Of a stretch of 64,000 nucleotides of DNA, positions 1 to 64,000 are shown one piece after another; the first letter of the stretch is position 1; each line of letters starts with the position of its first letter. Location of the stretch: the NCBI GenBank assembly GCA_017471045.1, contig JAFUWZ010000018.1:1-64000 (forward strand), written 5' to 3'. The notes below the pieces were generated by a model. It was not told the origin of the DNA, did no database searches, and was given only the letters and a program-made list of their open reading frames with translations. A program made the translations under genes and the position numbers. Source of the DNA: Bacteroidales bacterium (lineage in GTDB: Bacteria > Bacteroidota > Bacteroidia > Bacteroidales > UBA932).

Positions 1-26
1 CGAATAAGAAGAAAAGTGAAACCTAA

Positions 27-164
27 ATGATATCACTTGAAGAATGCGACAGGATACTGAAATCACACAATTATAACACGACAAGCGAGGAACTCAAGGA
101 AATCAGGACGTTCCTCTACCAAATGGCTGAATTACAAATAGGAAACGAACGAAACAATGAATAA
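27..164 (+). CDS. Small hypothetical protein upstream of serine recombinase (45 aa)
   Basis: A 45-residue reading frame starting at ATG 27 and ending TAA 162-164. It is polar and rich in Glu, Lys and Asn, with no signal peptide, membrane segment or recognisable motif. Its end overlaps the ATG at 157 of the recombinase by eight bases, the arrangement expected for two translationally coupled genes, which is the main reason to believe it. It belongs to the same integrated element as the recombinase. Function is unknown; an accessory protein of the element is a guess from position only. Confidence 0.45.
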   Translation: MISLEECDRILKSHNYNTTSEELKEIRTFLYQMAELQIGNERNNE

Positions 165-1685
165 CAGGAGCATCAACGTAATACTCTAACACCAGAGTCA
201 GCACCGACGAGCAAACTGATGGCTGCTCCATCGAAATGCAGGAGCGCTACTTGAACGCATACTGCAACAACCGGGGATACAATATCATCTCCACCTATTA
301 CGAGGACTACTCCGCCAAGCATTATGATATGCAGAGGCCGGAAATCAGGAAGATTTACAACTACTGCAAGAAGCATCGCAACGATGTGGATAAGATTTTG
401 TTCCTACGCTGGGACCGTTATGCCCGAAACGTGGAATTCGCTTTCGCCTACAAGCGGATGCTCTATGATGAACTGGGTATCGAAATCAACGCAATTGAAT
501 CGCCCATCGACTTCAAAGGAACGGAGTGGCCGCTTTTACTGTCTATGTACTGCGGCACCGCCCACACGGAAGATGTGAAGATATCCAGACGAACGAAAGA
601 TGGTATCCGGGGACATCTGTTGAAAGGCGATTGCACACACATGGCACCCCGTGGGTACAAAAATGTGAGCCGAGGCAAACACGACTGCTGGGTGGAAATC
701 GACGAAAAATGGGCAGGAAAGGTCAAGGAAATCTTCCATGAAGTAGCACTGGGCATCGAGAAGCCGAACTGCATCAGGAAACGGTTATGCCCGAAAGTAC
801 GTCCCAGCTCCTTTATGAAAATGCTCCGGAATAAATTCTACATCGGGCTGGTCCACGTTCCTGCGACGAAAGACGAACCCGCTCAAGATGTCAAGGGAAA
901 GCACGAAGCACTCATCGACGAGCAAACCTTCTATGCCGTGCAAGAGGTCATCGACGGAAAGAAAAAGAAGACCCCAAAGCTCAGCAAACCGGCGAATCCC
1001 AACCTATATCTCCGGAAATTCTTGGTCTGCCCCGTATGCGGTCACATCCTCACGGGAGCGACAAGCCACGGTAACGGTGGGGATTACACATACTACTTCT
1101 GCAGCCATGACCACAAGCATATAAATATCCGGGCAGAGCAGGTCAATGAAGGATTCACGGACTTCGTAGGAACCTTGAAGCCACATCTGGCGATTTTGGC
1201 ATTATACAACGAAGTCCTGCTGGATATCAGGGGCGAAAGGGTCAAGGCGAACCACAAGGAAGCGGAGAAACTGGAAGAGGACCTGAAGAAACTGAAAGAG
1301 CGGATAAACCGGGTCAATGACCTGTACTTCGACGGCGAAATCTCAAAGACGGAGAAAGAGAACAACCTCAACCGCTATGGAAAGGAAGCGGAACAACTGG
1401 AAGAAAGAATACAGACCCTCCGGTTGAGCGAAGACTTACAGGTCAAAGAGAAACTCACCTACTCCATCAACCTCATCGACAATCTGGGGCAATTCTTCCG
1501 CTGGGCGAAGCCGGAAGTCAAAATCAAACTCCTTGGTTCGATGTTCCCGGAAAAAATCGAATTCGACAGAAAAAATTATCGAACCACGTCCTACAACAAG
1601 ATGCTCGACATCATCTTCAAGGAAACCAATCAATTACGGGGAAATGCAAAAGTGGAATCTCCAAAAACAGCTGGAAATTCCACTT

Positions 1686-1760
1686 TGGTACCCCCGAGGC
1701 GAATCGAACGCCTATCGTCGGAACCGGAATCCGAAATTCTATCCATTAAACTACAGGGGC
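1686..1760 (-). tRNA. tRNA-Arg (anticodon CCG)
   Basis: Read on the minus strand, 75 nt fold as a cloverleaf: acceptor GCCCCTG against CGGGGGT (two G-U pairs), D stem GTTT/GAAT, a perfect anticodon stem TCGGA/TCCGA around loop TTCCGGT (anticodon CCG, decoding CGG Arg), T stem AGGCG/CGCCT around TTCGATT, discriminator A and an encoded CCA at 1686-1688. Its 3' end faces the serine recombinase and serves as the probable integration site of that element. The reading frame of the recombinase crosses the whole gene. Confidence 0.95.
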
Positions 1761-1791
1761 CGGTAGCACCCGGCGGACCGGATTGCGACTG

Positions 1792-1799
1792 CAAAAATA
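1792..1799 (-). promoter_or_regulatory. Predicted -7 element for tRNA-Arg
   Basis: On the minus strand the bases read TATTTTTG, matching the Bacteroidota -7 consensus TAnnTTTG, about 32 nt upstream of the mature tRNA 5' end. No clear -33 TTTG is seen at the usual distance. Confidence 0.5.
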
Positions 1800-1835
1800 A
1801 CAAAATTTATTTTTTCTTATGTCAGAAATTATAAA

Positions 1836-1843
1836 TAAATTTG
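1836..1843 (+). promoter_or_regulatory. Predicted -7 element for fabD
   Basis: TAAATTTG matches the Bacteroidota -7 consensus and ends 18 nt before the fabD ATG. The -33 position lacks a clear TTTG, so strength is uncertain. Confidence 0.5.
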
Positions 1844-1861
1844 TTTGATTGACGAAAAAAT

Positions 1862-2719
1862 ATGGCAAAAGCATTTCTCTTCCCCGGACAGGGGTCCCAG
1901 TTTCCCGGCATGGCAAAGGACCTGTATGACAGTTGTCCAGAGGCCAAGGCCTTGATGGACAGGGCGGACGAGGTGCTGGGGTTCCCGCTGACGGAGGTGA
2001 TGTTCCACGGTTCGGACGAGGATCTGAGGGCAACCCGGGTCACGCAACCCGCCGTCTTCGTACATTCCCTCGCGGCGTTTGCCGCCCGGCCGGAACGGCA
2101 GATGGATATGGCCGCGGGGCATTCCCTGGGTGAGTTCAGCGCCCTGACGGCCGCCGGCGTCCTCGACTTCGACGATGCCCTGCGGCTGGTGGCCCTGCGT
2201 GCCACCGAGATGCAGAAGTGCTGCGAACAGGTTCCCGGTACGATGGCCGCGATCATCGGCCTGGACGAAGAAAGCGTCGAGCGGATCTGCGCCGGCACCG
2301 ACGGGACCGTCGTCCCCGCCAATTACAACAGCGACATCCAGGTCGTCATCTCGGGCGAGTCCGAGGCCGTCCTTGCCGCCTGCGAAAAGGCGAAGGAAGC
2401 CGGCGCCCGGCGTGCCCTTCCCCTGCCGGTCGGCGGAGCCTTCCACTCCCCCCTGATGGAGCCGGCCCGGGCCGTCCTGGCCGAAGCCATCGCCGCCACC
2501 CGCTTTCACAAGTCGCCTTGTCCGGTTTACCAGAACGTGACGGCACTGCCCGAAACGGACCCGGACCGCATCCAGGCCAATCTGCTCGCCCAGCTGACCG
2601 CCCCGGTCCGTTGGACCTGCACCATCCGCCGGATGAGCGCCGACGGCGCCGTCGAATGGACCGAACTCGGTCCCGGCTCCGTGCTGAGCGGCCTGCTGAA
2701 ACGCATCCACCTTGCATAA
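1862..2719 (+). CDS. fabD: Malonyl-CoA:ACP transacylase
   Basis: Transfers malonyl from CoA to acyl carrier protein, supplying the extender unit for fatty acid synthesis in the cytoplasm. The 285-residue protein begins with the family hallmark FPGQGSQFPGM (residues 7-17), carries the nucleophile elbow GHSLGEF with catalytic Ser88, and the histidine motif GGAFHSPLM with His195. Length is normal to slightly short for the family (about 290-310). It stands alone rather than in a fab cluster; rhaB follows after 17 nt in the same direction. A TAAATTTG -7 element lies just upstream. Confidence 0.95.
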   Translation: MAKAFLFPGQGSQFPGMAKDLYDSCPEAKALMDRADEVLGFPLTEVMFHGSDEDLRATRVTQPAVFVHSLAAFAARPERQMDMAAGHSLGEFSALTAAGVLDFDDALRLVALRATEMQKCCEQVPGTMAAIIGLDEESVERICAGTDGTVVPANYNSDIQVVISGESEAVLAACEKAKEAGARRALPLPVGGAFHSPLMEPARAVLAEAIAATRFHKSPCPVYQNVTALPETDPDRIQANLLAQLTAPVRWTCTIRRMSADGAVEWTELGPGSVLSGLLKRIHLA

Positions 2720-2736
2720 TCCCAAACCTTACCGAT

Positions 2737-4182
2737 ATGAACGCTGAAACCCATTACCTTGCAGTCGACCTTGGAGCCACCAGCGGCAGGACCATCCTGG
2801 CCACCTTCAACGGCAGCAAGGTCGAAATGCGTGAACTGACCCGCTTCAAGCATCCGATGGTCCCCGTCGGCGGGCATTTGTTCTGGGACCTCCCGCACCT
2901 GTACAACGAGATTCTGGAAGGGCTCCGGAAGGTCGCTTCCGAAGGCTTGGAGATCCAGTCCGTCGGCATCGATACATGGGGCGTAGATTTCGCCTTTTTC
3001 GGGAGCGACGGCCAGCCGGTCGGCTTCCCCCACAGCTACCGGGACGACTATACCGTCGGGGAAATGGACCGCTACTTCGCCGGGAAGATGCCCGCCAAGG
3101 AGGTCTATGCCAAGACCGGCATCCAGTTCATGGATTTCAATTCCCTCTTCCAGCTCTCCGCCCAGCGGCGGGAAGGCAGCAGCGTCCTGGAAGCGGCCGA
3201 CAAGATCCTCTTCATGCCGGACGCCCTGACTTACATGCTGACCGGCGAAGCGGTCTGCGAATACACCATCGCCTCTACGTCCCAAATCCTGAACCCCGTC
3301 ACGGGGGACCTGGACGAGGATCTGCTCGCCACCGTCGGCCTCAAGCGCACGCAGTTCGGCCGGCTGGTCCAGCCCGGAGAAGTCGTCGGCACGCTGACCC
3401 CGCAAGTGCAGAAAGCGACCGGCCTCGGGCCGGTCAAGGTCGTCGCCGTCGCAGGGCACGACACCGCTTCCGCCGTCGTTTCCGTCCCCGCCCAAGACGC
3501 CCAGTTCGCCTACCTGAGCTGCGGCACCTGGTCCCTGCTCGGCATCGAGTCCCCGAAGCCCATCATCACGGAGCGCTCCTTCCAGGAGAACTTCACCAAC
3601 GAGGGCGGCATCGACGGGACGACCCGGTTCCTCAAGAACATCTGCGGCCTGTGGCTCTTCGAGCGCTGCCGTGAAGACTTCTACAAGGATCCTGTCCGCT
3701 TCCCCGGCGCCCCCCAGGGCATCAAGGAGCTGACCGCGCTCTGCCTGGAGTCCGATTACGAGGGAACCATCTTCCCGGACGACCCGTGCTTCGCGCATCC
3801 CGACTCGATGACCGAGGCCATCGGCGCCTACTGCCGCAGGACCGGCCAGCAAGAGCCTGTGACCGTCGCCGACTACCTGCGCTGCATCTACCGCAGCCTG
3901 GCCCTGCGCTACAAGGAAGTCATCGCCCTGCTCGAGGAGATGGGCGGATTCCCGATCCGCAGCCTCAACGTCATCGGCGGAGGCTCCCAGAACCCGTACC
4001 TGATGCAGTTTGCCGCAGACGCGTGCGGCATCCCCGTCATCTGCGGCCCGACCGAGGGCACGGCCCTCGGCAACACCCTCGTCCAGCTGCGTGCGGACGG
4101 CCAGGTGGGCAGCCTGCCGGAAATGCGCCGGATCAGCGCCGCCTCCGTGGACCTGAAGACATACCTGCCCCGGACGATGTAA
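2737..4182 (+). CDS. rhaB: Rhamnulokinase (FGGY family)
   Basis: Phosphorylates L-rhamnulose to rhamnulose-1-phosphate in rhamnose catabolism. The 481-residue protein begins with the sugar-kinase phosphate-binding motif LAVDLGATSGRT and continues with FWDLPHLYNEI, a GIDTWGVDF segment and the C-terminal ATP-binding GGGSQNPYLMQ, all typical of RhaB rather than xylulo- or glycerol kinase. The start at ATG 2737 is chosen because the family N-terminus begins here. No rhaA, rhaD or rhaM lies in the window, so it is separated from the usual rhamnose operon; rhamnulokinase is nevertheless the best call. Confidence 0.88.
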   Translation: MNAETHYLAVDLGATSGRTILATFNGSKVEMRELTRFKHPMVPVGGHLFWDLPHLYNEILEGLRKVASEGLEIQSVGIDTWGVDFAFFGSDGQPVGFPHSYRDDYTVGEMDRYFAGKMPAKEVYAKTGIQFMDFNSLFQLSAQRREGSSVLEAADKILFMPDALTYMLTGEAVCEYTIASTSQILNPVTGDLDEDLLATVGLKRTQFGRLVQPGEVVGTLTPQVQKATGLGPVKVVAVAGHDTASAVVSVPAQDAQFAYLSCGTWSLLGIESPKPIITERSFQENFTNEGGIDGTTRFLKNICGLWLFERCREDFYKDPVRFPGAPQGIKELTALCLESDYEGTIFPDDPCFAHPDSMTEAIGAYCRRTGQQEPVTVADYLRCIYRSLALRYKEVIALLEEMGGFPIRSLNVIGGGSQNPYLMQFAADACGIPVICGPTEGTALGNTLVQLRADGQVGSLPEMRRISAASVDLKTYLPRTM

Positions 4183-4218
4183 AGACACTTTCCGTATAAA
4201 TAACTAAACAACAACGAT

Positions 4219-7200
4219 ATGGCAAAAGAAAAGAAATTCATCACCTGTGATGGAAACCAGGCTGCGTCCAACATCGCATACCTGTTCAGTGAGCACGCCG
4301 CCATCTACCCGATCACCCCTTCCTCCACGATGGCTGAAAACGTGGACGAGTGGGCTGCGCACGGCAAGAAGAACCTTTGGGGCGAGACCGTGAAGGTTAC
4401 CGAAATGCAGAGCGAGGCGGGTGCGGCCGGAGCGGTACACGGATCGCTTCAGGCCGGCGCACTCACGACGACCTACACCGCTTCCCAAGGCCTCCTCCTG
4501 ATGATCCCCAACATGTACAAGATCGCCGGAGAGATGCTGCCCGCCGTGTTCCACGTATCCGCCCGTGCGCTCGCGTCGCACGCGCTTTCCATCTTCGGTG
4601 ACCACCAGGATGTGATGGCCTGCCGCCAGACCGGCTTCGCGATGCTCGCGTCCGGCTCCGTCCAGGAGGCCCAGGACATGGCCGCCGTCGCGCACCTCGC
4701 CGCCATCAAGAGCAGCGTCCCCTTCCTGCACTTCTTCGACGGATTCCGCACCTCCCATGAGATCCAGAAGATCGAAGCCCTCGACGAGGATGAGCTCCGC
4801 GGACTGGTGAGCGAAAAGTCCCTCGCCGCCTTCCGCGCCCGCGCCCTCAACCCCGAGGCTCCCGTCACCCGCGGCACCGCCCAGAACGGCGACGTCTATT
4901 TCCAGGCCGTCGAGTCGCGCAACCAGGTCTATGAGGCCGTCCCGGACATTGTCGCCCGCTACATGGGCGAGATCGGCGAGATCTCCGGCCGGACCTACCG
5001 TCCCTTCGAATATTACGGCGCTCCCGACGCCGAAAACATCATCGTCGCGATGGGTTCCGTCACGGAAACCATCAAGGAGACGATCGACCACCTCGCCCTG
5101 CAGGGCCGCAAGCTCGGCCTCGTGACCGTCCACCTCTACCGCCCCTTCTCGGAGAAATACCTCCTCAAGGTCCTTCCGAAGAGCGTCAGGCGCATCGCGG
5201 TCCTCGACCGCACCAAGGAGCCCGGTTCCCTCGGCGAACCCCTTTACCAGGACATCAAGACCGTCTTCCAGGGCGTCGCCGACGCACCGCTCGTGATCGG
5301 CGGCCGCTACGGCCTATCCTCCAAGGATACCACCCCGGCCCAGATCGTCGCCGTCTATGACAACCTGGCCCTCAAGACCCCCAAGGCCGACTTCACCATC
5401 GGCATCATCGACGACGTGACCTTCAAGAGCCTCCCCCTCAAGGAAGAGATCTCCATCGTGAAACCCGGCACCACCGAGTGCAAGTTCTACGGTCTCGGCA
5501 GCGACGGCACAGTCGGCGCCAACAAGAACACGATCAAGATCATCGGCTCCCACACGGACCTCTACAGCCAGGCCTACTTCGACTACGACTCCAAGAAGTC
5601 CGGCGGCTACACCTGCTCGCACCTGCGCTTCGGCAAGGCCCCGATCAAGGCCCCGTACCTGGTCGGAACGCCTGATTTCGTGGCCTGCCACGTCCCCTCC
5701 TACCTGGAGAAGTATGATGTCCTCAAGGGCATCAAGGAGGGCGGCAGCCTCCTGCTGAACTCCCTCTGGGACGAGGAAGAGACCCTGAGACATATCCCGG
5801 ATCACGTCAAGGCCGTCATCGGCCGCAAGCATATCCGCCTCTACATCATCAACGCCACCAAGATCGCGGCGGAGATCGGCCTCGGCGGCCGTACCAATAC
5901 GATCCTGCAGTCCGCGTTCTTCCGCATCACCGGCATCATCCCCGAAGCCGACGCGGTGAAATACATGAAGGACGCCGCCCTCAAGAGTTATGGCAAGAAG
6001 GGCGAGAACGTCGTCAACATGAACTACGCAGCCATCGACCGCGGCGGCGAATACACCGAGATCCAGGTGCCCGCCGAGTGGGCCGAACTGACCGCCAAGT
6101 TCACCAACCCCAACGAGAGCCGCCTTGCGCCCGCCTTTGTCAAGGAGATCGCCGACGTAGTCAACGCCCAGTGCGGCGACACCCTGCCCGTCAGCGCCTT
6201 CGTCCCCTGGCAGGACGGCACGATGCCCAACGGCACGGCCGCTTACGAGAAACGAGGCGTCGCCGTCAACGTGCCCGTCTGGGATGCCGCCAAGTGTATC
6301 CAGTGCAACACCTGCGCCTTCGTCTGCCCGCACGCCGCGATCCGCCCGTTCCTCCTCACCGAGGAAGAAGCCGCCACGGCTCCGGAGTGCGTCGTGACGT
6401 CCGACGGCAAGGCCAACCTCAAGACCTATAAGTATGCCCTCGCGGTGTCCGTAGCTGACTGTACCGGTTGCGGCAACTGCGTGGACGTCTGTCTCGCAAA
6501 GCCTGAAAAGGCCCTCAAGATGGAGCCGTACCAGGAGCGGGTGGCCGACCAGGCCGCTTTCGACTACCTCAACGCCAAGATCGGCTACAAGCAGCCGTTC
6601 GACCCGAAGTCCAACATGAAGGCCGCCCAGTTCGCCCAGCCGCTGTTCGAGTTCTCCGGCGCCTGCGCCGGCTGCGGCGAGACCCCGTACATCAAGAACA
6701 TCACCCAGCTCTTCGGCGACCGCATGATGATCGCGAATGCGACCGGATGTTCGTCCATCTACGGTGCCTCCTTCCCGGCCTCCCCGTACTGCACCAACGC
6801 CCAGGGGCGCGGTCCGGCCTGGCAGAATTCCCTCTTCGAGGACTTCTGCGAGTTCGGCCTCGGCATGCGTCTCGGCTCCGAGCGCCTGCGCGACACGGTG
6901 GCCGCCTGCATGCAGGCCCTCATCGACGAGGGACGCAGCGAGCAGGTAAGCGCCCTGGCCCGCGAATGGCTCGACAACCGCGGCAGCTATGAGGTGACCC
7001 GTAAGGTCTCCGACGAACTCGTCCCGCTGCTCGACGCCAAGAAGGACAAGAAACTCATCGAGATCAAGAGCTACATCGCAGCCCGCAGCCAGTGGATCTT
7101 CGGCGGCGACGGCGCCAGCTATGACATCGGTTTCGGCGGCCTGGACCACGTCCTCGCATCCGGTGAGAACGTCAACATCCTCGTCCTCGATACCGAGGTC

Positions 7201-7737
7201 TATTCCAACACCGGCGGCCAGTCCTCCAAATCGACTCCCGTCGGCGCCATTGCGAAGTTCGCGGCGTCCGGCAAAAAGATCCGCAAGAAGGATCTCGGCA
7301 TGATGGCCATCAGCTACGGCTACGTCTATGTCGCGCAGGTCGCGATGGGCGCCAGCCCCGTGCAGTACATGAACGCCATCAAGGAAGCCGAGGCCTACGA
7401 CGGGCCTTCTCTGATCATCGCCTACGCCCCTTGTATCAACCACGGCCTGAAGGCCGGCATGGGCTTGAGCCAGAAGGAAGAAAAGCTGGCCGTCGAGTGC
7501 GGCTACTGGCACTTGTACCGCTACAATCCGATGCTCGAGGAGCAGGGCAAGAACCCCTTCACCCTCGACAGCAAGGAGCCCGACTGGGCCAAGTTCCAGG
7601 ACTTCCTGAAAGGTGAAGTGCGTTTCGCTTCCCTGTACAAGCTCTTCCCGGAGTCAGCCGGCGAGCTGCTCCAGAAGACCGAGGAGTTTGCCAAGGTGCG
7701 CCTGAACACCTACAAGCGCCTGGCCGGCAAAGAGTAG
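4219..7737 (+). CDS. nifJ: Pyruvate:ferredoxin (flavodoxin) oxidoreductase
   Basis: Single-chain PFOR, converting pyruvate and CoA to acetyl-CoA, CO2 and reduced ferredoxin in anaerobic metabolism. At 1172 residues it has the full length of the homodimeric type. The N-terminal pyrimidine-binding region contains YPITPSSTMAE; two [4Fe-4S] cluster motifs lie near residues 693 (CIQCNTC...CP) and 748 (CTGCGNC...C); a further cluster-ligand segment CAGCGETP is near 816; the thiamine diphosphate site GDGASYDIGFGG is near 963. A ferredoxin gene (10148-10318) lies nearby and could be its electron acceptor, which is an inference from proximity. Confidence 0.97.
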   Translation: MAKEKKFITCDGNQAASNIAYLFSEHAAIYPITPSSTMAENVDEWAAHGKKNLWGETVKVTEMQSEAGAAGAVHGSLQAGALTTTYTASQGLLLMIPNMYKIAGEMLPAVFHVSARALASHALSIFGDHQDVMACRQTGFAMLASGSVQEAQDMAAVAHLAAIKSSVPFLHFFDGFRTSHEIQKIEALDEDELRGLVSEKSLAAFRARALNPEAPVTRGTAQNGDVYFQAVESRNQVYEAVPDIVARYMGEIGEISGRTYRPFEYYGAPDAENIIVAMGSVTETIKETIDHLALQGRKLGLVTVHLYRPFSEKYLLKVLPKSVRRIAVLDRTKEPGSLGEPLYQDIKTVFQGVADAPLVIGGRYGLSSKDTTPAQIVAVYDNLALKTPKADFTIGIIDDVTFKSLPLKEEISIVKPGTTECKFYGLGSDGTVGANKNTIKIIGSHTDLYSQAYFDYDSKKSGGYTCSHLRFGKAPIKAPYLVGTPDFVACHVPSYLEKYDVLKGIKEGGSLLLNSLWDEEETLRHIPDHVKAVIGRKHIRLYIINATKIAAEIGLGGRTNTILQSAFFRITGIIPEADAVKYMKDAALKSYGKKGENVVNMNYAAIDRGGEYTEIQVPAEWAELTAKFTNPNESRLAPAFVKEIADVVNAQCGDTLPVSAFVPWQDGTMPNGTAAYEKRGVAVNVPVWDAAKCIQCNTCAFVCPHAAIRPFLLTEEEAATAPECVVTSDGKANLKTYKYALAVSVADCTGCGNCVDVCLAKPEKALKMEPYQERVADQAAFDYLNAKIGYKQPFDPKSNMKAAQFAQPLFEFSGACAGCGETPYIKNITQLFGDRMMIANATGCSSIYGASFPASPYCTNAQGRGPAWQNSLFEDFCEFGLGMRLGSERLRDTVAACMQALIDEGRSEQVSALAREWLDNRGSYEVTRKVSDELVPLLDAKKDKKLIEIKSYIAARSQWIFGGDGASYDIGFGGLDHVLASGENVNILVLDTEVYSNTGGQSSKSTPVGAIAKFAASGKKIRKKDLGMMAISYGYVYVAQVAMGASPVQYMNAIKEAEAYDGPSLIIAYAPCINHGLKAGMGLSQKEEKLAVECGYWHLYRYNPMLEEQGKNPFTLDSKEPDWAKFQDFLKGEVRFASLYKLFPESAGELLQKTEEFAKVRLNTYKRLAGKE

Positions 7738-7742
7738 CTTCC

Positions 7743-8693
7743 ATGAAACCTGGATTCCAAAAGGCAGCGCTGCTGACGGCGGCGCTGCTTTTGCTTACCG
7801 CCGCGCGGGCCCAGCAGGCCCCCGACTGCATCGTGCGCCTCTATCCGGAGGGGCAAGGTACGGACCGGGGCATCGTGGAGGACGGCCGGGCCGTCACCCG
7901 GGGTCCCGGCTGCGCCAACGCCCTGAAGGTGCCCGAGAAATGGGAGGGAGCGATCCTGCGGCGCGTCTCCGATCCCTGGCTGCGCATCTGGCTGCCCGAG
8001 CACAACCCCAGTGGTCAGATGGTCGTCATCTGCCCCGGCGGTGCCTACGCGATGCTGTCCACCCGGACGGAGGGCGAACTGGCTGCCCGCTGGCTCTGCG
8101 AACACGGCGTCGCGGCCTGCGTCCTGTGGTACCGCATGCCCAACCAGCACCCGGAGGTCCCGCTCACAGATGTGCAGAACGCCTTCCGTTTCTGCCGGCA
8201 CCATGCCGCCGAGTGGGGCGTAGAGCAGATCGGCGTGATGGGATTCTCCGCCGGGGGACATCTGGCGGCCAGTGCTTCCACCCTGTATGCGGAAGCCGGG
8301 ACACGGCCGGATTTCTCCATCCTCTATTATCCTGTCATCACGATGGAAGCGGGCGTGACACACGAAGGCTCCGCCCACAACCTGGCCGGGGAGGATCCGG
8401 TCGCGCGGGAGCGTTATTCGCTGGAGAAGCAGGTCCGGGACGACACTCCGCCCACGATCCTGCTGCTCTGCGCCGACGACGGTGCCGTCCCTCCTGAGAA
8501 CAGCCTGCGCTACTACCGGGCCCTGCGGGGCCACGGCGTACCGGCGCAGATCCACATCTTCCCCTCCGGCGGACACGGCTGGGGCTTCGGGAGCCGTGCC
8601 TACACCGGACAACCGGACCCGATCGGCGACGAAGCCCGCGCGACGGCCGACACGGCCCTGGAAACCTTCCTGCAAGAACTCAAAAAACGCTGA
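7743..8693 (+). CDS. Secreted alpha/beta-hydrolase (esterase), copy 1
   Basis: A 316-residue alpha/beta-hydrolase of the carbohydrate-esterase/lipase-like type (BD-FAE-like). An N-terminal Sec signal peptide ends near ARAQQ. The oxyanion segment ICPGGAY, the nucleophile elbow GFSAGGH (Ser169), an Asp in CADDGAVPP and the terminal His in GGHGWG form the expected catalytic set. It begins five nt after nifJ ends and is followed after four nt by a paralogue, so the two esterases form one operon. Plausible substrates are acyl decorations on plant polysaccharides; the exact specificity cannot be read from sequence. Confidence 0.85.
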   Translation: MKPGFQKAALLTAALLLLTAARAQQAPDCIVRLYPEGQGTDRGIVEDGRAVTRGPGCANALKVPEKWEGAILRRVSDPWLRIWLPEHNPSGQMVVICPGGAYAMLSTRTEGELAARWLCEHGVAACVLWYRMPNQHPEVPLTDVQNAFRFCRHHAAEWGVEQIGVMGFSAGGHLAASASTLYAEAGTRPDFSILYYPVITMEAGVTHEGSAHNLAGEDPVARERYSLEKQVRDDTPPTILLLCADDGAVPPENSLRYYRALRGHGVPAQIHIFPSGGHGWGFGSRAYTGQPDPIGDEARATADTALETFLQELKKR

Positions 8694-8697
8694 CTAT

Positions 8698-9684
8698 ATG
8701 AAGAAAATGTTGTATTTCAGCGCCTTTGCGCTGTTTTGCCTGGCGGTATCCTGCCAGCATGAGACTGCGGAGCCGGCCGCTGCCGGCCTGACCGAGCCGA
8801 CCGCCACGGTCCTGCTTTATCCCGAGGGACAAGACGTGGACAGCGGCATCGTCGAAGACGGTGTCACCGTCACGCTGGGGCCCGGCGAGAGCAACGAGGC
8901 CGAAGGTCCCGAAATGCTTAAAGAATCCTCCGGTAACATCGCCAATGTCGGCGACAGCGCCCGGATGATCCTGTATCTCCCTGAGAAGGCCAACGGCCAG
9001 ATGGTCATCATCTGCCCGGGCGGCGGCTACAGCAACCTCGCCATGCGGCATGAAGGCCGCTGGGTCGCCGAGTGGCTGACGGCACGCGGGATCGCCGCCT
9101 GTGTCCTCGTGTATCGCATGCCCAGGGGCACGCATCCCCAGGCCCCGATTACCGACGTGCAGAATGCGTTCCGCTATTGCCGGCACCATGCCGCCGAGTG
9201 GGGCGTGGAGCAGATCGGCGTGATGGGATTCTCCGCCGGCGGGCACCTGGCGGGCTGCGCCTCAACCCTCTTCGTGGATGAGATCACCCGCCCCGACTTC
9301 TCCATCCTCGTCTATTCCGTCCTCACGTTCGATCCGGCTGTCAAGAAGAAGGGCACCTTCGAGCAGATGACGGACAAGGGCGCACGGGAGGACCTCCGCG
9401 CCTACTACTCGCTGGAGAACCGGATCACCGAACAGACTCCGCCCGCCCTGCTACTCCTGTGCGAAGATGACAAGGGCGTCGTCCCGGAGCACAGCTGGCG
9501 CTACTTCGAGCAGTTGCGTCTCCACGGCGTTCCCGCCGAACTGCACATATTCCCCTCCGGCGGCCACGGCTGGGGCTGGAAAACACCCGACTACACCGGC
9601 AAGGAGGACCCCCTCGGCGCCCAGCGCGAGGTGTTCTTCCACTGCGTGGAGAACTATTTAGAGAGGATGTCCTTGAACAGATAG
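8698..9684 (+). CDS. Alpha/beta-hydrolase lipoprotein (esterase), copy 2
   Basis: A 328-residue paralogue of the preceding esterase. Unlike copy 1 it has a lipoprotein signal ending LAVSC (Cys19), so it should be membrane-anchored rather than soluble. Nucleophile elbow GFSAGGH has Ser179; the GGHGWGW segment gives the catalytic His. The start at ATG 8698 is chosen because it opens the signal peptide. A stretch around the nucleophile is almost identical at the DNA level to copy 1, although flanking sequence has diverged. The 3' end overlaps the convergent LysR-type gene by 31 bp. Confidence 0.85.
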   Translation: MKKMLYFSAFALFCLAVSCQHETAEPAAAGLTEPTATVLLYPEGQDVDSGIVEDGVTVTLGPGESNEAEGPEMLKESSGNIANVGDSARMILYLPEKANGQMVIICPGGGYSNLAMRHEGRWVAEWLTARGIAACVLVYRMPRGTHPQAPITDVQNAFRYCRHHAAEWGVEQIGVMGFSAGGHLAGCASTLFVDEITRPDFSILVYSVLTFDPAVKKKGTFEQMTDKGAREDLRAYYSLENRITEQTPPALLLLCEDDKGVVPEHSWRYFEQLRLHGVPAELHIFPSGGHGWGWKTPDYTGKEDPLGAQREVFFHCVENYLERMSLNR

Positions 9685-10001
9685 AAAGAGGGCTCATCCT
9701 GGAGGGCGGTGACCTTTTCGGCAACGGATGCGAAGCCCGGATAGTCGGCGAAGACAACATCGAGGTCCTGGTAGTCCTTGCGGATGCGGGCGGCGAAGAG
9801 GCGGAAGGTCTCGCCCGCGGGGGTGAGGGCGACGTCACCGCGCTGCCGGTCGAAAAGGCGCTGACCGGTCTTCTTTTCCAGGTCGGCGATGCACTGGCTC
9901 ACGGCAGGCTGGCTCAGGCCCAGCTTGCGGGCGGCGACGGTGAAACTCCGTTCCCGGGCCACCGCTTCGAAGATATTGAGTCGCTGATCTTCCAGTATCA
10001 T
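9654..10001 (-). CDS. Stand-alone LysR-type winged-helix regulator
   Basis: About 115 residues from the ATG at 10001 (an in-frame ATG at 10019 would add six). It contains only the LysR DNA-binding region: IFEAVARERSFTVAARKLGLSQPAVSQCIADLEKKTG is the helix-turn-helix with the family's SQPAVS recognition helix, followed by the wing with RLFDRQRGDVALTPAGE. The C-terminal ~40 residues do not make an effector-binding domain, so ligand sensing of the usual LysR kind is absent. Targets are unknown. It converges on and overlaps the second esterase, and lies downstream of the ferredoxin gene on the same strand, separated by a long inverted repeat. Confidence 0.75.
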   Translation of the reverse strand: MILEDQRLNIFEAVARERSFTVAARKLGLSQPAVSQCIADLEKKTGQRLFDRQRGDVALTPAGETFRLFAARIRKDYQDLDVVFADYPGFASVAEKVTALQDEPSFYLFKDILSK

Positions 10002-10040
10002 CACCGGCAAAGATAGCAAAAAAGTCCGGAACAGGATACC

Positions 10041-10123
10041 CTGACGGAGGCCGCCAACCGCAAGGAGCAGAAACTTCAGCCCCCTTTCGGGGAATGCGCC
10101 TTTCGGTTGGCGGCCTCCGTCAG
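10041..10123. repeat. Perfect 20-bp inverted repeat with 43-nt loop
   Basis: Left arm 10041-10060 (ctgacggaggccgccaaccg) is the exact reverse complement of 10104-10123. The loop contains a smaller cccc/gggg hairpin. It lies between the ferredoxin gene and the LysR-type gene, both transcribed leftwards, so the RNA would form a very stable stem there. Neither side has a long T run, so a simple intrinsic terminator is not certain; transcript stabilisation or attenuation are alternatives. Confidence 0.8.
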
Positions 10124-10147
10124 GTCGGCGGTTTACGCCTTTATCGC

Positions 10148-10318
10148 TTACTCACCGCTGATGGAGCCGGTGGGGCAGGCGTCGGCGCAGGCGCCGCAGT
10201 CGATGCAGATGTCGGGATCGATGGAGTACACATCGCCTTCGGTAATGGCGCCGGTCGGGCATTCACCCTGGCAAGCTCCACAAGCGACGCAAGTCTCCGG
10301 ATTGATTTTGTGTGCCAT
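10148..10318 (-). CDS. 2[4Fe-4S] ferredoxin
   Basis: A 56-residue bacterial-type ferredoxin with two symmetric cluster motifs, CVACGACQGECPTGAI and CIDCGACADACPTGSI, each CX2CX2CX3CP, so it should carry two [4Fe-4S] clusters and shuttle electrons in the cytoplasm. The likely partner is pyruvate:ferredoxin oxidoreductase encoded at 4219-7737. It is the first gene of a leftward pair with the LysR-type regulator. Confidence 0.95.
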   Translation of the reverse strand: MAHKINPETCVACGACQGECPTGAITEGDVYSIDPDICIDCGACADACPTGSISGE

Positions 10319-10422
10319 GATTTCTATAAAATTAGTGTTTGTGTCTGGACGCGTTTTCAAAAACGGTGCAAATATACACTTCCCTTCCGACAAAACAAAA
10401 ACAATTCGCCTTGGCCCCATTC

Positions 10423-10451
10423 TTGCGATTACGAAAATATCATTACATTTG
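10423..10451 (+). promoter_or_regulatory. Predicted Bacteroidota promoter for DUF1573 gene
   Basis: TTG at 10423-10425, an 18-nt spacer, and TACATTTG at 10444-10451 match the -33/-7 consensus. The ATG at 10460 is only nine nt past the -7 element, so the mRNA would have almost no leader. Confidence 0.65.
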
Positions 10452-10459
10452 TGCCGATT

Positions 10460-11647
10460 ATGAAAAGGTGGAAGACATTCGTACCCGGAGTGTTGGCGGC
10501 CGTCCTGCTGATGGTTCCCGCCAGCGAAGGAGTCCAGGCCCAGAACCGTTTCGGCGGGCGCGTGGAGTTGGACCGGACCGTCCATGATTTCGGAGACATC
10601 CAGACCACTCAGGGCCCGGTCAGCTGCAGCTATACCGTCCGCAACATTTCCAACGGGCCCCTTACCATCCTCAACGTTCTCTCTTCCTGCGGCTGTACCG
10701 ACGTCCAATGGACCCGGGAGAGCATCCCTGCCGGCGGCACAGGCACCATTTCCGCCACGTTCAAAAACGAAGATGGCCCTTATCCCTTCGACAAGACCCT
10801 GACCGCCTACTTCTCCGACGTCAAGCAGCCGGTGGTCCTCCACCTGCGCGGCATCGCCCACGAAAAAGCCCTGCCTGTCGGTGAAATGTACCCGCTCCAC
10901 TTCGGTGCGCTGGGGATGCGCAGCGCCGAAATCAAGGCCGGCAACGTCGTCCAGGGCCAGCAGAAAAGCGGCGAAGTCAAGATCGCCAACATCGGCAAGG
11001 TCCCCGCCCGGATCACCTTCAAGGACGTAGACGAAGGACTGAAAATCAGCGTCACACCGGAAACCATCCCGGCCGGCGGCACGGCGACCCTGACCTACAC
11101 GATCACCCCTGACCGCCAGCACTGGGGCAAGACCTGGTACTATGTCACCCCGGCCGTCAACGGATCGGCCTCCAAGGCTGTCCAGACCATCGTCAGCGAG
11201 TCAAGGCCCGAACGCGGCGCCGAAGCGATCGTCTCCGACCCCAACCCGGAGATCGGCCCCGGTCAGGAGCGGATCGGCGTCTGGGCCGTCATCAAGGAGG
11301 ATTTCAGCGCACTGACCCGCGAGCAGCGCGCCGCCGCCGCGAACCCGATGTTCCAGTCCAGCACCTACACCTTCGGCCGCATCAAGGCCGGGACGAAAGT
11401 GGAAGCCGTCTTCGAGGGCAGCAACATCGGCAAGAGCGAACTGGTCATCTACAAGGCCGATTCCGACAGCCGGCGTCTCAACGCTACCCAGCTGCCCCGG
11501 ATCAAGGCCGGAGGCAAAGGCACGGTCAAGGCGACGCTTGACACGAAAGGGATGCCCTCCGGCGAGGTGCTGATCATCCTGACGCTCACGACCAACTCGC
11601 CGCTGCGTCCCATCGTCAACCTCTATATCACGGGCTTTATCCAATGA
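10460..11647 (+). CDS. DUF1573 secreted protein
   Basis: A 395-residue exported protein with a signal peptide ending near VQAQN. Residues about 35-130 form a DUF1573 Ig-like domain (VHDFGDIQTTQGPVSCSYTV ... SSCGCTDVQW ... IPAGGTGTISATF); a related beta-domain follows twice more, including HFGAL and a late FGRIKAGTKVEAVFEGSN. DUF1573 proteins are common in Bacteroidota; they are surface or periplasmic and have no established biochemical role. The stop overlaps the next gene's ATG (ATGA), pointing to co-translation with the exporter-like membrane protein. A promoter lies directly upstream. Confidence 0.85.
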   Translation: MKRWKTFVPGVLAAVLLMVPASEGVQAQNRFGGRVELDRTVHDFGDIQTTQGPVSCSYTVRNISNGPLTILNVLSSCGCTDVQWTRESIPAGGTGTISATFKNEDGPYPFDKTLTAYFSDVKQPVVLHLRGIAHEKALPVGEMYPLHFGALGMRSAEIKAGNVVQGQQKSGEVKIANIGKVPARITFKDVDEGLKISVTPETIPAGGTATLTYTITPDRQHWGKTWYYVTPAVNGSASKAVQTIVSESRPERGAEAIVSDPNPEIGPGQERIGVWAVIKEDFSALTREQRAAAANPMFQSSTYTFGRIKAGTKVEAVFEGSNIGKSELVIYKADSDSRRLNATQLPRIKAGGKGTVKATLDTKGMPSGEVLIILTLTTNSPLRPIVNLYITGFIQ

Positions 11648-12474
11648 GTGCCGCAGCCTTCTGGGACATCCTGAAAGAATCCGCCGTCATCACGCTCGTG
11701 GTGACGGCCTTGATGCTGGCCATCGAAGCCTTCAACTACCTGCTGAAGGGCCGTCTGCTTGAAGGGCTGCGGCACACGCGCTTCGGCCAGATCCTGGCTT
11801 CGGGCCTGCTCGGCGCCATTCCCGGCTGCGCCGGAGGCTATGTCGGCGTTTCGATGTACGCGCGGGGGATGTTCTCCTTCGGCGCCTTGCTCGCGATGAT
11901 GGTCGCCACGACCGGCGACGAAGCATTCCTGATGCTGGCCCTCTTCCCCAAACGGGCGCTCCTGCTCTTCGCGGCCCTGCTGCTGCTGGGCATTGCGGCC
12001 GGATGGGTCGTGGATGCCCTGAGCCGCCGCAAGCGCGGAGACGCCCGATACATCGAAGACCTCAACCGCACGCCTGCCCACGGCGAAAGCGACACGCTCA
12101 AGGCGCGCCTGCTGCACATCCTGCCGCATGCCCTGCGGGTCTTCCTCTGGACCTTCGGCGTCCTGCTGCTCGTCGGCTTCCTCCAGCAACATGTTGACCT
12201 CGGTGCATGGATCCAGGCTCACCCGGCCTTCAGCATCGGCATCGGCATCCTCGTCGGACTGATCCCGCAGTCCGGCCCACACATGGCCTTCGTCACCCTG
12301 TTCGCCGACGGACTGCTCCCCCTGCCCGTACTGGTCGCCAACTGCATCGTGCAGGAAGGCCATGCCGGACTCCCCCTCCTGTCCGAAAGCCGATCTGCCT
12401 GGCTCCGCGCCAAACTGGTCAAAGTCGTCCTCGCCGCCATCGCTTCCGCCATTCTGACCCTTGCTGGATTGTGA
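11644..12474 (+). CDS. Putative heavy-metal/arsenic exporter-like membrane protein (ArsP_2 type)
   Basis: A 276-residue polytopic membrane protein. It has an N-terminal half with the conserved loop GAIPGCAGGYVGVSMYARG, a short charged cytoplasmic linker (RKRGDARYIEDL) and a second half with the mirrored LIPQSGPHMAFVTLF loop, matching the 'putative 10-TM heavy-metal exporter' family (DUF2899/ArsP_2). Transported ion is not known; manganese or other metals have been suggested for relatives. It overlaps the DUF1573 gene by four nt, and its last codon supplies the -33 TTG of the parE promoter. Confidence 0.75.
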   Translation: MSAAAFWDILKESAVITLVVTALMLAIEAFNYLLKGRLLEGLRHTRFGQILASGLLGAIPGCAGGYVGVSMYARGMFSFGALLAMMVATTGDEAFLMLALFPKRALLLFAALLLLGIAAGWVVDALSRRKRGDARYIEDLNRTPAHGESDTLKARLLHILPHALRVFLWTFGVLLLVGFLQQHVDLGAWIQAHPAFSIGIGILVGLIPQSGPHMAFVTLFADGLLPLPVLVANCIVQEGHAGLPLLSESRSAWLRAKLVKVVLAAIASAILTLAGL

Positions 12475-12499
12475 TTTCCAAAGATTTTAGGTATCTTTG
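12469..12499 (+). promoter_or_regulatory. Predicted promoter for parE
   Basis: TTG 12469-12471, spacer 20 nt, TATCTTTG 12492-12499: a good match to the Bacteroidota vegetative consensus, 21 nt before the parE ATG. The -33 element lies within the end of the upstream gene. Confidence 0.65.
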
Positions 12500-12520
12500 T
12501 GAGATTATTTGACATAAAGC

Positions 12521-14428
12521 ATGGCTGCGAACGAAGCGAACAACTATACCGATGCCAACATCCGCACCCTCGAAGGTGTGGAGCATATCCGGATGCGTCC
12601 GGGCATGTATATCGGACGGCTCGGCAACGGCAACAACCCCGGAGACGGCATCTATGTCCTCCTGAAGGAAATCATCGACAACTCCGTGGATGAGTTTGCG
12701 ATGGGATTCGGCAAACAGGTTCAGATCACCATCGAGGAGAGGACCGTGACCGTGCGCGACTTCGGCCGCGGCATCCCGCTGGATGCGGTCATCAAGGCCA
12801 CCAGCGTGCTCAACACCGGCGGCAAGTTCGACACCAAGGGCTACAAGAAATCCGTGGGCCTCAACGGCGTCGGTACCAAGGCCGTCAATGCCCTCTCCGA
12901 GAGTTTTTACGTCTGCTCCCACCGGGACGGTGAGTGCTCCTGGGCAAAATACGGCCGCGGCGACCTGCTGGACAGCGGCAAGGGCCCGACCAAGGAGAAA
13001 AACGGCACCCTCGTTGTCTTCCAACCTGACCCGCTGATGTTCACCGACTTCCACTTCAACATGGACTACGTCGAGACCATGGTGAAGAACTACTCCTATC
13101 TCAAGAAGGGTCTCACCCTGGTGCTCAACGGCACGCCTTACAAGTCGGAGAACGGCCTGCTCGACCTCGTCAACGAAAACCTCTCCGAGGAGCCGCTCTA
13201 TCCTCCGATCCACCTCGAGGGCGAGGATCTGGAAGTGGTCATTTCCCACGGCAACGCCTACGGCGAAAACATCTCGTCCTTCGTCAACGGCCAGAACACC
13301 CGCGACGGAGGCACGCACCTGGCTGCCTTCCGCGAAGCGATCGCCAAGACCCTGAAAGAGTTCTTCAAGAAGAATTACGCGCCCGAGGACTGCCGCCAGG
13401 GCATCGTCGGCGCCATCAGCATCCAGATCCAGGAGCCCAACTTCGAAGGCCAGACCAAGACCAAGCTCGGCTCCACTTATATGTGGGAGAAGCAGGAAAA
13501 GGACGAGCACGGCGCGATCAAGACCGACATCGGCCCGACCATCCGCTCTTTTGTCAACGACTTCATCGCCAAGAATCTGGACAACTACCTCCGGATGCAC
13601 ATGGACATCGTCCCGGTCATTGAGGACAAGATCAAGAACTCCCAGAAGGAGCGCGAAGAGATCCAGGGCATCCAGAAGAAGACGCGCGAAAAGAACAAGA
13701 AAGCCAACGTCTATAACCGCAAGCTGCGCGACTGCCGTTTCCACTACAACGACAAGGTCACGGAGAAGAACCAGGAGAACGTGGAGGCCTCCAGCATCTT
13801 CATCACCGAGGGCGACTCCGCCAGCGGAACCATCACCAAGGTGCGCAACGCCAACAACCAGGCGGTCTTCTCGCTGCGCGGCAAGCCGATCAACTGCTAC
13901 AAGGAGAGCCGCAAGCGCGTGGCGGAGAACGAGGAACTCAACCTGCTGATCTCGGCCCTCGGCGTCGAGGACGATCTGGAGAACCTGCGCTACAACAACA
14001 TCATCGTGGCGACGGATGCCGATGACGACGGCATGCACATCCGGATGCTGGTCCTGACCTTCTTCATGAAGTACTACCCCGACCTGATCCGGCGCGGCCA
14101 CGTCCACATCCTGCAGACACCGCTCTTCCGCGTCCGCAACAAGAAGGCGACCCGCTACTGCTACTCCATTGACGAGAAGGAAGCGGCCGTCAAGGATCTC
14201 AAGAGCGGCATCGAGATCACCCGGTTCAAAGGCCTGGGCGAGATCTCGTCCGACGAGTTCGTCGACTTCATCGGCGAGGACATGCGCCTGGACCTGGTGA
14301 AACTCGCCGACGAAGAGTCCATCGCCAGCATCATGGAGTTCTACATGGGCGACAACACCATTGACCGGCAGAACTTCATCCGGGAGAACCTCCGCAGCGA
14401 GGAAGAGCTGGAAGACGTCAACTTGTGA
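12521..14428 (+). CDS. parE: DNA topoisomerase IV subunit B
   Basis: ATPase and TOPRIM subunit of a type IIA topoisomerase, acting in decatenation. The 635-residue protein has the GHKL ATPase signatures EIIDNSVDEF, DFGRGIP and KKSVGLNGVGTKAVNALS in the first 130 residues, then the TOPRIM motifs EGDSASGT (about residue 430) and DADDDGMHIR (about 492). Length and the GYKKSVGLNG loop favour ParE over GyrB. The partner parC usually follows in this group but does not here; a 44-aa peptide gene and a lipoprotein come next. Own promoter upstream. Confidence 0.92.
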   Translation: MAANEANNYTDANIRTLEGVEHIRMRPGMYIGRLGNGNNPGDGIYVLLKEIIDNSVDEFAMGFGKQVQITIEERTVTVRDFGRGIPLDAVIKATSVLNTGGKFDTKGYKKSVGLNGVGTKAVNALSESFYVCSHRDGECSWAKYGRGDLLDSGKGPTKEKNGTLVVFQPDPLMFTDFHFNMDYVETMVKNYSYLKKGLTLVLNGTPYKSENGLLDLVNENLSEEPLYPPIHLEGEDLEVVISHGNAYGENISSFVNGQNTRDGGTHLAAFREAIAKTLKEFFKKNYAPEDCRQGIVGAISIQIQEPNFEGQTKTKLGSTYMWEKQEKDEHGAIKTDIGPTIRSFVNDFIAKNLDNYLRMHMDIVPVIEDKIKNSQKEREEIQGIQKKTREKNKKANVYNRKLRDCRFHYNDKVTEKNQENVEASSIFITEGDSASGTITKVRNANNQAVFSLRGKPINCYKESRKRVAENEELNLLISALGVEDDLENLRYNNIIVATDADDDGMHIRMLVLTFFMKYYPDLIRRGHVHILQTPLFRVRNKKATRYCYSIDEKEAAVKDLKSGIEITRFKGLGEISSDEFVDFIGEDMRLDLVKLADEESIASIMEFYMGDNTIDRQNFIRENLRSEEELEDVNL

Positions 14429-14469
14429 GGGCTTCTCTCCCAAAGACTTAACGAACTACGACATACACC

Positions 14470-14604
14470 ATGAAAAAACTGTACCTGAAACCCAAAACCC
14501 AAAACTACGACTTCGCGCCGGAAGCGACGGTCTGCGCGGCCAGCGACCGCAGCGGATCCTCCTCGGACTACAACGAAGACGATGACGACATTTTCGACGA
14601 CTGA
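14470..14604 (+). CDS. Short acidic-tailed peptide upstream of fimbrillin-like lipoprotein (44 aa)
   Basis: A 44-residue peptide starting MKKLYLKPKTQNYDF, with FAPEATVCAAS in the middle and an acidic tail DYNEDDDDIFDD. No signal peptide. Its TGA overlaps the ATG of the next gene by one base (TGATG), implying translational coupling with the fimbrillin-like/PCMD lipoprotein. It shares a pattern with the peptide at 58676-58852 (basic start, FAP, then EA, [VI]C and Ser, then an acidic DY tail), which also precedes a fimbrillin-like lipoprotein. Function unknown; it could be a conserved Bacteroidales leader peptide, small secreted factor or regulator. Confidence 0.65.
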   Translation: MKKLYLKPKTQNYDFAPEATVCAASDRSGSSSDYNEDDDDIFDD

Positions 14605-16580
14605 TGAAAAAGATTTTCTGCATTTCAGCTGCGCTGGCGCTTCTGGCCGCCACCGTCTCCTGCGAGAAAGGAGTCGTCGAAACAGACTTCACCCCCAATG
14701 AAACCCCGATGGTCCCCGTTACCCTGACCGGCACCATCCCCGAGACCCGCGTCAGCCTCGACGGCGTCACGCCGAAATGGACTGCGGGCGACCCAATCGC
14801 CGTCTTTACGACGGACGGCACGCTCTGCCCGGCCTTCAGCGCCGACCAGGGCGGCAGCACGACGACCTTCTCCGGCACCAAGCCGGACGGGTCCACACTC
14901 GGTTTTGCTCTCTATCCCTACTCCAGCTCCGCCTCCTGCAGCGGCGGCAGTTACACCTTCACTCTGCCTGCCGAACAGGACGGGACGCTGGGCAGCGCCG
15001 TGATGGCCGCCCAAGTGCCTGCCGGCGAAGGGGAGATGGTTTTCTCAAACCTCTGCACGGTTGTAAAGGTGCACATCCCCGCCGGGATGAAGATCACGAA
15101 AATCGAAATCCTGCGCAGCGACCGCGTCAGCGGCTCCTTCAGTGTGAACGGCAGTACCCTTGCCGTCACCCCGGCTGCCGCTCCGTCGGGCGCGGACCGG
15201 CATGTCGTGGCGAGCAAGTCGGCCGGCTGGACCAATGAGGACGTTTATCTCAGCGTCCTGCCCTCGAGTTCGAAGCAGCTGGAGCTGCTGCTCACCAACG
15301 CCGCGGGCAAGATGGCCCTGGTCAGCAAGACCCTCAAGACCGACTTCTCCGCCGGCCACCTCAAGAACGCGACCGTCCCCTCCGGCCTGAACTTCAGCGA
15401 TGTCGCCAAAATCGGCGCTAGCACGGCTTCGCAGAATTATGCGTCGACGACACAGCCCGACAAGCCACAGATTAAAAATGCGGGCTTTGAGGATTGGCTG
15501 GATAATGACAATCTGCCCAAGTATTGGAATTCATTCCAAACCTTTGAAAATGGAGGAAAACTTCTCACAAAAACTCTTCTTGCCAATGGATACAGTTCTT
15601 CAAACCGCCAGGTCAAGAAATCCACTGATAAACGTCCAGGGACAAGCGGTTCGTATTCTTGCCGTATTTGGGCCAGGAGCATCGCAGGCTTGGCCACCGC
15701 ACAGGGGAACTTGACTACAGGAAGAGTCTACGCGAGTAATACTTCTGCTGCAGGGACCGGCAATTACAATTACACAGATCAAGATGGATATGCCACCGTC
15801 AACGGTTTCCAGAATCCTTTTCATATGGACTTCACCGGCCGTCCCGACTCCTTGTCTGTATGGATAAAATTTGTTCCCAAAGGCTCCGACAGCAATCACC
15901 CTTATGTCAAAATCGAAGCGATTCTTCATGACAAAGTGGACTATAAGAGCGGTTATAATTCATCTGACTGCACAGGTGGGACTCATCACATCGGTGAAGC
16001 TTCAAATCCGACCATAAGCGGGACCGGTTCAAATTGGTCCCACTTCGTCCTTCCTTTCGAGTACGATTATAGTACGACGCCAAGTTTCGTTCTTATTAAT
16101 ATTGCAACCAACTCATACCCTGGCGGAGGAACGGCCAATGACGAGATGTATATTGATGACATCGAGATGATCTATAACCTGTGCAATCTCCGGACGGACG
16201 CGAACGGCTGGGCGACGCTGTACCTCAATTATGCGGCGCTTGTTCCGAGCGGCGCGACGGCTTACTATGTCAAAGAAGTGGCCGGCGGTTATGCCAGCCT
16301 GGTCGCCATCCCGGCCGGACAGGTCATCCCGAAAAACACTGCCGTCCTGGTCAAGGGCAGTGCCCATACGACCTATGCCTTCAACGGCCGTGCATCTGAC
16401 ATCAAGGGCAAGACCGTCGCGACCGTCGCCGGCAACCTGCTGCAGGGCACGCTGACGCAGATTTCCAAGCCCAGTGGCACCTGCCGCGTCCTCTCGTCGG
16501 AGAGTACGTCGTCAATGGCCGCGTTCGGCACTTTCACCGGCTCCACGATTGCGGCCAACACGGCCTGGCTCACCCAATAA
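14604..16580 (+). CDS. Fimbrillin-like lipoprotein with PCMD domain
   Basis: A 658-residue lipoprotein: signal MKKIFCISAALALLAATVSC with lipid-anchoring Cys20, then a fimbrillin-like N-terminal domain (VTLTGTIPETRVSLDG ... KWTAGDPIAVFTTDG, residues about 35-260), a PCMD-type galactose-binding-like domain (KPQIKNAGFEDW at about 290 to DEMYIDDIEMIYN at about 520) and a C-terminal beta region resembling listeria-repeat or Ig-type domains. It should sit on the outer membrane; PCMD domains are thought to bind carbohydrate. The DNA for the PCMD segment (about 15440-16180) is clearly more A+T-rich than both flanks, suggesting domain exchange. It is translationally coupled to the 44-aa peptide gene upstream. 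Confidence 0.8.
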   Translation: MKKIFCISAALALLAATVSCEKGVVETDFTPNETPMVPVTLTGTIPETRVSLDGVTPKWTAGDPIAVFTTDGTLCPAFSADQGGSTTTFSGTKPDGSTLGFALYPYSSSASCSGGSYTFTLPAEQDGTLGSAVMAAQVPAGEGEMVFSNLCTVVKVHIPAGMKITKIEILRSDRVSGSFSVNGSTLAVTPAAAPSGADRHVVASKSAGWTNEDVYLSVLPSSSKQLELLLTNAAGKMALVSKTLKTDFSAGHLKNATVPSGLNFSDVAKIGASTASQNYASTTQPDKPQIKNAGFEDWLDNDNLPKYWNSFQTFENGGKLLTKTLLANGYSSSNRQVKKSTDKRPGTSGSYSCRIWARSIAGLATAQGNLTTGRVYASNTSAAGTGNYNYTDQDGYATVNGFQNPFHMDFTGRPDSLSVWIKFVPKGSDSNHPYVKIEAILHDKVDYKSGYNSSDCTGGTHHIGEASNPTISGTGSNWSHFVLPFEYDYSTTPSFVLINIATNSYPGGGTANDEMYIDDIEMIYNLCNLRTDANGWATLYLNYAALVPSGATAYYVKEVAGGYASLVAIPAGQVIPKNTAVLVKGSAHTTYAFNGRASDIKGKTVATVAGNLLQGTLTQISKPSGTCRVLSSESTSSMAAFGTFTGSTIAANTAWLTQ

Positions 16581-16608
16581 CCCGCTCAACCCCTTACCAC
16601 ATTCCACC

Positions 16609-18063
16609 ATGGCAACACAGGAAAAAGGCAGCAAAGCCTACTTGTTCTCGATCGTTCTCGTCGCCGTCATAGGCGGCCTCCTCTTCGGATATGACACCGC
16701 TGTTATTTCCGGCGCAGAACGGGGCCTTCAGGCGTTCTTCCAGGGCGCCTCGGACTTCAATTACACCGACGGCTGGCACGGTTTCACCACCTCCAGCGCG
16801 CTGATCGGCTGCATCATCGGTGCTTTCCTCTCCGGCTGGATGGCTTCGCGCCTCGGCCGCAAGAAGTCGCTCTTCATCGCAGGCATCCTCTTTTTCCTGT
16901 CGGCCCTGGGCTCCTATGCCCCCGAGTTCCTCTTCTTCCAGAAGGGCGTGCCGACGTGGGGGCTGCTGGTCGCCTTCAACCTGTACCGGATCCTAGGCGG
17001 CATCGGCGTAGGCCTTGCTTCGGCCCTCTGCCCGATGTACATCGCCGAGGTGGCGCCGGCTGGTAAGCGGGGCAAACTCGTGTCCTGGAACCAATTCGCC
17101 ATCATTTTCGGCCAGCTGGTCGTCTATTTCGTCAACTTCCTGATCATCCGCTCCCACGCCAACGATCCGGCGGTCGTGGCGTGGACCAACAGCGTCGGCT
17201 GGCGGCTGATGTTCGTGTCCGAGTGCGTCCCGGCGGGCTTTTTCGCCCTGCTGATCCTGCTCGTGCCCGAAACCCCGCGCTATCTGGTACTCAATGGCGA
17301 GCCGGACATGGCCCTGCAGGTCCTGACCCGCATCAACGGGGCCGAAAAGGCGCAGGAAATCCTCGGCGAGATCCAGAACACCGTCATGGAAAAGGCCGAA
17401 AAACTCTTCTCCTACGGCTGGATGGTCATCTTCATCGGCTGTATGCTGAGCGTGTTCCAGCAGATCATCGGCATCAATGCCGTGCTTTACTTCGCCCCGC
17501 GCATCTTCGAATCGATGGGAGTCAGCAACAACATGCTCTTCACGGTGATCATGGGCGTGATCAACATCTCCTTTACGCTCGTGGCGGTGTTTACGGTCGA
17601 AAAGCTGGGGCGCAAGCCGCTGCTGATCTCCGGTTCGCTGGGCATGGCGGCCGGTGCCCTGGGCGTGGCCCTATCCAACGTGGTGACGCTGCCGGCGATC
17701 GTGCCGGTGCTGTCGATCATGGTTTACAGCGCCTGCTTCATGTTCAGCTGGGGACCGATCTGCTGGGTGTACATCTCCGAGCTATTCCCCAACACGATCC
17801 GCAGCCAGGCCACGGCCATCGCCGTCGCCTTCCAGTGGATCTTCAACTTCATCGTTTCGTCTACCTTCGTACCGATGTACAACATGAAGCTCGGGGCGAT
17901 GGGTGACAGTTTCGGCCATTTCTTCGCCTATGCGCTCTATGGCGTGATCTGCCTGGTCGCGGCCGTCTTTGTCTGGAAGCTGGTCCCCGAGACCAAGGGC
18001 AAGACGCTTGAAGACATGACCGCCCTCTGGCGCGCCAGGCAGGCGGATGCGAAGCTGAAATAG
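16609..18063 (+). CDS. MFS sugar:H+ symporter (sugar porter family)
   Basis: A 484-residue, 12-TM transporter of the sugar porter family, resembling XylE. Signatures are GGLLFGYDTAVISGAERGL in TM1, RLGRKKSLF in the 2-3 loop, RILGGIGVGLASALCPMYIAE in TM4-5, PETPRYL after TM6, QQIIGINAVLYFAPRIF in TM7 and PETKGKTLEDM at the end. The start at ATG 16609 gives the family N-terminus. Likely substrate is a pentose or hexose such as xylose, but this is not determined by the motifs. It begins 28 nt after the lipoprotein gene ends. Confidence 0.88.
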   Translation: MATQEKGSKAYLFSIVLVAVIGGLLFGYDTAVISGAERGLQAFFQGASDFNYTDGWHGFTTSSALIGCIIGAFLSGWMASRLGRKKSLFIAGILFFLSALGSYAPEFLFFQKGVPTWGLLVAFNLYRILGGIGVGLASALCPMYIAEVAPAGKRGKLVSWNQFAIIFGQLVVYFVNFLIIRSHANDPAVVAWTNSVGWRLMFVSECVPAGFFALLILLVPETPRYLVLNGEPDMALQVLTRINGAEKAQEILGEIQNTVMEKAEKLFSYGWMVIFIGCMLSVFQQIIGINAVLYFAPRIFESMGVSNNMLFTVIMGVINISFTLVAVFTVEKLGRKPLLISGSLGMAAGALGVALSNVVTLPAIVPVLSIMVYSACFMFSWGPICWVYISELFPNTIRSQATAIAVAFQWIFNFIVSSTFVPMYNMKLGAMGDSFGHFFAYALYGVICLVAAVFVWKLVPETKGKTLEDMTALWRARQADAKLK

Positions 18064-18150
18064 TTCCTTCGCTGCGCCCAGGATGACAAGGACGCGATCA
18101 CGATGACCGGGATGCGAACAGGACGATAAAGCGCGCAACGCCCGGAAGCC

Positions 18151-19308
18151 CTACAGCTGGTCGCTGTAGACCGAAGGCGGGAGGTCGTGCTGGTTATAGC
18201 GCGAGGCCATTGAGGAGCCGTAAGCGCCGGCGGACTTGATCGTCAGCAGGTCGCCGCGACGGGTCTCCGGGAGGTTGATATTCTCGTCGAAGACATCCGT
18301 TGATTCGCAGGCAGTACCCACGATCGTATAGCGTTCATGACGGTCTGAGGTCGAAGTGATATTCTCAATGTTGTGGTAAGCACCGTACAGCATCGGCCGG
18401 ATCAGTTCGGTCATAGAGGCATCCACGATCACGAGCTTGCGCCCGGTCGCGGTCATCTTATTGAAGAGTACGCCCGTGATCAGTTCGCCGCACTGCGCCA
18501 CGATGGCACGCCCGAACTCGAAATGCACCTGCCGCTCGCCTACGCGTAAATGGCTGTTGATGATGGAGAAGACCGAGGCGAAGTTGGGCACCGGCTCATT
18601 CTCCGGGAAGTCGTAATTAATGCCCAGGCCGCCGCCCACATCCACGAAATCCAGCTCGAAGCCCAGTTTCACCAGATTCTCCACGATGACATTGACCTTG
18701 TTGCACAGGTATTCGAAGACGTGCAACTCGCGGATCTGGGAGCCGATGTGCAGGTGCATGCCGCGGATCCGGACGTTTTGCAGGGCCTGGATGCGCTCGG
18801 CCGAGCCCAGCACTTCCTCATAGGAGATGCCGAACTTGCTGTCCGCCTGTCCGGTGTCAATGCAGTGGTTGGTCTTGGGATCGATGTCCGGATTGATGCG
18901 CAGGGCAACCGTCACGACCTTGCCGGCCTCGGCAGCGAAAGCATTGATGACTTCCAGTTCCTCGATGGACTCGCAGTTGATCGCGAAGATCCCCTGCTCG
19001 ATGGCATAGCGGATCTCGTGGTCCCGCTTCCCCACCCCGGCATAGACGATGGTCTGGGGATCGAAGCCGGCCTCGATGGCACAACGGACCTCGTTGCCGC
19101 TGGCACAGTCGATGCCGAGACCATACTCCTGGATTACCTGGAGGATGCGCGGGTCGTAATTGGCCTTGATGGCGTAATGGATGACATACTGGTAGCGCTC
19201 CGCGACGGAAACGGCGCTCTGGAGCGTCTGGCGCAGGAGATCGATGTCATAAAGATAAAAGGGTGTGCGGTAGTTTCTCAACTGGTCCGCGACTTTACGG
19301 CTAAGCAT
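18151..19308 (-). CDS. lysA: Diaminopimelate decarboxylase
   Basis: PLP-dependent fold-III decarboxylase that makes L-lysine from meso-diaminopimelate. The 385-residue protein has the Schiff-base lysine in YVIHYAIKANYDP (Lys48), the PLP-phosphate region VDVGGGLG, and the other-subunit active-site cysteine in GTACESTDVF. The SKFG segment is typical of the family. It ends a leftward cluster asd - nucleoside kinase - nadE - lysA; asd supplies the same biosynthetic branch, so a shared transcript would make sense. Confidence 0.9.
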   Translation of the reverse strand: MLSRKVADQLRNYRTPFYLYDIDLLRQTLQSAVSVAERYQYVIHYAIKANYDPRILQVIQEYGLGIDCASGNEVRCAIEAGFDPQTIVYAGVGKRDHEIRYAIEQGIFAINCESIEELEVINAFAAEAGKVVTVALRINPDIDPKTNHCIDTGQADSKFGISYEEVLGSAERIQALQNVRIRGMHLHIGSQIRELHVFEYLCNKVNVIVENLVKLGFELDFVDVGGGLGINYDFPENEPVPNFASVFSIINSHLRVGERQVHFEFGRAIVAQCGELITGVLFNKMTATGRKLVIVDASMTELIRPMLYGAYHNIENITSTSDRHERYTIVGTACESTDVFDENINLPETRRGDLLTIKSAGAYGSSMASRYNQHDLPPSVYSDQL

Positions 19309-19329
19309 ATTAAGTTCGTTTATTATGAG

Positions 19330-20088
19330 CTAATAATGGATCGGAAAACCGGGGTCGAAAGCAGGAATATGCAGGATCTCGGTCTTGAAACGGTTGCGGC
19401 GATGCATCCCCTGGATCTTTTCGCGGATGGCGTCATCCTCGCAGATGCCTTCCCGGATCCAGTGGTCCAGCGTTTCATAGCTGAAACCGAATTTTTCCTC
19501 GTCGGGACTGGAGTGCGGCAGGCCGTCGTCCGGGATCTTGTCCACCCACCGGCCCGGCAGGCCGAGGGCGTGCCCGATGCCCCGCACCTCGCGCACTACC
19601 ATGCGCCCGAAGGGAGCGAAGGATCCGGCGGCATCGCCGAAGAGCGTCGCATAGCCGATATAGTCCTCACTGAGGTTGCAGGTATTGGCCACCATCCCGT
19701 TGGAGGACTGCGCCACGGCATAAAGCATCGTCATCCGGATACGCGGAGGGATGTTCTGGACCGTCTGGACCGAAAACTGCCCGCCCGGGATGCCGGTCTC
19801 CAGGGCCTCGCAGGCATCCGTCACCGCGCCGATGGGAAGACAGATATAGGTGATGCCCAGGTGGTCGCAGATTGCGTCGGCATCGTTGATGCCCTGGCCG
19901 TTCTGCGGCATAGCGACCCCGATCACGCGATCCGCCCCGAGCGCCTGGGCGCAAAGGGCCGCAGCGATGGTGCTGTCCTTGCCGCCGCTCATCCCGAGCA
20001 CAGCCGAGCAACCCGGCCCGTTTTGGTCAAACCAGTTGCGTATCCACGCGATACAGTTGTCTTTCAATGCATTGTAATCCATAGGCAT
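19330..20088 (-). CDS. nadE: NAD synthetase (NH3-dependent type)
   Basis: Amidates deamido-NAD to NAD. The 252-residue protein has only the N-type ATP pyrophosphatase domain, with the P-loop SGGKDST at residues 34-40 and GVAMPQNGQG; there is no nitrilase glutaminase domain, so ammonia or a partner must supply nitrogen. The ATG at 20088 overlaps the TGA of the upstream nucleoside kinase by one base (TGATG), which decides the start against the TTG one codon earlier. Confidence 0.92.
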   Translation of the reverse strand: MPMDYNALKDNCIAWIRNWFDQNGPGCSAVLGMSGGKDSTIAAALCAQALGADRVIGVAMPQNGQGINDADAICDHLGITYICLPIGAVTDACEALETGIPGGQFSVQTVQNIPPRIRMTMLYAVAQSSNGMVANTCNLSEDYIGYATLFGDAAGSFAPFGRMVVREVRGIGHALGLPGRWVDKIPDDGLPHSSPDEEKFGFSYETLDHWIREGICEDDAIREKIQGMHRRNRFKTEILHIPAFDPGFPIHY

Positions 20089-21761
20089 CAATATTTGAAA
20101 GAAGAGCCGCCGAGGAACTCACGCAGGAGCGAAGTCGGCGGGATCTCGTTGTCCGAGACGGGGACGAAATAGTGGATGAACTTGAGCAGGCGGTGCGCCT
20201 CGGCATATTCGGGGCAGTTCTTCGGGACGCTCGCCAGGATCGGCTCAGCGTGGTTGCGCAGGACCGCGAACTCGACCAGGTAGGCCGAATTGAACATCAC
20301 GTCCGCATTCTCCTGGAAAGGAGCGATCCATTGCTCCTCGGCCGCGCAGACATTGGGCCACTGGGCGATGGTCTCCCGGGCGCTGAAAGCGCCTTTCTTG
20401 CTGTCGCGCACGATACGGCGCAGGAGGCGGTTGTCGCGGGTCGGGATGCAGTTGTGGTGGTCCAGGGGGATGCCGGTCAGGGTGGAAATGAAGATGCGGA
20501 ACTTGGTGCTCTCCGGGATCTGGTCGGTCAGCCGCGGATTGAGGGCATGGATGCCTTCGACCAGCACGACGGTGCTGGCACCGAGCTTGAGACGCTTGCC
20601 GTTGTACTCCCGCTTGCCGGTGACGAAGTTGTATTCCGGGACATCGATCTGCTCCCCGGCAAGCAGGGCGAGCAGGTCCCGCTGCAGGGCGGCGTGATCG
20701 ACCGTATCGAAATTGTCGAAATCGTAGCTCCCGTCCGGGAGTTTGGGCGTATCGACGCGGTTGACGAAATAGTCGTCGGTCGAGAAGGAGACCGGGCGCA
20801 GGCCGCAGGCCTTGAGCTGGACGCTGAGGCGCTTGCAGACCGTCGTCTTGCCGCTGCTGCTCGGCCCCGTGATGAGGACGAGCCGCACGGGATCCTGTTC
20901 CCGGCGGTAGCGCCGGTCGATCTCTTCGGCAATCTGGACGATCTTCTTTTCCTGCAAGGCCTCCGAGACCTGGATCAGTTCGCTGCCGTTGCCCTTGAGG
21001 CAGGCGTGGTTGACGTCACCGACGGTATTGAGATGCGTGATGATGTTCCAGCGAAGGTTCTCCGAGAACATTTCGAAGGTCTTGGGCTGCTCGACGAAAG
21101 GCTTGAGGGACGCCGGATCGCGGGGATCCGGGACACGCAGAAGCATCCCGCCGTGGAAGGGTTCCAAGCCCCAGATCCTGACATACCCGGCGGACGGGAC
21201 CAAGCGGCCATAGTAATAGTCCGGCGTGTCCCCGAGGGTATAATAGTCCGTATAGACCGTACCGCTGGTCTCGAAGAGCTTGACCTTGTCGGCGTAACCG
21301 CGCTCCCGGAAGATACGGACCGCCTCGTCGGTATGGACTTCATATCGATGGAAGGGCAGGTCCTCGTCCACGATTTCCTGCATCCGGGCACGGATGCGGG
21401 CCACATCTTCAAGCGTCGTCGGGGATCCGTCCACCTTGTTGAAATTGCAATAATACCCGTTGCTGATCGGGTGCTCCAGATAGATCCGGCCTTCGGGATA
21501 AACGTCGCGGGCCGCCTTGCAGAGCAGGAAGAAGAGCGAGCGACAATAGACCCGCATCCCGCTGGCGTCCCGGACATCCAGGAACTCGATGTCCTTGTTG
21601 TTGTACACCTTGAATTTCAGGCCCTGGGAGACGTTGTTGACCTTGGCCGAGACGACGGGGTACGGTTTGTCGAATTCGAAAGACGGGAGCATTTCCAGCA
21701 GGGAGGTACCTTCGGGGAAGGCCTGCGAAGTGCCGGTATTCATGCAGTAGATCTGAAGCAT
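20088..21761 (-). CDS. Nucleoside (uridine-type) kinase with N-terminal TGS-like domain
   Basis: A 557-residue two-part protein. The N-terminal half (TGS/threonyl-tRNA-synthetase-like, with the GYYCNFN and RLVPSAGYV segments) precedes a phosphoribulokinase/uridine kinase domain with P-loop GPSSSGKTT near residue 298 and FSTDDYFVNR following. Such fusions are annotated as nucleoside kinases in Bacteroidota; a role in nucleoside salvage is assumed. The ATG at 21761 is taken because the conserved N-terminus starts there. It lies between asd and nadE and is coupled to nadE by a TGATG overlap. Confidence 0.82.
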   Translation of the reverse strand: MLQIYCMNTGTSQAFPEGTSLLEMLPSFEFDKPYPVVSAKVNNVSQGLKFKVYNNKDIEFLDVRDASGMRVYCRSLFFLLCKAARDVYPEGRIYLEHPISNGYYCNFNKVDGSPTTLEDVARIRARMQEIVDEDLPFHRYEVHTDEAVRIFRERGYADKVKLFETSGTVYTDYYTLGDTPDYYYGRLVPSAGYVRIWGLEPFHGGMLLRVPDPRDPASLKPFVEQPKTFEMFSENLRWNIITHLNTVGDVNHACLKGNGSELIQVSEALQEKKIVQIAEEIDRRYRREQDPVRLVLITGPSSSGKTTVCKRLSVQLKACGLRPVSFSTDDYFVNRVDTPKLPDGSYDFDNFDTVDHAALQRDLLALLAGEQIDVPEYNFVTGKREYNGKRLKLGASTVVLVEGIHALNPRLTDQIPESTKFRIFISTLTGIPLDHHNCIPTRDNRLLRRIVRDSKKGAFSARETIAQWPNVCAAEEQWIAPFQENADVMFNSAYLVEFAVLRNHAEPILASVPKNCPEYAEAHRLLKFIHYFVPVSDNEIPPTSLLREFLGGSSFKY

Positions 21762-21775
21762 ATCGGGAGTTAAGT

Positions 21776-22786
21776 TTATTTCACGTTGCCGCAGGCGATC
21801 AGGTACTCGGCGATCTGGACGGCATTGAGCGCAGCGCCCTTTTTGATCTGGTCGCCGGAGAGCCAGAGGGTGAGGCCGTTCTCGCTGGCCAGGTCCTTCC
21901 GGATACGGCCGACATAGACGGCATCCTTGCCGCCGGTGTACAGGGGCATCGGATAGGTCTGCGTCGCCGGGTCGTCCTGCAGGGTGACGCCGGGAGCCGC
22001 TGCGAGCGCAGCCTGGACCTCGGCGACGCCGAGGGGCCGCTCGGTCTCGATCCACACCGCCTCCGAATGGGAGCGCAAGGAGGAGATCCGCACACACATC
22101 GCCGAGCAGCGCACGTCCGAGTGGAGGATCTTGCGCGCCTCATTGAACATCTTCATCTCTTCCTTGGTATAGCCGTTGTCCGTGAAAACGTCGATCTGCG
22201 GGATGATGTTGTAGGCCAGCTGGTAAGCGAATTTTTCGGCCTTGACCGGACGGCCTTCGACCAGGTCCTTGTACTGCTGCCGGAGCTCGGCCATCGCCTG
22301 CGCGCCGGCACCCGAGGCCGACTGATAGCTGGCCACGTGGATGCGCGTGATGTGGGAGAGGGCTTCGATGGGCTTGAGGACGACGACCATCAGGATGGTC
22401 GTGCAGTTGGGGTTTGCAATAATGCCGCGCGGGCGCACCAGGGCATCCTCCGGATTGCATTCCGGTACGACGAGGGGCACATCGGCCTCCATCCGGAAGG
22501 CGCTGGAGTTGTCGATCATCACGGCGCCGTGCTTCGTGATCGTCTCCGCAAATTCGCGGGAGGTCCCAGCACCGGCGGAAGTGAACGCGATATCCACGTC
22601 CTTGAAATCGTCGTTGTGCTGCAGGAGCTTGACTTCCAGCTCCCGGCCGCACCAGTTGTATTTGCGCCCCGCGCTGCGCGGGGAACCGAAAAGGACCAAC
22701 TCATCCACCGGGAAATGCCGCTCCTCGAGGATCTTCAAGAATTCCTGGCCGACGGCCCCGCTGGCACCGACGATCGCTACTTTCAT
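21776..22786 (-). CDS. asd: Aspartate-semialdehyde dehydrogenase
   Basis: Converts aspartyl-phosphate to aspartate semialdehyde, feeding lysine, threonine, methionine and diaminopimelate synthesis. The 336-residue protein begins with the NADP-binding [15 protein letters not shown], has the active-site cysteine in NPNCTTI (about residue 128) and the YQSASGAGA segment, and ends with a normal C-terminus. It is the first gene of the leftward asd - kinase - nadE - lysA cluster and divergent from the aminotransferase pair. Confidence 0.94.
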
Positions 22787-22863
22787 AGGGTTTGCTATTT
22801 ATGGATACACTACTCAACTAAAGTGACTCCAAGGTATGAAAAAATTTTAAAAATGGCAAAATA

Positions 22864-24081
22864 ATGACTACTTTTGGTCCTATGAAGATCTCCCAACGTG
22901 CCCGGAACATGCCCAGTTCCCCCATCCGGAAACTGGCGAAGTATGCCGAATCCGCCAAACGGAACGGCATCCACGTGTACCACCTCAACATCGGCCAGCC
23001 GGACATCCCCACGCCGGAATGCGCCATCGAGGCCGCCCGGCACCTGGACCGGAAGGTTCTGGAGTACAGCCCTTCGCAGGGTTACAAGAGCTTGCGCACC
23101 AAGCTCGTAAGCTACTATGCCGAGTATGGGATCGACCTCAGTCCGGATGAAATCATCATCACGTCCGGCGGATCGGAAGCCGTGCAGTTCGCCTATATGG
23201 CCTGTCTGGACCCGGGAGACGAAATCATCGTGACGGACCCCTCCTACGCCAACTACATGGCATTCGCCATCAGCTGCGGGGCTGTGATCAAATCCATCAA
23301 GACCTCGATCGATGACGGTTTCCGCCTCCCCCCGATTGAGAAGTTCGAGGAGCAGATCACCCCCAAGACCCGTGCGATCTTGATCTGCAACCCCAACAAC
23401 CCGACCGGCTACCTCTACACCAAGCAGGAGATGCGCAAGATCCGTGACCTGGTCAAGAAATACAATCTTTATCTCTTCTCGGACGAAGTTTACCGGGAAT
23501 TCATCTACACCAAAGCCCCCTACATCTCCGCCTTCCACCTGGAAGGGATCGAGGACAACGTCGTCCTGCTGGACTCGGTGTCGAAACGCTATTCCGAGTG
23601 CGGCATCCGCATCGGCGCGCTGATCACGAAGAACAAAGCGGTCCGGGAGGCCGTGATGAAGTTCTGCCAGGCTCGCCTGAGTCCGCCGCTGGTCGGGCAG
23701 GTTATCGCCGAAGCGTCCCTGAGTACGCCGCAGGAATACATGGAGGAAGTGTATGACGAATATCTGAGCCGGCGCAACTTCCTGGTGGACGGACTGAACC
23801 GCATCCCGGGCGTCTTCTCCCCCACCCCGATGGGCACTTTCTACACAATGGCGCGCCTGCCCGTGGAGGACGCCGAAGCTTTCTGCAAATGGTGCCTGAC
23901 GGACTTCTCTTACGAGGGGCAGACGGTGATGATGGCTCCGGGCAGCGGCTTCTATTCCGACCCGTCCGTCGGCCGGGATGAAGTGCGGCTTGCCTATGTC
24001 CTCAACAAAGAAGATCTGGCCAAGGCGCTGGTCGTCCTGCAGAAAGCCCTGGAAACTTATAACGAACTGAAACAATCATAA
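22864..24081 (+). CDS. PLP-dependent aminotransferase (class I/II), copy 1
   Basis: A 405-residue fold-I aminotransferase of the aspartate aminotransferase-like group. NPNNPTGYLY and the PLP lysine in SVSKRYSECGIRIG (Ser-x-x-Lys type, about residue 242) are visible, as is the C-terminal VRLAY arginine segment that binds the substrate carboxylate. The substrate is probably aspartate or an aromatic amino acid; motifs do not decide. The next gene, one nt apart, is a paralogue, so the two are clearly one transcript; they diverge from asd. Confidence 0.88.
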   Translation: MTTFGPMKISQRARNMPSSPIRKLAKYAESAKRNGIHVYHLNIGQPDIPTPECAIEAARHLDRKVLEYSPSQGYKSLRTKLVSYYAEYGIDLSPDEIIITSGGSEAVQFAYMACLDPGDEIIVTDPSYANYMAFAISCGAVIKSIKTSIDDGFRLPPIEKFEEQITPKTRAILICNPNNPTGYLYTKQEMRKIRDLVKKYNLYLFSDEVYREFIYTKAPYISAFHLEGIEDNVVLLDSVSKRYSECGIRIGALITKNKAVREAVMKFCQARLSPPLVGQVIAEASLSTPQEYMEEVYDEYLSRRNFLVDGLNRIPGVFSPTPMGTFYTMARLPVEDAEAFCKWCLTDFSYEGQTVMMAPGSGFYSDPSVGRDEVRLAYVLNKEDLAKALVVLQKALETYNELKQS

Positions 24082-24082
24082 T

Positions 24083-25357
24083 ATGGAAACGCTCGCCATC
24101 TCCCGGAAATCCTCCGAGATGCCAGCTTCGGCCATCCGTAAGCTGGTGCCCTTGTCCGACGCCGCCGAGAGCGCCGGAACGAAAGTCTATCACCTCAACG
24201 TGGGTGCGCCGGACATCAAGTCGCCGGACTGCGCCATCGAAGGCATCGTCGGACGCTGTAAGGACCTGCATCACCTTTCCTACACCCACTCCGCGGGCCT
24301 GATGCAACTCCGCAAGGATTTCATCGAGAAGTATTACAAGAAGGTCGGCATTGACATCGAGGTCAGCGAGCTGCTGGTCGACGTGGCGGGCAGCGAGGCT
24401 TTTTCCGTCGCGATGCAGATCGTGGCGGACCGGGGCGACGAAATCATCGTCGTGGAGCCCTTCTACACCAATTACCAGACCTTCGCCTTCCTGAACGGCA
24501 TCACGCTGAAGGCCGTCCATACCGACATCCGCCAAGGCTTCGCCATCCCGTCCATGGACGAGTTCGAGAGACTCGTGACCCCCCGGACCAAGGCGGTGCT
24601 GCTGTGCAACCCCTGCAACCCTTCGGGCAAACTGTTCAGCAAGGCGGAAATGCTCGCGATCGGGGATTTCTGCATCCGGCACAAGCTGTTCCTGATCTCG
24701 GACGAAGTGTACCGGGAGTTTTGCTATTCGCAGGAACCGCATTTTTCGGCGATGCAGATCCCGGGTGCGGAGCAGAATGTGATCCTGGCCGATTCGATCT
24801 CCAAACGCTATAACCTCTGCGGCGCGCGCATCGGCTGCCTGGTCTCCCGCAACCAGGAAGTGATGGCGGCGGCACTGAAGTTCGCGCAGTCACGCCTCTG
24901 CCCGCCCGTACTGGGTCAATACGCAGCCCTGGGGGCACTGGATACGCCTTTCTCCTATTTCGACGAGGTCCGGGCCGAGTATATCCGCCGGCGGGATTTC
25001 ACGCTCGCGGCGCTCAATGCGATGCCGGGCGTCTTCGCCCCGACCCCCTACGGCGCCTTCTACACGGTCGCCGAACTGCCGGTGGACAGTGCCGAGGCAT
25101 TCATCCGCTGGATGCTGACGGAGTTCCGGATGGAGGGTGAGACCGTCATGCTGACGCCAGCCGCCTCCTTCTACAAAACGACCGGCGAAGGGCTTCGCCA
25201 GGCGCGTATTGCTTATGTGCTGGAAGTCCCGGAACTGGAGAAGGCGATGAAGATCCTCGCCGCGGCGTTGCTGGCCTATCCGGGACGGCTGCGCCACCGT
25301 GTAGAACCGCTTGATTTGTATTTGAATGATGAAGCAGCCCTCCCGAAGAGACCATAA
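24083..25357 (+). CDS. PLP-dependent aminotransferase (class I/II), copy 2
   Basis: A 424-residue paralogue of the preceding gene, sharing the order NPCNPSG, DEVYREFCYS, DSISKRYNLCGARIG (PLP lysine) and a similar N-terminus (MPASAIRKLVPLSDAAES). It starts one base after the stop of copy 1. The second copy carries a longer C-terminus (RLRHRVEPLDLY) not present in copy 1. Possible division of labour between amino acids in the same pathway is an inference. Confidence 0.87.
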   Translation: METLAISRKSSEMPASAIRKLVPLSDAAESAGTKVYHLNVGAPDIKSPDCAIEGIVGRCKDLHHLSYTHSAGLMQLRKDFIEKYYKKVGIDIEVSELLVDVAGSEAFSVAMQIVADRGDEIIVVEPFYTNYQTFAFLNGITLKAVHTDIRQGFAIPSMDEFERLVTPRTKAVLLCNPCNPSGKLFSKAEMLAIGDFCIRHKLFLISDEVYREFCYSQEPHFSAMQIPGAEQNVILADSISKRYNLCGARIGCLVSRNQEVMAAALKFAQSRLCPPVLGQYAALGALDTPFSYFDEVRAEYIRRRDFTLAALNAMPGVFAPTPYGAFYTVAELPVDSAEAFIRWMLTEFRMEGETVMLTPAASFYKTTGEGLRQARIAYVLEVPELEKAMKILAAALLAYPGRLRHRVEPLDLYLNDEAALPKRP

Positions 25358-25820
25358 AAAGAAAATGGAGCCCCTTGAATCTGTTCCGGCAAGAATTTGA
25401 TCAAAGCTCCATTCGGGTACCAACCGGAGACTGGCATGACGCAGGGATTTGTCGCCCCTGCCGTGTCGTTGGCGTCAGCAAAAGTAGGGACGTTTTCCGG
25501 AAGCTGAAAGTCGTTCAGTCCCTTTTCTTCCTTTCGCCATTGTTTCCTTCCTTCACGCGTTTCTTTGCCGGGACTGCGTATCCTTCCCTTGCCGCCGCCG
25601 GGGCAAAACCAGGCTGTATTGCCCCGCACCAAAACATAACAAGTAGAAACATCGGTAGTGTTTCATCGAGTGTGTCTGGAAAAGAGAACCTTCGATGGGG
25701 AGCCATCTGGGGGTACAGACTCCAGCTACCGGCGGAGGGCCGTTGAGCCCGACATCCGTCCGCCCGGATGACCGGGCGTGGAGGGGTGTGCAGCACCTTT
25801 ACCGAGGATCCAGCGTGCGC
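25358..25820. other. 463-bp gene-poor stretch between aminotransferase and guaA
   Basis: No gene is assigned here. Weak open frames exist on both strands (for example minus 25276-25632) but none has a recognisable domain or a convincing start. The stretch contains a perfect 7-bp hairpin cgcccgg/ccgggcg at 25761-25778 without a T run, and a gcaggg/ccctgc hairpin near 25451-25472. It could hold a structured RNA or the 3' ends of both converging transcripts; I cannot tell which. Confidence 0.5.
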
Positions 25821-26780
25821 CTACTCCCACTCGATCGTTGCCGGCGGTTTGGGCGAGATATCGTACACGACGCGGTTGACGCCCTCCACCTGGGCAATGA
25901 TGTCGGTCGCGACCTTCTGCAGGAAATCGAACGGCAGGTTCACGACCTCCGCGGTCACGGCATCGACCGAATTGACCGCCCGCAGTGCCACGACGTTGTC
26001 GTAGGTCCGACGTCCGTCCTTGATGCCCGTGCTCCTCACCGGCAGCAGCACCACCGCCGCCTGCCAGATCTCATCGTACAGGCCTGCCTCGCGCAAATCG
26101 TTGATAAACACCGCATCCGCTTCCTGCAGGATGTGGATGCGCTCCGGCGTCAATTCCTCCAGGCAACGCACGCCCAGACCCGGTCCCGGGAAAGGATGGC
26201 GGCCCAGGAAATGTTTGTCCAGGCCCAGGGCCTCCCCCACCTCACGCACCTCGAACTTGTACAGGTACTTCAGCGGCTCGACCAGGCCGAAATGAAGATC
26301 CTCCGGCAGACCGCCGACATTGTGGTGGCTCTTGATCACGCCCTTGTCGGACTTGGACTCCGCGATGTCGGGCCAGATCGTGCCCTGCGCCAGCCACTTC
26401 GCATCCTGGACCTTGCGCGCCTCATCAGCAAATACGTCGATAAAGGTCTTGCCGATGGCCTTGCGTTTCAGCTCAGGATCCGTAATCCCCTTGCAAGCCG
26501 CAAAGAAACGGTCTGCGGCCCGCACGCCGATGACGTTGAGCCCCATGCCTTCGTAGTGCTTGAGCACGTCTTCAAACTCGTTCTTGCGCAGCAGGCCGTG
26601 GTCCACGAAGATGCACACCAGTTTCCTGCCGATGGCCTTGTCCACCAGCAAGGCGGTGACCGTCGAATCCACGCCGCCCGAAAGACCGAGCACGACGACA
26701 TCCTGGCCCACCTGGGCCTTGATCTCGGCAACAGCATCCGAGATGAACTGCTGCACGTTGAGTTTCTCTCCGTTGTACAT
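25821..26780 (-). CDS. guaA: GMP synthase, ATP-PPase subunit only
   Basis: Amination of XMP to GMP. The 319-residue protein has the ATP-PPase P-loop SGGVDST (about residues 34-40), [11 protein letters not shown] and the dimerisation domain ending PPATIEWE, i.e. the second half of a normal GuaA. The amidotransferase (glutaminase) half is absent and is not encoded next door, so either a separate subunit lies elsewhere or free ammonia is used. The gene follows guaB on the same strand with a 12-bp gap, placing both steps IMP to XMP to GMP in one transcript. Confidence 0.9.
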
Positions 26781-26792
26781 ATCCTGTGTGTT

Positions 26793-28339
<1,547 letters not shown>

Positions 28340-28365
28340 AACATTTTTTCCAACAAACCCGAAAC

Positions 28366-29676
28366 CTAGTCGCAGTCCGCATCCGCGAGAGCCTGCAGAT
28401 AAGGCCTCAGGTCGGCCCACTTGTAATAGGGTCCTTTCCACGGCTGCAGGCGCGTGATCGTGGTCTCCCGCTCATTGTGAAGAAACTTCACGAGCACATC
28501 GTCTTTCCGGTTCTTGTAAAAGATCATCTGGACATTGGTACACATCGGGATCTGCTGGAAAGCATACCAGCCATGTTCCCATTCCTCGCCGAGGCGCCAG
28601 GTATGGTCGTTGCCTTCCAGGCCCAGGTAAAAGATCAGGGGCAGGACGCCTCCGTCGTGGCTGAAACGCAGGTCAGCCGCCTTCGTACTGCCGTCCGAGA
28701 GCGCTTCATCGGCCTTCTCCAGGATGTCGGTCACGATCAGCTTGCCGACACGCCGCAGCACCTCGCCGTTCTCATAGCTGAAGCCGTGCGCATTCAGGGT
28801 GGCCGCATTGCGGTACACCCAGTAGTTGAACAACTCGTCCTCCGTGAAATAAGGGTAGATCGGCTCCACCTTCTCATCCAGGCACTGGCCGATCACTCCG
28901 TGGGAGATCAGCGTACCCATGAAGGACTGCATGTTGCCGTTTTTAATGCAGGCAGCCGCCGCAGCCGAATCCGTAAACATCCGGTGTGCAAACAGGGTGG
29001 GGTCGATCCGCGAGCGCCGGATGGAATCCACCTTCTCCATGCTGTCGTCCTTGGGCGGGTAAATCGGATTGCGGCCGCCATGACGGACGCGCGTCAACGC
29101 CTCGTCGGTACGTCCGTTGGTATAGTAATGGAAATCCAGCGCGGGCGCCTTGCCCTTCAAGGCCGTGCAGAAGTTCATCATGCTCTGGTTGCAGCGCACG
29201 ACCGTGCTGGAGACGGCCAGCACGTCCCGGCGGCCACGCTGGCGGAATACGCGCGGGCAACGCTCGTAGAGACGCTCCGCCACCCCCTGATGTTCCAGGC
29301 TCCCCACCTGCGTCAGGTAGCCGCTCATGTCATCATGGAGCGTCTGGAGGGTATCGATGATCCGCATCACGATACGACCCGTGTCGGTCAGCAAACCCTT
29401 CTGATCGAGTTCGCGGAACGTGGTCACCGTCGGCACAAAAGCCTTGGCCGAGGTATGGTAACGGCTCCCATGGCGACCGAAATGACTGACATAGAAGGGT
29501 TTGTACCCGGCAGGAGCCGGCGTATCGTGAAAAGCCGGGACCTCATAACAGTGCAACTGGCAGGCAATGCGGGAGGGATCCTCCCCGATCAGTTCACGGG
29601 CGGTCTGTGCCTGCAAGGGAAGCAGGCACAAGGCGAAGGAAAAGGCGGCAAGAAAGTGCCGAGAAAAACTATTCAT
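28366..29676 (-). CDS. Secreted histidine phosphatase (MINPP/phytase-like)
   Basis: A 436-residue exported branch-2 histidine phosphatase. It has a Sec signal ending LPLQAQ, the nucleophile motif RHGSRYHTS with His69, and a late FSHDGG giving the HD acid/base pair (MINPP of animals usually has HAE). Relatives remove phosphates from inositol phosphates such as phytate; the substrate here is inferred. Its last eight bases overlap the end of htpG's frame boundary at 29669-29676, so the two are transcribed in tandem, with htpG upstream. Confidence 0.85.
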   Translation of the reverse strand: MNSFSRHFLAAFSFALCLLPLQAQTARELIGEDPSRIACQLHCYEVPAFHDTPAPAGYKPFYVSHFGRHGSRYHTSAKAFVPTVTTFRELDQKGLLTDTGRIVMRIIDTLQTLHDDMSGYLTQVGSLEHQGVAERLYERCPRVFRQRGRRDVLAVSSTVVRCNQSMMNFCTALKGKAPALDFHYYTNGRTDEALTRVRHGGRNPIYPPKDDSMEKVDSIRRSRIDPTLFAHRMFTDSAAAAACIKNGNMQSFMGTLISHGVIGQCLDEKVEPIYPYFTEDELFNYWVYRNAATLNAHGFSYENGEVLRRVGKLIVTDILEKADEALSDGSTKAADLRFSHDGGVLPLIFYLGLEGNDHTWRLGEEWEHGWYAFQQIPMCTNVQMIFYKNRKDDVLVKFLHNERETTITRLQPWKGPYYKWADLRPYLQALADADCD

Positions 29677-31558
29677 GATTCAAAAGATGCTGACTGCGAG
29701 TGATGAAATCGCTCAGGGCCTTGCCTTTGAGCATGCCGTTGCCGAGCAGGGCCAGGTCGGTCACCTGCTTGAGCAGGTCGCTGCCCCTGGCGAAATCTTC
29801 GGCACTGCCACCGTCGGCTTTGTGCGCCTCCCAGATCTTGTGGATCAGCGGATTCTGCATATTGACGATGATATTGTAGGCCTCGGGCATCTGGCCGTAA
29901 AAGTTCATGCCGCCGCCAAGGATACTCATCTCGCGGTAACGGCGCAAAAACTCGCTCTGGGTGATCAGCACGGGAGCTTTGTCTTCGCCGAGGTTCTGCG
30001 CTTCGACCTGATAGTCGTTGCCCTCGGGGAGCACCGCCTTGAAGATTTCGCTCAGGGCCTTGCTGTCGTCCTCGGACATCTCGGGCTTGACGGCCTCCTC
30101 CTTGGGGATGAGGTTCGTCACGCTGTCTGAATCGACGCGCGCGAAACGGACGTTCTCCATCTTCTGCTCCAGCAGGTTCACGAAATGGGAATCCAGTTCG
30201 CAGTCGAGCAGCAGGACGTCGTAGCCCCTATTCTTGGCCTGCTCAATGTAGGCATACTGCTTCTCCAAATCCGTGGCATAGAGCAGGACGATCTTCTTGT
30301 CTTTGTCGGTCTGCTGAGGCTCCACGGCCGTCTTGTATTCGTCCAGGCTGAAGAATTTGCCGTCGGTATTCTTGAGCAGGGCGAACTTGAGCGCACGCTC
30401 GCAGAACTTCTCCTCGGTCAGCATGCCGTACTCGATGAAGAGTTTGATATTGTCCCACTTCTCCTCAAGCTGCTGGCGCGCCGTCTTGAAGATGTCCTCC
30501 AGGCGGTCGGCGACCTTCTTGGTGATGTAGGTGCTGATCTTCTTGACGTTGGCGTCGCTCTGAAGATAGCTGCGGCTGACGTTGAGCGGGATGTCCGGAG
30601 AGTCGATCACGCCGTGCAACAGGGTCAGGAAGTCCGGCACGATATTGTCCACGTGGTCCGTGACGAACATCTGGTTGCAGTAGAGCTGGATCTTGTTTTT
30701 CTGGATGGCCATCCGCTCCTTGATTTTCGGGAAATACAGGATGCCCGTCAGCGTGAAGGGATAGTCCACGTTCAAGTGGATGTGGAACATGGGATCCTCC
30801 TCGCCGGGATAGAGGGCCCGGTAGAACTTCTCGTAATCCTCATCCTTGAGTTCGGACGGTGTGCGGGTCCACAGGGGCTCAATGACATTGATGACATTGT
30901 CCTCGTCGGTCTCCACGTTCTTGCCGTCTTTCCACTCCTGCTTCTTGCCGAAGACGATCGGGACGGGCATGAACTTGCAGTATTTGTGCAGCAGCGAGGA
31001 TATCCGGCCCTTGGCCGCATATTCCTCGGAATCGGCATCCAGATACAGGGTGATGACCGTACCGCGATCCTTTTTCTTGCAGGGCTCCATCGTGTATTCG
31101 GGAGAGCCGTCGCAGCTCCAGCGGACCGACTTGGCCCCTTCTTTCCAGGACAGGGTCTCGATCGTAACCTTCCCGGCGACCATGAAGGCCGAATAGAATC
31201 CCAGGCCGAAATGGCCGATGATGCTGCCGATCTGGTCCTTGTACTTCTCCAGGAACTCGCCGGCCGAAGAAAAGGCGATCTGGTTGATATACTTGTCCAC
31301 TTCCTCTTCGGTCATACCGATACCTTCATCGATGACTTTGAGGATTTTTTTCTTCTCGTCCAGTTCGACACGGACTTTCAAGTCCCCCAACTCGCCCTTG
31401 AAATCGCCGCTGGAAGCAAGCGCTTTCATCTTCTGGGTGGCATCGACCGCATTGGCGACAAGCTCACGCAGGAAGATCTCATGGTCCGAATACAAAAACT
31501 GCTTGATGACCGGGAAGATATTCTCGGTGGTTACTCCTATTTTTCCTTTGTTTTCCAT
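29669..31558 (-). CDS. htpG: Chaperone HtpG (Hsp90 family)
   Basis: A 629-residue Hsp90. The N-terminal GHKL ATPase motifs are ELVANAVDA, DEGIGMT and GHFGLGFYSAFMVA, the middle domain has the LNVSRSYLQSD segment typical of Hsp90, and the C-terminus is dimerisation-type without MEEVD. The ATG at 31558 is chosen as it begins MENKGKIGVTTENIF. It precedes the MINPP-like phosphatase gene with an eight-base overlap. Confidence 0.96.
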   Translation of the reverse strand: MENKGKIGVTTENIFPVIKQFLYSDHEIFLRELVANAVDATQKMKALASSGDFKGELGDLKVRVELDEKKKILKVIDEGIGMTEEEVDKYINQIAFSSAGEFLEKYKDQIGSIIGHFGLGFYSAFMVAGKVTIETLSWKEGAKSVRWSCDGSPEYTMEPCKKKDRGTVITLYLDADSEEYAAKGRISSLLHKYCKFMPVPIVFGKKQEWKDGKNVETDEDNVINVIEPLWTRTPSELKDEDYEKFYRALYPGEEDPMFHIHLNVDYPFTLTGILYFPKIKERMAIQKNKIQLYCNQMFVTDHVDNIVPDFLTLLHGVIDSPDIPLNVSRSYLQSDANVKKISTYITKKVADRLEDIFKTARQQLEEKWDNIKLFIEYGMLTEEKFCERALKFALLKNTDGKFFSLDEYKTAVEPQQTDKDKKIVLLYATDLEKQYAYIEQAKNRGYDVLLLDCELDSHFVNLLEQKMENVRFARVDSDSVTNLIPKEEAVKPEMSEDDSKALSEIFKAVLPEGNDYQVEAQNLGEDKAPVLITQSEFLRRYREMSILGGGMNFYGQMPEAYNIIVNMQNPLIHKIWEAHKADGGSAEDFARGSDLLKQVTDLALLGNGMLKGKALSDFITRSQHLLNHE

Positions 31559-31580
31559 AATGCGTGACAATTTACAAAAA

Positions 31581-31608
31581 AAACGAGGCGCTCACATCCG
31601 ACGCCTCG
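31581..31608 (-). terminator. Intrinsic terminator of acyl-CoA ligase gene
   Basis: On the minus strand the perfect stem cgaggcg / cgcctcg (31602-31608 and 31584-31590) is followed directly by eight Ts (plus strand aaaaaaaa ending 31583). It lies downstream of the acyl-CoA ligase stop (31661) and upstream of htpG. Confidence 0.85.
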
Positions 31609-31660
31609 ATAAAACTATCAATTTATGTTCCACTGGCAGATTCCCGCCAATTTGTCAGTC

Positions 31661-33307
31661 TTATTTGTAGAGGAAACGCTTGATGCTCATCTTCGGGGTC
31701 TTCTCGAAGGGGACGAGCACGACCTCGACCTTGGCGATCTGGCTGTAGGCTGGGAGCTTGCGGTTGGCACCGACGCGGACTTTCTCGGGGATATCTGCCA
31801 CGGCCTCGTCATCGAGTCTGTCGCGTTTGATGGCATCCTTGTCAAGATAGACCAGGGCGACGATCTTGCCGGCGCGGTCCACAGCCACGGACTCGCCCAC
31901 ATAGGGCTGATTGTTAATGATGGCCTCGAGCTCTTCGGGATAGACGTTCTGGCCGTTGGCGGTCAGGATCATGCTCTTGGAGCGGCCCTTGATGAAGATG
32001 TTGCCTTCCTTGTCCATCACGCCCAGGTCGCCGGTACGGAGATAGCCGTCCTCGGTGAAGGCGTTGGCGGACGCCTCGGGGTTCTTGTAGTAACCGATGG
32101 TGATGTTCTCACCCTTGGCCTGGATCTCACCGGCGATGTGCTCGGGATCCTCGGAGTCGATGCGCACGGTCGCGCAGTCCACCGCCTTGCCGCAGGAGCC
32201 GGGCACATACTTCGTCCAGTGCTCATAAGCGAGCAGCGGGCAGGCCTCGGTCATGCCGTAACCGACCAGGTAAGGGAAGTTGATCTTCTTGAAAACGCGC
32301 TCCACCTCGGGATTGAGGGCCGCGCCGCCCATGATGAACTCCTGGACGTTGCCGCCAAAAGCCTGCACGAGACCGTCCTTGACTTTCTTGTAGATGATCT
32401 TGTTGAGTCCGGGCACCTTGAGGGCGAGTTTGACGGCCGGCTTGTCGAGCGTCGGCTTGATCTTGGACTTGTAGATCTTTTCCATCACGAGCGGGACCGT
32501 GATGAGCAGGTAGGGCTTCACGTCCGCGAAGGCTTTCAGCAGGGTCGCCGGGGTCGGGGCTTTGCCCAGCCAGTAGATGGCCGTGCCGTTACACAGCGGA
32601 TAGATGAATTCGATCACGAGGCCGTACATGTGGGCCATCGGGAGCATGGAGACCATCTTGTCGCCGGCCGGCACGTGGCGCTGGCTGAAGTCGACGTTGG
32701 AGCTGAAGTTGCGGTAGGTCAGCATCACGCCCTTCGGGTCGCCGGTGGAGCCGGAGGTATAGTTGACCGTGGAGAGGTCGTCCCAGTTGTCGGTCGGGAA
32801 GACGACATCGTCGGGGCCGTAGCCGTTGGGCCATTTCTCGGCGAAGAGGGCCTCCATCCGGGCATAGGTCGCGGCCACTTCCTCGCTGGCGGAGTAGAGG
32901 GCGCCCCACGTGTCCACATCGATGACCAGCCGGATCTTGGGCATGCGGGCGATGTCCATTGCTTTCCATTTGTCTTCATTGGTAAAGAGGATGATGCTGT
33001 CGGAGTGGTTGGTCAGGAACGCGGCGCTCTCCGGCGTGAAGTCGGCCAGGATCGGAACGATCACCGCTTCGTAGGTATTGACGGCGAGGTAACTCATACC
33101 CCAGCGGGCACCGTTGCGGGCATGGAGAGCGATCTTGTCGCCTTTCTTCACGCCGAGGGCTTCGAAGACGAGGTGGAACTTTTCGATCTGCGTGGCCATC
33201 TGGCCGTATGTAAAACTCTCACCGCCGATGCTGTTGAGGGCGGCCTTGTCCCAGTACTTGCGGGTTGCGTTCTGGAGACGTTCCAGATAGTGGGGATACT
33301 TTTCCAT
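31661..33307 (-). CDS. Long-chain fatty acid--CoA ligase
   Basis: A 548-residue AMP-forming acyl-CoA synthetase. It has the P-loop-like YTSGSTGDPKGVMLT (about residue 182), the GYGMTEACP adenylate region and the late YLRTGDLGVMDKEGNIFIKGR motif with the C-terminal catalytic lysine region KTPKMSIKRFL. It should activate fatty acids for lipid synthesis or recycling. It is monocistronic, ends with an intrinsic terminator and diverges from a HAD phosphatase gene. Confidence 0.9.
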   Translation of the reverse strand: MEKYPHYLERLQNATRKYWDKAALNSIGGESFTYGQMATQIEKFHLVFEALGVKKGDKIALHARNGARWGMSYLAVNTYEAVIVPILADFTPESAAFLTNHSDSIILFTNEDKWKAMDIARMPKIRLVIDVDTWGALYSASEEVAATYARMEALFAEKWPNGYGPDDVVFPTDNWDDLSTVNYTSGSTGDPKGVMLTYRNFSSNVDFSQRHVPAGDKMVSMLPMAHMYGLVIEFIYPLCNGTAIYWLGKAPTPATLLKAFADVKPYLLITVPLVMEKIYKSKIKPTLDKPAVKLALKVPGLNKIIYKKVKDGLVQAFGGNVQEFIMGGAALNPEVERVFKKINFPYLVGYGMTEACPLLAYEHWTKYVPGSCGKAVDCATVRIDSEDPEHIAGEIQAKGENITIGYYKNPEASANAFTEDGYLRTGDLGVMDKEGNIFIKGRSKSMILTANGQNVYPEELEAIINNQPYVGESVAVDRAGKIVALVYLDKDAIKRDRLDDEAVADIPEKVRVGANRKLPAYSQIAKVEVVLVPFEKTPKMSIKRFLYK

Positions 33308-33439
33308 GAATGGCGTTTTGTTGGTTTTTTGTTGCGGACAAAAATACAGGGGGCGGCGTTTTTTTCCAAGGCGCGTCGCGCGTATGTGGCGAATAATTCC
33401 GATATTTGTGGCGTAAAACCTTTATTTGTGGCGAAAATC

Positions 33440-34279
33440 ATGGCGCGAAAACCCATCATCGCACTGGTCTATGACTTCGACGGGACCCTGTCGCCCGGTA
33501 ACATGCAGGAGTTCGGTTTCATCCAAACCATCGGCAAGACGCCGGAGGAGTTCTGGCAGATGAGCGACAACATCGCCATCGGGCAGGACGCGAGCAACGT
33601 GCTGGCCTACATGAAACTCATGTTCGATGAGGCCCACAAGGCCGGCATCCGGCTCAGCCGCACCGAGTTCCGCCGGTTCGGCAAGCACATCCGCCTGTTC
33701 GAAGGCGTCCGGGAGTGGTTCGCACTCGTCAACACATACGGGGACTCTAAGGGCGTCAAGATCGAGCATTACATCAACTCCTCGGGGCTGAAAGAGATCA
33801 TCGAGGGCAGTCCGATCGCCCACGAGTTCAAGCACATCTTCGCCGGCACCTTCATTTACAACGAGGCCGGTGAGGCAGAGTGGCCGGGCATTGCCGTGGA
33901 TTTCACCGCCAAGACGCAGTTCCTGTTCAAGATCAGCAAAGGGATCTTTTCCTCGCGCGACAACAAACGCGTCAACGAGAGCATCTCGGACGAGCAGAAG
34001 CGCATCCCCTTCCCGCACATGATCTATTTCGGCGACGGGCAGACCGACGTGCCTTGCATGAAGATCGTCAACATGTTCGGAGGCAATTCGGTCGCAGTGT
34101 ACAACCCCTGCGACGAGATTGGCAAAGGGGTCGCGATGAAACTGAAGCGCCAGGGACGCGTCAATTTCATCACGCCGGCCGTCTATACCCGGGACAGCCG
34201 CACCTTCCAGGTCGTGTGCGCGATCATCGACAAGATCAAGGCCGAGTGGGATCTCCAGCGGCTCGCGGCCCGAGTGTAG
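33440..34279 (+). CDS. HAD-superfamily phosphatase
   Basis: A 279-residue HAD hydrolase. Motif I is YDFDGTLSPG near residue 11 with the nucleophile Asp, motif II is YINSSGLKE, and motif IV is FGDGQTDVPCM. The cap region is mostly helical. Substrate unknown; it may be a phosphoserine/phosphoglycolate-type phosphatase but nothing decides. The ATG at 33440 gives the family N-terminus. Convergent with folE with only three nt between. Confidence 0.8.
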   Translation: MARKPIIALVYDFDGTLSPGNMQEFGFIQTIGKTPEEFWQMSDNIAIGQDASNVLAYMKLMFDEAHKAGIRLSRTEFRRFGKHIRLFEGVREWFALVNTYGDSKGVKIEHYINSSGLKEIIEGSPIAHEFKHIFAGTFIYNEAGEAEWPGIAVDFTAKTQFLFKISKGIFSSRDNKRVNESISDEQKRIPFPHMIYFGDGQTDVPCMKIVNMFGGNSVAVYNPCDEIGKGVAMKLKRQGRVNFITPAVYTRDSRTFQVVCAIIDKIKAEWDLQRLAARV

Positions 34280-34282
34280 GCG

Positions 34283-34870
34283 CTATTTGATCAGATTGAG
34301 GAACTCGTTGCGCGTGCGCGGGTCCTTCAGGAATACACCGGAGAAAGCGGATGTCGTCGTGACGGCATTCGCTTTTTCGACGCCCCGCAGCTGCATGCAG
34401 GTGTGGTGCGCCTCGATGACAACAGCTACGCCCAAGGGGTGCAAGGCCTCCTGGATGCAGTCGCGGATCTGCACCGTCAGGCGCTCCTGGACCTGCAGGC
34501 GCCGGGCGTAGGTCTCCACGACGCGCGCGATCTTGCTCAGGCCGGTGATCTTGCCGTTGGGGATGTAAGCGACGTGGGACTTGCCGATGAAAGGCAGCAT
34601 GTGATGCTCGCAGGTGCTGTAGAGTTCGATGTCCCGGACCAGCACCATCTGCTGGTACTCCTCGTCAAACATGGCGGACTGGATGATGGAGATACCGTCT
34701 TCGCCATAACCTTTCGTCAGGTATTGGAGAGACTTGGCGACGCGCTCCGGGGTCTTCAGCAGGCCTTCACGGTTCTCGTCTTCACCCAGCAGGCGAAGGA
34801 TCTCTTTGACATGGCCCGCTATTTGCTCTGTGACGGGTCCGTCGTACGAGTCGTTCTTTTTGTAAGACAT
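34283..34870 (-). CDS. folE: GTP cyclohydrolase I
   Basis: Opens GTP to dihydroneopterin triphosphate, the first step to folate. The 195-residue protein has the zinc site Cys87-x-His89-His90 in TCEHHMLPF, the [15 protein letters not shown] substrate segment and a late HHTCMQLRG that gives the third zinc Cys. Length is normal. It is transcribed leftwards alone, divergent from the DUF2795 gene. Confidence 0.95.
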
Positions 34871-34918
34871 CGGTTATAAGGGACTTTTGCGATTGCTCTG
34901 CAAAAATAAACAAAAAAA

Positions 34919-34948
34919 TTTGTTGTGTTGAATTTTTATATATCTTTG
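34919..34948 (+). promoter_or_regulatory. Predicted promoter for DUF2795 gene
   Basis: TTTG at 34919-34922, spacer of 18, and TATCTTTG at 34941-34948: good fit to the Bacteroidota -33/-7 consensus. The leader to ATG 35012 is about 55 nt. Confidence 0.6.
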
Positions 34949-35011
34949 CTGCCAAAAGGGAGACCCCTTTCATGGCTATATTTTAGTTATTGACTTTTAA
35001 CTCATTCGACT

Positions 35012-35233
35012 ATGTATTGGACACTCGAACTTGCCAGCAGCCTGGACGATGCTCCCTGGCCGGCAACGAAAGACGAATTGATAGACTATGCCAACCGCTC
35101 CGGCGCCGCCGAAGAGGTGATTGAAAACTTGCAGGAACTCGAAGACGACGGCGAGATCTACGAAAGCATCGAAGACATCTGGCCCGACTACCCCACCAAG
35201 GATGATTTCTTTTGGAACGAGGAAGAGTATTAG
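35012..35233 (+). CDS. DUF2795 small protein
   Basis: A 73-residue acidic protein starting MYWTLELASSLDDAPWPAT and ending FFWNEEEY; the order ATKDELIDYANRSGA, LQELEDDGE and EDIWPDYPTKDDF matches a small family common in Bacteroidales (DUF2795). The function is unknown. It lies immediately left of the island boundary and its own promoter lies upstream, so it is taken as chromosomal, not part of the island. Confidence 0.85.
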   Translation: MYWTLELASSLDDAPWPATKDELIDYANRSGAAEEVIENLQELEDDGEIYESIEDIWPDYPTKDDFFWNEEEY

Positions 35234-35270
35234 GGGGGGGGTAAACACCTGAAAATAAGCAATTTATGCC

Positions 35271-35304
35271 GATTGGGTACGATTTTCACGGATCGTACCC
35301 AATC
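35271..35304. repeat. Perfect 13-bp inverted repeat before the island's left repeat
   Basis: gattgggtacgat (35271-35283) and atcgtacccaatc (35292-35304) are exact reverse complements with an 8-nt loop. It lies 28 nt left of the 36-bp direct repeat and is followed by tcgcattctatcgcat, a sequence with one substitution also present at 41229. It could be a terminator for the DUF2795 gene or part of a recombination site. Confidence 0.75.
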
Positions 35305-35331
35305 GCATTCTATCGCATACTGTCGAATTAA

Positions 35332-35367
35332 AAACGTACACAAAAACAGACACAACTTTGTAACGGT
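35332..35367. repeat. 36-bp direct repeat, left copy of island
   Basis: Starts aaacgtacacaaaaacagac and ends acaactttgtaacggt. It matches 45952-45987 at 35 of 36 positions (A/T difference at position 15). It marks the left edge of the accessory island; a truncated BspA-like gene abuts it. Confidence 0.85.
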
Positions 35368-35373
35368 GGTGTA

Positions 35374-35721
35374 ATGATGTTTCAGGATTGCATCGCATTG
35401 ACCACCGCCCCAGAACTTCCTGCTACTATACTGGCAGAGGATTGTTATCAGTGTATGTTTCAAGGCTGCATAGGCTTGACCGCTGCTCCTGCCCTTCCGG
35501 CGACATCTTTGGCAAACGGATGCTATGGAGCTATGTTTTATGGTTGTAGTAACTTGAATTACATCAAGATGCTTGCTACAAATATATCTGCATCTAATTG
35601 CCTTTATAACTGGGTTAATGGTGTTTCAGCCACAGGCACTTTTGTAAAGAGTTCTTTTGCAACTTGGGATGTTTCTGGCAGTAGTGGTGTTCCTGATGGT
35701 TGGACAGTAGAGACAGAATAA
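35374..35721 (+). pseudogene. BspA-like leucine-rich-repeat fragment
   Basis: About 115 residues of BspA/TpLRR-type repeats: repeated CIALTTAPELPATILAEDCY and CIGLTAAPALPATSLANGCY units, ending with the usual WDVSGSSGVPDGWTVETE tail. A full-length member would have many more repeats and a signal peptide. The reading frame opens only a few bases past the 36-bp repeat, so its 5' part seems to have been lost in the event that created the boundary. An expressed intact small LRR protein is less likely. Confidence 0.7.
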
Positions 35722-35822
35722 CTTTGAGAAATCACACTTTTAAGGGAGCCCCAAACAGGTTCCCTTTTTTTTCTCTTTGAAATTGCATACCTTTGAAATA
35801 GACTAGAAAAAGAGTTAAGTGT

Positions 35823-36014
35823 ATGACACAGATTGTACTTACAGTTCCCAATGGAGAGGTATCCTTCCTTTCTACTCTTGCAGAGAAGATGGGGTGGAGT
35901 TTCCAGACCAGTGAGAACCTTGTCGAGAAGTTCATCGCTTCCTGTCCAACAGATGTCAGTATTTCAGATGAAGAGATTCAGGCAGAAGTGGATGCTGTCA
36001 GATACGGTATTTGA
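35823..36014 (+). CDS. Antitoxin-like protein, copy 1 (63 aa)
   Basis: A 63-residue protein starting MTQIVLTVPNGEVSFLSTLAEKMGWSF and ending in an acidic helix DEEIQAEVDAVRYG. The N-terminal pattern PN-x-x-x-x-F-(x2)-L-(x3)-MGW also begins the antitoxin-like protein at 36059. The acidic C-terminus is the type that binds an RelE/ParE toxin. There is no toxin directly after this copy, so it looks like a duplicated or orphan antitoxin. Confidence 0.6.
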   Translation: MTQIVLTVPNGEVSFLSTLAEKMGWSFQTSENLVEKFIASCPTDVSISDEEIQAEVDAVRYGI

Positions 36015-36058
36015 TTTGTCGATTATCTTTATTAGATTTGCAAAAATGGAGGTACGCT

Positions 36059-36274
36059 ATGGCTAATGGAGTATATGTAAATATCCCCAAGAATGATATG
36101 CCCTTCTTCCGAAAGCTTTCAAAAAGAATGGGCTGGACATATTCTGCTCAGACAGAAAAGCAGGAGACCTTGAAGAGCATAGAGCAAAGCTTCAAGGAAT
36201 TGAAGTCAGCCCAGGAGAAAGGCGAGAATCTGCCTGGGGTGGAGGAGTTGTTTGCAGCGCTTCAATCGGCATAA
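36059..36274 (+). CDS. Type II antitoxin-like protein, copy 2
   Basis: A 71-residue protein starting MANGVYVNIPKNDMPFFRKL, sharing its N-terminal MGWTYS segment with copy 1 and having a helical C-terminus (FKELKSAQEKGENLPGVEEL). It lies three nt before the RelE-like toxin gene, the usual antitoxin-first arrangement; together they form a type II toxin-antitoxin pair. It probably also represses its own operon. Start ATG 36059 is chosen over an earlier in-frame ATG at 36011 because the homology to copy 1 begins here. Confidence 0.7.
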   Translation: MANGVYVNIPKNDMPFFRKLSKRMGWTYSAQTEKQETLKSIEQSFKELKSAQEKGENLPGVEELFAALQSA

Positions 36275-36277
36275 CAT

Positions 36278-36619
36278 ATGGTCAAGATCTCATATTTACC
36301 TGAGTTCTTGAAACAGGCAAAACACTTGACAAAGAAGTATCCTTCTTTTCCGGAGGACTTAAAGGTCTTTATAAATGAGATATCCGGAAATCCCCTTGCC
36401 GGTGCTGATTTGGGAGGTGGTGTCAGGAAGGTCAGGATGTCTATAAAAAGTAAAGGAAAAGGGAAAAGTGGCGGAGCCAGAGTGATTACATTCAACTATA
36501 TGCTCGACGATGACAACAGGGATATTACCCTGATGACAGTATATGACAAGTCAGAGAGAGAAACCATTTCTGACAAAGAAATCATCGAACTTAGAGATGC
36601 CATACTGGGGTCAGAATAG
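36278..36619 (+). CDS. RelE/HigB-type toxin
   Basis: A 113-residue basic protein: MVKISYLPEFLKQAKHLTKKYPSF ... FINEISGNPLAGADLGGGVRKVRMSIKSKGKGKSGGARVITFNY ... ITLMTVYDKSERETI. This is the RelE/ParE-superfamily mRNA-interferase pattern, with the characteristic FxKxxKxLxKKYP start and late FLMTVYDKSE. It should block translation unless bound by the antitoxin encoded three nt upstream. A terminator-type hairpin lies downstream at 36809. Confidence 0.82.
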   Translation: MVKISYLPEFLKQAKHLTKKYPSFPEDLKVFINEISGNPLAGADLGGGVRKVRMSIKSKGKGKSGGARVITFNYMLDDDNRDITLMTVYDKSERETISDKEIIELRDAILGSE

Positions 36620-36808
36620 CTTGGGATAGTGATTTTGGATAGAATGCTGTCATTTTGTGGCTTTTGGCCAGTCTCATACTACCCAAGTGACTACCCCCGA
36701 CCTTCAAAGACGAACATAACTCTCTGATAATAAATACATTTCACCCACTGAACCATAACTGGAATGAAGAGGAATATTAGATTGATTATCAAATAGTTAG
36801 CTATTTTT

Positions 36809-36838
36809 GAGCCCGTTTTTAAGGAAACGGGCTCTTTT
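36809..36838 (+). terminator. Terminator hairpin of the toxin-antitoxin operon
   Basis: gagcccgttt (36809-36818), loop ttaagg, aaacgggctc (36825-36834) followed by tttt: a perfect 10-bp stem with a short T run on the plus strand. It may also serve the convergent helicase gene. Confidence 0.75.
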
Positions 36839-36856
36839 GTTACAGCTGCAGTTTTG

Positions 36857-39544
36857 TTATTGACTCTTAGCTAATGCAGATACTAATTTCTCTTTTTCTC
36901 TGGATCCGTCAGTTCTGAGTCGAAGCAAAGGTAATCCGATAGCGGCAAGGACTGAATCTTTAACCCTATCCCTTTTCCCTTGAGCAGAATCTACTTTGTG
37001 ATACTGCGTTCCATCAACCTCTATGGCCAACTTTGCTTTATGCGAAACGGTGTCATAGATTAAGAAATCGAGGTGTGTCCAAGAGTGAGACGCATAAGTC
37101 CGCAGTTCATCCGTCAATTCAGATTTCGGTGTAATCAAGTACCGGAGCGGATAATGCATCAAGACACCGAGGTGTTCACAGCCCCTCTCTTTGAACACTT
37201 CCTGAATAGTCCAATAAGCCAGGTTTTCTGAATCAAACTCTGATACTTTCTTATGGGTTTCATAAAAGCGAAGAAGCTCCTTGTTGTTCTCTTCATAGAG
37301 CAAGTCAAAAACAGACGAAATCTGACTTTGCTGTGCTCCACCTTGATAATACTCGATGTAATCAATCAGGTTTTGAATATTTGAGTCCGGCTGCTCATCC
37401 GATGAAACAACAAGTGTAAACTGCTTTTTTGCCCGCGAAACCGCCACATTAATCAGGTGAGGGTCATCAGTGAATTCGCTTACCTGATTATCAACGGTGG
37501 AGAGGATAATGGCATCATTCTCTCGGCCTTGAAACTTATGAACGGTGGCGACGACATAATTGTATCCACGTGCTTCCAATGAATCATTTATTGCTTCCAC
37601 TTGATCATTATAGGGCGCAATGATTCCGATATCTTTGAATTCTACTTCTATCGATGGAATGATTTCCTGAACAATGGCATCAATCTGCCGATTATTAACT
37701 GTGCCTCTTGCGTGATTCCCCCGAACTGTCCGAATAACACGAATCGGAACATAGGAGCACTCATCTTTCTTCATGGGGATTAGTTCCCCGCCATAGAACT
37801 GCCTGCTGCAGAATCCAATAATCTGAGGATGGCAGCGGTAATGCTCTCGGAGTAGCGTTTCTGGGATTTGTGGATAGAGGCTGCAGATGGAGGACAAGAA
37901 ACTGTTCGTAGAATACCTGTATGATTCACTGATGCCGTACTTGGCGAAGATGGCACTCACTACCTCTTCTGTCTTGGAGTCAACCACATTTGGAAGTTGC
38001 TTGAGGTCGCCAACGATTACTGCGTTATCGGCACAGCTGAGGGCCAACGCTCCTGCCGCAATATCAACCTGCGATGCCTCGTCCATAATCAGGTAATCGA
38101 ACTTGCATGCAGGGTTGATGTTAGATGTTGCCGAAAAAGTAGTACTCAGTATTACTGGATACTCTTTTAGGAAATCCCTGCTCTTAAAATAGAGTTCATC
38201 TGGCTCAAACTTAGCTCTGACTTTATGACGCCCATATGCCTGATACAAGTAGTCCTTCAAAACCAGCATGGACAATTCGCGCAAACGGGCATTCTTGGCA
38301 TCTGCATCCTTTGTTCTTGCCTCAAGGAACTTCCGGTCTGATTCGAGCAATTCAATCTTTGATTCAACGAGAAGGTATTGAAGTGTATCAACGATATCAT
38401 CTTCAACGGGGATTCGATGCCAACGTAGTCTTAAGCGAGTCAACCATGATAGCCGATGTTTCTTTTCCATATCCCGCTGGCAGAGACGGAAATACTTGTG
38501 CAGAATCTTATATGAGTACTTCCTCTCCAAAGAGACCTTCTTAGGGAATAAATCAATCTGGCGTTTATACGCTTCAAGCTTTTCGAGGTCAATTGCAAGA
38601 TGCTCTTGACACTCATAGAGCTCTTGCATTTCTCTGGATAACTGAACAGCCGCTTTGCGAACTGCCCCTGCATTCTCAAGTTTCCAAGACTCAACGTCAG
38701 GATACTCTCCGGTCTGACTCTCAATAAAGGCGTTTTTATTCTTGACACGCCCCAGTTGTGCACAAATGAAATCAAGCCCTGCAGATTGGAGCTTTTCCTT
38801 AACATTCTCTACAGCCGAATTGTTATTTGAGACGATTTCCGTCGTCTTGCCCGCAATCAACAGATTGGATAGTATATTGAGAATGGTCTGCGTTTTCCCG
38901 GTACCAGGAGGGCCTTGGATGACACTTAGTTTGTGTTCCAAAGCATTGCGCACTGCTTTGTATTGACTTCGATTACATCCAAAGGGGAAAATAGGCGCAC
39001 TTGGAGTACCAGCATCCTCAGGGTATGTATCGATATTGAGATAAGCTTCTAAAAGTGAGTTCTTTACAACGAACTCCATCTTTTTGTACTTGTCTGCGAG
39101 GCTTACGGTCTTCTCCTCTTTATCAGCAACCGGAATGACATTGTACTTAGCTACCTCATTGAGATACTCCCAGACATTGATTGAGCGCTTATCATCGATA
39201 TGCTCTTCTATATATAGATACGATGAGGGATAGTTTTTTGCATTTCCATTCTCGTATATGATTCTATAAGCACGATTTTCCCTTCCTTGGAATACACGGA
39301 CACCAAGAATATGATGGAAGACCTCTCCGTCTGATTTCCGCCTTATCCTAAACGGCGGCTCCAATTGACGGCTAAACATGGCAACATCAACATTCTCAGG
39401 ATTATAATGTAAAACCTTCTGACCTTGACGAAATCGTACGTAGAATTGCCCCTTTTTATCATCAAATCCAAACTGATCAAGATCGTCCGATAGCTTGAAT
39501 ACCCCGGATCGTTTCAAGAAAACTATTTGCTGGGTTGATGGCAT
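36857..39544 (-). CDS. SF1 helicase with C-terminal nuclease-like domain (DNA2/NAM7-like)
   Basis: An 895-residue helicase-nuclease. Walker A GPPGTGKTQT is near residue 210, Walker B is LIMDEASQVD, motif V/VI include DAIILSTVDNQV and VAVSRAKKQFTLV, placing it in the SF1 UvrD/Dna2-NAM7 group. The C-terminal ~120 residues carry the DUF2726-like pattern HWTHLDFLIYD ... AIEVDGTQYHK with an E-x-D/K type nuclease signature. The ATG at 39544 gives the conserved N-terminus. Such proteins are common in defence islands; it is in the repeat-bounded island between a TA pair and an AlbA_2-type regulator. Confidence 0.82.
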   Translation of the reverse strand: MPSTQQIVFLKRSGVFKLSDDLDQFGFDDKKGQFYVRFRQGQKVLHYNPENVDVAMFSRQLEPPFRIRRKSDGEVFHHILGVRVFQGRENRAYRIIYENGNAKNYPSSYLYIEEHIDDKRSINVWEYLNEVAKYNVIPVADKEEKTVSLADKYKKMEFVVKNSLLEAYLNIDTYPEDAGTPSAPIFPFGCNRSQYKAVRNALEHKLSVIQGPPGTGKTQTILNILSNLLIAGKTTEIVSNNNSAVENVKEKLQSAGLDFICAQLGRVKNKNAFIESQTGEYPDVESWKLENAGAVRKAAVQLSREMQELYECQEHLAIDLEKLEAYKRQIDLFPKKVSLERKYSYKILHKYFRLCQRDMEKKHRLSWLTRLRLRWHRIPVEDDIVDTLQYLLVESKIELLESDRKFLEARTKDADAKNARLRELSMLVLKDYLYQAYGRHKVRAKFEPDELYFKSRDFLKEYPVILSTTFSATSNINPACKFDYLIMDEASQVDIAAGALALSCADNAVIVGDLKQLPNVVDSKTEEVVSAIFAKYGISESYRYSTNSFLSSICSLYPQIPETLLREHYRCHPQIIGFCSRQFYGGELIPMKKDECSYVPIRVIRTVRGNHARGTVNNRQIDAIVQEIIPSIEVEFKDIGIIAPYNDQVEAINDSLEARGYNYVVATVHKFQGRENDAIILSTVDNQVSEFTDDPHLINVAVSRAKKQFTLVVSSDEQPDSNIQNLIDYIEYYQGGAQQSQISSVFDLLYEENNKELLRFYETHKKVSEFDSENLAYWTIQEVFKERGCEHLGVLMHYPLRYLITPKSELTDELRTYASHSWTHLDFLIYDTVSHKAKLAIEVDGTQYHKVDSAQGKRDRVKDSVLAAIGLPLLRLRTDGSREKEKLVSALAKSQ

Positions 39545-39545
39545 A

Positions 39546-39854
39546 TTATTTTTTGAAGAGGACTTTCCAGGAGCTGCCGTAGTCGGGGCCGATGTGTACG
39601 ATAATCTGTCTCTCTTGCAGGGATGCAAGATGATATTTTATGGTGTCTTCAGATTTGTCAATTAATTCTGCCAGGCCCTTGCGGGTGATTTTTGGGTCGG
39701 CAACAATGGCATCGATGATGGCCTGAGCCGTTTTGCCAATCTTCTTCCGGCTTGTTTTCGCATCTTTCTCCGGGTGACTTCTCTGGGTGAATTTTCTGGG
39801 TGAATTCTCCGTTCTCTGGGTGAATTTTCTGGGTGAGTTTTGCGAAGTCGGCAT
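39546..39854 (-). CDS. Out-of-frame winged-helix C-terminus of the AlbA_2-type gene
   Basis: A 102-residue frame that carries the winged-helix end expected for the upstream AlbA_2-type protein: AIIDAIVADPKITRKGLAELIDKSEDTIKYHLASLQERQII. It starts inside the 13-bp repeat array and is +1 shifted from the upstream frame. Deleting one 13-bp unit in the array would fuse the two frames. Whether it is translated on its own is unknown; its own ATG at 39854 precedes a TQ-rich linker. Confidence 0.5.
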   Translation of the reverse strand: MPTSQNSPRKFTQRTENSPRKFTQRSHPEKDAKTSRKKIGKTAQAIIDAIVADPKITRKGLAELIDKSEDTIKYHLASLQERQIIVHIGPDYGSSWKVLFKK

Positions 39855-41013
39855 CCGTCATCCCATAATTGGCGTTGGGAATGGTGGTGTAGAAGAATTC
39901 ACGGCTGGATTCGAAGACCGGCCTGCGCTCCGGCTTGTAGGTAGGAAGAAGGGCCGTGGCATCCAGAATCTTACGCAGTCCGCTGCCGCGCTTTTCCATG
40001 TAGCGCCGCTGGGAGAATACTTCAGCGATGATGGGGTTGCGACGCTTGGAGGTAATTTTTTCCGGTTCCAGACGAATGGGGTCAAAGCCGTCCGTTATGC
40101 CGCCGGGAGAGGTGGTTTCTATGCGGTCATCATAAATATTGATGGCAACTTCAGAACCAAGTTCGCTGTAGTCACGGTGGATGAGGTGGTTCACGCACAT
40201 CTCTTCTATGGCTCTCTTGGCGTATTCCGGAAGGTTGAGCCGATAGTCCAGGAGTTTGTACCAGCGCACCGCCGTGTTGGCCTTGATGAAGTTTTTTGCC
40301 ATGTCCAGCAACAGGAGCAGGTTGCCCTGATACTCGGAGTCGTTGACAGCATCGGTTTTGATGGTTCCGTTCCACTTGGTGCAGAATACACGGGACTGGG
40401 CGATGGGACAGCGGTCTGCAAACAAGAGGCCTGCGTGCGTGAGGTGCCCGTCGTCGGTGACAAGGCCGAAGGAGTTCAGTAGACCTTCTTCCCATACGGA
40501 GCCGGAACGCTGGTTGTATTCGCGCTCAAGGGTGCTGAAAGTGTGTTTCTCCCGAAGTTCATTGGAGACCAAAGAGTCCCAGCTGCGATTGCTGCCCCGA
40601 AGGACAAGTTCGAACAACTCGTGGGGCGTTGCCGGAATGCTTTCATTTCCGCGTCGCACATTGGCGATGCGCTTGCCATCCAAATTCAGATAGTAGGGCG
40701 TCTGCATCCCGGCAGGAACCTGGAGAACGATGATAATCAGTCCTTCCGGGGTTGTTATGGGATTCAAAGAATAGACAGGCACCGGGTCAAGATGCGCATT
40801 AATCTTCTCACTGATGAATTCAAGGTCCTTCTGGGGATTGGTTACGCCGATGACTTTTGCATCATCGTCAACGCCGAAGAAAAGCGTGCCGCCTGCCGTA
40901 TCGGCAAAAGCGCTCACACTCTTGAGCCAACTGCGAATCTTCCTCCGCTCAAGTACCCCCTTGAAATCATAGGCCGTACATTCGGCAATGAGTATGTTGT
41001 TTTCTATTCTCAT
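39658..41013 (-). CDS. AlbA_2/ATP-binding RecG-like regulator, frameshifted 3' end
   Basis: A 451-residue frame. Residues 1-110 form the AlbA_2/Schlafen-like ATP-binding region (FKGVLERRKI ... SVSAFADTAGGTLFFGVDDDAKVIGVT), followed by the C-terminal ATPase half with HRDYSELGSEV, EKRGSGLRKI. Family members usually end with a winged-helix domain; here the last ~40 residues leave the family frame inside a 13-bp repeat array (39770-39836) and the winged helix continues in the next frame at 39546-39854. The gene may thus be phase-variable or broken. Family members act as transcriptional regulators or helper NTPases in conflict systems. Confidence 0.75.
   Translation of the reverse strand: MRIENNILIAECTAYDFKGVLERRKIRSWLKSVSAFADTAGGTLFFGVDDDAKVIGVTNPQKDLEFISEKINAHLDPVPVYSLNPITTPEGLIIIVLQVPAGMQTPYYLNLDGKRIANVRRGNESIPATPHELFELVLRGSNRSWDSLVSNELREKHTFSTLEREYNQRSGSVWEEGLLNSFGLVTDDGHLTHAGLLFADRCPIAQSRVFCTKWNGTIKTDAVNDSEYQGNLLLLLDMAKNFIKANTAVRWYKLLDYRLNLPEYAKRAIEEMCVNHLIHRDYSELGSEVAINIYDDRIETTSPGGITDGFDPIRLEPEKITSKRRNPIIAEVFSQRRYMEKRGSGLRKILDATALLPTYKPERRPVFESSREFFYTTIPNANYGMTDADFAKLTQKIHPENGEFTQKIHPEKSPGERCENKPEEDWQNGSGHHRCHCCRPKNHPQGPGRIN
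39770..39836. repeat. 13-bp tandem repeat array within AlbA_2-type gene
   Basis: The unit ctgggtga with a/t-rich tail (13 bp: ctgggtgaatttt) occurs at 39783, 39796, 39816 and 39829, with a degenerate first copy ccgggtga at 39770. Spacings are 13, 13, 20 and 13. Because 13 is not a multiple of three, unit gain or loss changes the reading frame. It encodes TQKIHPE-type residues. Confidence 0.8.
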
Positions 41014-41343
41014 AAGTCTTTTGTATCAATTGTGAACGCGCTGCATTCACTATCTGTGGGGTTGCTTTGCAAATGTCGCAAATAATTGTGATGCGGACAA
41101 GTATGTAAATGCGTATTTTTGTTGGTAGAGGAAGTACCTTGGCGCATGAGCGCAGGAACGGACTTAAAAGCACGTCTTACTTCCGGATAAGTTCTTTGAG
41201 GTCATTTAAGGAAACATTGTTTTGATTGTCGCATTTTATCGCATTATATCACACGATAAACAGACACATATCCGTACACATAAACGTACACAGAATCCAA
41301 AAAGAGACAGTAATGGTAGACTCCGCGAAAAACAATCTAACGC
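41014..41343. other. 330-bp intergenic stretch with third diverged 36-bp repeat
   Basis: No gene is recognisable between the AlbA_2-type gene and the TOTE-type gene. The stretch contains tcgcattttatcgcat (41229), matching tcgcattctatcgcat near the left island edge, and the diverged repeat copy at 41282-41317. Two gtacaca motifs lie between them. Confidence 0.5.
41282..41317. repeat. Diverged third copy of the 36-bp repeat
   Basis: Begins aaacgtacacagaatccaaa and ends agtaatggt. Against the left copy 24 of 36 positions match, concentrated at both ends: the first 11 bases are identical and the last eight differ by one base. It sits between the two halves of the island. Confidence 0.5.
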
Positions 41344-42768
41344 TCATCTTCCCGTCATATACCCCAGCATATCAGATGCAATCACTGGGGCCAGTACGCG
41401 CATGACATTATCCTCCTCTTTGTGGTGGCTCCCTGCAAGGTCAATGCTGCCAAACCAGAACAAGGAACGGTCTATAATAGCCGCGCGGATAGGTTGCCGC
41501 TCAGTTTTAACAAGTTTAATCCCAACTTTGATGAAATCTTCATCTCGAGAAGATGGCTTCCGGATAGTAATACAGCATTCGACACCACGTATGCCCAAAG
41601 CCTGCAGAGCCTTGGCTAAAGTACCTCTCATATACTGAACCGACTCGCAAGAAAGGACAACCGAGGACTGCGCCGCCTCAATGTCGCCTACTAGAACCGG
41701 AAGGAAGGTATCCGGGCCAAGAACGATATCCTGTGGATTCTGTTCCAAAGCGTCCGTCATCTGCCGGGCATAGCCAATAGGCGCGTAGCATTTCAGTCGC
41801 TTGCCGTACATATTGGCAATAACAGGGACGTGGATATCGATATAATCGTAAACACGCACCTCGGTTTTGCCTTCATAATCCCGATGGAGACGCCCCGTAT
41901 ATTGCTGGACAATATTCGGATAGGCAACCGGTAGGGCTATGAAGAGCGTATCCAGCCTGGGATAAGTGAAACCTTCGCCCACATACTTCTCGGTTGCAAT
42001 GATTATAAGTGGCTCCGTCTCCGGGATACTTTTGAGCCGATCCATCGCCTTCCGCTTCTCCTTAGCCGATGCAGTACCAATCAACTGAACCACATTCCGG
42101 CAATAGGGAGCCAGCATATCGGCAAGTAGGGAGATGTGGTCTTTCCGCTTTGTCAGGATAATTGGTGACCGGCCCTCGTTCAATTCAGCCACAACATCTT
42201 GCACAATCAAGTCATTCCTGGCACGGTCGTTGGCTAAATCGCCAAGGTATTGCAAGGAGTTCCCGTTCTCCTCTATCGCCCGAAAAGGAGTAAAACGCGG
42301 AATCAAAACTCGGCTAAAAGACTGTCGGGACATCTGCGCCTTCGCATCCGACTTATATCGAATCGGACCGCACTGCATGAACACAATGGGTGTCATCCCG
42401 TCTTGACGGGTGGGAGTTGCCGAAAGTCCATACACATATCGGGCATTAACATACTTCAGCACACGCTCATAGCCAATGGCCCCGGAATGATGGCATTCAT
42501 CGGCTATCACCATCCCGTAGTTTCGGACAAATGGCTTGACGCCTTCCTCCGACAACGCGGAATTGAACACGGCAATATCTATGATGTCGTGCAGCGTATT
42601 CCGGCTCCCGTCCAGTAGGCCGACAGGAGAGAACGCCCTTTTTCTTCCCCGTCCTTTCTTCTTTTCTGATTCGGGTTTTGATTCATTGATAATCAAGAAC
42701 TTTTCAATCTCTTCCTTCCATTGTTCCAGCAGGGCCTTGGAATGAACCAATAGTCTTTCGTCTTGCAA
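41344..42768 (-). CDS. SF2 helicase/PLD part of a TOTE-type gene (split)
   Basis: Continues the primase frame 42704-44173 after a frameshift: LLVHSKALLEQW is where the helicase picks up again. It carries SF2 motifs DECH (residues 90-93), LSATP, and GRLHRDYEGK, and a C-terminal PLD-like domain (RAAIIDRSLFWFGSIDLAG) typical of TOTE-family helicases. In related proteins the PLD usually has the HxK histidine; here that position reads R-A-A-I-I-D, so nuclease activity is uncertain. The reading frame is intact after the break. Confidence 0.8.
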   Translation of the reverse strand: MQDERLLVHSKALLEQWKEEIEKFLIINESKPESEKKKGRGRKRAFSPVGLLDGSRNTLHDIIDIAVFNSALSEEGVKPFVRNYGMVIADECHHSGAIGYERVLKYVNARYVYGLSATPTRQDGMTPIVFMQCGPIRYKSDAKAQMSRQSFSRVLIPRFTPFRAIEENGNSLQYLGDLANDRARNDLIVQDVVAELNEGRSPIILTKRKDHISLLADMLAPYCRNVVQLIGTASAKEKRKAMDRLKSIPETEPLIIIATEKYVGEGFTYPRLDTLFIALPVAYPNIVQQYTGRLHRDYEGKTEVRVYDYIDIHVPVIANMYGKRLKCYAPIGYARQMTDALEQNPQDIVLGPDTFLPVLVGDIEAAQSSVVLSCESVQYMRGTLAKALQALGIRGVECCITIRKPSSRDEDFIKVGIKLVKTERQPIRAAIIDRSLFWFGSIDLAGSHHKEEDNVMRVLAPVIASDMLGYMTGR

Positions 42769-44173
42769 TCATTCCAATTACAGCAACCGTTTTTCCGAAA
42801 GCGGTGGTCGCTGCGAGCACTCCGTTATTGTATGAGAGCAGTCTTTGGACGGCCTCCTCCTGCTCCGGGCGAAGTTCTCCGGAAAAAGAAACATCTATTG
42901 GCCTTCCCGCGTTGGTCTGGTCATCCTCTTCCCACGCCGAGAAATTGCTTTGAAGCAGTTCTATCACGGCGTCCTCGCATCCTCTTGGCAGTTTAAGGTA
43001 ATCTTCCGTCATCTCATAACAGGTCACGAGGGATGGCGTGTGATATAGCGGCTTCCTGGCGTTAAGTAGCTCATAGTATTTGGGATTCTGGAAAGAGGCC
43101 AGCCCTTTAAGATGCCTGAGAACCTTTCCAGAAACGCTCTTTATCAGCACATAAACCCCATTCGCCCGAACAAGTTTGACGGGGCCGAAGAAATCTTCAA
43201 ATGAAATGCGGTCCGGCTTCGGCGTATCCCATGGTTTGGTCTCCGATGACGAGGACAACTCTATCTGATACGCGTGATTTGCCAGAATGGCTTTAAACTC
43301 CGCAACAGTGAGTTTCCTTGCCGATGATAAAAGAGACCATTGGTCCTGATAAGCCTCAAAGTCCTCGTCCACAAAAACACTGTTGCCACTTTTTCGGGCC
43401 AAGCCCTGCAATGGGAGCGCAATCAGGTTTCCGAAGCCGCCTTTCGGCAAGAAATCCTGATTCGGCAGGAATCGGTCGTAGGATTTCATATCCAGACGGA
43501 CATTGCGTTCCATGGCGGCACCGATGATAGCGAAGCCTAATCTTCGGGCGTCCGCAGCTAATACCGGATCATCAAAGAAGATCCATACATGTGCCCCTTT
43601 TCCAGAACGCGAACGCTCGATGTATGCAGGAACATCCCATTCCTTGCAGACACGAACATACGAAAGGACATCGTCCTGGTAGCCATACTCGCAGTTCTTG
43701 TCATCGAAATCGGCGCAGAGGAAGTAAACCATGTTGTCCTCAAGGATAGGATAAATGCCGATGACATCTGTCTCCTTTGCCTCTTTATCCAGATGTCTGC
43801 GAATAATCACCTCGTCGAGCGGGATAAACTCCCTGAAAGGGCAACCCTCACACTTTCGCTTGTGCTCTACACACCCGTCCGACCACCTGTTCTTGCATAC
43901 CGGTTGATAACCAGCCTTACCCACTTTGGAAACGAAACGCTGCGCAAACACATCTTCCCGACCTCGGAACAAACCACGGAAGATGTCTAAACGGCGTTGG
44001 ATTTCCGCTTCTCTGTTCCGTTCTGCCTGTATTAGTCTGCTGTTATATTGGGGCGGCTCCGGCTCATACAACAACGAAGAACCATAACCTTTCAAGCGGG
44101 CATTCTCCTGCTCCAACTCGTGGATTCGCGCTCGCAATCGAAGGTTTTCAGCCAGAAGCTCTTCGTAAGTCAT
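42704..44173 (-). CDS. TOTE-type archaeo-eukaryotic primase part (split gene)
   Basis: A 489-residue frame. Residues 3-30 form a coiled coil; a Cys cluster C93-x7-C101-x6-C108-x2-C111 is probably a zinc finger; the AEP primase has CADFDDK (Asp155, Asp157) and SGKGAHVW (His195). The helicase Walker A region AATTAFGKTVAV is near residue 465, after which the frame shifts (about 42750-42768) to the downstream SF2 part. Full-length homologues are a single primase-helicase-PLD chain; here the break lies just after Walker A, so the protein is probably non-functional unless the shift is a sequencing error or programmed. Confidence 0.8.
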   Translation of the reverse strand: MTYEELLAENLRLRARIHELEQENARLKGYGSSLLYEPEPPQYNSRLIQAERNREAEIQRRLDIFRGLFRGREDVFAQRFVSKVGKAGYQPVCKNRWSDGCVEHKRKCEGCPFREFIPLDEVIIRRHLDKEAKETDVIGIYPILEDNMVYFLCADFDDKNCEYGYQDDVLSYVRVCKEWDVPAYIERSRSGKGAHVWIFFDDPVLAADARRLGFAIIGAAMERNVRLDMKSYDRFLPNQDFLPKGGFGNLIALPLQGLARKSGNSVFVDEDFEAYQDQWSLLSSARKLTVAEFKAILANHAYQIELSSSSETKPWDTPKPDRISFEDFFGPVKLVRANGVYVLIKSVSGKVLRHLKGLASFQNPKYYELLNARKPLYHTPSLVTCYEMTEDYLKLPRGCEDAVIELLQSNFSAWEEDDQTNAGRPIDVSFSGELRPEQEEAVQRLLSYNNGVLAATTAFGKTVAVIGMIARRKTIGSFQGPAGTMEGRD

Positions 44174-44218
44174 GGGGTCATTAACTTGTCTTACATCCTG
44201 TTAAACCATTGACACATT

Positions 44219-44265
44219 TCAATTGGGCTAAACCAATGCAAAAATCATCGTTTTAGCCCAATTGA
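44219..44265. repeat. 47-bp palindrome downstream of DUF234-type ATPase
   Basis: tcaattgggctaaa (44219-44232) and tttagcccaattga (44252-44265) form a perfect 14-bp stem with a 19-nt loop. It abuts the ATPase stop codon at 44266-44268. It matches the palindrome at 45740-45786 in arm length, loop length and most arm bases. Confidence 0.85.
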
Positions 44266-45699
44266 CTATTTGAATAAGTCAAACATTGTGATGGTACGCT
44301 TGACCGCTCCGCTATTGATTCCAGACTTTAGTCCATACGTAGTCAGAAGAGTTGGTACAATTCCATACTTGGTGCCAGTCTCCTTCCTGAACTTGGAAAC
44401 TCTATTTTGGATTTTGCCTTTATCCTCTGCGGTCAATTCATATTCATCTTCAGATGTATATTTTACTTCGCAAAGATTAATGATTCGATCGGCTCGTTCA
44501 ATGATAATATCCACCTGCACATTCCGCTCTTTTGAATCCGGATCTTTTTTCCCGCGCCAGGAATAATACTCTGTCCTGACAGAAGGCACACCAAGTGCTG
44601 ACAAAATCTGCGGCATGTGAGCCTGACACACCCTCTCATAAGCAAGCCCCCACCATGTGCTTTGCACCTGAGATTCCAGTGTTTTAGTCCAGTATTGCGT
44701 GTCGGTCGTTCTGGCTTTTCCAAACTCATGGTAGAAAATAGAATAAAAGTCCGTCAGGCAATAAATCCCTCCGGTCGCGCTTATTTTTTTGACCTTGATA
44801 TTATAGAGACGAATAAAATCACAATTCACCAAGTCTTCCAGCATATCTGACAAATGGCCATTGTTCTCTATTTTCAGTTTCTCAGCTATCTCAGACCTTG
44901 TAAGTCCCTTTCGTGTATCAGCCAGGGCCTTGATTATATCCATATATCTTTCCGGATTGGTAAATAGAGACTTGTACAAGCGATTATATTCTTTCTTCAA
45001 CTCGGCTTTCCGAGAGAAGAACAGAGCGTCGATATTCTGGGCAAGGCTAAGCTCCGGATTTAGCAAACTCAGATAATATGGTATTCCGCCAAGAATCATA
45101 TATGCCTGAACTACGGTAAGAGTATCCCATTCAGCACCCACTGACTTGAGGTACACCTCTGTATCGGCAAGAGTAAATGGATAAAGGTGCATTTCGTGCG
45201 TTATCCTGTCATGCAGACCTCCTTTGTTGTCAATCAGGTTTCTGACTATCCATGATGTGGCACTGCCGCAAACAATGAGGAAAATCTCAGGATGTTTGGA
45301 AGCCCAATCATTCCAAAAATGGTCCAACTGCTTAACAAAACCCGAATTACGCGTTGCGAAACATGGCAGTTCATCAAGAAAGATTACGCAGCGTGTCCCC
45401 TCCGACAATTTACTCAACAATAGAGATTTCAGGGCGCGAAATGCTTCTCTCCAATTTTTGGGGGCATCTCCCATAAAGCCATAATCAACCAACGCATCTC
45501 CAAAAGCCTCTATCTCGTCCTTGAACTTTCCGCCGAGGATACCTGTTGCCGAGAATGCGAACGAATCATTGAAGTATGTGCTGACGAGAAAGGTCTTTCC
45601 AACTCTACGACGACCATATACTGCGATGAATTCGGCTTTATCTGATTCCATATACCGCTTTAATTCGGCAACTTCTTCTTTTCTACCTATGATATGCAT
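44266..45699 (-). CDS. AAA ATPase with C-terminal DUF234 nuclease-like domain
   Basis: A 477-residue protein starting at ATG 45699. An AAA/archaeal-type ATPase has Walker A GRRRVGKT (residues 29-36) and Walker B VIFLDELP; it is followed by a winged-helix segment and the DUF234 domain, whose VQVDIIIERADRIINLCEVKYT holds the PD-(D/E)xK-like D...E-x-K. Family members occur in many copies in Bacteroidota and archaea and are suspected mobile or host-defence genes; function is not established. It is bracketed by 47-bp palindromes at 44219 and 45740, making a 1568-bp unit. Confidence 0.82.
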   Translation of the reverse strand: MHIIGRKEEVAELKRYMESDKAEFIAVYGRRRVGKTFLVSTYFNDSFAFSATGILGGKFKDEIEAFGDALVDYGFMGDAPKNWREAFRALKSLLLSKLSEGTRCVIFLDELPCFATRNSGFVKQLDHFWNDWASKHPEIFLIVCGSATSWIVRNLIDNKGGLHDRITHEMHLYPFTLADTEVYLKSVGAEWDTLTVVQAYMILGGIPYYLSLLNPELSLAQNIDALFFSRKAELKKEYNRLYKSLFTNPERYMDIIKALADTRKGLTRSEIAEKLKIENNGHLSDMLEDLVNCDFIRLYNIKVKKISATGGIYCLTDFYSIFYHEFGKARTTDTQYWTKTLESQVQSTWWGLAYERVCQAHMPQILSALGVPSVRTEYYSWRGKKDPDSKERNVQVDIIIERADRIINLCEVKYTSEDEYELTAEDKGKIQNRVSKFRKETGTKYGIVPTLLTTYGLKSGINSGAVKRTITMFDLFK

Positions 45700-45739
45700 A
45701 ACTAATTTAGCTTTTCTCAAAGATAACGATTTTTATGAT

Positions 45740-45786
45740 TCATTTGGGCTAAACCAAGAAATAATTTATCAATTTAGCCCAAATGA
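45740..45786. repeat. 47-bp palindrome upstream of DUF234-type ATPase
   Basis: tcatttgggctaaa (45740-45753) and tttagcccaaatga (45773-45786) form a perfect 14-bp stem with a 19-nt loop, 41 bp upstream of the start codon. Compared with the copy at 44219, arm position 4 changes A to T and its partner changes T to A, so pairing is preserved. Confidence 0.85.
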
Positions 45787-45849
45787 GTATTCCCGTATTC
45801 CTATGAAAGGGGGCGGTATGAACTGCTCCTGCTTCTCACCTTTAGGTAG

Positions 45850-45880
45850 TTGGAAAACTCGCGCAAAAAGTGTATATTTG
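45850..45880 (+). promoter_or_regulatory. Orphan promoter right of the ATPase unit
   Basis: TTG 45850-45852, spacer 20, TATATTTG 45873-45880 match the Bacteroidota consensus and point right, but no intact gene follows before the 36-bp repeat and the ATPase remnant. It may have driven the disrupted AAA_14/DUF4143 gene. Confidence 0.45.
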
Positions 45881-45951
45881 TAGAAGATCCTCTGTCTTTT
45901 GAGGCCTTAGTTCTTTGTCATCGTTTTTTATAGGCCCGCGATGTGTTGGAT

Positions 45952-45987
45952 AAACGTACACAAAATCAGACACAACTTTGTAACGGT
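45952..45987. repeat. 36-bp direct repeat, right copy of island
   Basis: Starts aaacgtacacaaaatcagac and ends acaactttgtaacggt; same orientation as 35332-35367 with one difference. With the left copy it bounds a 10.6-kb accessory island. Confidence 0.85.
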
Positions 45988-46123
45988 AATAGTTTGTTTT
46001 TATACGTTTTTGATTACGACTAAAGTCAAACCAAGAATACCAGTTTTGTGGAACATTGCAAAAAAGTTAATGACCTCAGATATGGGAATTCTTTCAGGAT
46101 CGGCAGGAAAGCATCAATGACCT

Positions 46124-46477
46124 GTGGACATAGGTGTCGTTGAGCGCCGTAAAATGGTCTATGGGAAGTCTGAATACAGGCAGTATGAGGTTGATTTCAT
46201 TGCTACTGACGGGAACGAGAAATACTATATTCAGTCGGCATACGAGATCGAAACCGAAGAAAAGCGTGAGCAGGAACTGAATTCGTTCAAACGCATTGAT
46301 GACTCCTTCCAGAAGATTGTCATTGTCAAGGATGACATTATGCCCTATAGGGACAATAACGGGGTCCTTTTCGTCGGCCTGTTCGAATTCCGCTCCAGCG
46401 ACAAACCCGCAGAAGTCCCATCGAATTTTATTGTAAAAGCACAGTGTTTTTCGACCGCCCCCCGATCCTTGGATTGA
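46124..46477 (+). pseudogene. C-terminal remnant of an AAA_14/DUF4143 ATPase
   Basis: About 105 residues matching the DUF4143 C-terminal end of AAA_14-type ATPases: VERRKMVYGKSEYRQYEVDFIATDGNEKYYIQSAYEI ... RIDDSFQKIVIVKDDIMPYRDNNGVLFVGLFEF. The ATPase core is missing and the frame is preceded by a stop at 46118, so the gene is 5'-truncated, close to the right 36-bp repeat. The last residues (QCFSTAPRSLD) are not family-like. Confidence 0.7.
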
Positions 46478-46504
46478 GTATATCACGAAAAATGAGTACT
46501 TTTG
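46474..46504 (+). promoter_or_regulatory. Predicted promoter of ElaA-like acetyltransferase
   Basis: TTG 46474-46476, spacer 20, TACTTTTG 46497-46504. The ATG follows four nt later, so translation would be leaderless. Confidence 0.6.
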
Positions 46505-46508
46505 TGCG

Positions 46509-46949
46509 ATGGCACTAATCCTTCATAAGAAATGGTTCTCGGAATTAACCACACAGGAGCTGTATGAGTTCCTGCGGATTCGCAATGACGTTTTCGTCGT
46601 GGAGCAGGACTGTGTGTATCAGGACCTGGATTACGATGACCAGCCTGCCATCCATCTCTGGCTCACGGAAGATGACAGAATCGTCGCACTATGCCGGGTT
46701 TGCCCGGCGGGTACGCACCTGGAGGAAGTTTCCATCGGCCGGGTCATCACAACCGTGCGGGGCAAGGGCTATGGCAAGCAAATCATGCTTGCCGGGATTG
46801 ATGCCGCAAAGGAGCACTTTGGAGCCAAGAGAATCGACCTTGAAGCGCAGGAGTATGCACGAGGTTTCTACCAGCAGGTGGGATTCCGGCAATCATCCGA
46901 GCCGTTTATGCTGGACGGAATCCCCCATATTAAGATGAGCCTAGTCTAA
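46509..46949 (+). CDS. GNAT acetyltransferase (ElaA-like)
   Basis: A 146-residue GNAT protein close to ElaA: KKWFSELTTQELYEFLRIRNDVFVVEQDC, the acetyl-CoA loop VITTVRGKGYGKQIM (R-x-x-G-x-G/A), and the late VGFRQSSEPFMLDGIPH. Acceptor unknown. It starts four nt after a -7 element and converges on the ferritin-like gene with nine nt overlap. Confidence 0.85.
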   Translation: MALILHKKWFSELTTQELYEFLRIRNDVFVVEQDCVYQDLDYDDQPAIHLWLTEDDRIVALCRVCPAGTHLEEVSIGRVITTVRGKGYGKQIMLAGIDAAKEHFGAKRIDLEAQEYARGFYQQVGFRQSSEPFMLDGIPHIKMSLV

Positions 46950-47324
46950 AAGGGCTTTGACAGTATCTCCGTGACGGGTTTCATCGTCGCGGACAGAGGC
47001 TACTTCCGGGAAGTCCGGGATGAGGTGCTCATAGCCCCTGGCGGCATTGTACTCAAACTTCGCAATGACCGGATAGAGAATCTTCCGGCCAGCTATCTTA
47101 TAAAGAATCGGCAGCAGACGGGCTTTCAGCATCTTTGGCTGAAGGACTTCGCCCGTATAGGCATGAAAGACAGAGGCATGCCGGCCTTCTTCTTTGGCCA
47201 GTTGCCGGAAGGTTTCCTTGTCACGTTCATGTTTTGCTACATCGGCAAGCGCGTTATACATGGGAACGGCATCCAATTCTCCCTGCTGTGCCTTGAGGAG
47301 TTCTTTTCTTTGTCTGTTCGTCAT
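46941..47324 (-). CDS. Ferritin-like (rubrerythrin/VIT-type) small protein
   Basis: A 127-residue helical protein with a ferritin-like di-iron pattern: LLKAQQGELDAVPMYNALADVAK (first E), then EEGRHASVFHAYTG (E-x-x-H) and a late DFPEVASVRDDETRHG (E/D-x-x-H). It lacks the rubredoxin domain of rubrerythrin. A peroxide- or iron-handling role is plausible but unproven. Convergent with the acetyltransferase. Confidence 0.75.
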   Translation of the reverse strand: MTNRQRKELLKAQQGELDAVPMYNALADVAKHERDKETFRQLAKEEGRHASVFHAYTGEVLQPKMLKARLLPILYKIAGRKILYPVIAKFEYNAARGYEHLIPDFPEVASVRDDETRHGDTVKALLD

Positions 47325-47500
47325 GACGCAAAGATAATCATTTTCAGAGATATAGGAGCCGGGCGGACAGAGATGATGCCTGAAGGGCTCATCTCCGGCT
47401 GTCTGGCTGTGGGTGCGTGTGCCGACACATAGGTCCCTGGCGCGGGGAGCTCCAGTGGACTTGACAGCTGCGCTGGCAAGTCGGCAGAAACGTGCGGGGC

Positions 47501-47531
47501 TTTGAGAGTCAGGTGTTTTTTGCTATATTCG
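47501..47531 (+). promoter_or_regulatory. Predicted promoter for pgeF
   Basis: TTTG 47501-47504, spacer 19, TATATTCG 47524-47531 (one mismatch to TAnnTTTG). The pgeF ATG is at 47536, so a leaderless or nearly leaderless mRNA is predicted. Confidence 0.55.
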
Positions 47532-47535
47532 CGTT

Positions 47536-48240
47536 ATGTTTCCGGAACTGTTGAAATATGACCTGGGAGATGGTGTGGAGGCTTTTTCCACACGGAGGGA
47601 CAGTGTGCTTCCGTATCCCGTAATCCAGGGGCATCAGGTGCATGACGGGAAGGTGGCGGTGATTGACCGGCCGGACTATACACGGGAGCAGTTGGAGGGC
47701 TACGATGCTTTCGTAACAAACCTCCCTGATGTAGCAATTGGGGTAAGGACTGCGGACTGTGTGCCGATATTGCTCTATGATCCCGTAAAGCGAGTAGTGG
47801 CGGCCGTGCATTCCGGGTGGAAAGGGACGGTACTGCATATCGCGCAGAAGGCCATCCACGTGATGGAACAGCAGTTCCGATGCAAGGTTGAGGACCTTGT
47901 GGCTGCCGTTGGCCCTTCCATCGGCCCGGAGAGTTTTCAGGTGGGCGAAGAGGTGGCCGAGCATTTCAAGAATGCCGGTTTTCCGATGGAGGAGATCTGG
48001 TCGTTCCGGGGCCCGGGTGATGGGACGCCGATGTCCGGTGGACATCATATCGACCTATGGAAAGCCAATGTCTGGCTGCTGGAGAGTGCTGGGGTGCAGG
48101 CCGGGAACATTCAGTGGTGCGGAATTGACACCTTTACCACACCCGATTTCTTCTCGGCGAGACGGGAAGGTGTGGCATGCGGAAGGATTATCAATTCTAT
48201 CAAACTTGATAGTCATAGAAAAAATGGTTCCTCTGTTTGA
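47536..48240 (+). CDS. pgeF: Peptidoglycan editing factor PgeF (multicopper oxidase-like)
   Basis: A 234-residue protein of the laccase-domain YfiH/PgeF family, which removes misincorporated L-Ser in place of L-Ala in muropeptide precursors. It has the motif VRTADCVPILL with the catalytic-site Cys, then VHSGWKGT and the C-terminal TPDFFSARREG. Length and motifs are normal. It is followed by an overlapping acetyltransferase gene (17-nt overlap). Confidence 0.85.
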   Translation: MFPELLKYDLGDGVEAFSTRRDSVLPYPVIQGHQVHDGKVAVIDRPDYTREQLEGYDAFVTNLPDVAIGVRTADCVPILLYDPVKRVVAAVHSGWKGTVLHIAQKAIHVMEQQFRCKVEDLVAAVGPSIGPESFQVGEEVAEHFKNAGFPMEEIWSFRGPGDGTPMSGGHHIDLWKANVWLLESAGVQAGNIQWCGIDTFTTPDFFSARREGVACGRIINSIKLDSHRKNGSSV

Positions 48241-48757
48241 GACTAAGCGTCTTCGCTTCCGGCCTTGGATGGAATCTGATGCAGAGGTTCTCTTCAAGTA
48301 TGCATCGGACCCGGACGTGGGGCCGAGGGCCGGATGGCCGCCGCATCAGTCAGTAGAGGAAAGTCGCACTGTAATCCGAGACATCTTCTCCAACGGACAC
48401 ACGTGGGCGCTGGTGCTGAAAGAGACTGGTGAGCCCATAGGCTGTATGGGGTATCACAATGCATCGGAGAGCAATATAGAAATCGGCCCGGAAGATGCAG
48501 AGCTGGGTTATTGGATAGCCAAGCCGCACTGGAATCAAGGACTTTGCACCGAAGCTCTTCGCTCCATGATTAATTGGTGCTTCAATACAAAAGGGTTCCA
48601 AACTCTTTGGGGTGACTTTTTTGTGGACAATCCGGCATCCGGTCGGGTGATGGAAAAATGTGGCTTCAGGGATACTGGAGAGACCAATATGCTCAGTAAT
48701 CTTTATCGTGGAGATGAACGCCCTGTGAAGATAATGAGATTGGATTACGCACTATGA
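48224..48757 (+). CDS. GNAT acetyltransferase (RimJ/RimL-like)
   Basis: A 177-residue acetyltransferase: LFETKRLRFRPWMESDAEVLF at the N-terminus and the acetyl-CoA segment LGYWIAKPHWNQGLCTEALR, typical of the RimJ/RimL-type. Overlaps pgeF by 17 nt and the next gene by four nt (ATGA), so the three are one operon. Acceptor unknown. Confidence 0.8.
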   Translation: MVPLFETKRLRFRPWMESDAEVLFKYASDPDVGPRAGWPPHQSVEESRTVIRDIFSNGHTWALVLKETGEPIGCMGYHNASESNIEIGPEDAELGYWIAKPHWNQGLCTEALRSMINWCFNTKGFQTLWGDFFVDNPASGRVMEKCGFRDTGETNMLSNLYRGDERPVKIMRLDYAL

Positions 48758-49152
48758 GATTCAAGCACACGCGTAGGCCCGGATTCTGGCTCGGCTTTAT
48801 CGATTTCTTTATGGCCGGGCTGTTTTTCATGAGCGTGATGCGCATAATCATACCGCTTGGCTTCAAGTACGGTTCCGGCAAGGGCTGGAAGTACGTCTGG
48901 CCCCCCGAAGACCCCAAGGAGTATTACCATTTCGAAACGTTGGATTGCCTGTACCAGTATGGATTCGGCAAGCGGAACCTGCTGGAACGTTCCGACCCGA
49001 CGTTCTGCCGCAGTGACATCATCAACTACGGGAACCTCCACAACATCGACTTCAAGCGTACCCGAACCCTTGGCCAGGGCGGGCAGATGCGTGACTTCTG
49101 CTTCATCCGGCACCGTAAGGGAGAGGTCTGGGAACGCTCGAAATCGGTCTGA
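48754..49152 (+). CDS. L-2-amino-thiazoline-4-carboxylate hydrolase-like protein
   Basis: A 132-residue protein resembling the ATC-hydrolase family C-terminal half: GKGWKYVWPPEDPKEYYHFE, LDCLYQYGFGKRNLL, IINYGNLHNIDFKRTRTLGQGGQMRDF and a late FIRHRKGEVWERSKSV. It is shorter than typical members (about 150-200 residues), with the N-terminal part partly replaced by a hydrophobic stretch (FFMAGLFFMSVMRIIIPLGF). In related enzymes this activity opens the thiazoline ring of a cysteine precursor; here catalysis is unproven. Overlaps the upstream gene (ATGA). Confidence 0.65.
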   Translation: MRFKHTRRPGFWLGFIDFFMAGLFFMSVMRIIIPLGFKYGSGKGWKYVWPPEDPKEYYHFETLDCLYQYGFGKRNLLERSDPTFCRSDIINYGNLHNIDFKRTRTLGQGGQMRDFCFIRHRKGEVWERSKSV

Positions 49153-49917
49153 TTATTTCTTCCCGACGAGAATTGCCGACCCCGAAAGGGCCATCCAGGT
49201 GGCTTCCCACTTGGTCATGAAGCGGCCGTTGTCCGTGGGGATGAGTTCCATCTTCTCGTAGCCCATCTCTTTGAGTTTCTGCACGAAGGAGAGCATGTCG
49301 CCGTATTTGGCTTTGGAGAAGATGTCGTGCAGGGCAAAAGTGCCGCCTTTTTTCAGGACGCGGAGCGTTTCCAGAAGGATGGCCTGGCGGTCCCGGCTGG
49401 GGATGTTGTGATAGACGTAGTTGGAGGTGACAGCGTCGAATGTCTCGTCCGGAAAATCCAGCTTCATGGCATTTCCCTGGGCGAATGAAGTGAGCGCTTC
49501 CACACCTTCGGCACGGGCATTTTCCTCGCAGAGGCGCTTGCTGAAGGAGGCGTATTCTACTCCCCAGCGGTCGATGCCGACCATCGAAGCCTCGGGGTTG
49601 CGCTTCGCGACCGCAATGGCGAGAGCGCCGCTGCCGCATCCCACATCCAGGCCGCGTCCGGCAGAAGGTAGGCGGACGTATTCGGCCACGCCCTCTATAA
49701 TCTGGCGGGACATCTGCCGGTTGCCGTTGTAGGAAAATGCGCGGTACAGCATTGTCATCCAGAGCGTTACAAAAGCCAGGATGACGGCAGCGATAAGGAA
49801 CAGAATCCGCAGCCAGCCCGGCTGGATAAACAGTGCTATCATAAGGCAGACGGCGGCGGCCGCCGCAAAGCTCAGAACCATGCCCTTGGGCATCCAATTC
49901 TTATAGTTTGGTTTCAT
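49153..49917 (-). CDS. Class I SAM methyltransferase with N-terminal TM pair
   Basis: A 254-residue protein: two transmembrane helices (about residues 12-58), then a class I methyltransferase fold with LDVGCGSGALAI (SAM-binding motif I), and MVGIDRWGVEY, and a late EMGYEKMELIPTDNGRF. The substrate is unknown; the membrane anchor suggests a lipid or membrane partner. It follows the soluble methyltransferase gene by five nt, in the same leftward operon as the MptD-type gene. Confidence 0.78.
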   Translation of the reverse strand: MKPNYKNWMPKGMVLSFAAAAAVCLMIALFIQPGWLRILFLIAAVILAFVTLWMTMLYRAFSYNGNRQMSRQIIEGVAEYVRLPSAGRGLDVGCGSGALAIAVAKRNPEASMVGIDRWGVEYASFSKRLCEENARAEGVEALTSFAQGNAMKLDFPDETFDAVTSNYVYHNIPSRDRQAILLETLRVLKKGGTFALHDIFSKAKYGDMLSFVQKLKEMGYEKMELIPTDNGRFMTKWEATWMALSGSAILVGKK

Positions 49918-49922
49918 AGGTG

Positions 49923-50549
49923 CTATTTTACGCCAGTTACGGCGAGCCAGTGTTTGGGTTCATTGCGATGAATTTTGATATTCTGAAATCCGGCGGCTGC
50001 GAGGTGCTTTTTGACTTCGTCCGGCGTGTAAGTGTGCATGCCGTCGATTATCTTCTCCCACTTTTCGTTGTTTCCGGAAAGGCCGTCTTCTTCGTTGACG
50101 ATAAGGAACTTACCTCCCGGAACCAACACGCGGCGCACTTCGGCAAAAGATTTCTCAATGTCTGGCCAAAAATAGATGGTCTCGAAGGCTGTGGCCATTG
50201 AGAAGGTATCATCGGAAAAAGGTAACTGAGCGACATTGGCCGAAAGGACCTGGCAGCGGCCCTCTTTGATGGCGGCGGCGTTTACCTTGGCCGATTTCTG
50301 CACGGAGACCGGAGAATAATCCACGCCGGTCATCTTTCCTTTAAGGCTGCGCTGCATCAGCCGTTTCAAATTGGCACCGCCGCCGCAGCCGATGTCCAGG
50401 ATTTCCCCTTCGGCGGGAACATTGCCGAAGTCCAGGCCCCAGGAAGCCATTTCGGCATGGAAGCCGCCATTCATGCCTGCCACCATCATCTTGCCCCAAA
50501 AGCCTTCCGGCTTACGGGTGTTGCTGAAGATTTTACTGAGAAGCCCCAT
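49923..50549 (-). CDS. Class I SAM methyltransferase
   Basis: A 208-residue methyltransferase: ILDIGCGGGANLKRLM (motif I), GVDYSPVSVQKSAKV, TAFETIYFWPDIEKSFAEVRRVL and the late GGKFLIVNEED. It overlaps the stop of the MptD-type gene by one nt (TAATG) and precedes the TM-anchored methyltransferase by five nt. Substrate unknown. Confidence 0.82.
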   Translation of the reverse strand: MGLLSKIFSNTRKPEGFWGKMMVAGMNGGFHAEMASWGLDFGNVPAEGEILDIGCGGGANLKRLMQRSLKGKMTGVDYSPVSVQKSAKVNAAAIKEGRCQVLSANVAQLPFSDDTFSMATAFETIYFWPDIEKSFAEVRRVLVPGGKFLIVNEEDGLSGNNEKWEKIIDGMHTYTPDEVKKHLAAAGFQNIKIHRNEPKHWLAVTGVK

Positions 50550-51127
50550 TATTTCAAGAGTTTTGCCGATTTCTTGTCAACTTTTCCGCAGAGCCAGATG
50601 CCGAGAACTGCAACGGCTGCGGTCAGAATGATGCAGAGACAGAGCGTAGCGGGATTCTGAAGTTTTATCATGCCGTCGGCATACGCCCGGCCCATTTCTT
50701 CCACGGCTCCGTCAAGGTACCACTGAGGACGGGTCCAGAGGTTCACAATCCAGCCGATATTGCCGATGGCAAGGAAGGGATAGGCTGCATAGAGACCTTT
50801 CTTTGAATCGTTGCCAACGAGCAGTCTTACCACATCGGCAATGATGCCCCCGGCAACAATGATGGCTTTGGAAAGAAAGCCGGCGGCTTCACCGGTTGCC
50901 AGGCAGAACAGGCATACCAACAATGCGGCAAAAGTTCCCACACCGAACTTCTGCCATCTGGCTGAGAGCCAGAAGAAAGCACCTGACCCAAGCAGAGCGG
51001 CAACAACCGGGAAGAATGCCCAGCAGGCCGGGCCAATAAAACCGAAGAAACAAGCAGCGAAAACAGTCGCCATGTATAACAGGCCCATTCCTACCGCCGA
51101 ATACCATTTCAATAAAATCTTTTCCAT
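50549..51127 (-). CDS. MptD-type putative ECF transporter S component
   Basis: A 192-residue membrane protein with about six hydrophobic helices. The segment FGVGTFAALLVCLFCLATGE, the AGGIIADVV segment followed by YAAYPFLAIGNIGWIVNLW and the late YADGMIKLQNPATL match the MptD/Trep_Strep family of putative ECF transporter substrate-binding (S) proteins. No ECF ATPase or T protein gene is nearby; two methyltransferase genes follow instead. Substrate is unknown. Confidence 0.7.
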   Translation of the reverse strand: MEKILLKWYSAVGMGLLYMATVFAACFFGFIGPACWAFFPVVAALLGSGAFFWLSARWQKFGVGTFAALLVCLFCLATGEAAGFLSKAIIVAGGIIADVVRLLVGNDSKKGLYAAYPFLAIGNIGWIVNLWTRPQWYLDGAVEEMGRAYADGMIKLQNPATLCLCIILTAAVAVLGIWLCGKVDKKSAKLLK

Positions 51128-51262
51128 ATTGAGTTACTTTTGTTTTCTGAATATAAATTTCGCAAGTATCTGATGGTCTATCAATCCCAAAATGTGGCGA
51201 TTCTTTGGGCAACAATTGACACGGTTTTTGCATCAATAGGTCTGAAACCAAACTCATTCACA

Positions 51263-51478
51263 ATGAAACCTAAGAAGAAAATGAAGAAGCTGCGGATGAC
51301 GGAAGCGGACTTTATGCTCGCGAACCGCAGGGCGGCAAGGCTCGAAGAGATTGCCGGGCACGGAAGGCCGGTTTCGATGAGGTCGGTGCTCCACAAGTCA
51401 AAGAAGGTCTATGACCGCAAGCGTCTGATGAAGGCAGGCATCACAAACGATGACCTGCCTTTGCACGATGGCAAATGA
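51263..51478 (+). CDS. Small basic protein coupled to UvrA paralogue (71 aa)
   Basis: A 71-residue lysine-rich protein starting MKPKKKMKKLRMTEADFMLANRRAARL with the late KSKKVYDRKRLMKAG. It looks like a small conserved basic Bacteroidales protein, but I do not recognise a function. Its TGA overlaps the ATG of the UvrA-like gene (ATGA), so translation is coupled. A role in nucleic-acid binding or repair is an inference from charge and context. Confidence 0.65.
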   Translation: MKPKKKMKKLRMTEADFMLANRRAARLEEIAGHGRPVSMRSVLHKSKKVYDRKRLMKAGITNDDLPLHDGK

Positions 51479-53973
51479 AACGAAACTGCCTGCCTGTCAT
51501 GGACAAATCCGAAAATAATATGGCTGATCATATAGAGGTACGGGGCGCAAGCGCCAACAATCTCAAACACATTGACGTAGATATCCCGCTCGGGAAAATT
51601 GTGGGCATCGCGGGCGTGTCCGGCTCCGGGAAGTCCTCACTGGCCCTCGGCGTGCTGTATGCCGAAGGCTCGCGCCGCTATCTCGAGTCCCTGTCCACCT
51701 ATACGCGCCGCCGGATGACGCAGGCCTCGCGGGCGCTGGCTGACGATGTACGCTATGTCCCCGCCGCCCTGGCGCTTCACCAGCGGCCTGGCGTTCCGGG
51801 CATCCGGAGCACTTTCGGAACCCTGTCGGAGCTGCTGAACAGCCTGCGCCTGATGTTCTCCCGTCTGGCCAGCCATCGGTGTCCCAACGGTCATTACCTG
51901 GAGCCCACCCTGGACGTGGCGGCCGAACAGCCCATTTTCTGCCCCGTCTGCGGCGAAAGGGTCTATGCCCCCGGAGCCGAGCAACTGGCTTTCAACAGCG
52001 AAGGCGCCTGCCGCCGCTGCTCCGGAACCGGCATCGTCCGCACCGTCGATGAATCCAAGCTCGTGCCCAATGAGAACCTCACCATCGACGAAGGAGCTGT
52101 CCTTCCCTGGGGCACGCTGATGTGGTCGCTGATGAAAGATATCGCCCGCGAAATGGGTGTGCGTACCGATGTGCCTTTCAAGGATTTAACCCCAGAAGAG
52201 AAGGAAATCGTCTATCACGGACCGGCCGAAAAGCGGCATTTCCTCTATAAAAACGAAAAGACCAATAGCTTCGCCGAGATGGATTTCACTTACTACAGCG
52301 CTGTCTATAGCGTGGAAAACGCGCTTGCGAAAGTCAAGGACGAGAGCGGGATGAAACGTGTGGAGAAGTTCCTCCGGGAAGACATCTGCCCGGATTGCAG
52401 CGGGACGCGCCTGTCGGAAGCCGCCCGGGCCCCGCTGCTGCGGGGAATCAACCTCGCGGATGCCTGCAAAATGACGCTCGCCGAGCTGATTGAATGGGTC
52501 CGGGGCGTGCCGGCTTCCTTGCCGGAGCCTATGCGCCCCATGGGCGAGCGGATCTGCGAATCGTTCCACGATACGGCCCGCCGCCTCGTGGATTTAGGAC
52601 TGTCTTACCTCACGCTGGACCGCGCTGCAGCCACGCTTTCCACCGGAGAGCGCCAGCGGGTGCAGCTCTCAAGGGCCGTGCGCAACCGGACAACGGGGGT
52701 CCTGTACGTCCTGGACGAGCCGTCCATCGGTCTGCATCCCGTGAACCTGGAAGGGCTCACGGGCGTGATGGACGACCTTGTCGCCGACGGCAATACGGTC
52801 GTACTCGTGGACCATGACACACAAGTGCTCAACCATTCGGACTGGATCATCGAACTGGGCCCGGAAGCCGGGACCAAAGGCGGAACCATCATCGCCCAAG
52901 GCACAGTCGCACAATTGGAGAAAAACCCCGCCTCCCGCATCGGGCCCTACCTGCACGGCAGGCTGAAGCCTGCGCCCCGGCAGGATGACCTCTTCGCGCT
53001 TGGGAGCATCTGCATGAGCACCGGAGCCATCCACACGGTGCAGCCCCTTCAGGTCGCTTTCCCGAAAGGACGCTTGTCGGTGGTCACCGGCGTCTCCGGC
53101 TCGGGCAAGACCACAATGGTCCTGGAAAGCCTGATCCCCGGACTCAGAGCCGCTGTCGCCGGAGAGGGGCTTCCTGCGCACGTAATTGACCTAAAGGCGA
53201 ATGGGATAAGCCAGGTAAAACTCATCGACGCGACCCCCATCGGCATCAACGTCCGCTCCACGGTGGCGACCTATGCCAATATCCATGATGAACTGCGAAA
53301 GGTCTATGCCCGGGAGCAGGCGGCAAAGGATGGCGGATGGAAAGCCGGAGATTTTTCCTACAATACCGGACGACTGCGCTGCTCCACCTGCGACGGCACG
53401 GGCAGCATCAGCCTGGACGTACAGTTTCTCCCTGACGTGGATATACCCTGCCCTGACTGCCACGGTTCGCGCTATGGACGCGAGGCCTTCGGGATCCGGC
53501 GAAAAGGAAGACTGTCGCTGCCACAACTGATGGCCCTGTCCGTGGATGAGGCGCTGGAAGAGTGCGCCGACCTTTCTATTGTGCGCAACCGCCTGCAAGT
53601 GCTTCATGACCTGGGGCTTGGCTATCTCACGCTGGGAGAAGCGACACCCATGCTGTCGGGCGGTGAAGCCCAGCGGCTCAAACTTGCCAGCGAGATGGGA
53701 CGGGGCCAGGAGGACAGCCTATTTGTCTTCGACGAGCCCACGATCGGCCTGCATCCGCTTGATGTACGGACGCTGTTGGGCGTCTTCCGTACCCTTATCG
53801 GCAGCGGTGCCACGGTCATCGTGATTGAGCACGATCTGGACCTAATCCGCAGCGCGGACTATATTGTCGATATGGGTCCGGGCGGCGGTGTGCAGGGTGG
53901 CCGCATCGTTGCAACCGGCGCACCCGAAGAGGTCGCGGCCAACAGCGACAGCATCACCGGAAAGTACCTGTAA
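51475..53973 (+). CDS. UvrA-like ABC excinuclease paralogue (UvrA2 type)
   Basis: An 832-residue twin-ATPase protein of the UvrA family, shorter than UvrA (about 940), as in the UvrA2/drug-resistance group. The first Walker A GVSGSGKSSLA is at residues 47-57, the second GVSGSGKTTMV near 540; both signature loops (LSTGERQRVQLSRA and LSGGEAQRLKLASEMG) and zinc-finger CxxC pairs (CPVCG, CRRCSGTG, CSTCDGTG, CPDCHG) are visible. The DNA-binding insertion domain seems reduced. It should take part in damage recognition or export-independent resistance; the exact role is unknown. Confidence 0.85.
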   Translation: MKRNCLPVMDKSENNMADHIEVRGASANNLKHIDVDIPLGKIVGIAGVSGSGKSSLALGVLYAEGSRRYLESLSTYTRRRMTQASRALADDVRYVPAALALHQRPGVPGIRSTFGTLSELLNSLRLMFSRLASHRCPNGHYLEPTLDVAAEQPIFCPVCGERVYAPGAEQLAFNSEGACRRCSGTGIVRTVDESKLVPNENLTIDEGAVLPWGTLMWSLMKDIAREMGVRTDVPFKDLTPEEKEIVYHGPAEKRHFLYKNEKTNSFAEMDFTYYSAVYSVENALAKVKDESGMKRVEKFLREDICPDCSGTRLSEAARAPLLRGINLADACKMTLAELIEWVRGVPASLPEPMRPMGERICESFHDTARRLVDLGLSYLTLDRAAATLSTGERQRVQLSRAVRNRTTGVLYVLDEPSIGLHPVNLEGLTGVMDDLVADGNTVVLVDHDTQVLNHSDWIIELGPEAGTKGGTIIAQGTVAQLEKNPASRIGPYLHGRLKPAPRQDDLFALGSICMSTGAIHTVQPLQVAFPKGRLSVVTGVSGSGKTTMVLESLIPGLRAAVAGEGLPAHVIDLKANGISQVKLIDATPIGINVRSTVATYANIHDELRKVYAREQAAKDGGWKAGDFSYNTGRLRCSTCDGTGSISLDVQFLPDVDIPCPDCHGSRYGREAFGIRRKGRLSLPQLMALSVDEALEECADLSIVRNRLQVLHDLGLGYLTLGEATPMLSGGEAQRLKLASEMGRGQEDSLFVFDEPTIGLHPLDVRTLLGVFRTLIGSGATVIVIEHDLDLIRSADYIVDMGPGGGVQGGRIVATGAPEEVAANSDSITGKYL

Positions 53974-53999
53974 CCGGCGTACAGGCTCCAGCCCCCGCT

Positions 54000-54494
54000 C
54001 TATGCATCGGCAAACACTTTGCCATCTTCAAGGACAACTTGGAGTGTCGTATATTCGCTGTGGAAATCGTGCTCCAGACGGTCGAGGTAGCGACGGCTTT
54101 CCCACTGGCACATGGGCAAATCGTGGAGCAGGCAGTTGCCGCAGGTTTCCGGAGTCGTCGCCGGCACCTCTTCCTGGTCAAGGATCCACTTGAGGCACTC
54201 CACGGCCAGGGCCCGCATATCCTCGACGGTATAGGTCCCCGTCATAATGATATACATCCCCGTCAGGCATCCCATGGGACCTACATATACGACATCGTCC
54301 TTGGCCTGGCTGTTGCGGAACCAGGTCGCCATCAGGTGTTCCAGACTGTGCATGGCGGCCGGTGCGACGGCCGGCTCCCGGTTGGGTTCCGTGATCCGCA
54401 AGTCAAATGTGGTGAATCCCCGGTCCCGACGTGAGACATAGATACCCGGTTTGAGACGGGTGTGGTCTATGGTAAAACTCTGTATAACTTCCAT
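54000..54494 (-). CDS. luxS: S-ribosylhomocysteine lyase (AI-2 synthesis)
   Basis: Cleaves S-ribosylhomocysteine to homocysteine and DPD, the precursor of AI-2. The 164-residue protein has the zinc site HSLEH (His49, Glu52, His53), the catalytic Cys76 in PMGCLTGMY, and a late CGNCLLHDLP giving the third zinc Cys. The ATG at 54494 is chosen because the conserved N-terminus EVIQSFTIDHTRLKPG begins there. Convergent with the UvrA-like gene. Confidence 0.95.
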   Translation of the reverse strand: MEVIQSFTIDHTRLKPGIYVSRRDRGFTTFDLRITEPNREPAVAPAAMHSLEHLMATWFRNSQAKDDVVYVGPMGCLTGMYIIMTGTYTVEDMRALAVECLKWILDQEEVPATTPETCGNCLLHDLPMCQWESRRYLDRLEHDFHSEYTTLQVVLEDGKVFADA

Positions 54495-54523
54495 AAGGCA
54501 ATAATAAAGACGAGATGGGAAGA

Positions 54524-56806
54524 CTAACGGGGCTCGCAAGCCCGTTCAGCCCCATAGTTCCGGCCCCGGGAGATCGTCAAGGTCCGTTCCGTTTGCGCCC
54601 GCCCGGCTTCCGCGCCGAAACAGACGCGATACTGACCTTTGGCCACCTCCCAGCGGGACAAGTCCGAACGGAACGAGGCCAAGTCGCGGACCGGGAAAGA
54701 GAACGAGAGCGTCTCACATTCGCCCGGAGCAAGCAGGCGTGTCTTGGCGAAATCCTTCAACTCGCGTTCCGGCTTCTCCGCGAAACTGCCGAGCGGAGCC
54801 GAGACATAGACGCCGACGGCCTCCTTGCCGGCAACGCTGCCGGTATTGGTGACGGTCACGGACGCCAGGACCCGGTCTCCCTGGACCCGGACCGAAGCGT
54901 CTGAATAGGCGAAGGACGTATAACTGAGGCCGAAACCAAAAGGATATGCGACTTCCCGACCGGCGGTCAGGAAATGGCGATACCCCACGAAAATATCCTC
55001 CGTATAGTCCGTATAAGCCAGGTTCTTCAAAGGAAGAGCGCGCCGCTCCGGATGGACGACACTCTCGTTGGCTTTGCCGCTGATGAAATTGTAGGGGAAA
55101 TCTTCCGCCCCGGCGATGTCGAAATAATCCAGCGGGAAGGTCATCGGCAGTCGTCCGGAAGGATTGACGGCGCCCGTCAGCACATCCACGATGGAATGGC
55201 CTCCTTCTTCACCCGGCAGCCAGGCGCACAAGATGGCATCCGGCAGATAACTCCAGGACGCGGTCTCGACCGGCCCGCAGATGTTCAGCACGACGACGAC
55301 CTTCTTGCCCGCAGCGTGGAACACTTCACAGACGTTCTCCACCAGCAAGACTTCATTCTCCTGCAGGAGGAAATCCCGGTTCAGGATCCGGTCCCGCGCC
55401 TCACCGGAAGTACGCCCCAGGGTGATCATAGCCATATCCGAACGCTTTTCCGCCGACTCGATCAAGCCGCGAGTGATCTCCAGCTCCGGCGTCTGGGCCT
55501 TACCGACATGGACATGGACCTTGTGGTTGAGCGCGATGTCAGCATCGGCGAAAGCCGCATATCCCGCATACAAGCGGTCCAGATCCGCATCCGTGCCGAA
55601 TCCCGCCTCCCGCAGCGCATCATCCAACTGGGAAAGACCCCGGCAGCTGACATAGGCCGCCCCGTTGCCACCGGGAATCAGATCATAGGAATGAACGCCG
55701 AACAGCGCCGCCCGGCAAGGAGACAAGGGCAGGGTGGACTGGTTCTTGAGAAGCACCATTCCCTCCGCTGCCGTAGCACGCACCAGGGCGGCATGTCCCT
55801 CCAGATCAGGCTGCAGGGAGGCTTTGTGTCCCCGGAAGGCGGGTGTCTTGACGATCAGTTTGAGCACCTGGGCCGCCGCCCGGTCCAGATCGGCCATCTC
55901 AAGCGTCCCGTCCCCCAGGCTGACCAGGATGTGATCCGTCTGGTTTCGGGCTCCGCCCATAAAGAGATCAGTGCCGGCATGGAGCTGCTTCGGCGTATTC
56001 CGCTTCCCGGTCCAGTCGGTAACGACCAGACCCTGATAGCCGAAGTCCTTGCGCAGGATCTGCGTCAGGAGACCGTAACTCTCCTGCGTATACTCGCCGT
56101 TCAACAGGTTGTACGAGGCCATTACGGTCCAGGGCTCAGACTCCCGCAGGCAGATCTCAAAGCCACGGGTGTACAACTCGCGAAGCGCGCGTGTACTCAT
56201 CCGCGAATCCCCGTCCAGGCGGTTGGTCTCCTGACTGTTGGCCGCGAAATGCTTGGCCGAAGTGCCAACTCCGACGGATTGCAGGCCGTTGATATAAGCC
56301 GCGGCAATCCGCCCGCTCAGGACGGGATCCTCGGAGAAATACTCGAAGTTGCGACCGTTCAGCGGATTACGGAGCAGGTTCATGCCGGGTCCGAGCAGCA
56401 CGTCCGCTCCCATGTCCAGCGCTTCTTCACCAATCCCCTGCCCCACCCGGGCGGCCACGGTCCGGTCCCAGGAAGCCGCCGTCAGCAGGCCGGTCGGAAA
56501 ACAGGTCGTGAAATGGGACGTCCCATCGTGCCAGTCCGACTCAAGCCGCACGCCGCTCGGCCCGTCCATCATGACGATCGAAGGGATCCCGTATTCCGGC
56601 ATCGGAAAAGTCAGTCCGGCCGTCCCGGGCAGACCCGGATCATATCCGGCGTAGGCATTGTTGTAGCCCACGACCAGACAGGCCTTTTCCTCCGGAGACA
56701 TCGCCCGGATGATCTCCGGAATATTATCTTCGCGCAAGCGGGGCTGCGCAGACAAAACGGCCGCGGCAGCCAGGCCGCCGACCAGCAAAAGAAAACACTT
56801 CTTCAT
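54524..56806 (-). CDS. GH3 beta-glucosidase-type glycosidase
   Basis: A 760-residue exported GH3 enzyme. Signal peptide MKKCFLLLVGGLAAAAVLSAQ; the N-terminal TIM-barrel has AKHFAANSQE (Lys185-His186) and the nucleophile Asp264 in VVTDW; the C-terminal half has the alpha/beta sandwich and ends with the fibronectin-III-like FGFGLSYTSFAYS region. The substrate is probably a beta-glucan or xylan oligosaccharide. It is transcribed leftwards alone, head-to-head with the CotH-type gene. Confidence 0.9.
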   Translation of the reverse strand: MKKCFLLLVGGLAAAAVLSAQPRLREDNIPEIIRAMSPEEKACLVVGYNNAYAGYDPGLPGTAGLTFPMPEYGIPSIVMMDGPSGVRLESDWHDGTSHFTTCFPTGLLTAASWDRTVAARVGQGIGEEALDMGADVLLGPGMNLLRNPLNGRNFEYFSEDPVLSGRIAAAYINGLQSVGVGTSAKHFAANSQETNRLDGDSRMSTRALRELYTRGFEICLRESEPWTVMASYNLLNGEYTQESYGLLTQILRKDFGYQGLVVTDWTGKRNTPKQLHAGTDLFMGGARNQTDHILVSLGDGTLEMADLDRAAAQVLKLIVKTPAFRGHKASLQPDLEGHAALVRATAAEGMVLLKNQSTLPLSPCRAALFGVHSYDLIPGGNGAAYVSCRGLSQLDDALREAGFGTDADLDRLYAGYAAFADADIALNHKVHVHVGKAQTPELEITRGLIESAEKRSDMAMITLGRTSGEARDRILNRDFLLQENEVLLVENVCEVFHAAGKKVVVVLNICGPVETASWSYLPDAILCAWLPGEEGGHSIVDVLTGAVNPSGRLPMTFPLDYFDIAGAEDFPYNFISGKANESVVHPERRALPLKNLAYTDYTEDIFVGYRHFLTAGREVAYPFGFGLSYTSFAYSDASVRVQGDRVLASVTVTNTGSVAGKEAVGVYVSAPLGSFAEKPERELKDFAKTRLLAPGECETLSFSFPVRDLASFRSDLSRWEVAKGQYRVCFGAEAGRAQTERTLTISRGRNYGAERACEPR

Positions 56807-56891
56807 GACCTGTATTAAGATTTAACAGACAAAAATAGGCGTTTCCGATAAGAAACAAAAAGAATACTTCCCGAGAATGGCTGATAATTGT

Positions 56892-56899
56892 TAATTTTG
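56892..56899 (+). promoter_or_regulatory. Predicted -7 element of CotH-type gene
   Basis: TAATTTTG ends six nt before the ATG at 56906, which would make the mRNA leaderless. No good -33 element is visible at the usual distance. Confidence 0.5.
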
Positions 56900-56905
56900 C
56901 AGGCT

Positions 56906-58600
56906 ATGAAAATAATAACCTTCCGCTCCATACTCCCGCTCCTGATCTCTTTCTTGATCCTGTCCATCGCTCTCCCGGCCTGCCAGCCCGACATCATCAT
57001 CGAGGAAGAACCCGATATTCCGGTCAAGGGAATCTCCCTCCGCCCTTTGGAACTGACGCTGGAACCGGGCCAGACAAGCCAGCTCCAGCTGACCGTCCTC
57101 CCGGACAACGCCACCGACCCCACCGTACGTTGGACGACGGACAACCGTGCCGTAGCGACCGTCCAAGAAGGGCTGGTCACCGCGCTTGCAAGCGGGAAAG
57201 CACAGATCACGGCGATCTCCAACGACGGAGGATTCCGGGCCGTCTGCTTTCTGACCGTACCTGGTGACGAACCTGCACCGGAGCCGGAACCGCAACCCTC
57301 GGACCGCTGGGCGGATACCGGCGCGGATGTACCGGCCTGGCCCGGCTACAACAAAGTCGGCCGGATCGAGGATTTCCCCGCCATTTACATCACGTCGGAC
57401 GACGGACAGCGCGTCACTTCCAAGACCAGCTACAAAGGCGGCACGATCCGCTTCTGCGACCCGGCCAAGATGTACTCCGACGTGACCGAAGTCCCTGCCG
57501 GGAAGATGCAGATCCGCGGCCGCGGCAACACGACCTGGGACGACTACAAATGGACCAAACCATCTTACCGCATCAAACTGGATGTCCACTCGAAAGTTTT
57601 CGGCATGAAAGGGGACAAAGACTGGATCCTCCTTGCCGACCATGGAGACCCGACCTTGCTGCGCACGGCGGTCGCCTTGCGGATTTCCCGCCTCGTCTCA
57701 ATGCCCTGGACGCCCAAATACAGGATGGCGGAAGTCTATTTCAACGGTTCCTACCAGGGCCTCTATTACCTGGTCGAGCACAAGGAAGCGGACCGGGACA
57801 ACAAGATCCCCATCACGCCGGTTGCCGCCGGACAGACGGACGGCGGCTATCTGCTCGAACTGGACGGGAAGGATGACAACGACCGCTATTTCCGTTCCGG
57901 CCATTTCTACAAGAAAATCAAATACAAGGACCCGGACGAACCGGATGCAGCCCAGCAGAAGTATATCCAGGACTGTTTCAACCAGGTGGAGCAGAAACTG
58001 CAGGAACGCGCCTTCACGGGTGACGACAGCTACCGGGCCTACATCGAGCTGGACTCCTGGATCCAAAATTACATCGTGCATGAAGTCACGATGAACATCG
58101 ACGGCAACATGCGCCTGTCCACCTATTTCGCCAAGGACAAGGATACCCAGCTCTTCATGCCGATGGTCTGGGACTTCGACCGGGCCTTCGGCGGTGCCGA
58201 CTACATGCAGTCGGAATTCAACGTACCTCAAACCTGGCCCTACGGGTGGTTCGTGCGCCTGCGGGGCGGAGAGCCCGGTTATGACAACGGGTATTGGTAC
58301 GGCTACCGGGCGACCTGGTACCAGTACATGTTTGAGGATCCGGTCTTCGTCGCCCGCCTGCAGGAACGCTGGGCCCTCTATAAACCCCGCCTGGACAGAA
58401 TCCCCGAGTTCATTGACAAGATGCTGGAATACAACGCCCTGGCCTACAAGCACAACCAGGACCAGTTCCGGCTGAAAGACCAGCCTTCAGCCGCCGCCCG
58501 GCTCCGTAGCGACTACATCCTGCGCATTGCCTGGCTCGACCAGAACATCCGCGCCCTCCAGCCCCAGCGCTACAACGCAAGCACTGGCCAATATCAATGA
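56906..58600 (+). CDS. CotH-kinase-domain lipoprotein with Big_2-type Ig domain
   Basis: A 564-residue lipoprotein (signal ending IALPAC, Cys26). Residues about 45-125 form a bacterial Ig-like (Big_2) domain (LELTLEPGQTSQLQLTVLPDNAT), followed by a proline/glutamate-rich linker and a CotH-type atypical protein kinase domain (about 180-560) with MQIRGRGNTTWDDYKW, LYYLVEHKEAD, and the catalytic-site VWDFDRAFGG. CotH proteins phosphorylate surface proteins; here the lipoprotein anchor places it in the envelope. The next operon (58676) has its own promoter. Confidence 0.85.
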   Translation: MKIITFRSILPLLISFLILSIALPACQPDIIIEEEPDIPVKGISLRPLELTLEPGQTSQLQLTVLPDNATDPTVRWTTDNRAVATVQEGLVTALASGKAQITAISNDGGFRAVCFLTVPGDEPAPEPEPQPSDRWADTGADVPAWPGYNKVGRIEDFPAIYITSDDGQRVTSKTSYKGGTIRFCDPAKMYSDVTEVPAGKMQIRGRGNTTWDDYKWTKPSYRIKLDVHSKVFGMKGDKDWILLADHGDPTLLRTAVALRISRLVSMPWTPKYRMAEVYFNGSYQGLYYLVEHKEADRDNKIPITPVAAGQTDGGYLLELDGKDDNDRYFRSGHFYKKIKYKDPDEPDAAQQKYIQDCFNQVEQKLQERAFTGDDSYRAYIELDSWIQNYIVHEVTMNIDGNMRLSTYFAKDKDTQLFMPMVWDFDRAFGGADYMQSEFNVPQTWPYGWFVRLRGGEPGYDNGYWYGYRATWYQYMFEDPVFVARLQERWALYKPRLDRIPEFIDKMLEYNALAYKHNQDQFRLKDQPSAAARLRSDYILRIAWLDQNIRALQPQRYNASTGQYQ

Positions 58601-58632
58601 TTTGCGATTCTATTCCAGATTTCATAATTTTG
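58601..58632 (+). promoter_or_regulatory. Predicted promoter for peptide-fimbrillin-M64 operon
   Basis: TTTG 58601-58604, spacer 20, TAATTTTG 58625-58632: near-perfect match to the Bacteroidota vegetative consensus, about 44 nt before the peptide ATG. Confidence 0.7.
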
Positions 58633-58675
58633 TATCTTGGTTTTTGGATTGATTGGAAATTACACTATTTATATC

Positions 58676-58852
58676 ATGAAAATGGCTTACACTAAACAAC
58701 TTAGCGCCCCCCCCCAGAACGATGGGGCGTATTTTGCGCCAGCCGTGAGGCTGATCAAAATTGAAGCACACCGGCGCATCTGTGATGTTTCTCCCAATGC
58801 CAGCCCTGATCTTGAGTGGGGTGGCGACTATGACCAAGAACCCGAAGATTAA
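58676..58852 (+). CDS. Short acidic-tailed peptide upstream of fimbrillin-like lipoprotein (58 aa)
   Basis: A 58-residue peptide beginning MKMAYTKQLSAPPQNDGAYF, containing FAPAVRLIKIEAHRRICDVS and ending in the acidic WGGDYDQEPED. It shares with the peptide at 14470 a basic start with Tyr-x-Lys, FAP, EA followed by [VI]C and Ser, and a DY-acidic tail. No signal peptide. It directly precedes a fimbrillin-like lipoprotein; the AAAGGAGG sequence at 58851-58858 overlaps its stop codon and is a strong Shine-Dalgarno site for that gene. Function unknown. Confidence 0.7.
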   Translation: MKMAYTKQLSAPPQNDGAYFAPAVRLIKIEAHRRICDVSPNASPDLEWGGDYDQEPED

Positions 58853-58858
58853 AGGAGG
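58851..58858 (+). promoter_or_regulatory. Strong Shine-Dalgarno sequence before fimbrillin-like gene
   Basis: AAAGGAGG with eight nt to the ATG at 58867. Bacteroidota genes generally lack such sites, so a full consensus here is unusual; it overlaps the stop codon of the peptide gene. Confidence 0.7.
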
Positions 58859-58866
58859 ACATCACC

Positions 58867-60816
58867 ATGAGACATCATCTTCATTTCGCGCTGGCCATTC
58901 TGGCAGCCGCCTTCACTGGATGTTCTATCCACGACATGGCTCCCGAGTTACAATCCGGGGAAAAAACCATCACTCTCAAAGCTTGTATCGCCGATACTGA
59001 ACCCTTGACCCGCCTTTCCCTTGAAGAAGGAGAGGAAGGCATCGCCGTCAATTTTACCACAGATGATTTCATCTATGTTTTCGATGCTGACGGCAATATG
59101 ACTGAATTCTCGGTCACGGAGGTCGACGAAAACGGTATCGCCACCTTCTCCGGAGCGCCTGAGAACGAGATCGCCGAAGGTTCTCCGATCACGGCCGTCG
59201 TCAAGAACGGCGCCATCACCGTCAAAGGAACGACCCTCACACTCAACCTGCAGAACCAGACCGGAACGATGGCCAATGCCGGCGCTCATACACTGCTCTA
59301 CGCCTCGGGTATTTATTCCGAGACGGGCGTTTCTTTGGTCTTTGAGCACAAGACCTCCGTCCTGAAGTTGACGCTCTCCCTGCCGGAGGCAGAAACGGCG
59401 ACGTCTGTCAATGCCTTTTACCTTTTTACCGTTCCCGATCGTGCAACGGTGACGGACCAAGGCGGCGATCAGTTTAACTACTATAACTTCGCCAGCATCG
59501 ATGCCTTGACCGGAGAAACCACGCTTGGAGCGAACGGAAGCGCCTGGATCAACTGGACCACGGCAGCGCCCGTCACGGACCACAAGGTCACCCTGTACCT
59601 CAGCGTACCTGCCGTCGACCTGAAAAACGCTGCCCTCCAATGTACTCCCAACAGCGATGCCCAGAAACGCTATTTCTGGAATCTCGCCGGCTCCTCTCCG
59701 CTGAAGATCGATGCAGGTAAAGCCTACAAGATCACCCGGACCCAGACCCAGTTTGCCCCTTCTGCTGCCGGCAAGACCTTCTTCTACAGCGATGAGGCAC
59801 AGACGATTGATTTCGGCCTCCCGCAGGGCGCCATCGTAACATACGAGACATCCACCGGTGACTGGCTCACCAAAGAAACGGACGAAAACGGCAACATGCG
59901 GATCCGCATGACGGCCAACACAACCGGTTCTCCTCGCGAATCAACCCTCACCTTCAAAGTCTTCGGTGCATTCTGCAAATACAGCGTCACTCAGGCTGAC
60001 GCTTCTGACTTTGCCGGCGACTGGACTTTGAATGCGAAGGAGTTTTTGGCTACAACGACGACTAAATCTATAACTGAGGAGAGTTCTCGTTTCTTTGATG
60101 GTTCCTGGGCAACCACATCGACCAATGCCAAATCCATCTCCACCTCTGTTACATATTTAGACAATCAAAGTGCAGTCACAGGACGCGTAAGCAACACAAC
60201 ATTTTCGAATGCCACAAAAGGTGATTATCAAAGGATAAATAACCTCTCAATTTCTGGCATTTATCGGAATATCGAGCTAAAGTCTTCCGTTGAGATTGAT
60301 TACGATTCAAATTCAGCTAGCTATGGGCTCTTCCTGGATATGAACACGGTTCAAGCCATTGACGGCGGAACCTACGACGGAGAATATGCCACATTCGCGC
60401 CTGAGTTATACTACGCCTCGGGAACTTATGCAAACAAATGGGAGTTTGGCGCGGGAAGCCTCGGAGCTCCCAACAAGATTTGGTGGATGGGGACGATCTC
60501 CGTTTCCGGGAACACCACAACTATCAAGTTTGGATACTTAACTCATTATCTTACAACCGGAACATCTTTCTCTCTTAAAATTGGCGGGCTCCAACTTGAT
60601 CGGTTTAATAGCCCGAAACCCGAGGCTGCAAGTTTAATTCGAACGAAGAAGGCTTCTTCGGGTAATAATACTTTCGGTTATGGCGCTGCGTATGCACAAA
60701 TTCTTCAAGCTAACTACAACAATAATACGGCTAATGGCTTGATCCTTACCAAAACCGCAGCATCAGCCAGCGCCGCCGACATCAACGTTCCTGCCATCGA
60801 AAACACAAACTGGTAA
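58867..60816 (+). CDS. Fimbrillin-like lipoprotein with BACON-like domain
   Basis: A 649-residue lipoprotein: signal ending AAAFTGC (Cys19), an N-terminal fimbrillin-like domain (TITLKACIADTEPLTRLSL ... DDFIYVFDADG), a BACON-like domain (about residues 310-380, GDWLTKETDENGNMRIR ... GSPRESTLTFKV), and a C-terminal beta domain of unknown type (DFAGDWTLNAKEFLATT to the end). DNA for the last domain (about 60020-60740) is more A+T-rich than the rest. It ends with TAATG overlap into the M64 gene, so both surface proteins are co-translated. Confidence 0.78.
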   Translation: MRHHLHFALAILAAAFTGCSIHDMAPELQSGEKTITLKACIADTEPLTRLSLEEGEEGIAVNFTTDDFIYVFDADGNMTEFSVTEVDENGIATFSGAPENEIAEGSPITAVVKNGAITVKGTTLTLNLQNQTGTMANAGAHTLLYASGIYSETGVSLVFEHKTSVLKLTLSLPEAETATSVNAFYLFTVPDRATVTDQGGDQFNYYNFASIDALTGETTLGANGSAWINWTTAAPVTDHKVTLYLSVPAVDLKNAALQCTPNSDAQKRYFWNLAGSSPLKIDAGKAYKITRTQTQFAPSAAGKTFFYSDEAQTIDFGLPQGAIVTYETSTGDWLTKETDENGNMRIRMTANTTGSPRESTLTFKVFGAFCKYSVTQADASDFAGDWTLNAKEFLATTTTKSITEESSRFFDGSWATTSTNAKSISTSVTYLDNQSAVTGRVSNTTFSNATKGDYQRINNLSISGIYRNIELKSSVEIDYDSNSASYGLFLDMNTVQAIDGGTYDGEYATFAPELYYASGTYANKWEFGAGSLGAPNKIWWMGTISVSGNTTTIKFGYLTHYLTTGTSFSLKIGGLQLDRFNSPKPEAASLIRTKKASSGNNTFGYGAAYAQILQANYNNNTANGLILTKTAASASAADINVPAIENTNW

Positions 60817-62678
60817 TGCGTTCCGATCTTTATAAACTGTGGCTGATCCTGTCGGCCACAGTTGTTTTTTTTGCTTCATGCAGCCGCGACACGGCGGCAC
60901 CCGAATCTCTGGCCGCCACCGGAGCCTTCTGTCTGTCTGATTACCAGTTCACGGTTGACGCAAGTCTGCCGGGCGATCCGGCGACACGCCTGACCGCAGA
61001 GACCGGGGGTTGGGAAAACGGGGACAAAATTTTCATCAGCGTAGATGGCAGCGAGTCCAATATCTATCTGCTCCAATACGACGCCTCCGGCCAGCGATTT
61101 GACATCTACAACGTCACCGGTGCCAGCAATGCGGGTTTCCGTGCAAGCGGCTCCCTGACCGGTCTCTACTGTGAGAACCCTTCGCTGGGCATGAGCGGGG
61201 GTAAACTCCAAGGGAAGACTCTGGGCGATCTGGCTTATACGACGGAAGGAAGCTACAGCAAAAACGGTCAGGACATCCACTTGGTCCTCCCGCTGAGTCA
61301 CCGTCCTTTCTCGATTGTCAAGGTCGAGGACTGCGGCGGCAGCTGCTATGTAGAGAATCTGGAAAACCCCTGCACCCAACTCAGTTCCCTGGCGGGAATG
61401 ACCTGGGACAGCAACGCTGCCGCTCCTTCTTACGTATACCACGCCGACACGGATATCTCCTACAGCTATGGACTTCTCCCCCAAGGCGGGCGAGTGAATC
61501 TGCGTTACACGACCGGAGACAAACGGCTGTTGACCCGAACCTATGCCGGGAAGAGCCTCGCCAGCGGAACCATGGCCACCCTGCAAGGTCCTGCCGGCAC
61601 CCAGGCCGACCAATGGGCGGAAGATTTCTCCGAATATTATGAGACGGGAGAAGTCATCACCTATCAGAAAATGCGGACGCGGAACCCCTTCACCATCGTT
61701 GTCCTGGGCGACGGCTACACGGCCTATGACCTGCGTCATGGAGGCGCTTTCGAGACAGCTGCCCGCCAGTCAATGGACTATCTCTTCGACATTGAGCCTT
61801 ACAGCAAGATGAAATCACTGTTCAACATCTATTTCATCGCAGCCCGAAGCAACGAGCGTGGCGCCACGATCAGCGAGTCCGGACAGACACGGGACAGTTA
61901 TTTCGGGATCCACTGGACCTCCAGCAAAAGCTATTCGGACATGGATGTAAAGAGCGCCTCCAGCATGAAAGCTTTCGTTCGGTCCCACTGTCCGGACATC
62001 GTGCAAGGCTTGAGCGACCTGACCCATACGGCCATCCTGATCCTCGTCAACGAATCCACCTACGCCGGATTGTGCCGAAGCCAGTCTGACGGTCAGGCCT
62101 ATTGCATGCTGGCTGCCGCCGGCGGCAATCTCGCCTGGTCCAATGCTGCCGGAGTCACGCCGGTTACGCGCGGAACGTATCTCAATCTGGTCGCGCATGA
62201 GTTCGGCGGACATGCCATCGGACGCTTGGGAGACGAGTATTACCACGACGGCGACGGCACCTACAGCGTCAGCCTCTTCTTCAATCCCATCAACAACGAG
62301 CACAACTGGCCTGTTCCTTCTTCCCGCAATCTCACCTCCGACTCCTCCAGCTATGAATGGTCCTGGATGGCGCAGGAAGGATACCTGCACGAGGGCTTGT
62401 ACGAAGGAGGATACGCCAGCTATAAAACCGGCGTTTGGCGGCCTGAGATCATCAGCTGTATGTTCGATAACCGTCCCTACTACAATGCATGGTCCCGGTA
62501 CCTGATTATGGAACGGGTTTACAGCGTCTGCGCAGAGACATTCAACCGGACAGTCTTTCTCAACACGGACAGCGGCCGAAGCATTTGGAGCGAACCCGAA
62601 ACCCGTTCCTCGGATGGGATGGCAGAGGGCCCGGTCCAGTTTGTTCCCATGCTACCGCCGCCTGTATTCTCCGATTAG
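60816..62678 (+). CDS. M64-family (IgA-type) metallopeptidase lipoprotein
   Basis: A 620-residue lipoprotein (signal ending VFFASC, Cys22). The peptidase has the M64 zinc motif HEFGGHAIGRLGDEY (His461) and the flanking TIVVLGDGYTAYDL segment. N-terminal residues about 30-250 are a fimbrillin-like beta domain. M64 peptidases of gut bacteria cleave IgA or mucin-like proteins; substrate here is not shown. It overlaps the preceding fimbrillin-like gene (TAATG). Confidence 0.88.
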   Translation: MRSDLYKLWLILSATVVFFASCSRDTAAPESLAATGAFCLSDYQFTVDASLPGDPATRLTAETGGWENGDKIFISVDGSESNIYLLQYDASGQRFDIYNVTGASNAGFRASGSLTGLYCENPSLGMSGGKLQGKTLGDLAYTTEGSYSKNGQDIHLVLPLSHRPFSIVKVEDCGGSCYVENLENPCTQLSSLAGMTWDSNAAAPSYVYHADTDISYSYGLLPQGGRVNLRYTTGDKRLLTRTYAGKSLASGTMATLQGPAGTQADQWAEDFSEYYETGEVITYQKMRTRNPFTIVVLGDGYTAYDLRHGGAFETAARQSMDYLFDIEPYSKMKSLFNIYFIAARSNERGATISESGQTRDSYFGIHWTSSKSYSDMDVKSASSMKAFVRSHCPDIVQGLSDLTHTAILILVNESTYAGLCRSQSDGQAYCMLAAAGGNLAWSNAAGVTPVTRGTYLNLVAHEFGGHAIGRLGDEYYHDGDGTYSVSLFFNPINNEHNWPVPSSRNLTSDSSSYEWSWMAQEGYLHEGLYEGGYASYKTGVWRPEIISCMFDNRPYYNAWSRYLIMERVYSVCAETFNRTVFLNTDSGRSIWSEPETRSSDGMAEGPVQFVPMLPPPVFSD

Positions 62679-62745
62679 ATCAAGGCACGAATTAACACAG
62701 ACGAGCGCGGGCCCAGGAAATGATGGCAAAAAGAGCGCTTATTCC

Positions 62746-62795
62746 CTTTCGCTTTTTCATTTTTTAATGACATCCATGAAAAAGCGAAAGAGTTT
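62746..62795 (+). terminator. Terminator after M64 gene, overlapping next promoter
   Basis: ctttcgctttttcat (62746-62760) and atgaaaaagcgaaag (62776-62790) are perfect 15-bp complements with a 15-nt loop, followed by agttttt. The -7 element of the next gene begins at 62799, directly after the T run. Confidence 0.85.
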
Positions 62796-62798
62796 TTG

Positions 62799-62806
62799 TA
62801 GTTTTG
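62799..62806 (+). promoter_or_regulatory. Predicted -7 element for PCMD gene
   Basis: TAGTTTTG matches TAnnTTTG and lies 26 nt before the ATG at 62833. It follows the terminator of the previous operon immediately; the -33 position falls within its stem. Confidence 0.5.
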
Positions 62807-62832
62807 TCCCATTCTCATCATCAGACAACACG

Positions 62833-63600
62833 ATGCCTCGCATATTTTGTTTTTTAGTTGTGATTCTCTGCCTGCACACCGTTTCCCTGACGGCCCAGGA
62901 CGGGCCGCAACTCTACAACATGAGCTTCGACACCTGGTCCAAGACCTCCGGCGCCTGGAATCTCCATCCTGAGCATCCCGGAGCCGGGCAGAAGATCTGG
63001 GATACCGCCAACCACGGCCTGAGCCTGCTCGGCATCAACGGTACGATGCCGGAGTGCAAGCATGTCGCCGTCCCCGGCGAAGGCAAGGCCGCAGCCAAGA
63101 TCGTCAGCAAGAAGGTCATCTGGGCCTTCGTGGCCGGCAACCTGTACACCGGCTGGTTCGGCAAGATCGTCAAACTGTCCGGGGCGGAACTCAATTTCGG
63201 CATCCCTTTCTCCGCCCGGCCCAAGAGCCTGTCCGGTTATGTGCATTATATCCCGGCTGCCGTGGATTATGCCCGGGAGCCCTACCTGGAGATGAAGGGG
63301 CAGACAGATGTCGCCCGGATCGAGGTGATCCTCACAGACTGGGACAAGCCCTACCACATCATCACCAATTATGAGCAGTTCATCGACGGGGAGACAGACC
63401 CGCATGTCATCGGCCGCGCCGTCCTGGACCTGACCGCCGACACGGGTGGCTACATCCATTTCGACATTCCGTTCCGATACCGGAACGGCAAAACACCCCG
63501 CTATGTCGTGATCACAGCCGCCTCCAGCAAGTACGGCGCCTATTTCACCGGCGGCAGCGGGAGCACCCTCTACGTGGACGAGTTCCGCTTCAACTATTGA
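62833..63600 (+). CDS. Secreted PCMD-domain protein
   Basis: A 255-residue exported protein with a Sec signal (MPRIFCFLVVILCLHTVSLTAQ) and one PCMD-type galactose-binding-like domain (LYNMSFDTWSKTSGAWNLHP at the start, GSGSTLYVDEFRFNY at the end). It is much shorter than the fimbrillin-PCMD lipoprotein at 14604 and lacks a lipid anchor. A carbohydrate-binding role is assumed from the fold. ATG 62833 begins the signal peptide; its own promoter lies upstream. Confidence 0.8.
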   Translation: MPRIFCFLVVILCLHTVSLTAQDGPQLYNMSFDTWSKTSGAWNLHPEHPGAGQKIWDTANHGLSLLGINGTMPECKHVAVPGEGKAAAKIVSKKVIWAFVAGNLYTGWFGKIVKLSGAELNFGIPFSARPKSLSGYVHYIPAAVDYAREPYLEMKGQTDVARIEVILTDWDKPYHIITNYEQFIDGETDPHVIGRAVLDLTADTGGYIHFDIPFRYRNGKTPRYVVITAASSKYGAYFTGGSGSTLYVDEFRFNY

Positions 63601-63616
63601 ACGGCGCCAGGGCCTT

Positions 63617-64000
63617 TCAGCCGATCAGTTTTTTGTCCAGGTCGAAAGGGCGCAGGTCATCCAGATGCAGGGCATCGGCGGCCGTGCGGAGCAGAACCGC
63701 TTCACTGACAGCATCCGTCTCCCCCTGGCAGGCCCGGTAGAACCGGCCCGCATCCACCAGCGCCCGGCGGGGCACCAGCCCGATGATTTCCGTCCCCGTC
63801 ACACACGCGCCGCGCTCCCGGGCGGCCCGGCAGACGGTCTCGTAAGCGACGTGCAGGGGCGTGACGTCCATGTCCGTGATGTTCATGGAGACCTGCGCGA
63901 TGCCGTATTCCTCGATGTACCAGCCGATCGCCTTGCAGCCCTTGAGCGGCCCCCGGATCCAGATCGGCCTCCCGGCAGCGTCCAGCACCGGCGAACCGTC
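63617..64000 (-). CDS. Glutamate formimidoyltransferase, C-terminal part (cut by window)
   Basis: The last 127 codons of a leftward gene that starts beyond 64000. PVLDAAGRPIWIRGPLKGCKA, YIEEYGIAQVSMNITDMD and TGTEIIGLVPRRAL are typical of glutamate formimidoyltransferase of histidine degradation (FtcD N-terminal domain type). The C-terminus ends PFDLDKKLIG, so this is the separate single-domain form rather than the fused FTCD. It converges on the PCMD gene. Confidence 0.85.
   Translation of the reverse strand, partial: DGSPVLDAAGRPIWIRGPLKGCKAIGWYIEEYGIAQVSMNITDMDVTPLHVAYETVCRAARERGACVTGTEIIGLVPRRALVDAGRFYRACQGETDAVSEAVLLRTAADALHLDDLRPFDLDKKLIG

Follow-up and report, generated by a model that had tools for sequence, protein, structure and literature searches.

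A putative decayed tandem array of small cassettes at the 3′ end of a DUF2795 gene in a Bacteroidales genome

Two 36-bp direct repeats in a 64,000-nucleotide stretch of a Bacteroidales genome (the window) raise the question of whether they delimit one mobile element or belong to something more composite. The initial annotation, made from the sequence alone, read them as the boundaries of a single 10.6-kb accessory island. Its description of the repeats holds: the copies at 35332-35367 and 45952-45987 have the same orientation and are identical at 35 of 36 positions (97%), and the segment between them, at 45.8% GC, is A+T-richer than the 10-kb flanks (58.3% and 57.8%). The 36-mer is not a dispersed intergenic repeat in its own genome (G000; 73 contigs, 2,617,858 bases), where a search allowing up to three mismatches returned the two window copies only; no match was found at this threshold among 60 other genomes searched, and by chance about 1.6e-7 such pairs would be expected in 2.6 Mb. 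Most of the conflict-type cargo was recovered as described (RelE, SF1 helicase, SLFN_AlbA_2, TOTE primase-helicase), but the supposed DUF234 protein is not so named by Pfam, which assigns it to ATPase_2. The suggestion that this is degraded mobile-element DNA with such genes, possibly moved in trans, is supported, and no integrase is present among the scanned ORFs between the repeats. What had been overlooked are a decayed integrase gene outside the right copy (45988-46088), a third repeat array (41229-41292) and a second DUF2795 3′ end (36763-36780).

The reading of the 36-mers as attL and attR is not supported. Each is an array of 12-bp repeats, apparently of arm type and situated inside cassette ends, and the stretch appears to comprise at least three cassettes (Table 1). 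We consider it likely, with a probability of about 0.8, that the DNA from 35234 to about 46500 consists of cassettes which arm-domain tyrosine integrases inserted in tandem at the DUF2795 3′ end, and that this array has since decayed.

Table 1. Features of the DUF2795 locus, in window coordinates.
Feature	Position	Strand	Evidence or remark
DUF2795 gene, 73 aa, hotspot anchor	35012..35233	+	PF11387, E 2.7e-19; folE just upstream
Putative attachment core, DUF2795 3′ end, TGG AACGAGGAAGAGTATTAG	35213..35233	+	Extra 18-mer copies in relatives
Terminator-like hairpin, cassette-1 left end	35270..35305	+	Inverted repeat; same place in 23 aligned left ends
10-bp repeats (CGCATTCTAT...) of left end	35304..35330	+	Left-end alignment
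Left 36-mer: two 12-bp arm-type repeats and inverted unit TTTGTAACGG	35332..35367	+	Repeat search, left-end alignment
ORF directly after left 36-mer, apparent C-terminal fragment of surface repeat protein	35374..35721	+	Sub-cut-off PARCEL-repeat match; presumably BspA-like
Two small ORFs (antitoxin candidates, no Pfam match) and RelE-type toxin, cassette-1 cargo	35823..36619	+	ORF list, Pfam; toxin 36278-36619, PF06296
12-bp repeats ACTACCC...., cassette-1 right end	36678..36701	+	Sequence; putative arm role
Second copy of DUF2795 3′ end, putative attR-type boundary of cassette 1	36760..36780	+	18-mer at 36763-36780
Cassette-2 left end (TTGATTATCAAATAGTTA and terminator hairpin)	36781..36840	+	Homologous to post-tail sequence in G087, G069, G003
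SF1 helicase with C-terminal DUF2726 nuclease-like domain, cassette-2 cargo	36857..39628	-	AAA_11/AAA_12
SLFN_AlbA_2/HATPase_c_4 protein	39546..41013	-	C-terminal winged helix in another frame
Cassette-3 left end, 10-mers and three 12-bp arm repeats	41229..41292	+	Tail and hairpin lost
TOTE primase-helicase, two frames (42704-44173, 41344-42768)	41344..44173	-	AEP-TOTE primase and helicase
ATPase_2 protein, cassette-3 cargo	44266..45720	-	Pfam ATPase_2; PADLOC PDC-S27
Cassette-3 right end, continuing into right 36-mer	45720..45976	+	Aligned with G203 (L241)
Right 36-mer: fusion of arms from a right and a left end, with inverted unit	45952..45987	+	G203 and G252 alignments
Decayed tyrosine integrase gene, G252 type: start and one internal piece	45988..46088	+	G252 comparison
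Remnant resembling C-terminus of another ATPase	46124..46477	+	PDC-S01 positions 330-407 of 412; no Pfam match

A DUF2795 homologue is present in 75 of 101 genus genomes, with folE matches beside it among the relatives listed, and the last ~18-21 bp of the gene (the tail) are most likely the attachment core. Direct repeats of this 3′ end lie in the window at 35216 and 36763, and in 18 of the 101 genus genomes the tail 18-mer occurs at least twice on a contig (20 contigs), on the same strand within each; the chance expectation is about 0.009 per genome, and a reversed-pattern control gave 0 in 101/101 genomes. Same-strand copies recur in five genomes of other families. The tail-to-tail intervals counted from the tail-copy listing for the 101 genus genomes (n = 27) have a median of 1,547 bp; cassettes between tail copies span 0.8-20 kb (median 1.5 kb), often hold one gene and no integrase, and include toxin-antitoxin and defence-like genes among their annotated cargo. 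A tblastn search with eight DUF2795-site integrases gave no match in 25 of 26 tail-bounded cassettes. Synteny through the region is not continuous, since the loci read downstream of DUF2795 differ between genomes, shared cassettes aside.

The cassette ends themselves are shared between genomes. Family-1 left ends show the succession tail, hairpin, 10-mers and 12-mers in 23/23 aligned cases, four of the 27 sites (the two window copies, G417, which lacks the tail, and G387, at a contig start) having been left out of the alignment. On this reading, the cassette left end next to DUF2795 has its arm array in the left 36-mer; a promoter role of the 36-mer was rejected by eye. Of 17 right-end matches, 12 have a tail 52-147 bp further on, which in the two G326 cases carries one mismatch; the five without a following tail are two in the window and one each in G244, G247 and G005. 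An AbiE-TOTE cassette is nearly identical between G207 and G417, which belong to different species (99.4% over 3,564 bp and 99.3% over 999 bp), and in G417 the site, without tail and hairpin, lies behind another gene.

Within the window, only cassette 1 has kept both tails. It combines a family-1 left end with a differently built right end, homologous to loci in G087 and G009, so that more than one deletion must be assumed; the ACTACCC.... repeats there are perhaps another arm type. The left end of cassette 2 also matches G387, over its first 39 bp and with the tail. The SLFN_AlbA_2/HATPase_c_4 gene is broken by a frame change that falls inside a 13/33-bp repeat, and no tail separates cassettes 2 and 3; a decayed tail seen by eye at about 41125-41145 found no support in the computation. 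The array at 41229-41292 is a third, degenerate copy of the window's repeats, of which an intact version stands directly behind DUF2795 in G247. Recognised as an arm array, it was ruled out as a chance occurrence (41282), and its position in G247, where it forms a left end, ruled it out as a right end. The TOTE primase-helicase, split here, is a single 942-aa ORF in G207 and G417. Nothing marks the segment as a prophage or phage satellite: no structural or packaging genes appeared among eight island proteins, whose PHROG matches, where there were any, were to helicases, primases or proteins of unknown function. The phage collection gave no near match to 34000-47500, and 10 pattern matches to PDC-S27 relatives in viral contigs yielded 0 confirmed cases.

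The right 36-mer is probably a fusion scar joining the right end of cassette 3 to the left end of an older element. Its left side, at 45720-45976, aligns with a cassette right end in G203 (L241), which has a tail 147 bp beyond the arm motif, and 45840-45974 aligns also with G005 (L240), where no tail occurs within 170 bp. The right side, at 45952-46041, aligns with the G252 site and the integrase start (87% over 90 bp), and 46029-46088 matches G252 at 87% over 60 bp. An analogous right-end/left-end fusion is present in G244. Of the genes on the window's right flank, only pgeF was found behind DUF2795 in relatives (G276); uvrA is close to tails in G009 and G077, in another orientation. Among the relatives, we found no DUF2795 site that is still untouched and has a conserved right neighbour. 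GNAT, rubrerythrin and pgeF were considered as a conserved right flank, and in none of the 29 GNAT loci examined did GNAT adjoin rubrerythrin, pgeF or the ATPase remnant, so that the right chromosomal edge is not fixed.

We sought the integrase in the bacterium's own genome and in its relatives. The own genome has 13 Phage_integrase matches, 0 of them on the window's contig, and neither a G252-type integrase nor its repeats were found in ten of these (protein and upstream sequence; L143, L146 and L152 lie outside that comparison). In a tree with nine of the 13 (without L143 and L145, and without L153 and L155, which had no usable ORF), the 15 rows of DUF2795-site integrases form one group (99/99) against the 9 other own-genome integrases, a grouping biased by the fact that the DUF2795-site rows had been gathered by position and similarity. 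Among four family-1 integrases, pairs of different repeat type are 48-64% identical over the first 90 aa and 83-93% over the rest; for the sole pair of the same repeat type the figures are 89% and 95%. The Arm-DNA-bind_5 domain occupies residues 17-86, and the 12-bp repeats are most likely binding sites for this domain. A role of the 12-mers as crossover core was rejected, as repeat type follows the Arm domain. The sequence read for the integrase-bearing family-1 elements (G023, G034, G276, G252) showed no second tail, and their use of the tail is therefore deduced from cassettes with the same left end. Autonomous members combining integrase and mobilisation genes occur in relatives and are absent from the window; G276 encodes an integrase, an HTH protein, a Toprim primase, a MobA/VirD2-type relaxase and a TraG-type coupling protein.

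We propose that the cassettes were inserted successively at the DUF2795 3′ end by one clade of arm-domain tyrosine integrases, with catalysis in the tail, each insertion restoring the last ~20 bp of the gene and leaving another tail copy at the far side, and that the N-terminal Arm domain would bind the 12-bp direct repeats at the cassette ends. Integrase-less cassettes probably moved in trans, because their ends are common to them and to integrase-bearing mobilizable elements. The right scar may have arisen when arms at the right end of cassette 3 recombined with those at the left end of an older, integrase-bearing element. The intervening DNA (roughly 200 bp, estimated from intact ends), one tail included, would thereby have been deleted, conceivably as one event.

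If the 36-mers were instead the att sites of a single 10.6-kb element that a tyrosine recombinase had inserted into a G252-type integrase-bearing element, at its left end, an empty site should exist, and an uninterrupted single copy is indeed found in G252 and G183, its left flank matching the window's left and its right flank the window's right. To the question of the initial annotation whether a recombinase gene neighbours the 36-mer elsewhere, the answer is that a tyrosine recombinase gene adjoins the site in G252, and a decayed one in G183. Also in keeping with a single insertion, both window copies hold two 12-mers, versus three in G252 and G183. We nevertheless find this explanation unlikely: a cassette right end known from G203, and present also in G005, lies to the left of the right copy and explains the junction without insertion at a 36-mer, and the segment holds both a tail of DUF2795 (36763) and another left end (41229). 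Repeat type varies with the Arm domain, the rest of the integrase being conserved, and G000 alone among 400 genus genomes carries the site twice at one mismatch (one control match, G129).

A tandem cassette array would also be illusory if homologous recombination or an assembly error had joined two unrelated 36-mer places. The sequences compared include metagenome bins, a chimeric join at 45952 is conceivable, and 12 loci end at most about 240 bp behind DUF2795, where repeats break assemblies; the analogous fusion in G244, and the same-strand tail copies across the genus and in other families, make this quite improbable, the more so as the k-mers usual in assembly are longer than 36 bp. Least credible of all is a true integron, in which an integron integrase would capture cassettes by way of folded attC sites. 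Outwardly there is a likeness, in that the cassettes are small, frequently hold one gene and stand in tandem, and relatives have an integrase gene next to the anchor; but the joints are gene-end copies and 12-bp direct repeats, the integrase carries an Arm-DNA-bind_5 domain, and Rfam, with such attC models as it may include, gave no attC-like match in 34500-47500 up to E 0.5. In G092, moreover, two tails enclose the unit that contains the integrase gene, which points away from DUF2795.

We found no description of a DUF2795-end insertion site in the literature within reach, in which mentions of DUF2795 were, by title, proteomic. The tandem cassette array suggests a searchable fixed address for small exchangeable genes in gut and rumen Bacteroidales, namely the DUF2795 3′ end behind folE. 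A good part of the annotated stored genes resemble toxin-antitoxin or anti-phage genes. Candidate defence genes can be listed by reading the sequence between tail copies, and integrase specificity becomes open to direct test through the pairing of 12-bp repeat type with Arm domain. More tentatively, and with somewhat less than even confidence, one may envisage an order-wide, integron-like capture platform in Bacteroidales, with the conserved DUF2795 gene as fixed port and a dedicated clade of arm-domain tyrosine integrases, brought by mobilizable elements, that would insert and shuffle defence-rich, often single-gene cassettes without an integrase of their own in trans; recombination at arm repeats would weld neighbours into larger units.

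Comparison with known systems suggests that the array is akin to integrative mobilizable elements and integron-like in outward form. The ssrA islands of Dehalococcoides likewise follow a single gene in tandem, with short direct repeats of its 3′ end as boundaries; their cargo is adaptive, and some lack an integration module (PMC3146451). The anchor there is tmRNA with a 20-bp repeat, versus a protein gene here. The present locus also differs in that many units are cassettes of ~1 kb carrying a repeat array at either end. The integrase of the Dehalococcoides islands is reportedly compared with the Ccr (SCCmec) type rather than with arm-domain tyrosine integrases. The tandem accretion of IMEs and CIMEs involves integration at gene 3′ ends, decayed neighbours that keep att sites, and accretion of incoming elements (PMC5704250), all of which have counterparts here, as does the relaxase- and coupling-protein-bearing G276; unlike these, the arrays here are dense, their cassettes are very small, several with defence-type genes, and neighbours are fused through arm repeats. 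Bacteroides integrases of the CTnDOT/NBU type share an N-terminal arm-binding domain that acts on subterminal arm sites (PMC8138268). The integrases described here differ in their DUF2795 3′-end target and in forming their own group, as judged against nine other own-genome integrases alone. Integrons also carry tandem gene cassettes adjoining a tyrosine recombinase, but at this locus no attC or attI was seen, the cassettes have terminator hairpins and direct repeats, and the integrase is part of the mobile unit.

The 36-bp direct repeats bounding the segment have the positions, orientation and identity (35/36) given in the initial annotation, and the segment is indeed A+T-richer, with a GC content of 45.8% versus ~58% in either flank. 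The 36-mer is not a dispersed repeat: at up to 3 mismatches, the genome of the window has only these two copies, and none was found in the 60 other genomes searched. The genes listed between them are present, except that the last ATPase, assigned to DUF234, corresponds to Pfam ATPase_2/PADLOC PDC-S27. The ORF immediately left of the left copy encodes a DUF2795 protein, with homologues in 75 of 101 genomes of the genus; folE adjoins it in relatives, among the loci listed, and the sequence behind it varies widely among the loci read. A clean, unoccupied DUF2795 site was not encountered. At 12 loci (L006, L011, L013, L014, L021, L026-L028, L032, L034, L085 and L098) the contig ends within ~240 bp behind DUF2795, a practical sign of a hotspot that breaks the assembly and is under-counted.

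The last 18 bp of the DUF2795 gene, AAYGARGARGARTAYTRR, have exact matches in 71 of the 101 genus genomes and, by our own count from the matches, two to five copies on each of 20 contigs from 18 genomes, always on the same strand (chance expectation ~0.009 per genome; no match to the reversed sequence in 101 genomes). Several of these contigs (e.g. G069:C15 and G095:C6) are without the gene itself. Where such a copy of the gene end (tail) lies outside the gene, the preceding sequence is unrelated and the left end of a cassette (the unit between tails) comes next, as expected of attR-type sites formed by integration at the 3′ end of a gene. The 27 tail-to-tail intervals measure 811-20,077 bp (median 1,547), 22 of them being shorter than 3.1 kb. 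Order-wide, the 18-mer occurs in 82 of 324 genomes, where lone matches are partly due to chance, since the reversed control matched in nine; the DUF2795 gene was at the match in 18 of the 20 order loci returned, and related integrases lie within ~250 bp behind it in four (L261, L262, L264 and L272). Five genomes from other families have a second copy on the same contig and strand. For four of them (G060, G656, G511 and G690) the stretch retrieved has the DUF2795 gene at the first copy, whereas the G504 stretch gave no such gene.

None of the ORFs scanned in the segment is an integrase, and the initial annotation considered mobilization in trans; a related genome, G252, does contain the window's site once, in the order DUF2795, hairpin, 10-mers, 12-mers, inverted unit, AATAGTTTG and an intact 448-aa tyrosine integrase with Arm-DNA-bind_5, SAM_5 and Phage_integrase domains. 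This integrase and those of G276, G034 and G023 (family 1) diverge mostly in the first 90 residues, which are 48-64% identical versus 83-93% in the rest between members with different 12-mer types, and 89% versus 95% in a same-type pair. Comparing them with the integrase of G074, which is more distant, yields 33-42% and 52-53%. These differences are paralleled by the 12-mer types, TTACCGC (G034, G023), TTAACAC (G276, G078) and CGTACAC/CAGACAC (G252, G183, window), and because repeat type varies along with the first 90 residues, the 12-mers, judging from few pairs, probably represent arm-type sites. In IntDOT, the arm-binding domain works on subterminal arm sites (available text of PMC8138268). 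All 23 aligned family-1 left ends comprise tail, hairpin, 10-mers, two to four 12-mers and the inverted unit TTTTGTAACGG, while right ends comprise 10-mers, ATAAAC and two 12-mers, with a tail 52-147 bp further on in 12 of 17 matches (the pattern control matched once, in G372). In G417, the site is present without tail or hairpin. For the family-1 integrase-bearing elements, the stretches read did not reveal a second tail, though cassettes with the same left end have one. These elements look like mobilizable elements, since that of G276 also carries a relaxase and a coupling protein. Fifteen DUF2795-site integrases, sampled by similarity and place, form one group in the tree (99/99) versus nine others from the genome of the window, which supports, rather than proves, a single clade.

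Compared with the G252 site, the left 36-mer is matched on its left side (83% over 360 bp) and the right 36-mer on its right side (87% over 90 bp), with a further 87% over 60 bp within the G252 integrase gene, so that a decayed integrase gene lies immediately behind the right 36-mer. These flanks suggest insertion at the 36-mer, a reading countered by G203, where a cassette right end with a tail 147 bp beyond its arm motif aligns with 45720-45976, a stretch that starts left of the right 36-mer and extends into it. Positions 45840-45974 also align with G005, where no tail was found within 170 bp. Because its left side matches the G203 right end, the right 36-mer appears to consist of right-end arms fused to a left end. 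A single step would yield it, if the two 12-mer arrays recombined and the tail-holding DNA between them was lost. An analogous right-end/left-end product is present in G244.

Features of the putative cassette array and its surroundings in the window
Feature	Position	Strand	Description
DUF2795 gene	35012-35233	+	tail at 3′ end
Left 36-mer	35332-35367		
Cassette 1	35234-36780		RelE unit; mixed ends
Cassette 2	36781 to ~41200		helicase, AlbA_2 protein
AlbA_2/HATPase gene	39546-41013	-	
Tandem repeat, 13/33 bp	39766-39844		
Cassette 3	41229-45976		TOTE and PDC-S27; fused to old element remnant
Third array	41229-41292		left end of TOTE cassette
TOTE primase-helicase gene	41344-44173	-	
53-nt direct repeats	44218-44270, 45739-45791		79% identical
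Right 36-mer	45952-45987		
Remnant of old integrase-bearing element	45977-46088		
GNAT gene	46509-46949		
pgeF homologue	47536-48240		

The third array is assigned to the TOTE cassette because in G247 its equivalent comes immediately after DUF2795 and retains an intact hairpin and tail; the TOTE helicase part there is 90% identical to that of the window. Further deletions have to be assumed for the joints within cassette 1 and for the one where cassettes 2 and 3 meet, and the chromosomal right edge of the array is not fixed in position; the pgeF homologue is also found behind the element in G276. Movement of the array is putative, deduced from comparison of sequences that include metagenome-derived ones. 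The TOTE and AlbA_2 proteins are each broken across two frames. The AlbA_2/HATPase frame breaks in the tandem repeat, with the winged-helix end in another frame, which could reflect slippage (phase variation), decay or assembly error; intact 942-aa TOTE ORFs occur in the G207 and G417 cassettes. The 53-nt repeats flank the PDC-S27 gene, and each is itself a hairpin (TTTGGGCTAAACC...), the second being found also in G203. Fragments of the GNAT gene occur at G000:C57 (about 14860-15012), in the genome of the window, and in G066:C21, as if it too were shuffled in pieces.

The array is of the same kind as the islands arranged in tandem behind ssrA of Dehalococcoides (available text of PMC3146451) and as IME/CIME accretion (available text of PMC5704250). 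As far as the open-access literature searched shows, the DUF2795 address, the dense arrays of small cassettes, some with defence-type cargo, the correspondence between repeat type and Arm domain within this integrase clade, and the welding of cassettes via arm repeats are new.

Cargo was surveyed in 26 units running from tail to tail, on 20 contigs of the genus (18 of the multi-tail contigs plus G207 and G225), a set omitting the window and the 11.8-kb G033 and 20.1-kb G091 intervals. Their GC content is 0.36-0.49; 15 have a single ORF of at least 60 aa under greedy ORF choice, and only the 8.0-kb G092 unit contains an integrase when queried with eight DUF2795-site integrases. From 56 cassette ORFs, 20 were selected for Pfam searches, of which six had no match and 14 did: AIPR and KilA-N, just under the family cut-off, AlbA_2 (2), Barstar, DUF4279, YoeB, Phd/YefM, FRG, DUF4238, PLD, a CAP12-type TIR effector, RelB and PIN. 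Additional cargo includes AbiEi, AbiEii and Bro-N. The AbiE-TOTE cassettes of G207 and G417 share 99.4% (3,564 bp) and 99.3% (999 bp) identity, and that of G387 is 93% identical to the G207 cassette over 4.7 kb. Of 400 genomes, 8 carry a gene for a particular small membrane protein, with a tail on the same short stretch at six of the eight loci and none seen on the short stretches of the other two. At L204 (G417), a gene at oriented positions 1063-2424, whose product presumably resembles a REP-associated tyrosine transposase, lies between the DUF2795 tail and the AbiE-TOTE cassette without its hairpin end, possibly another junction within the 12-mers.
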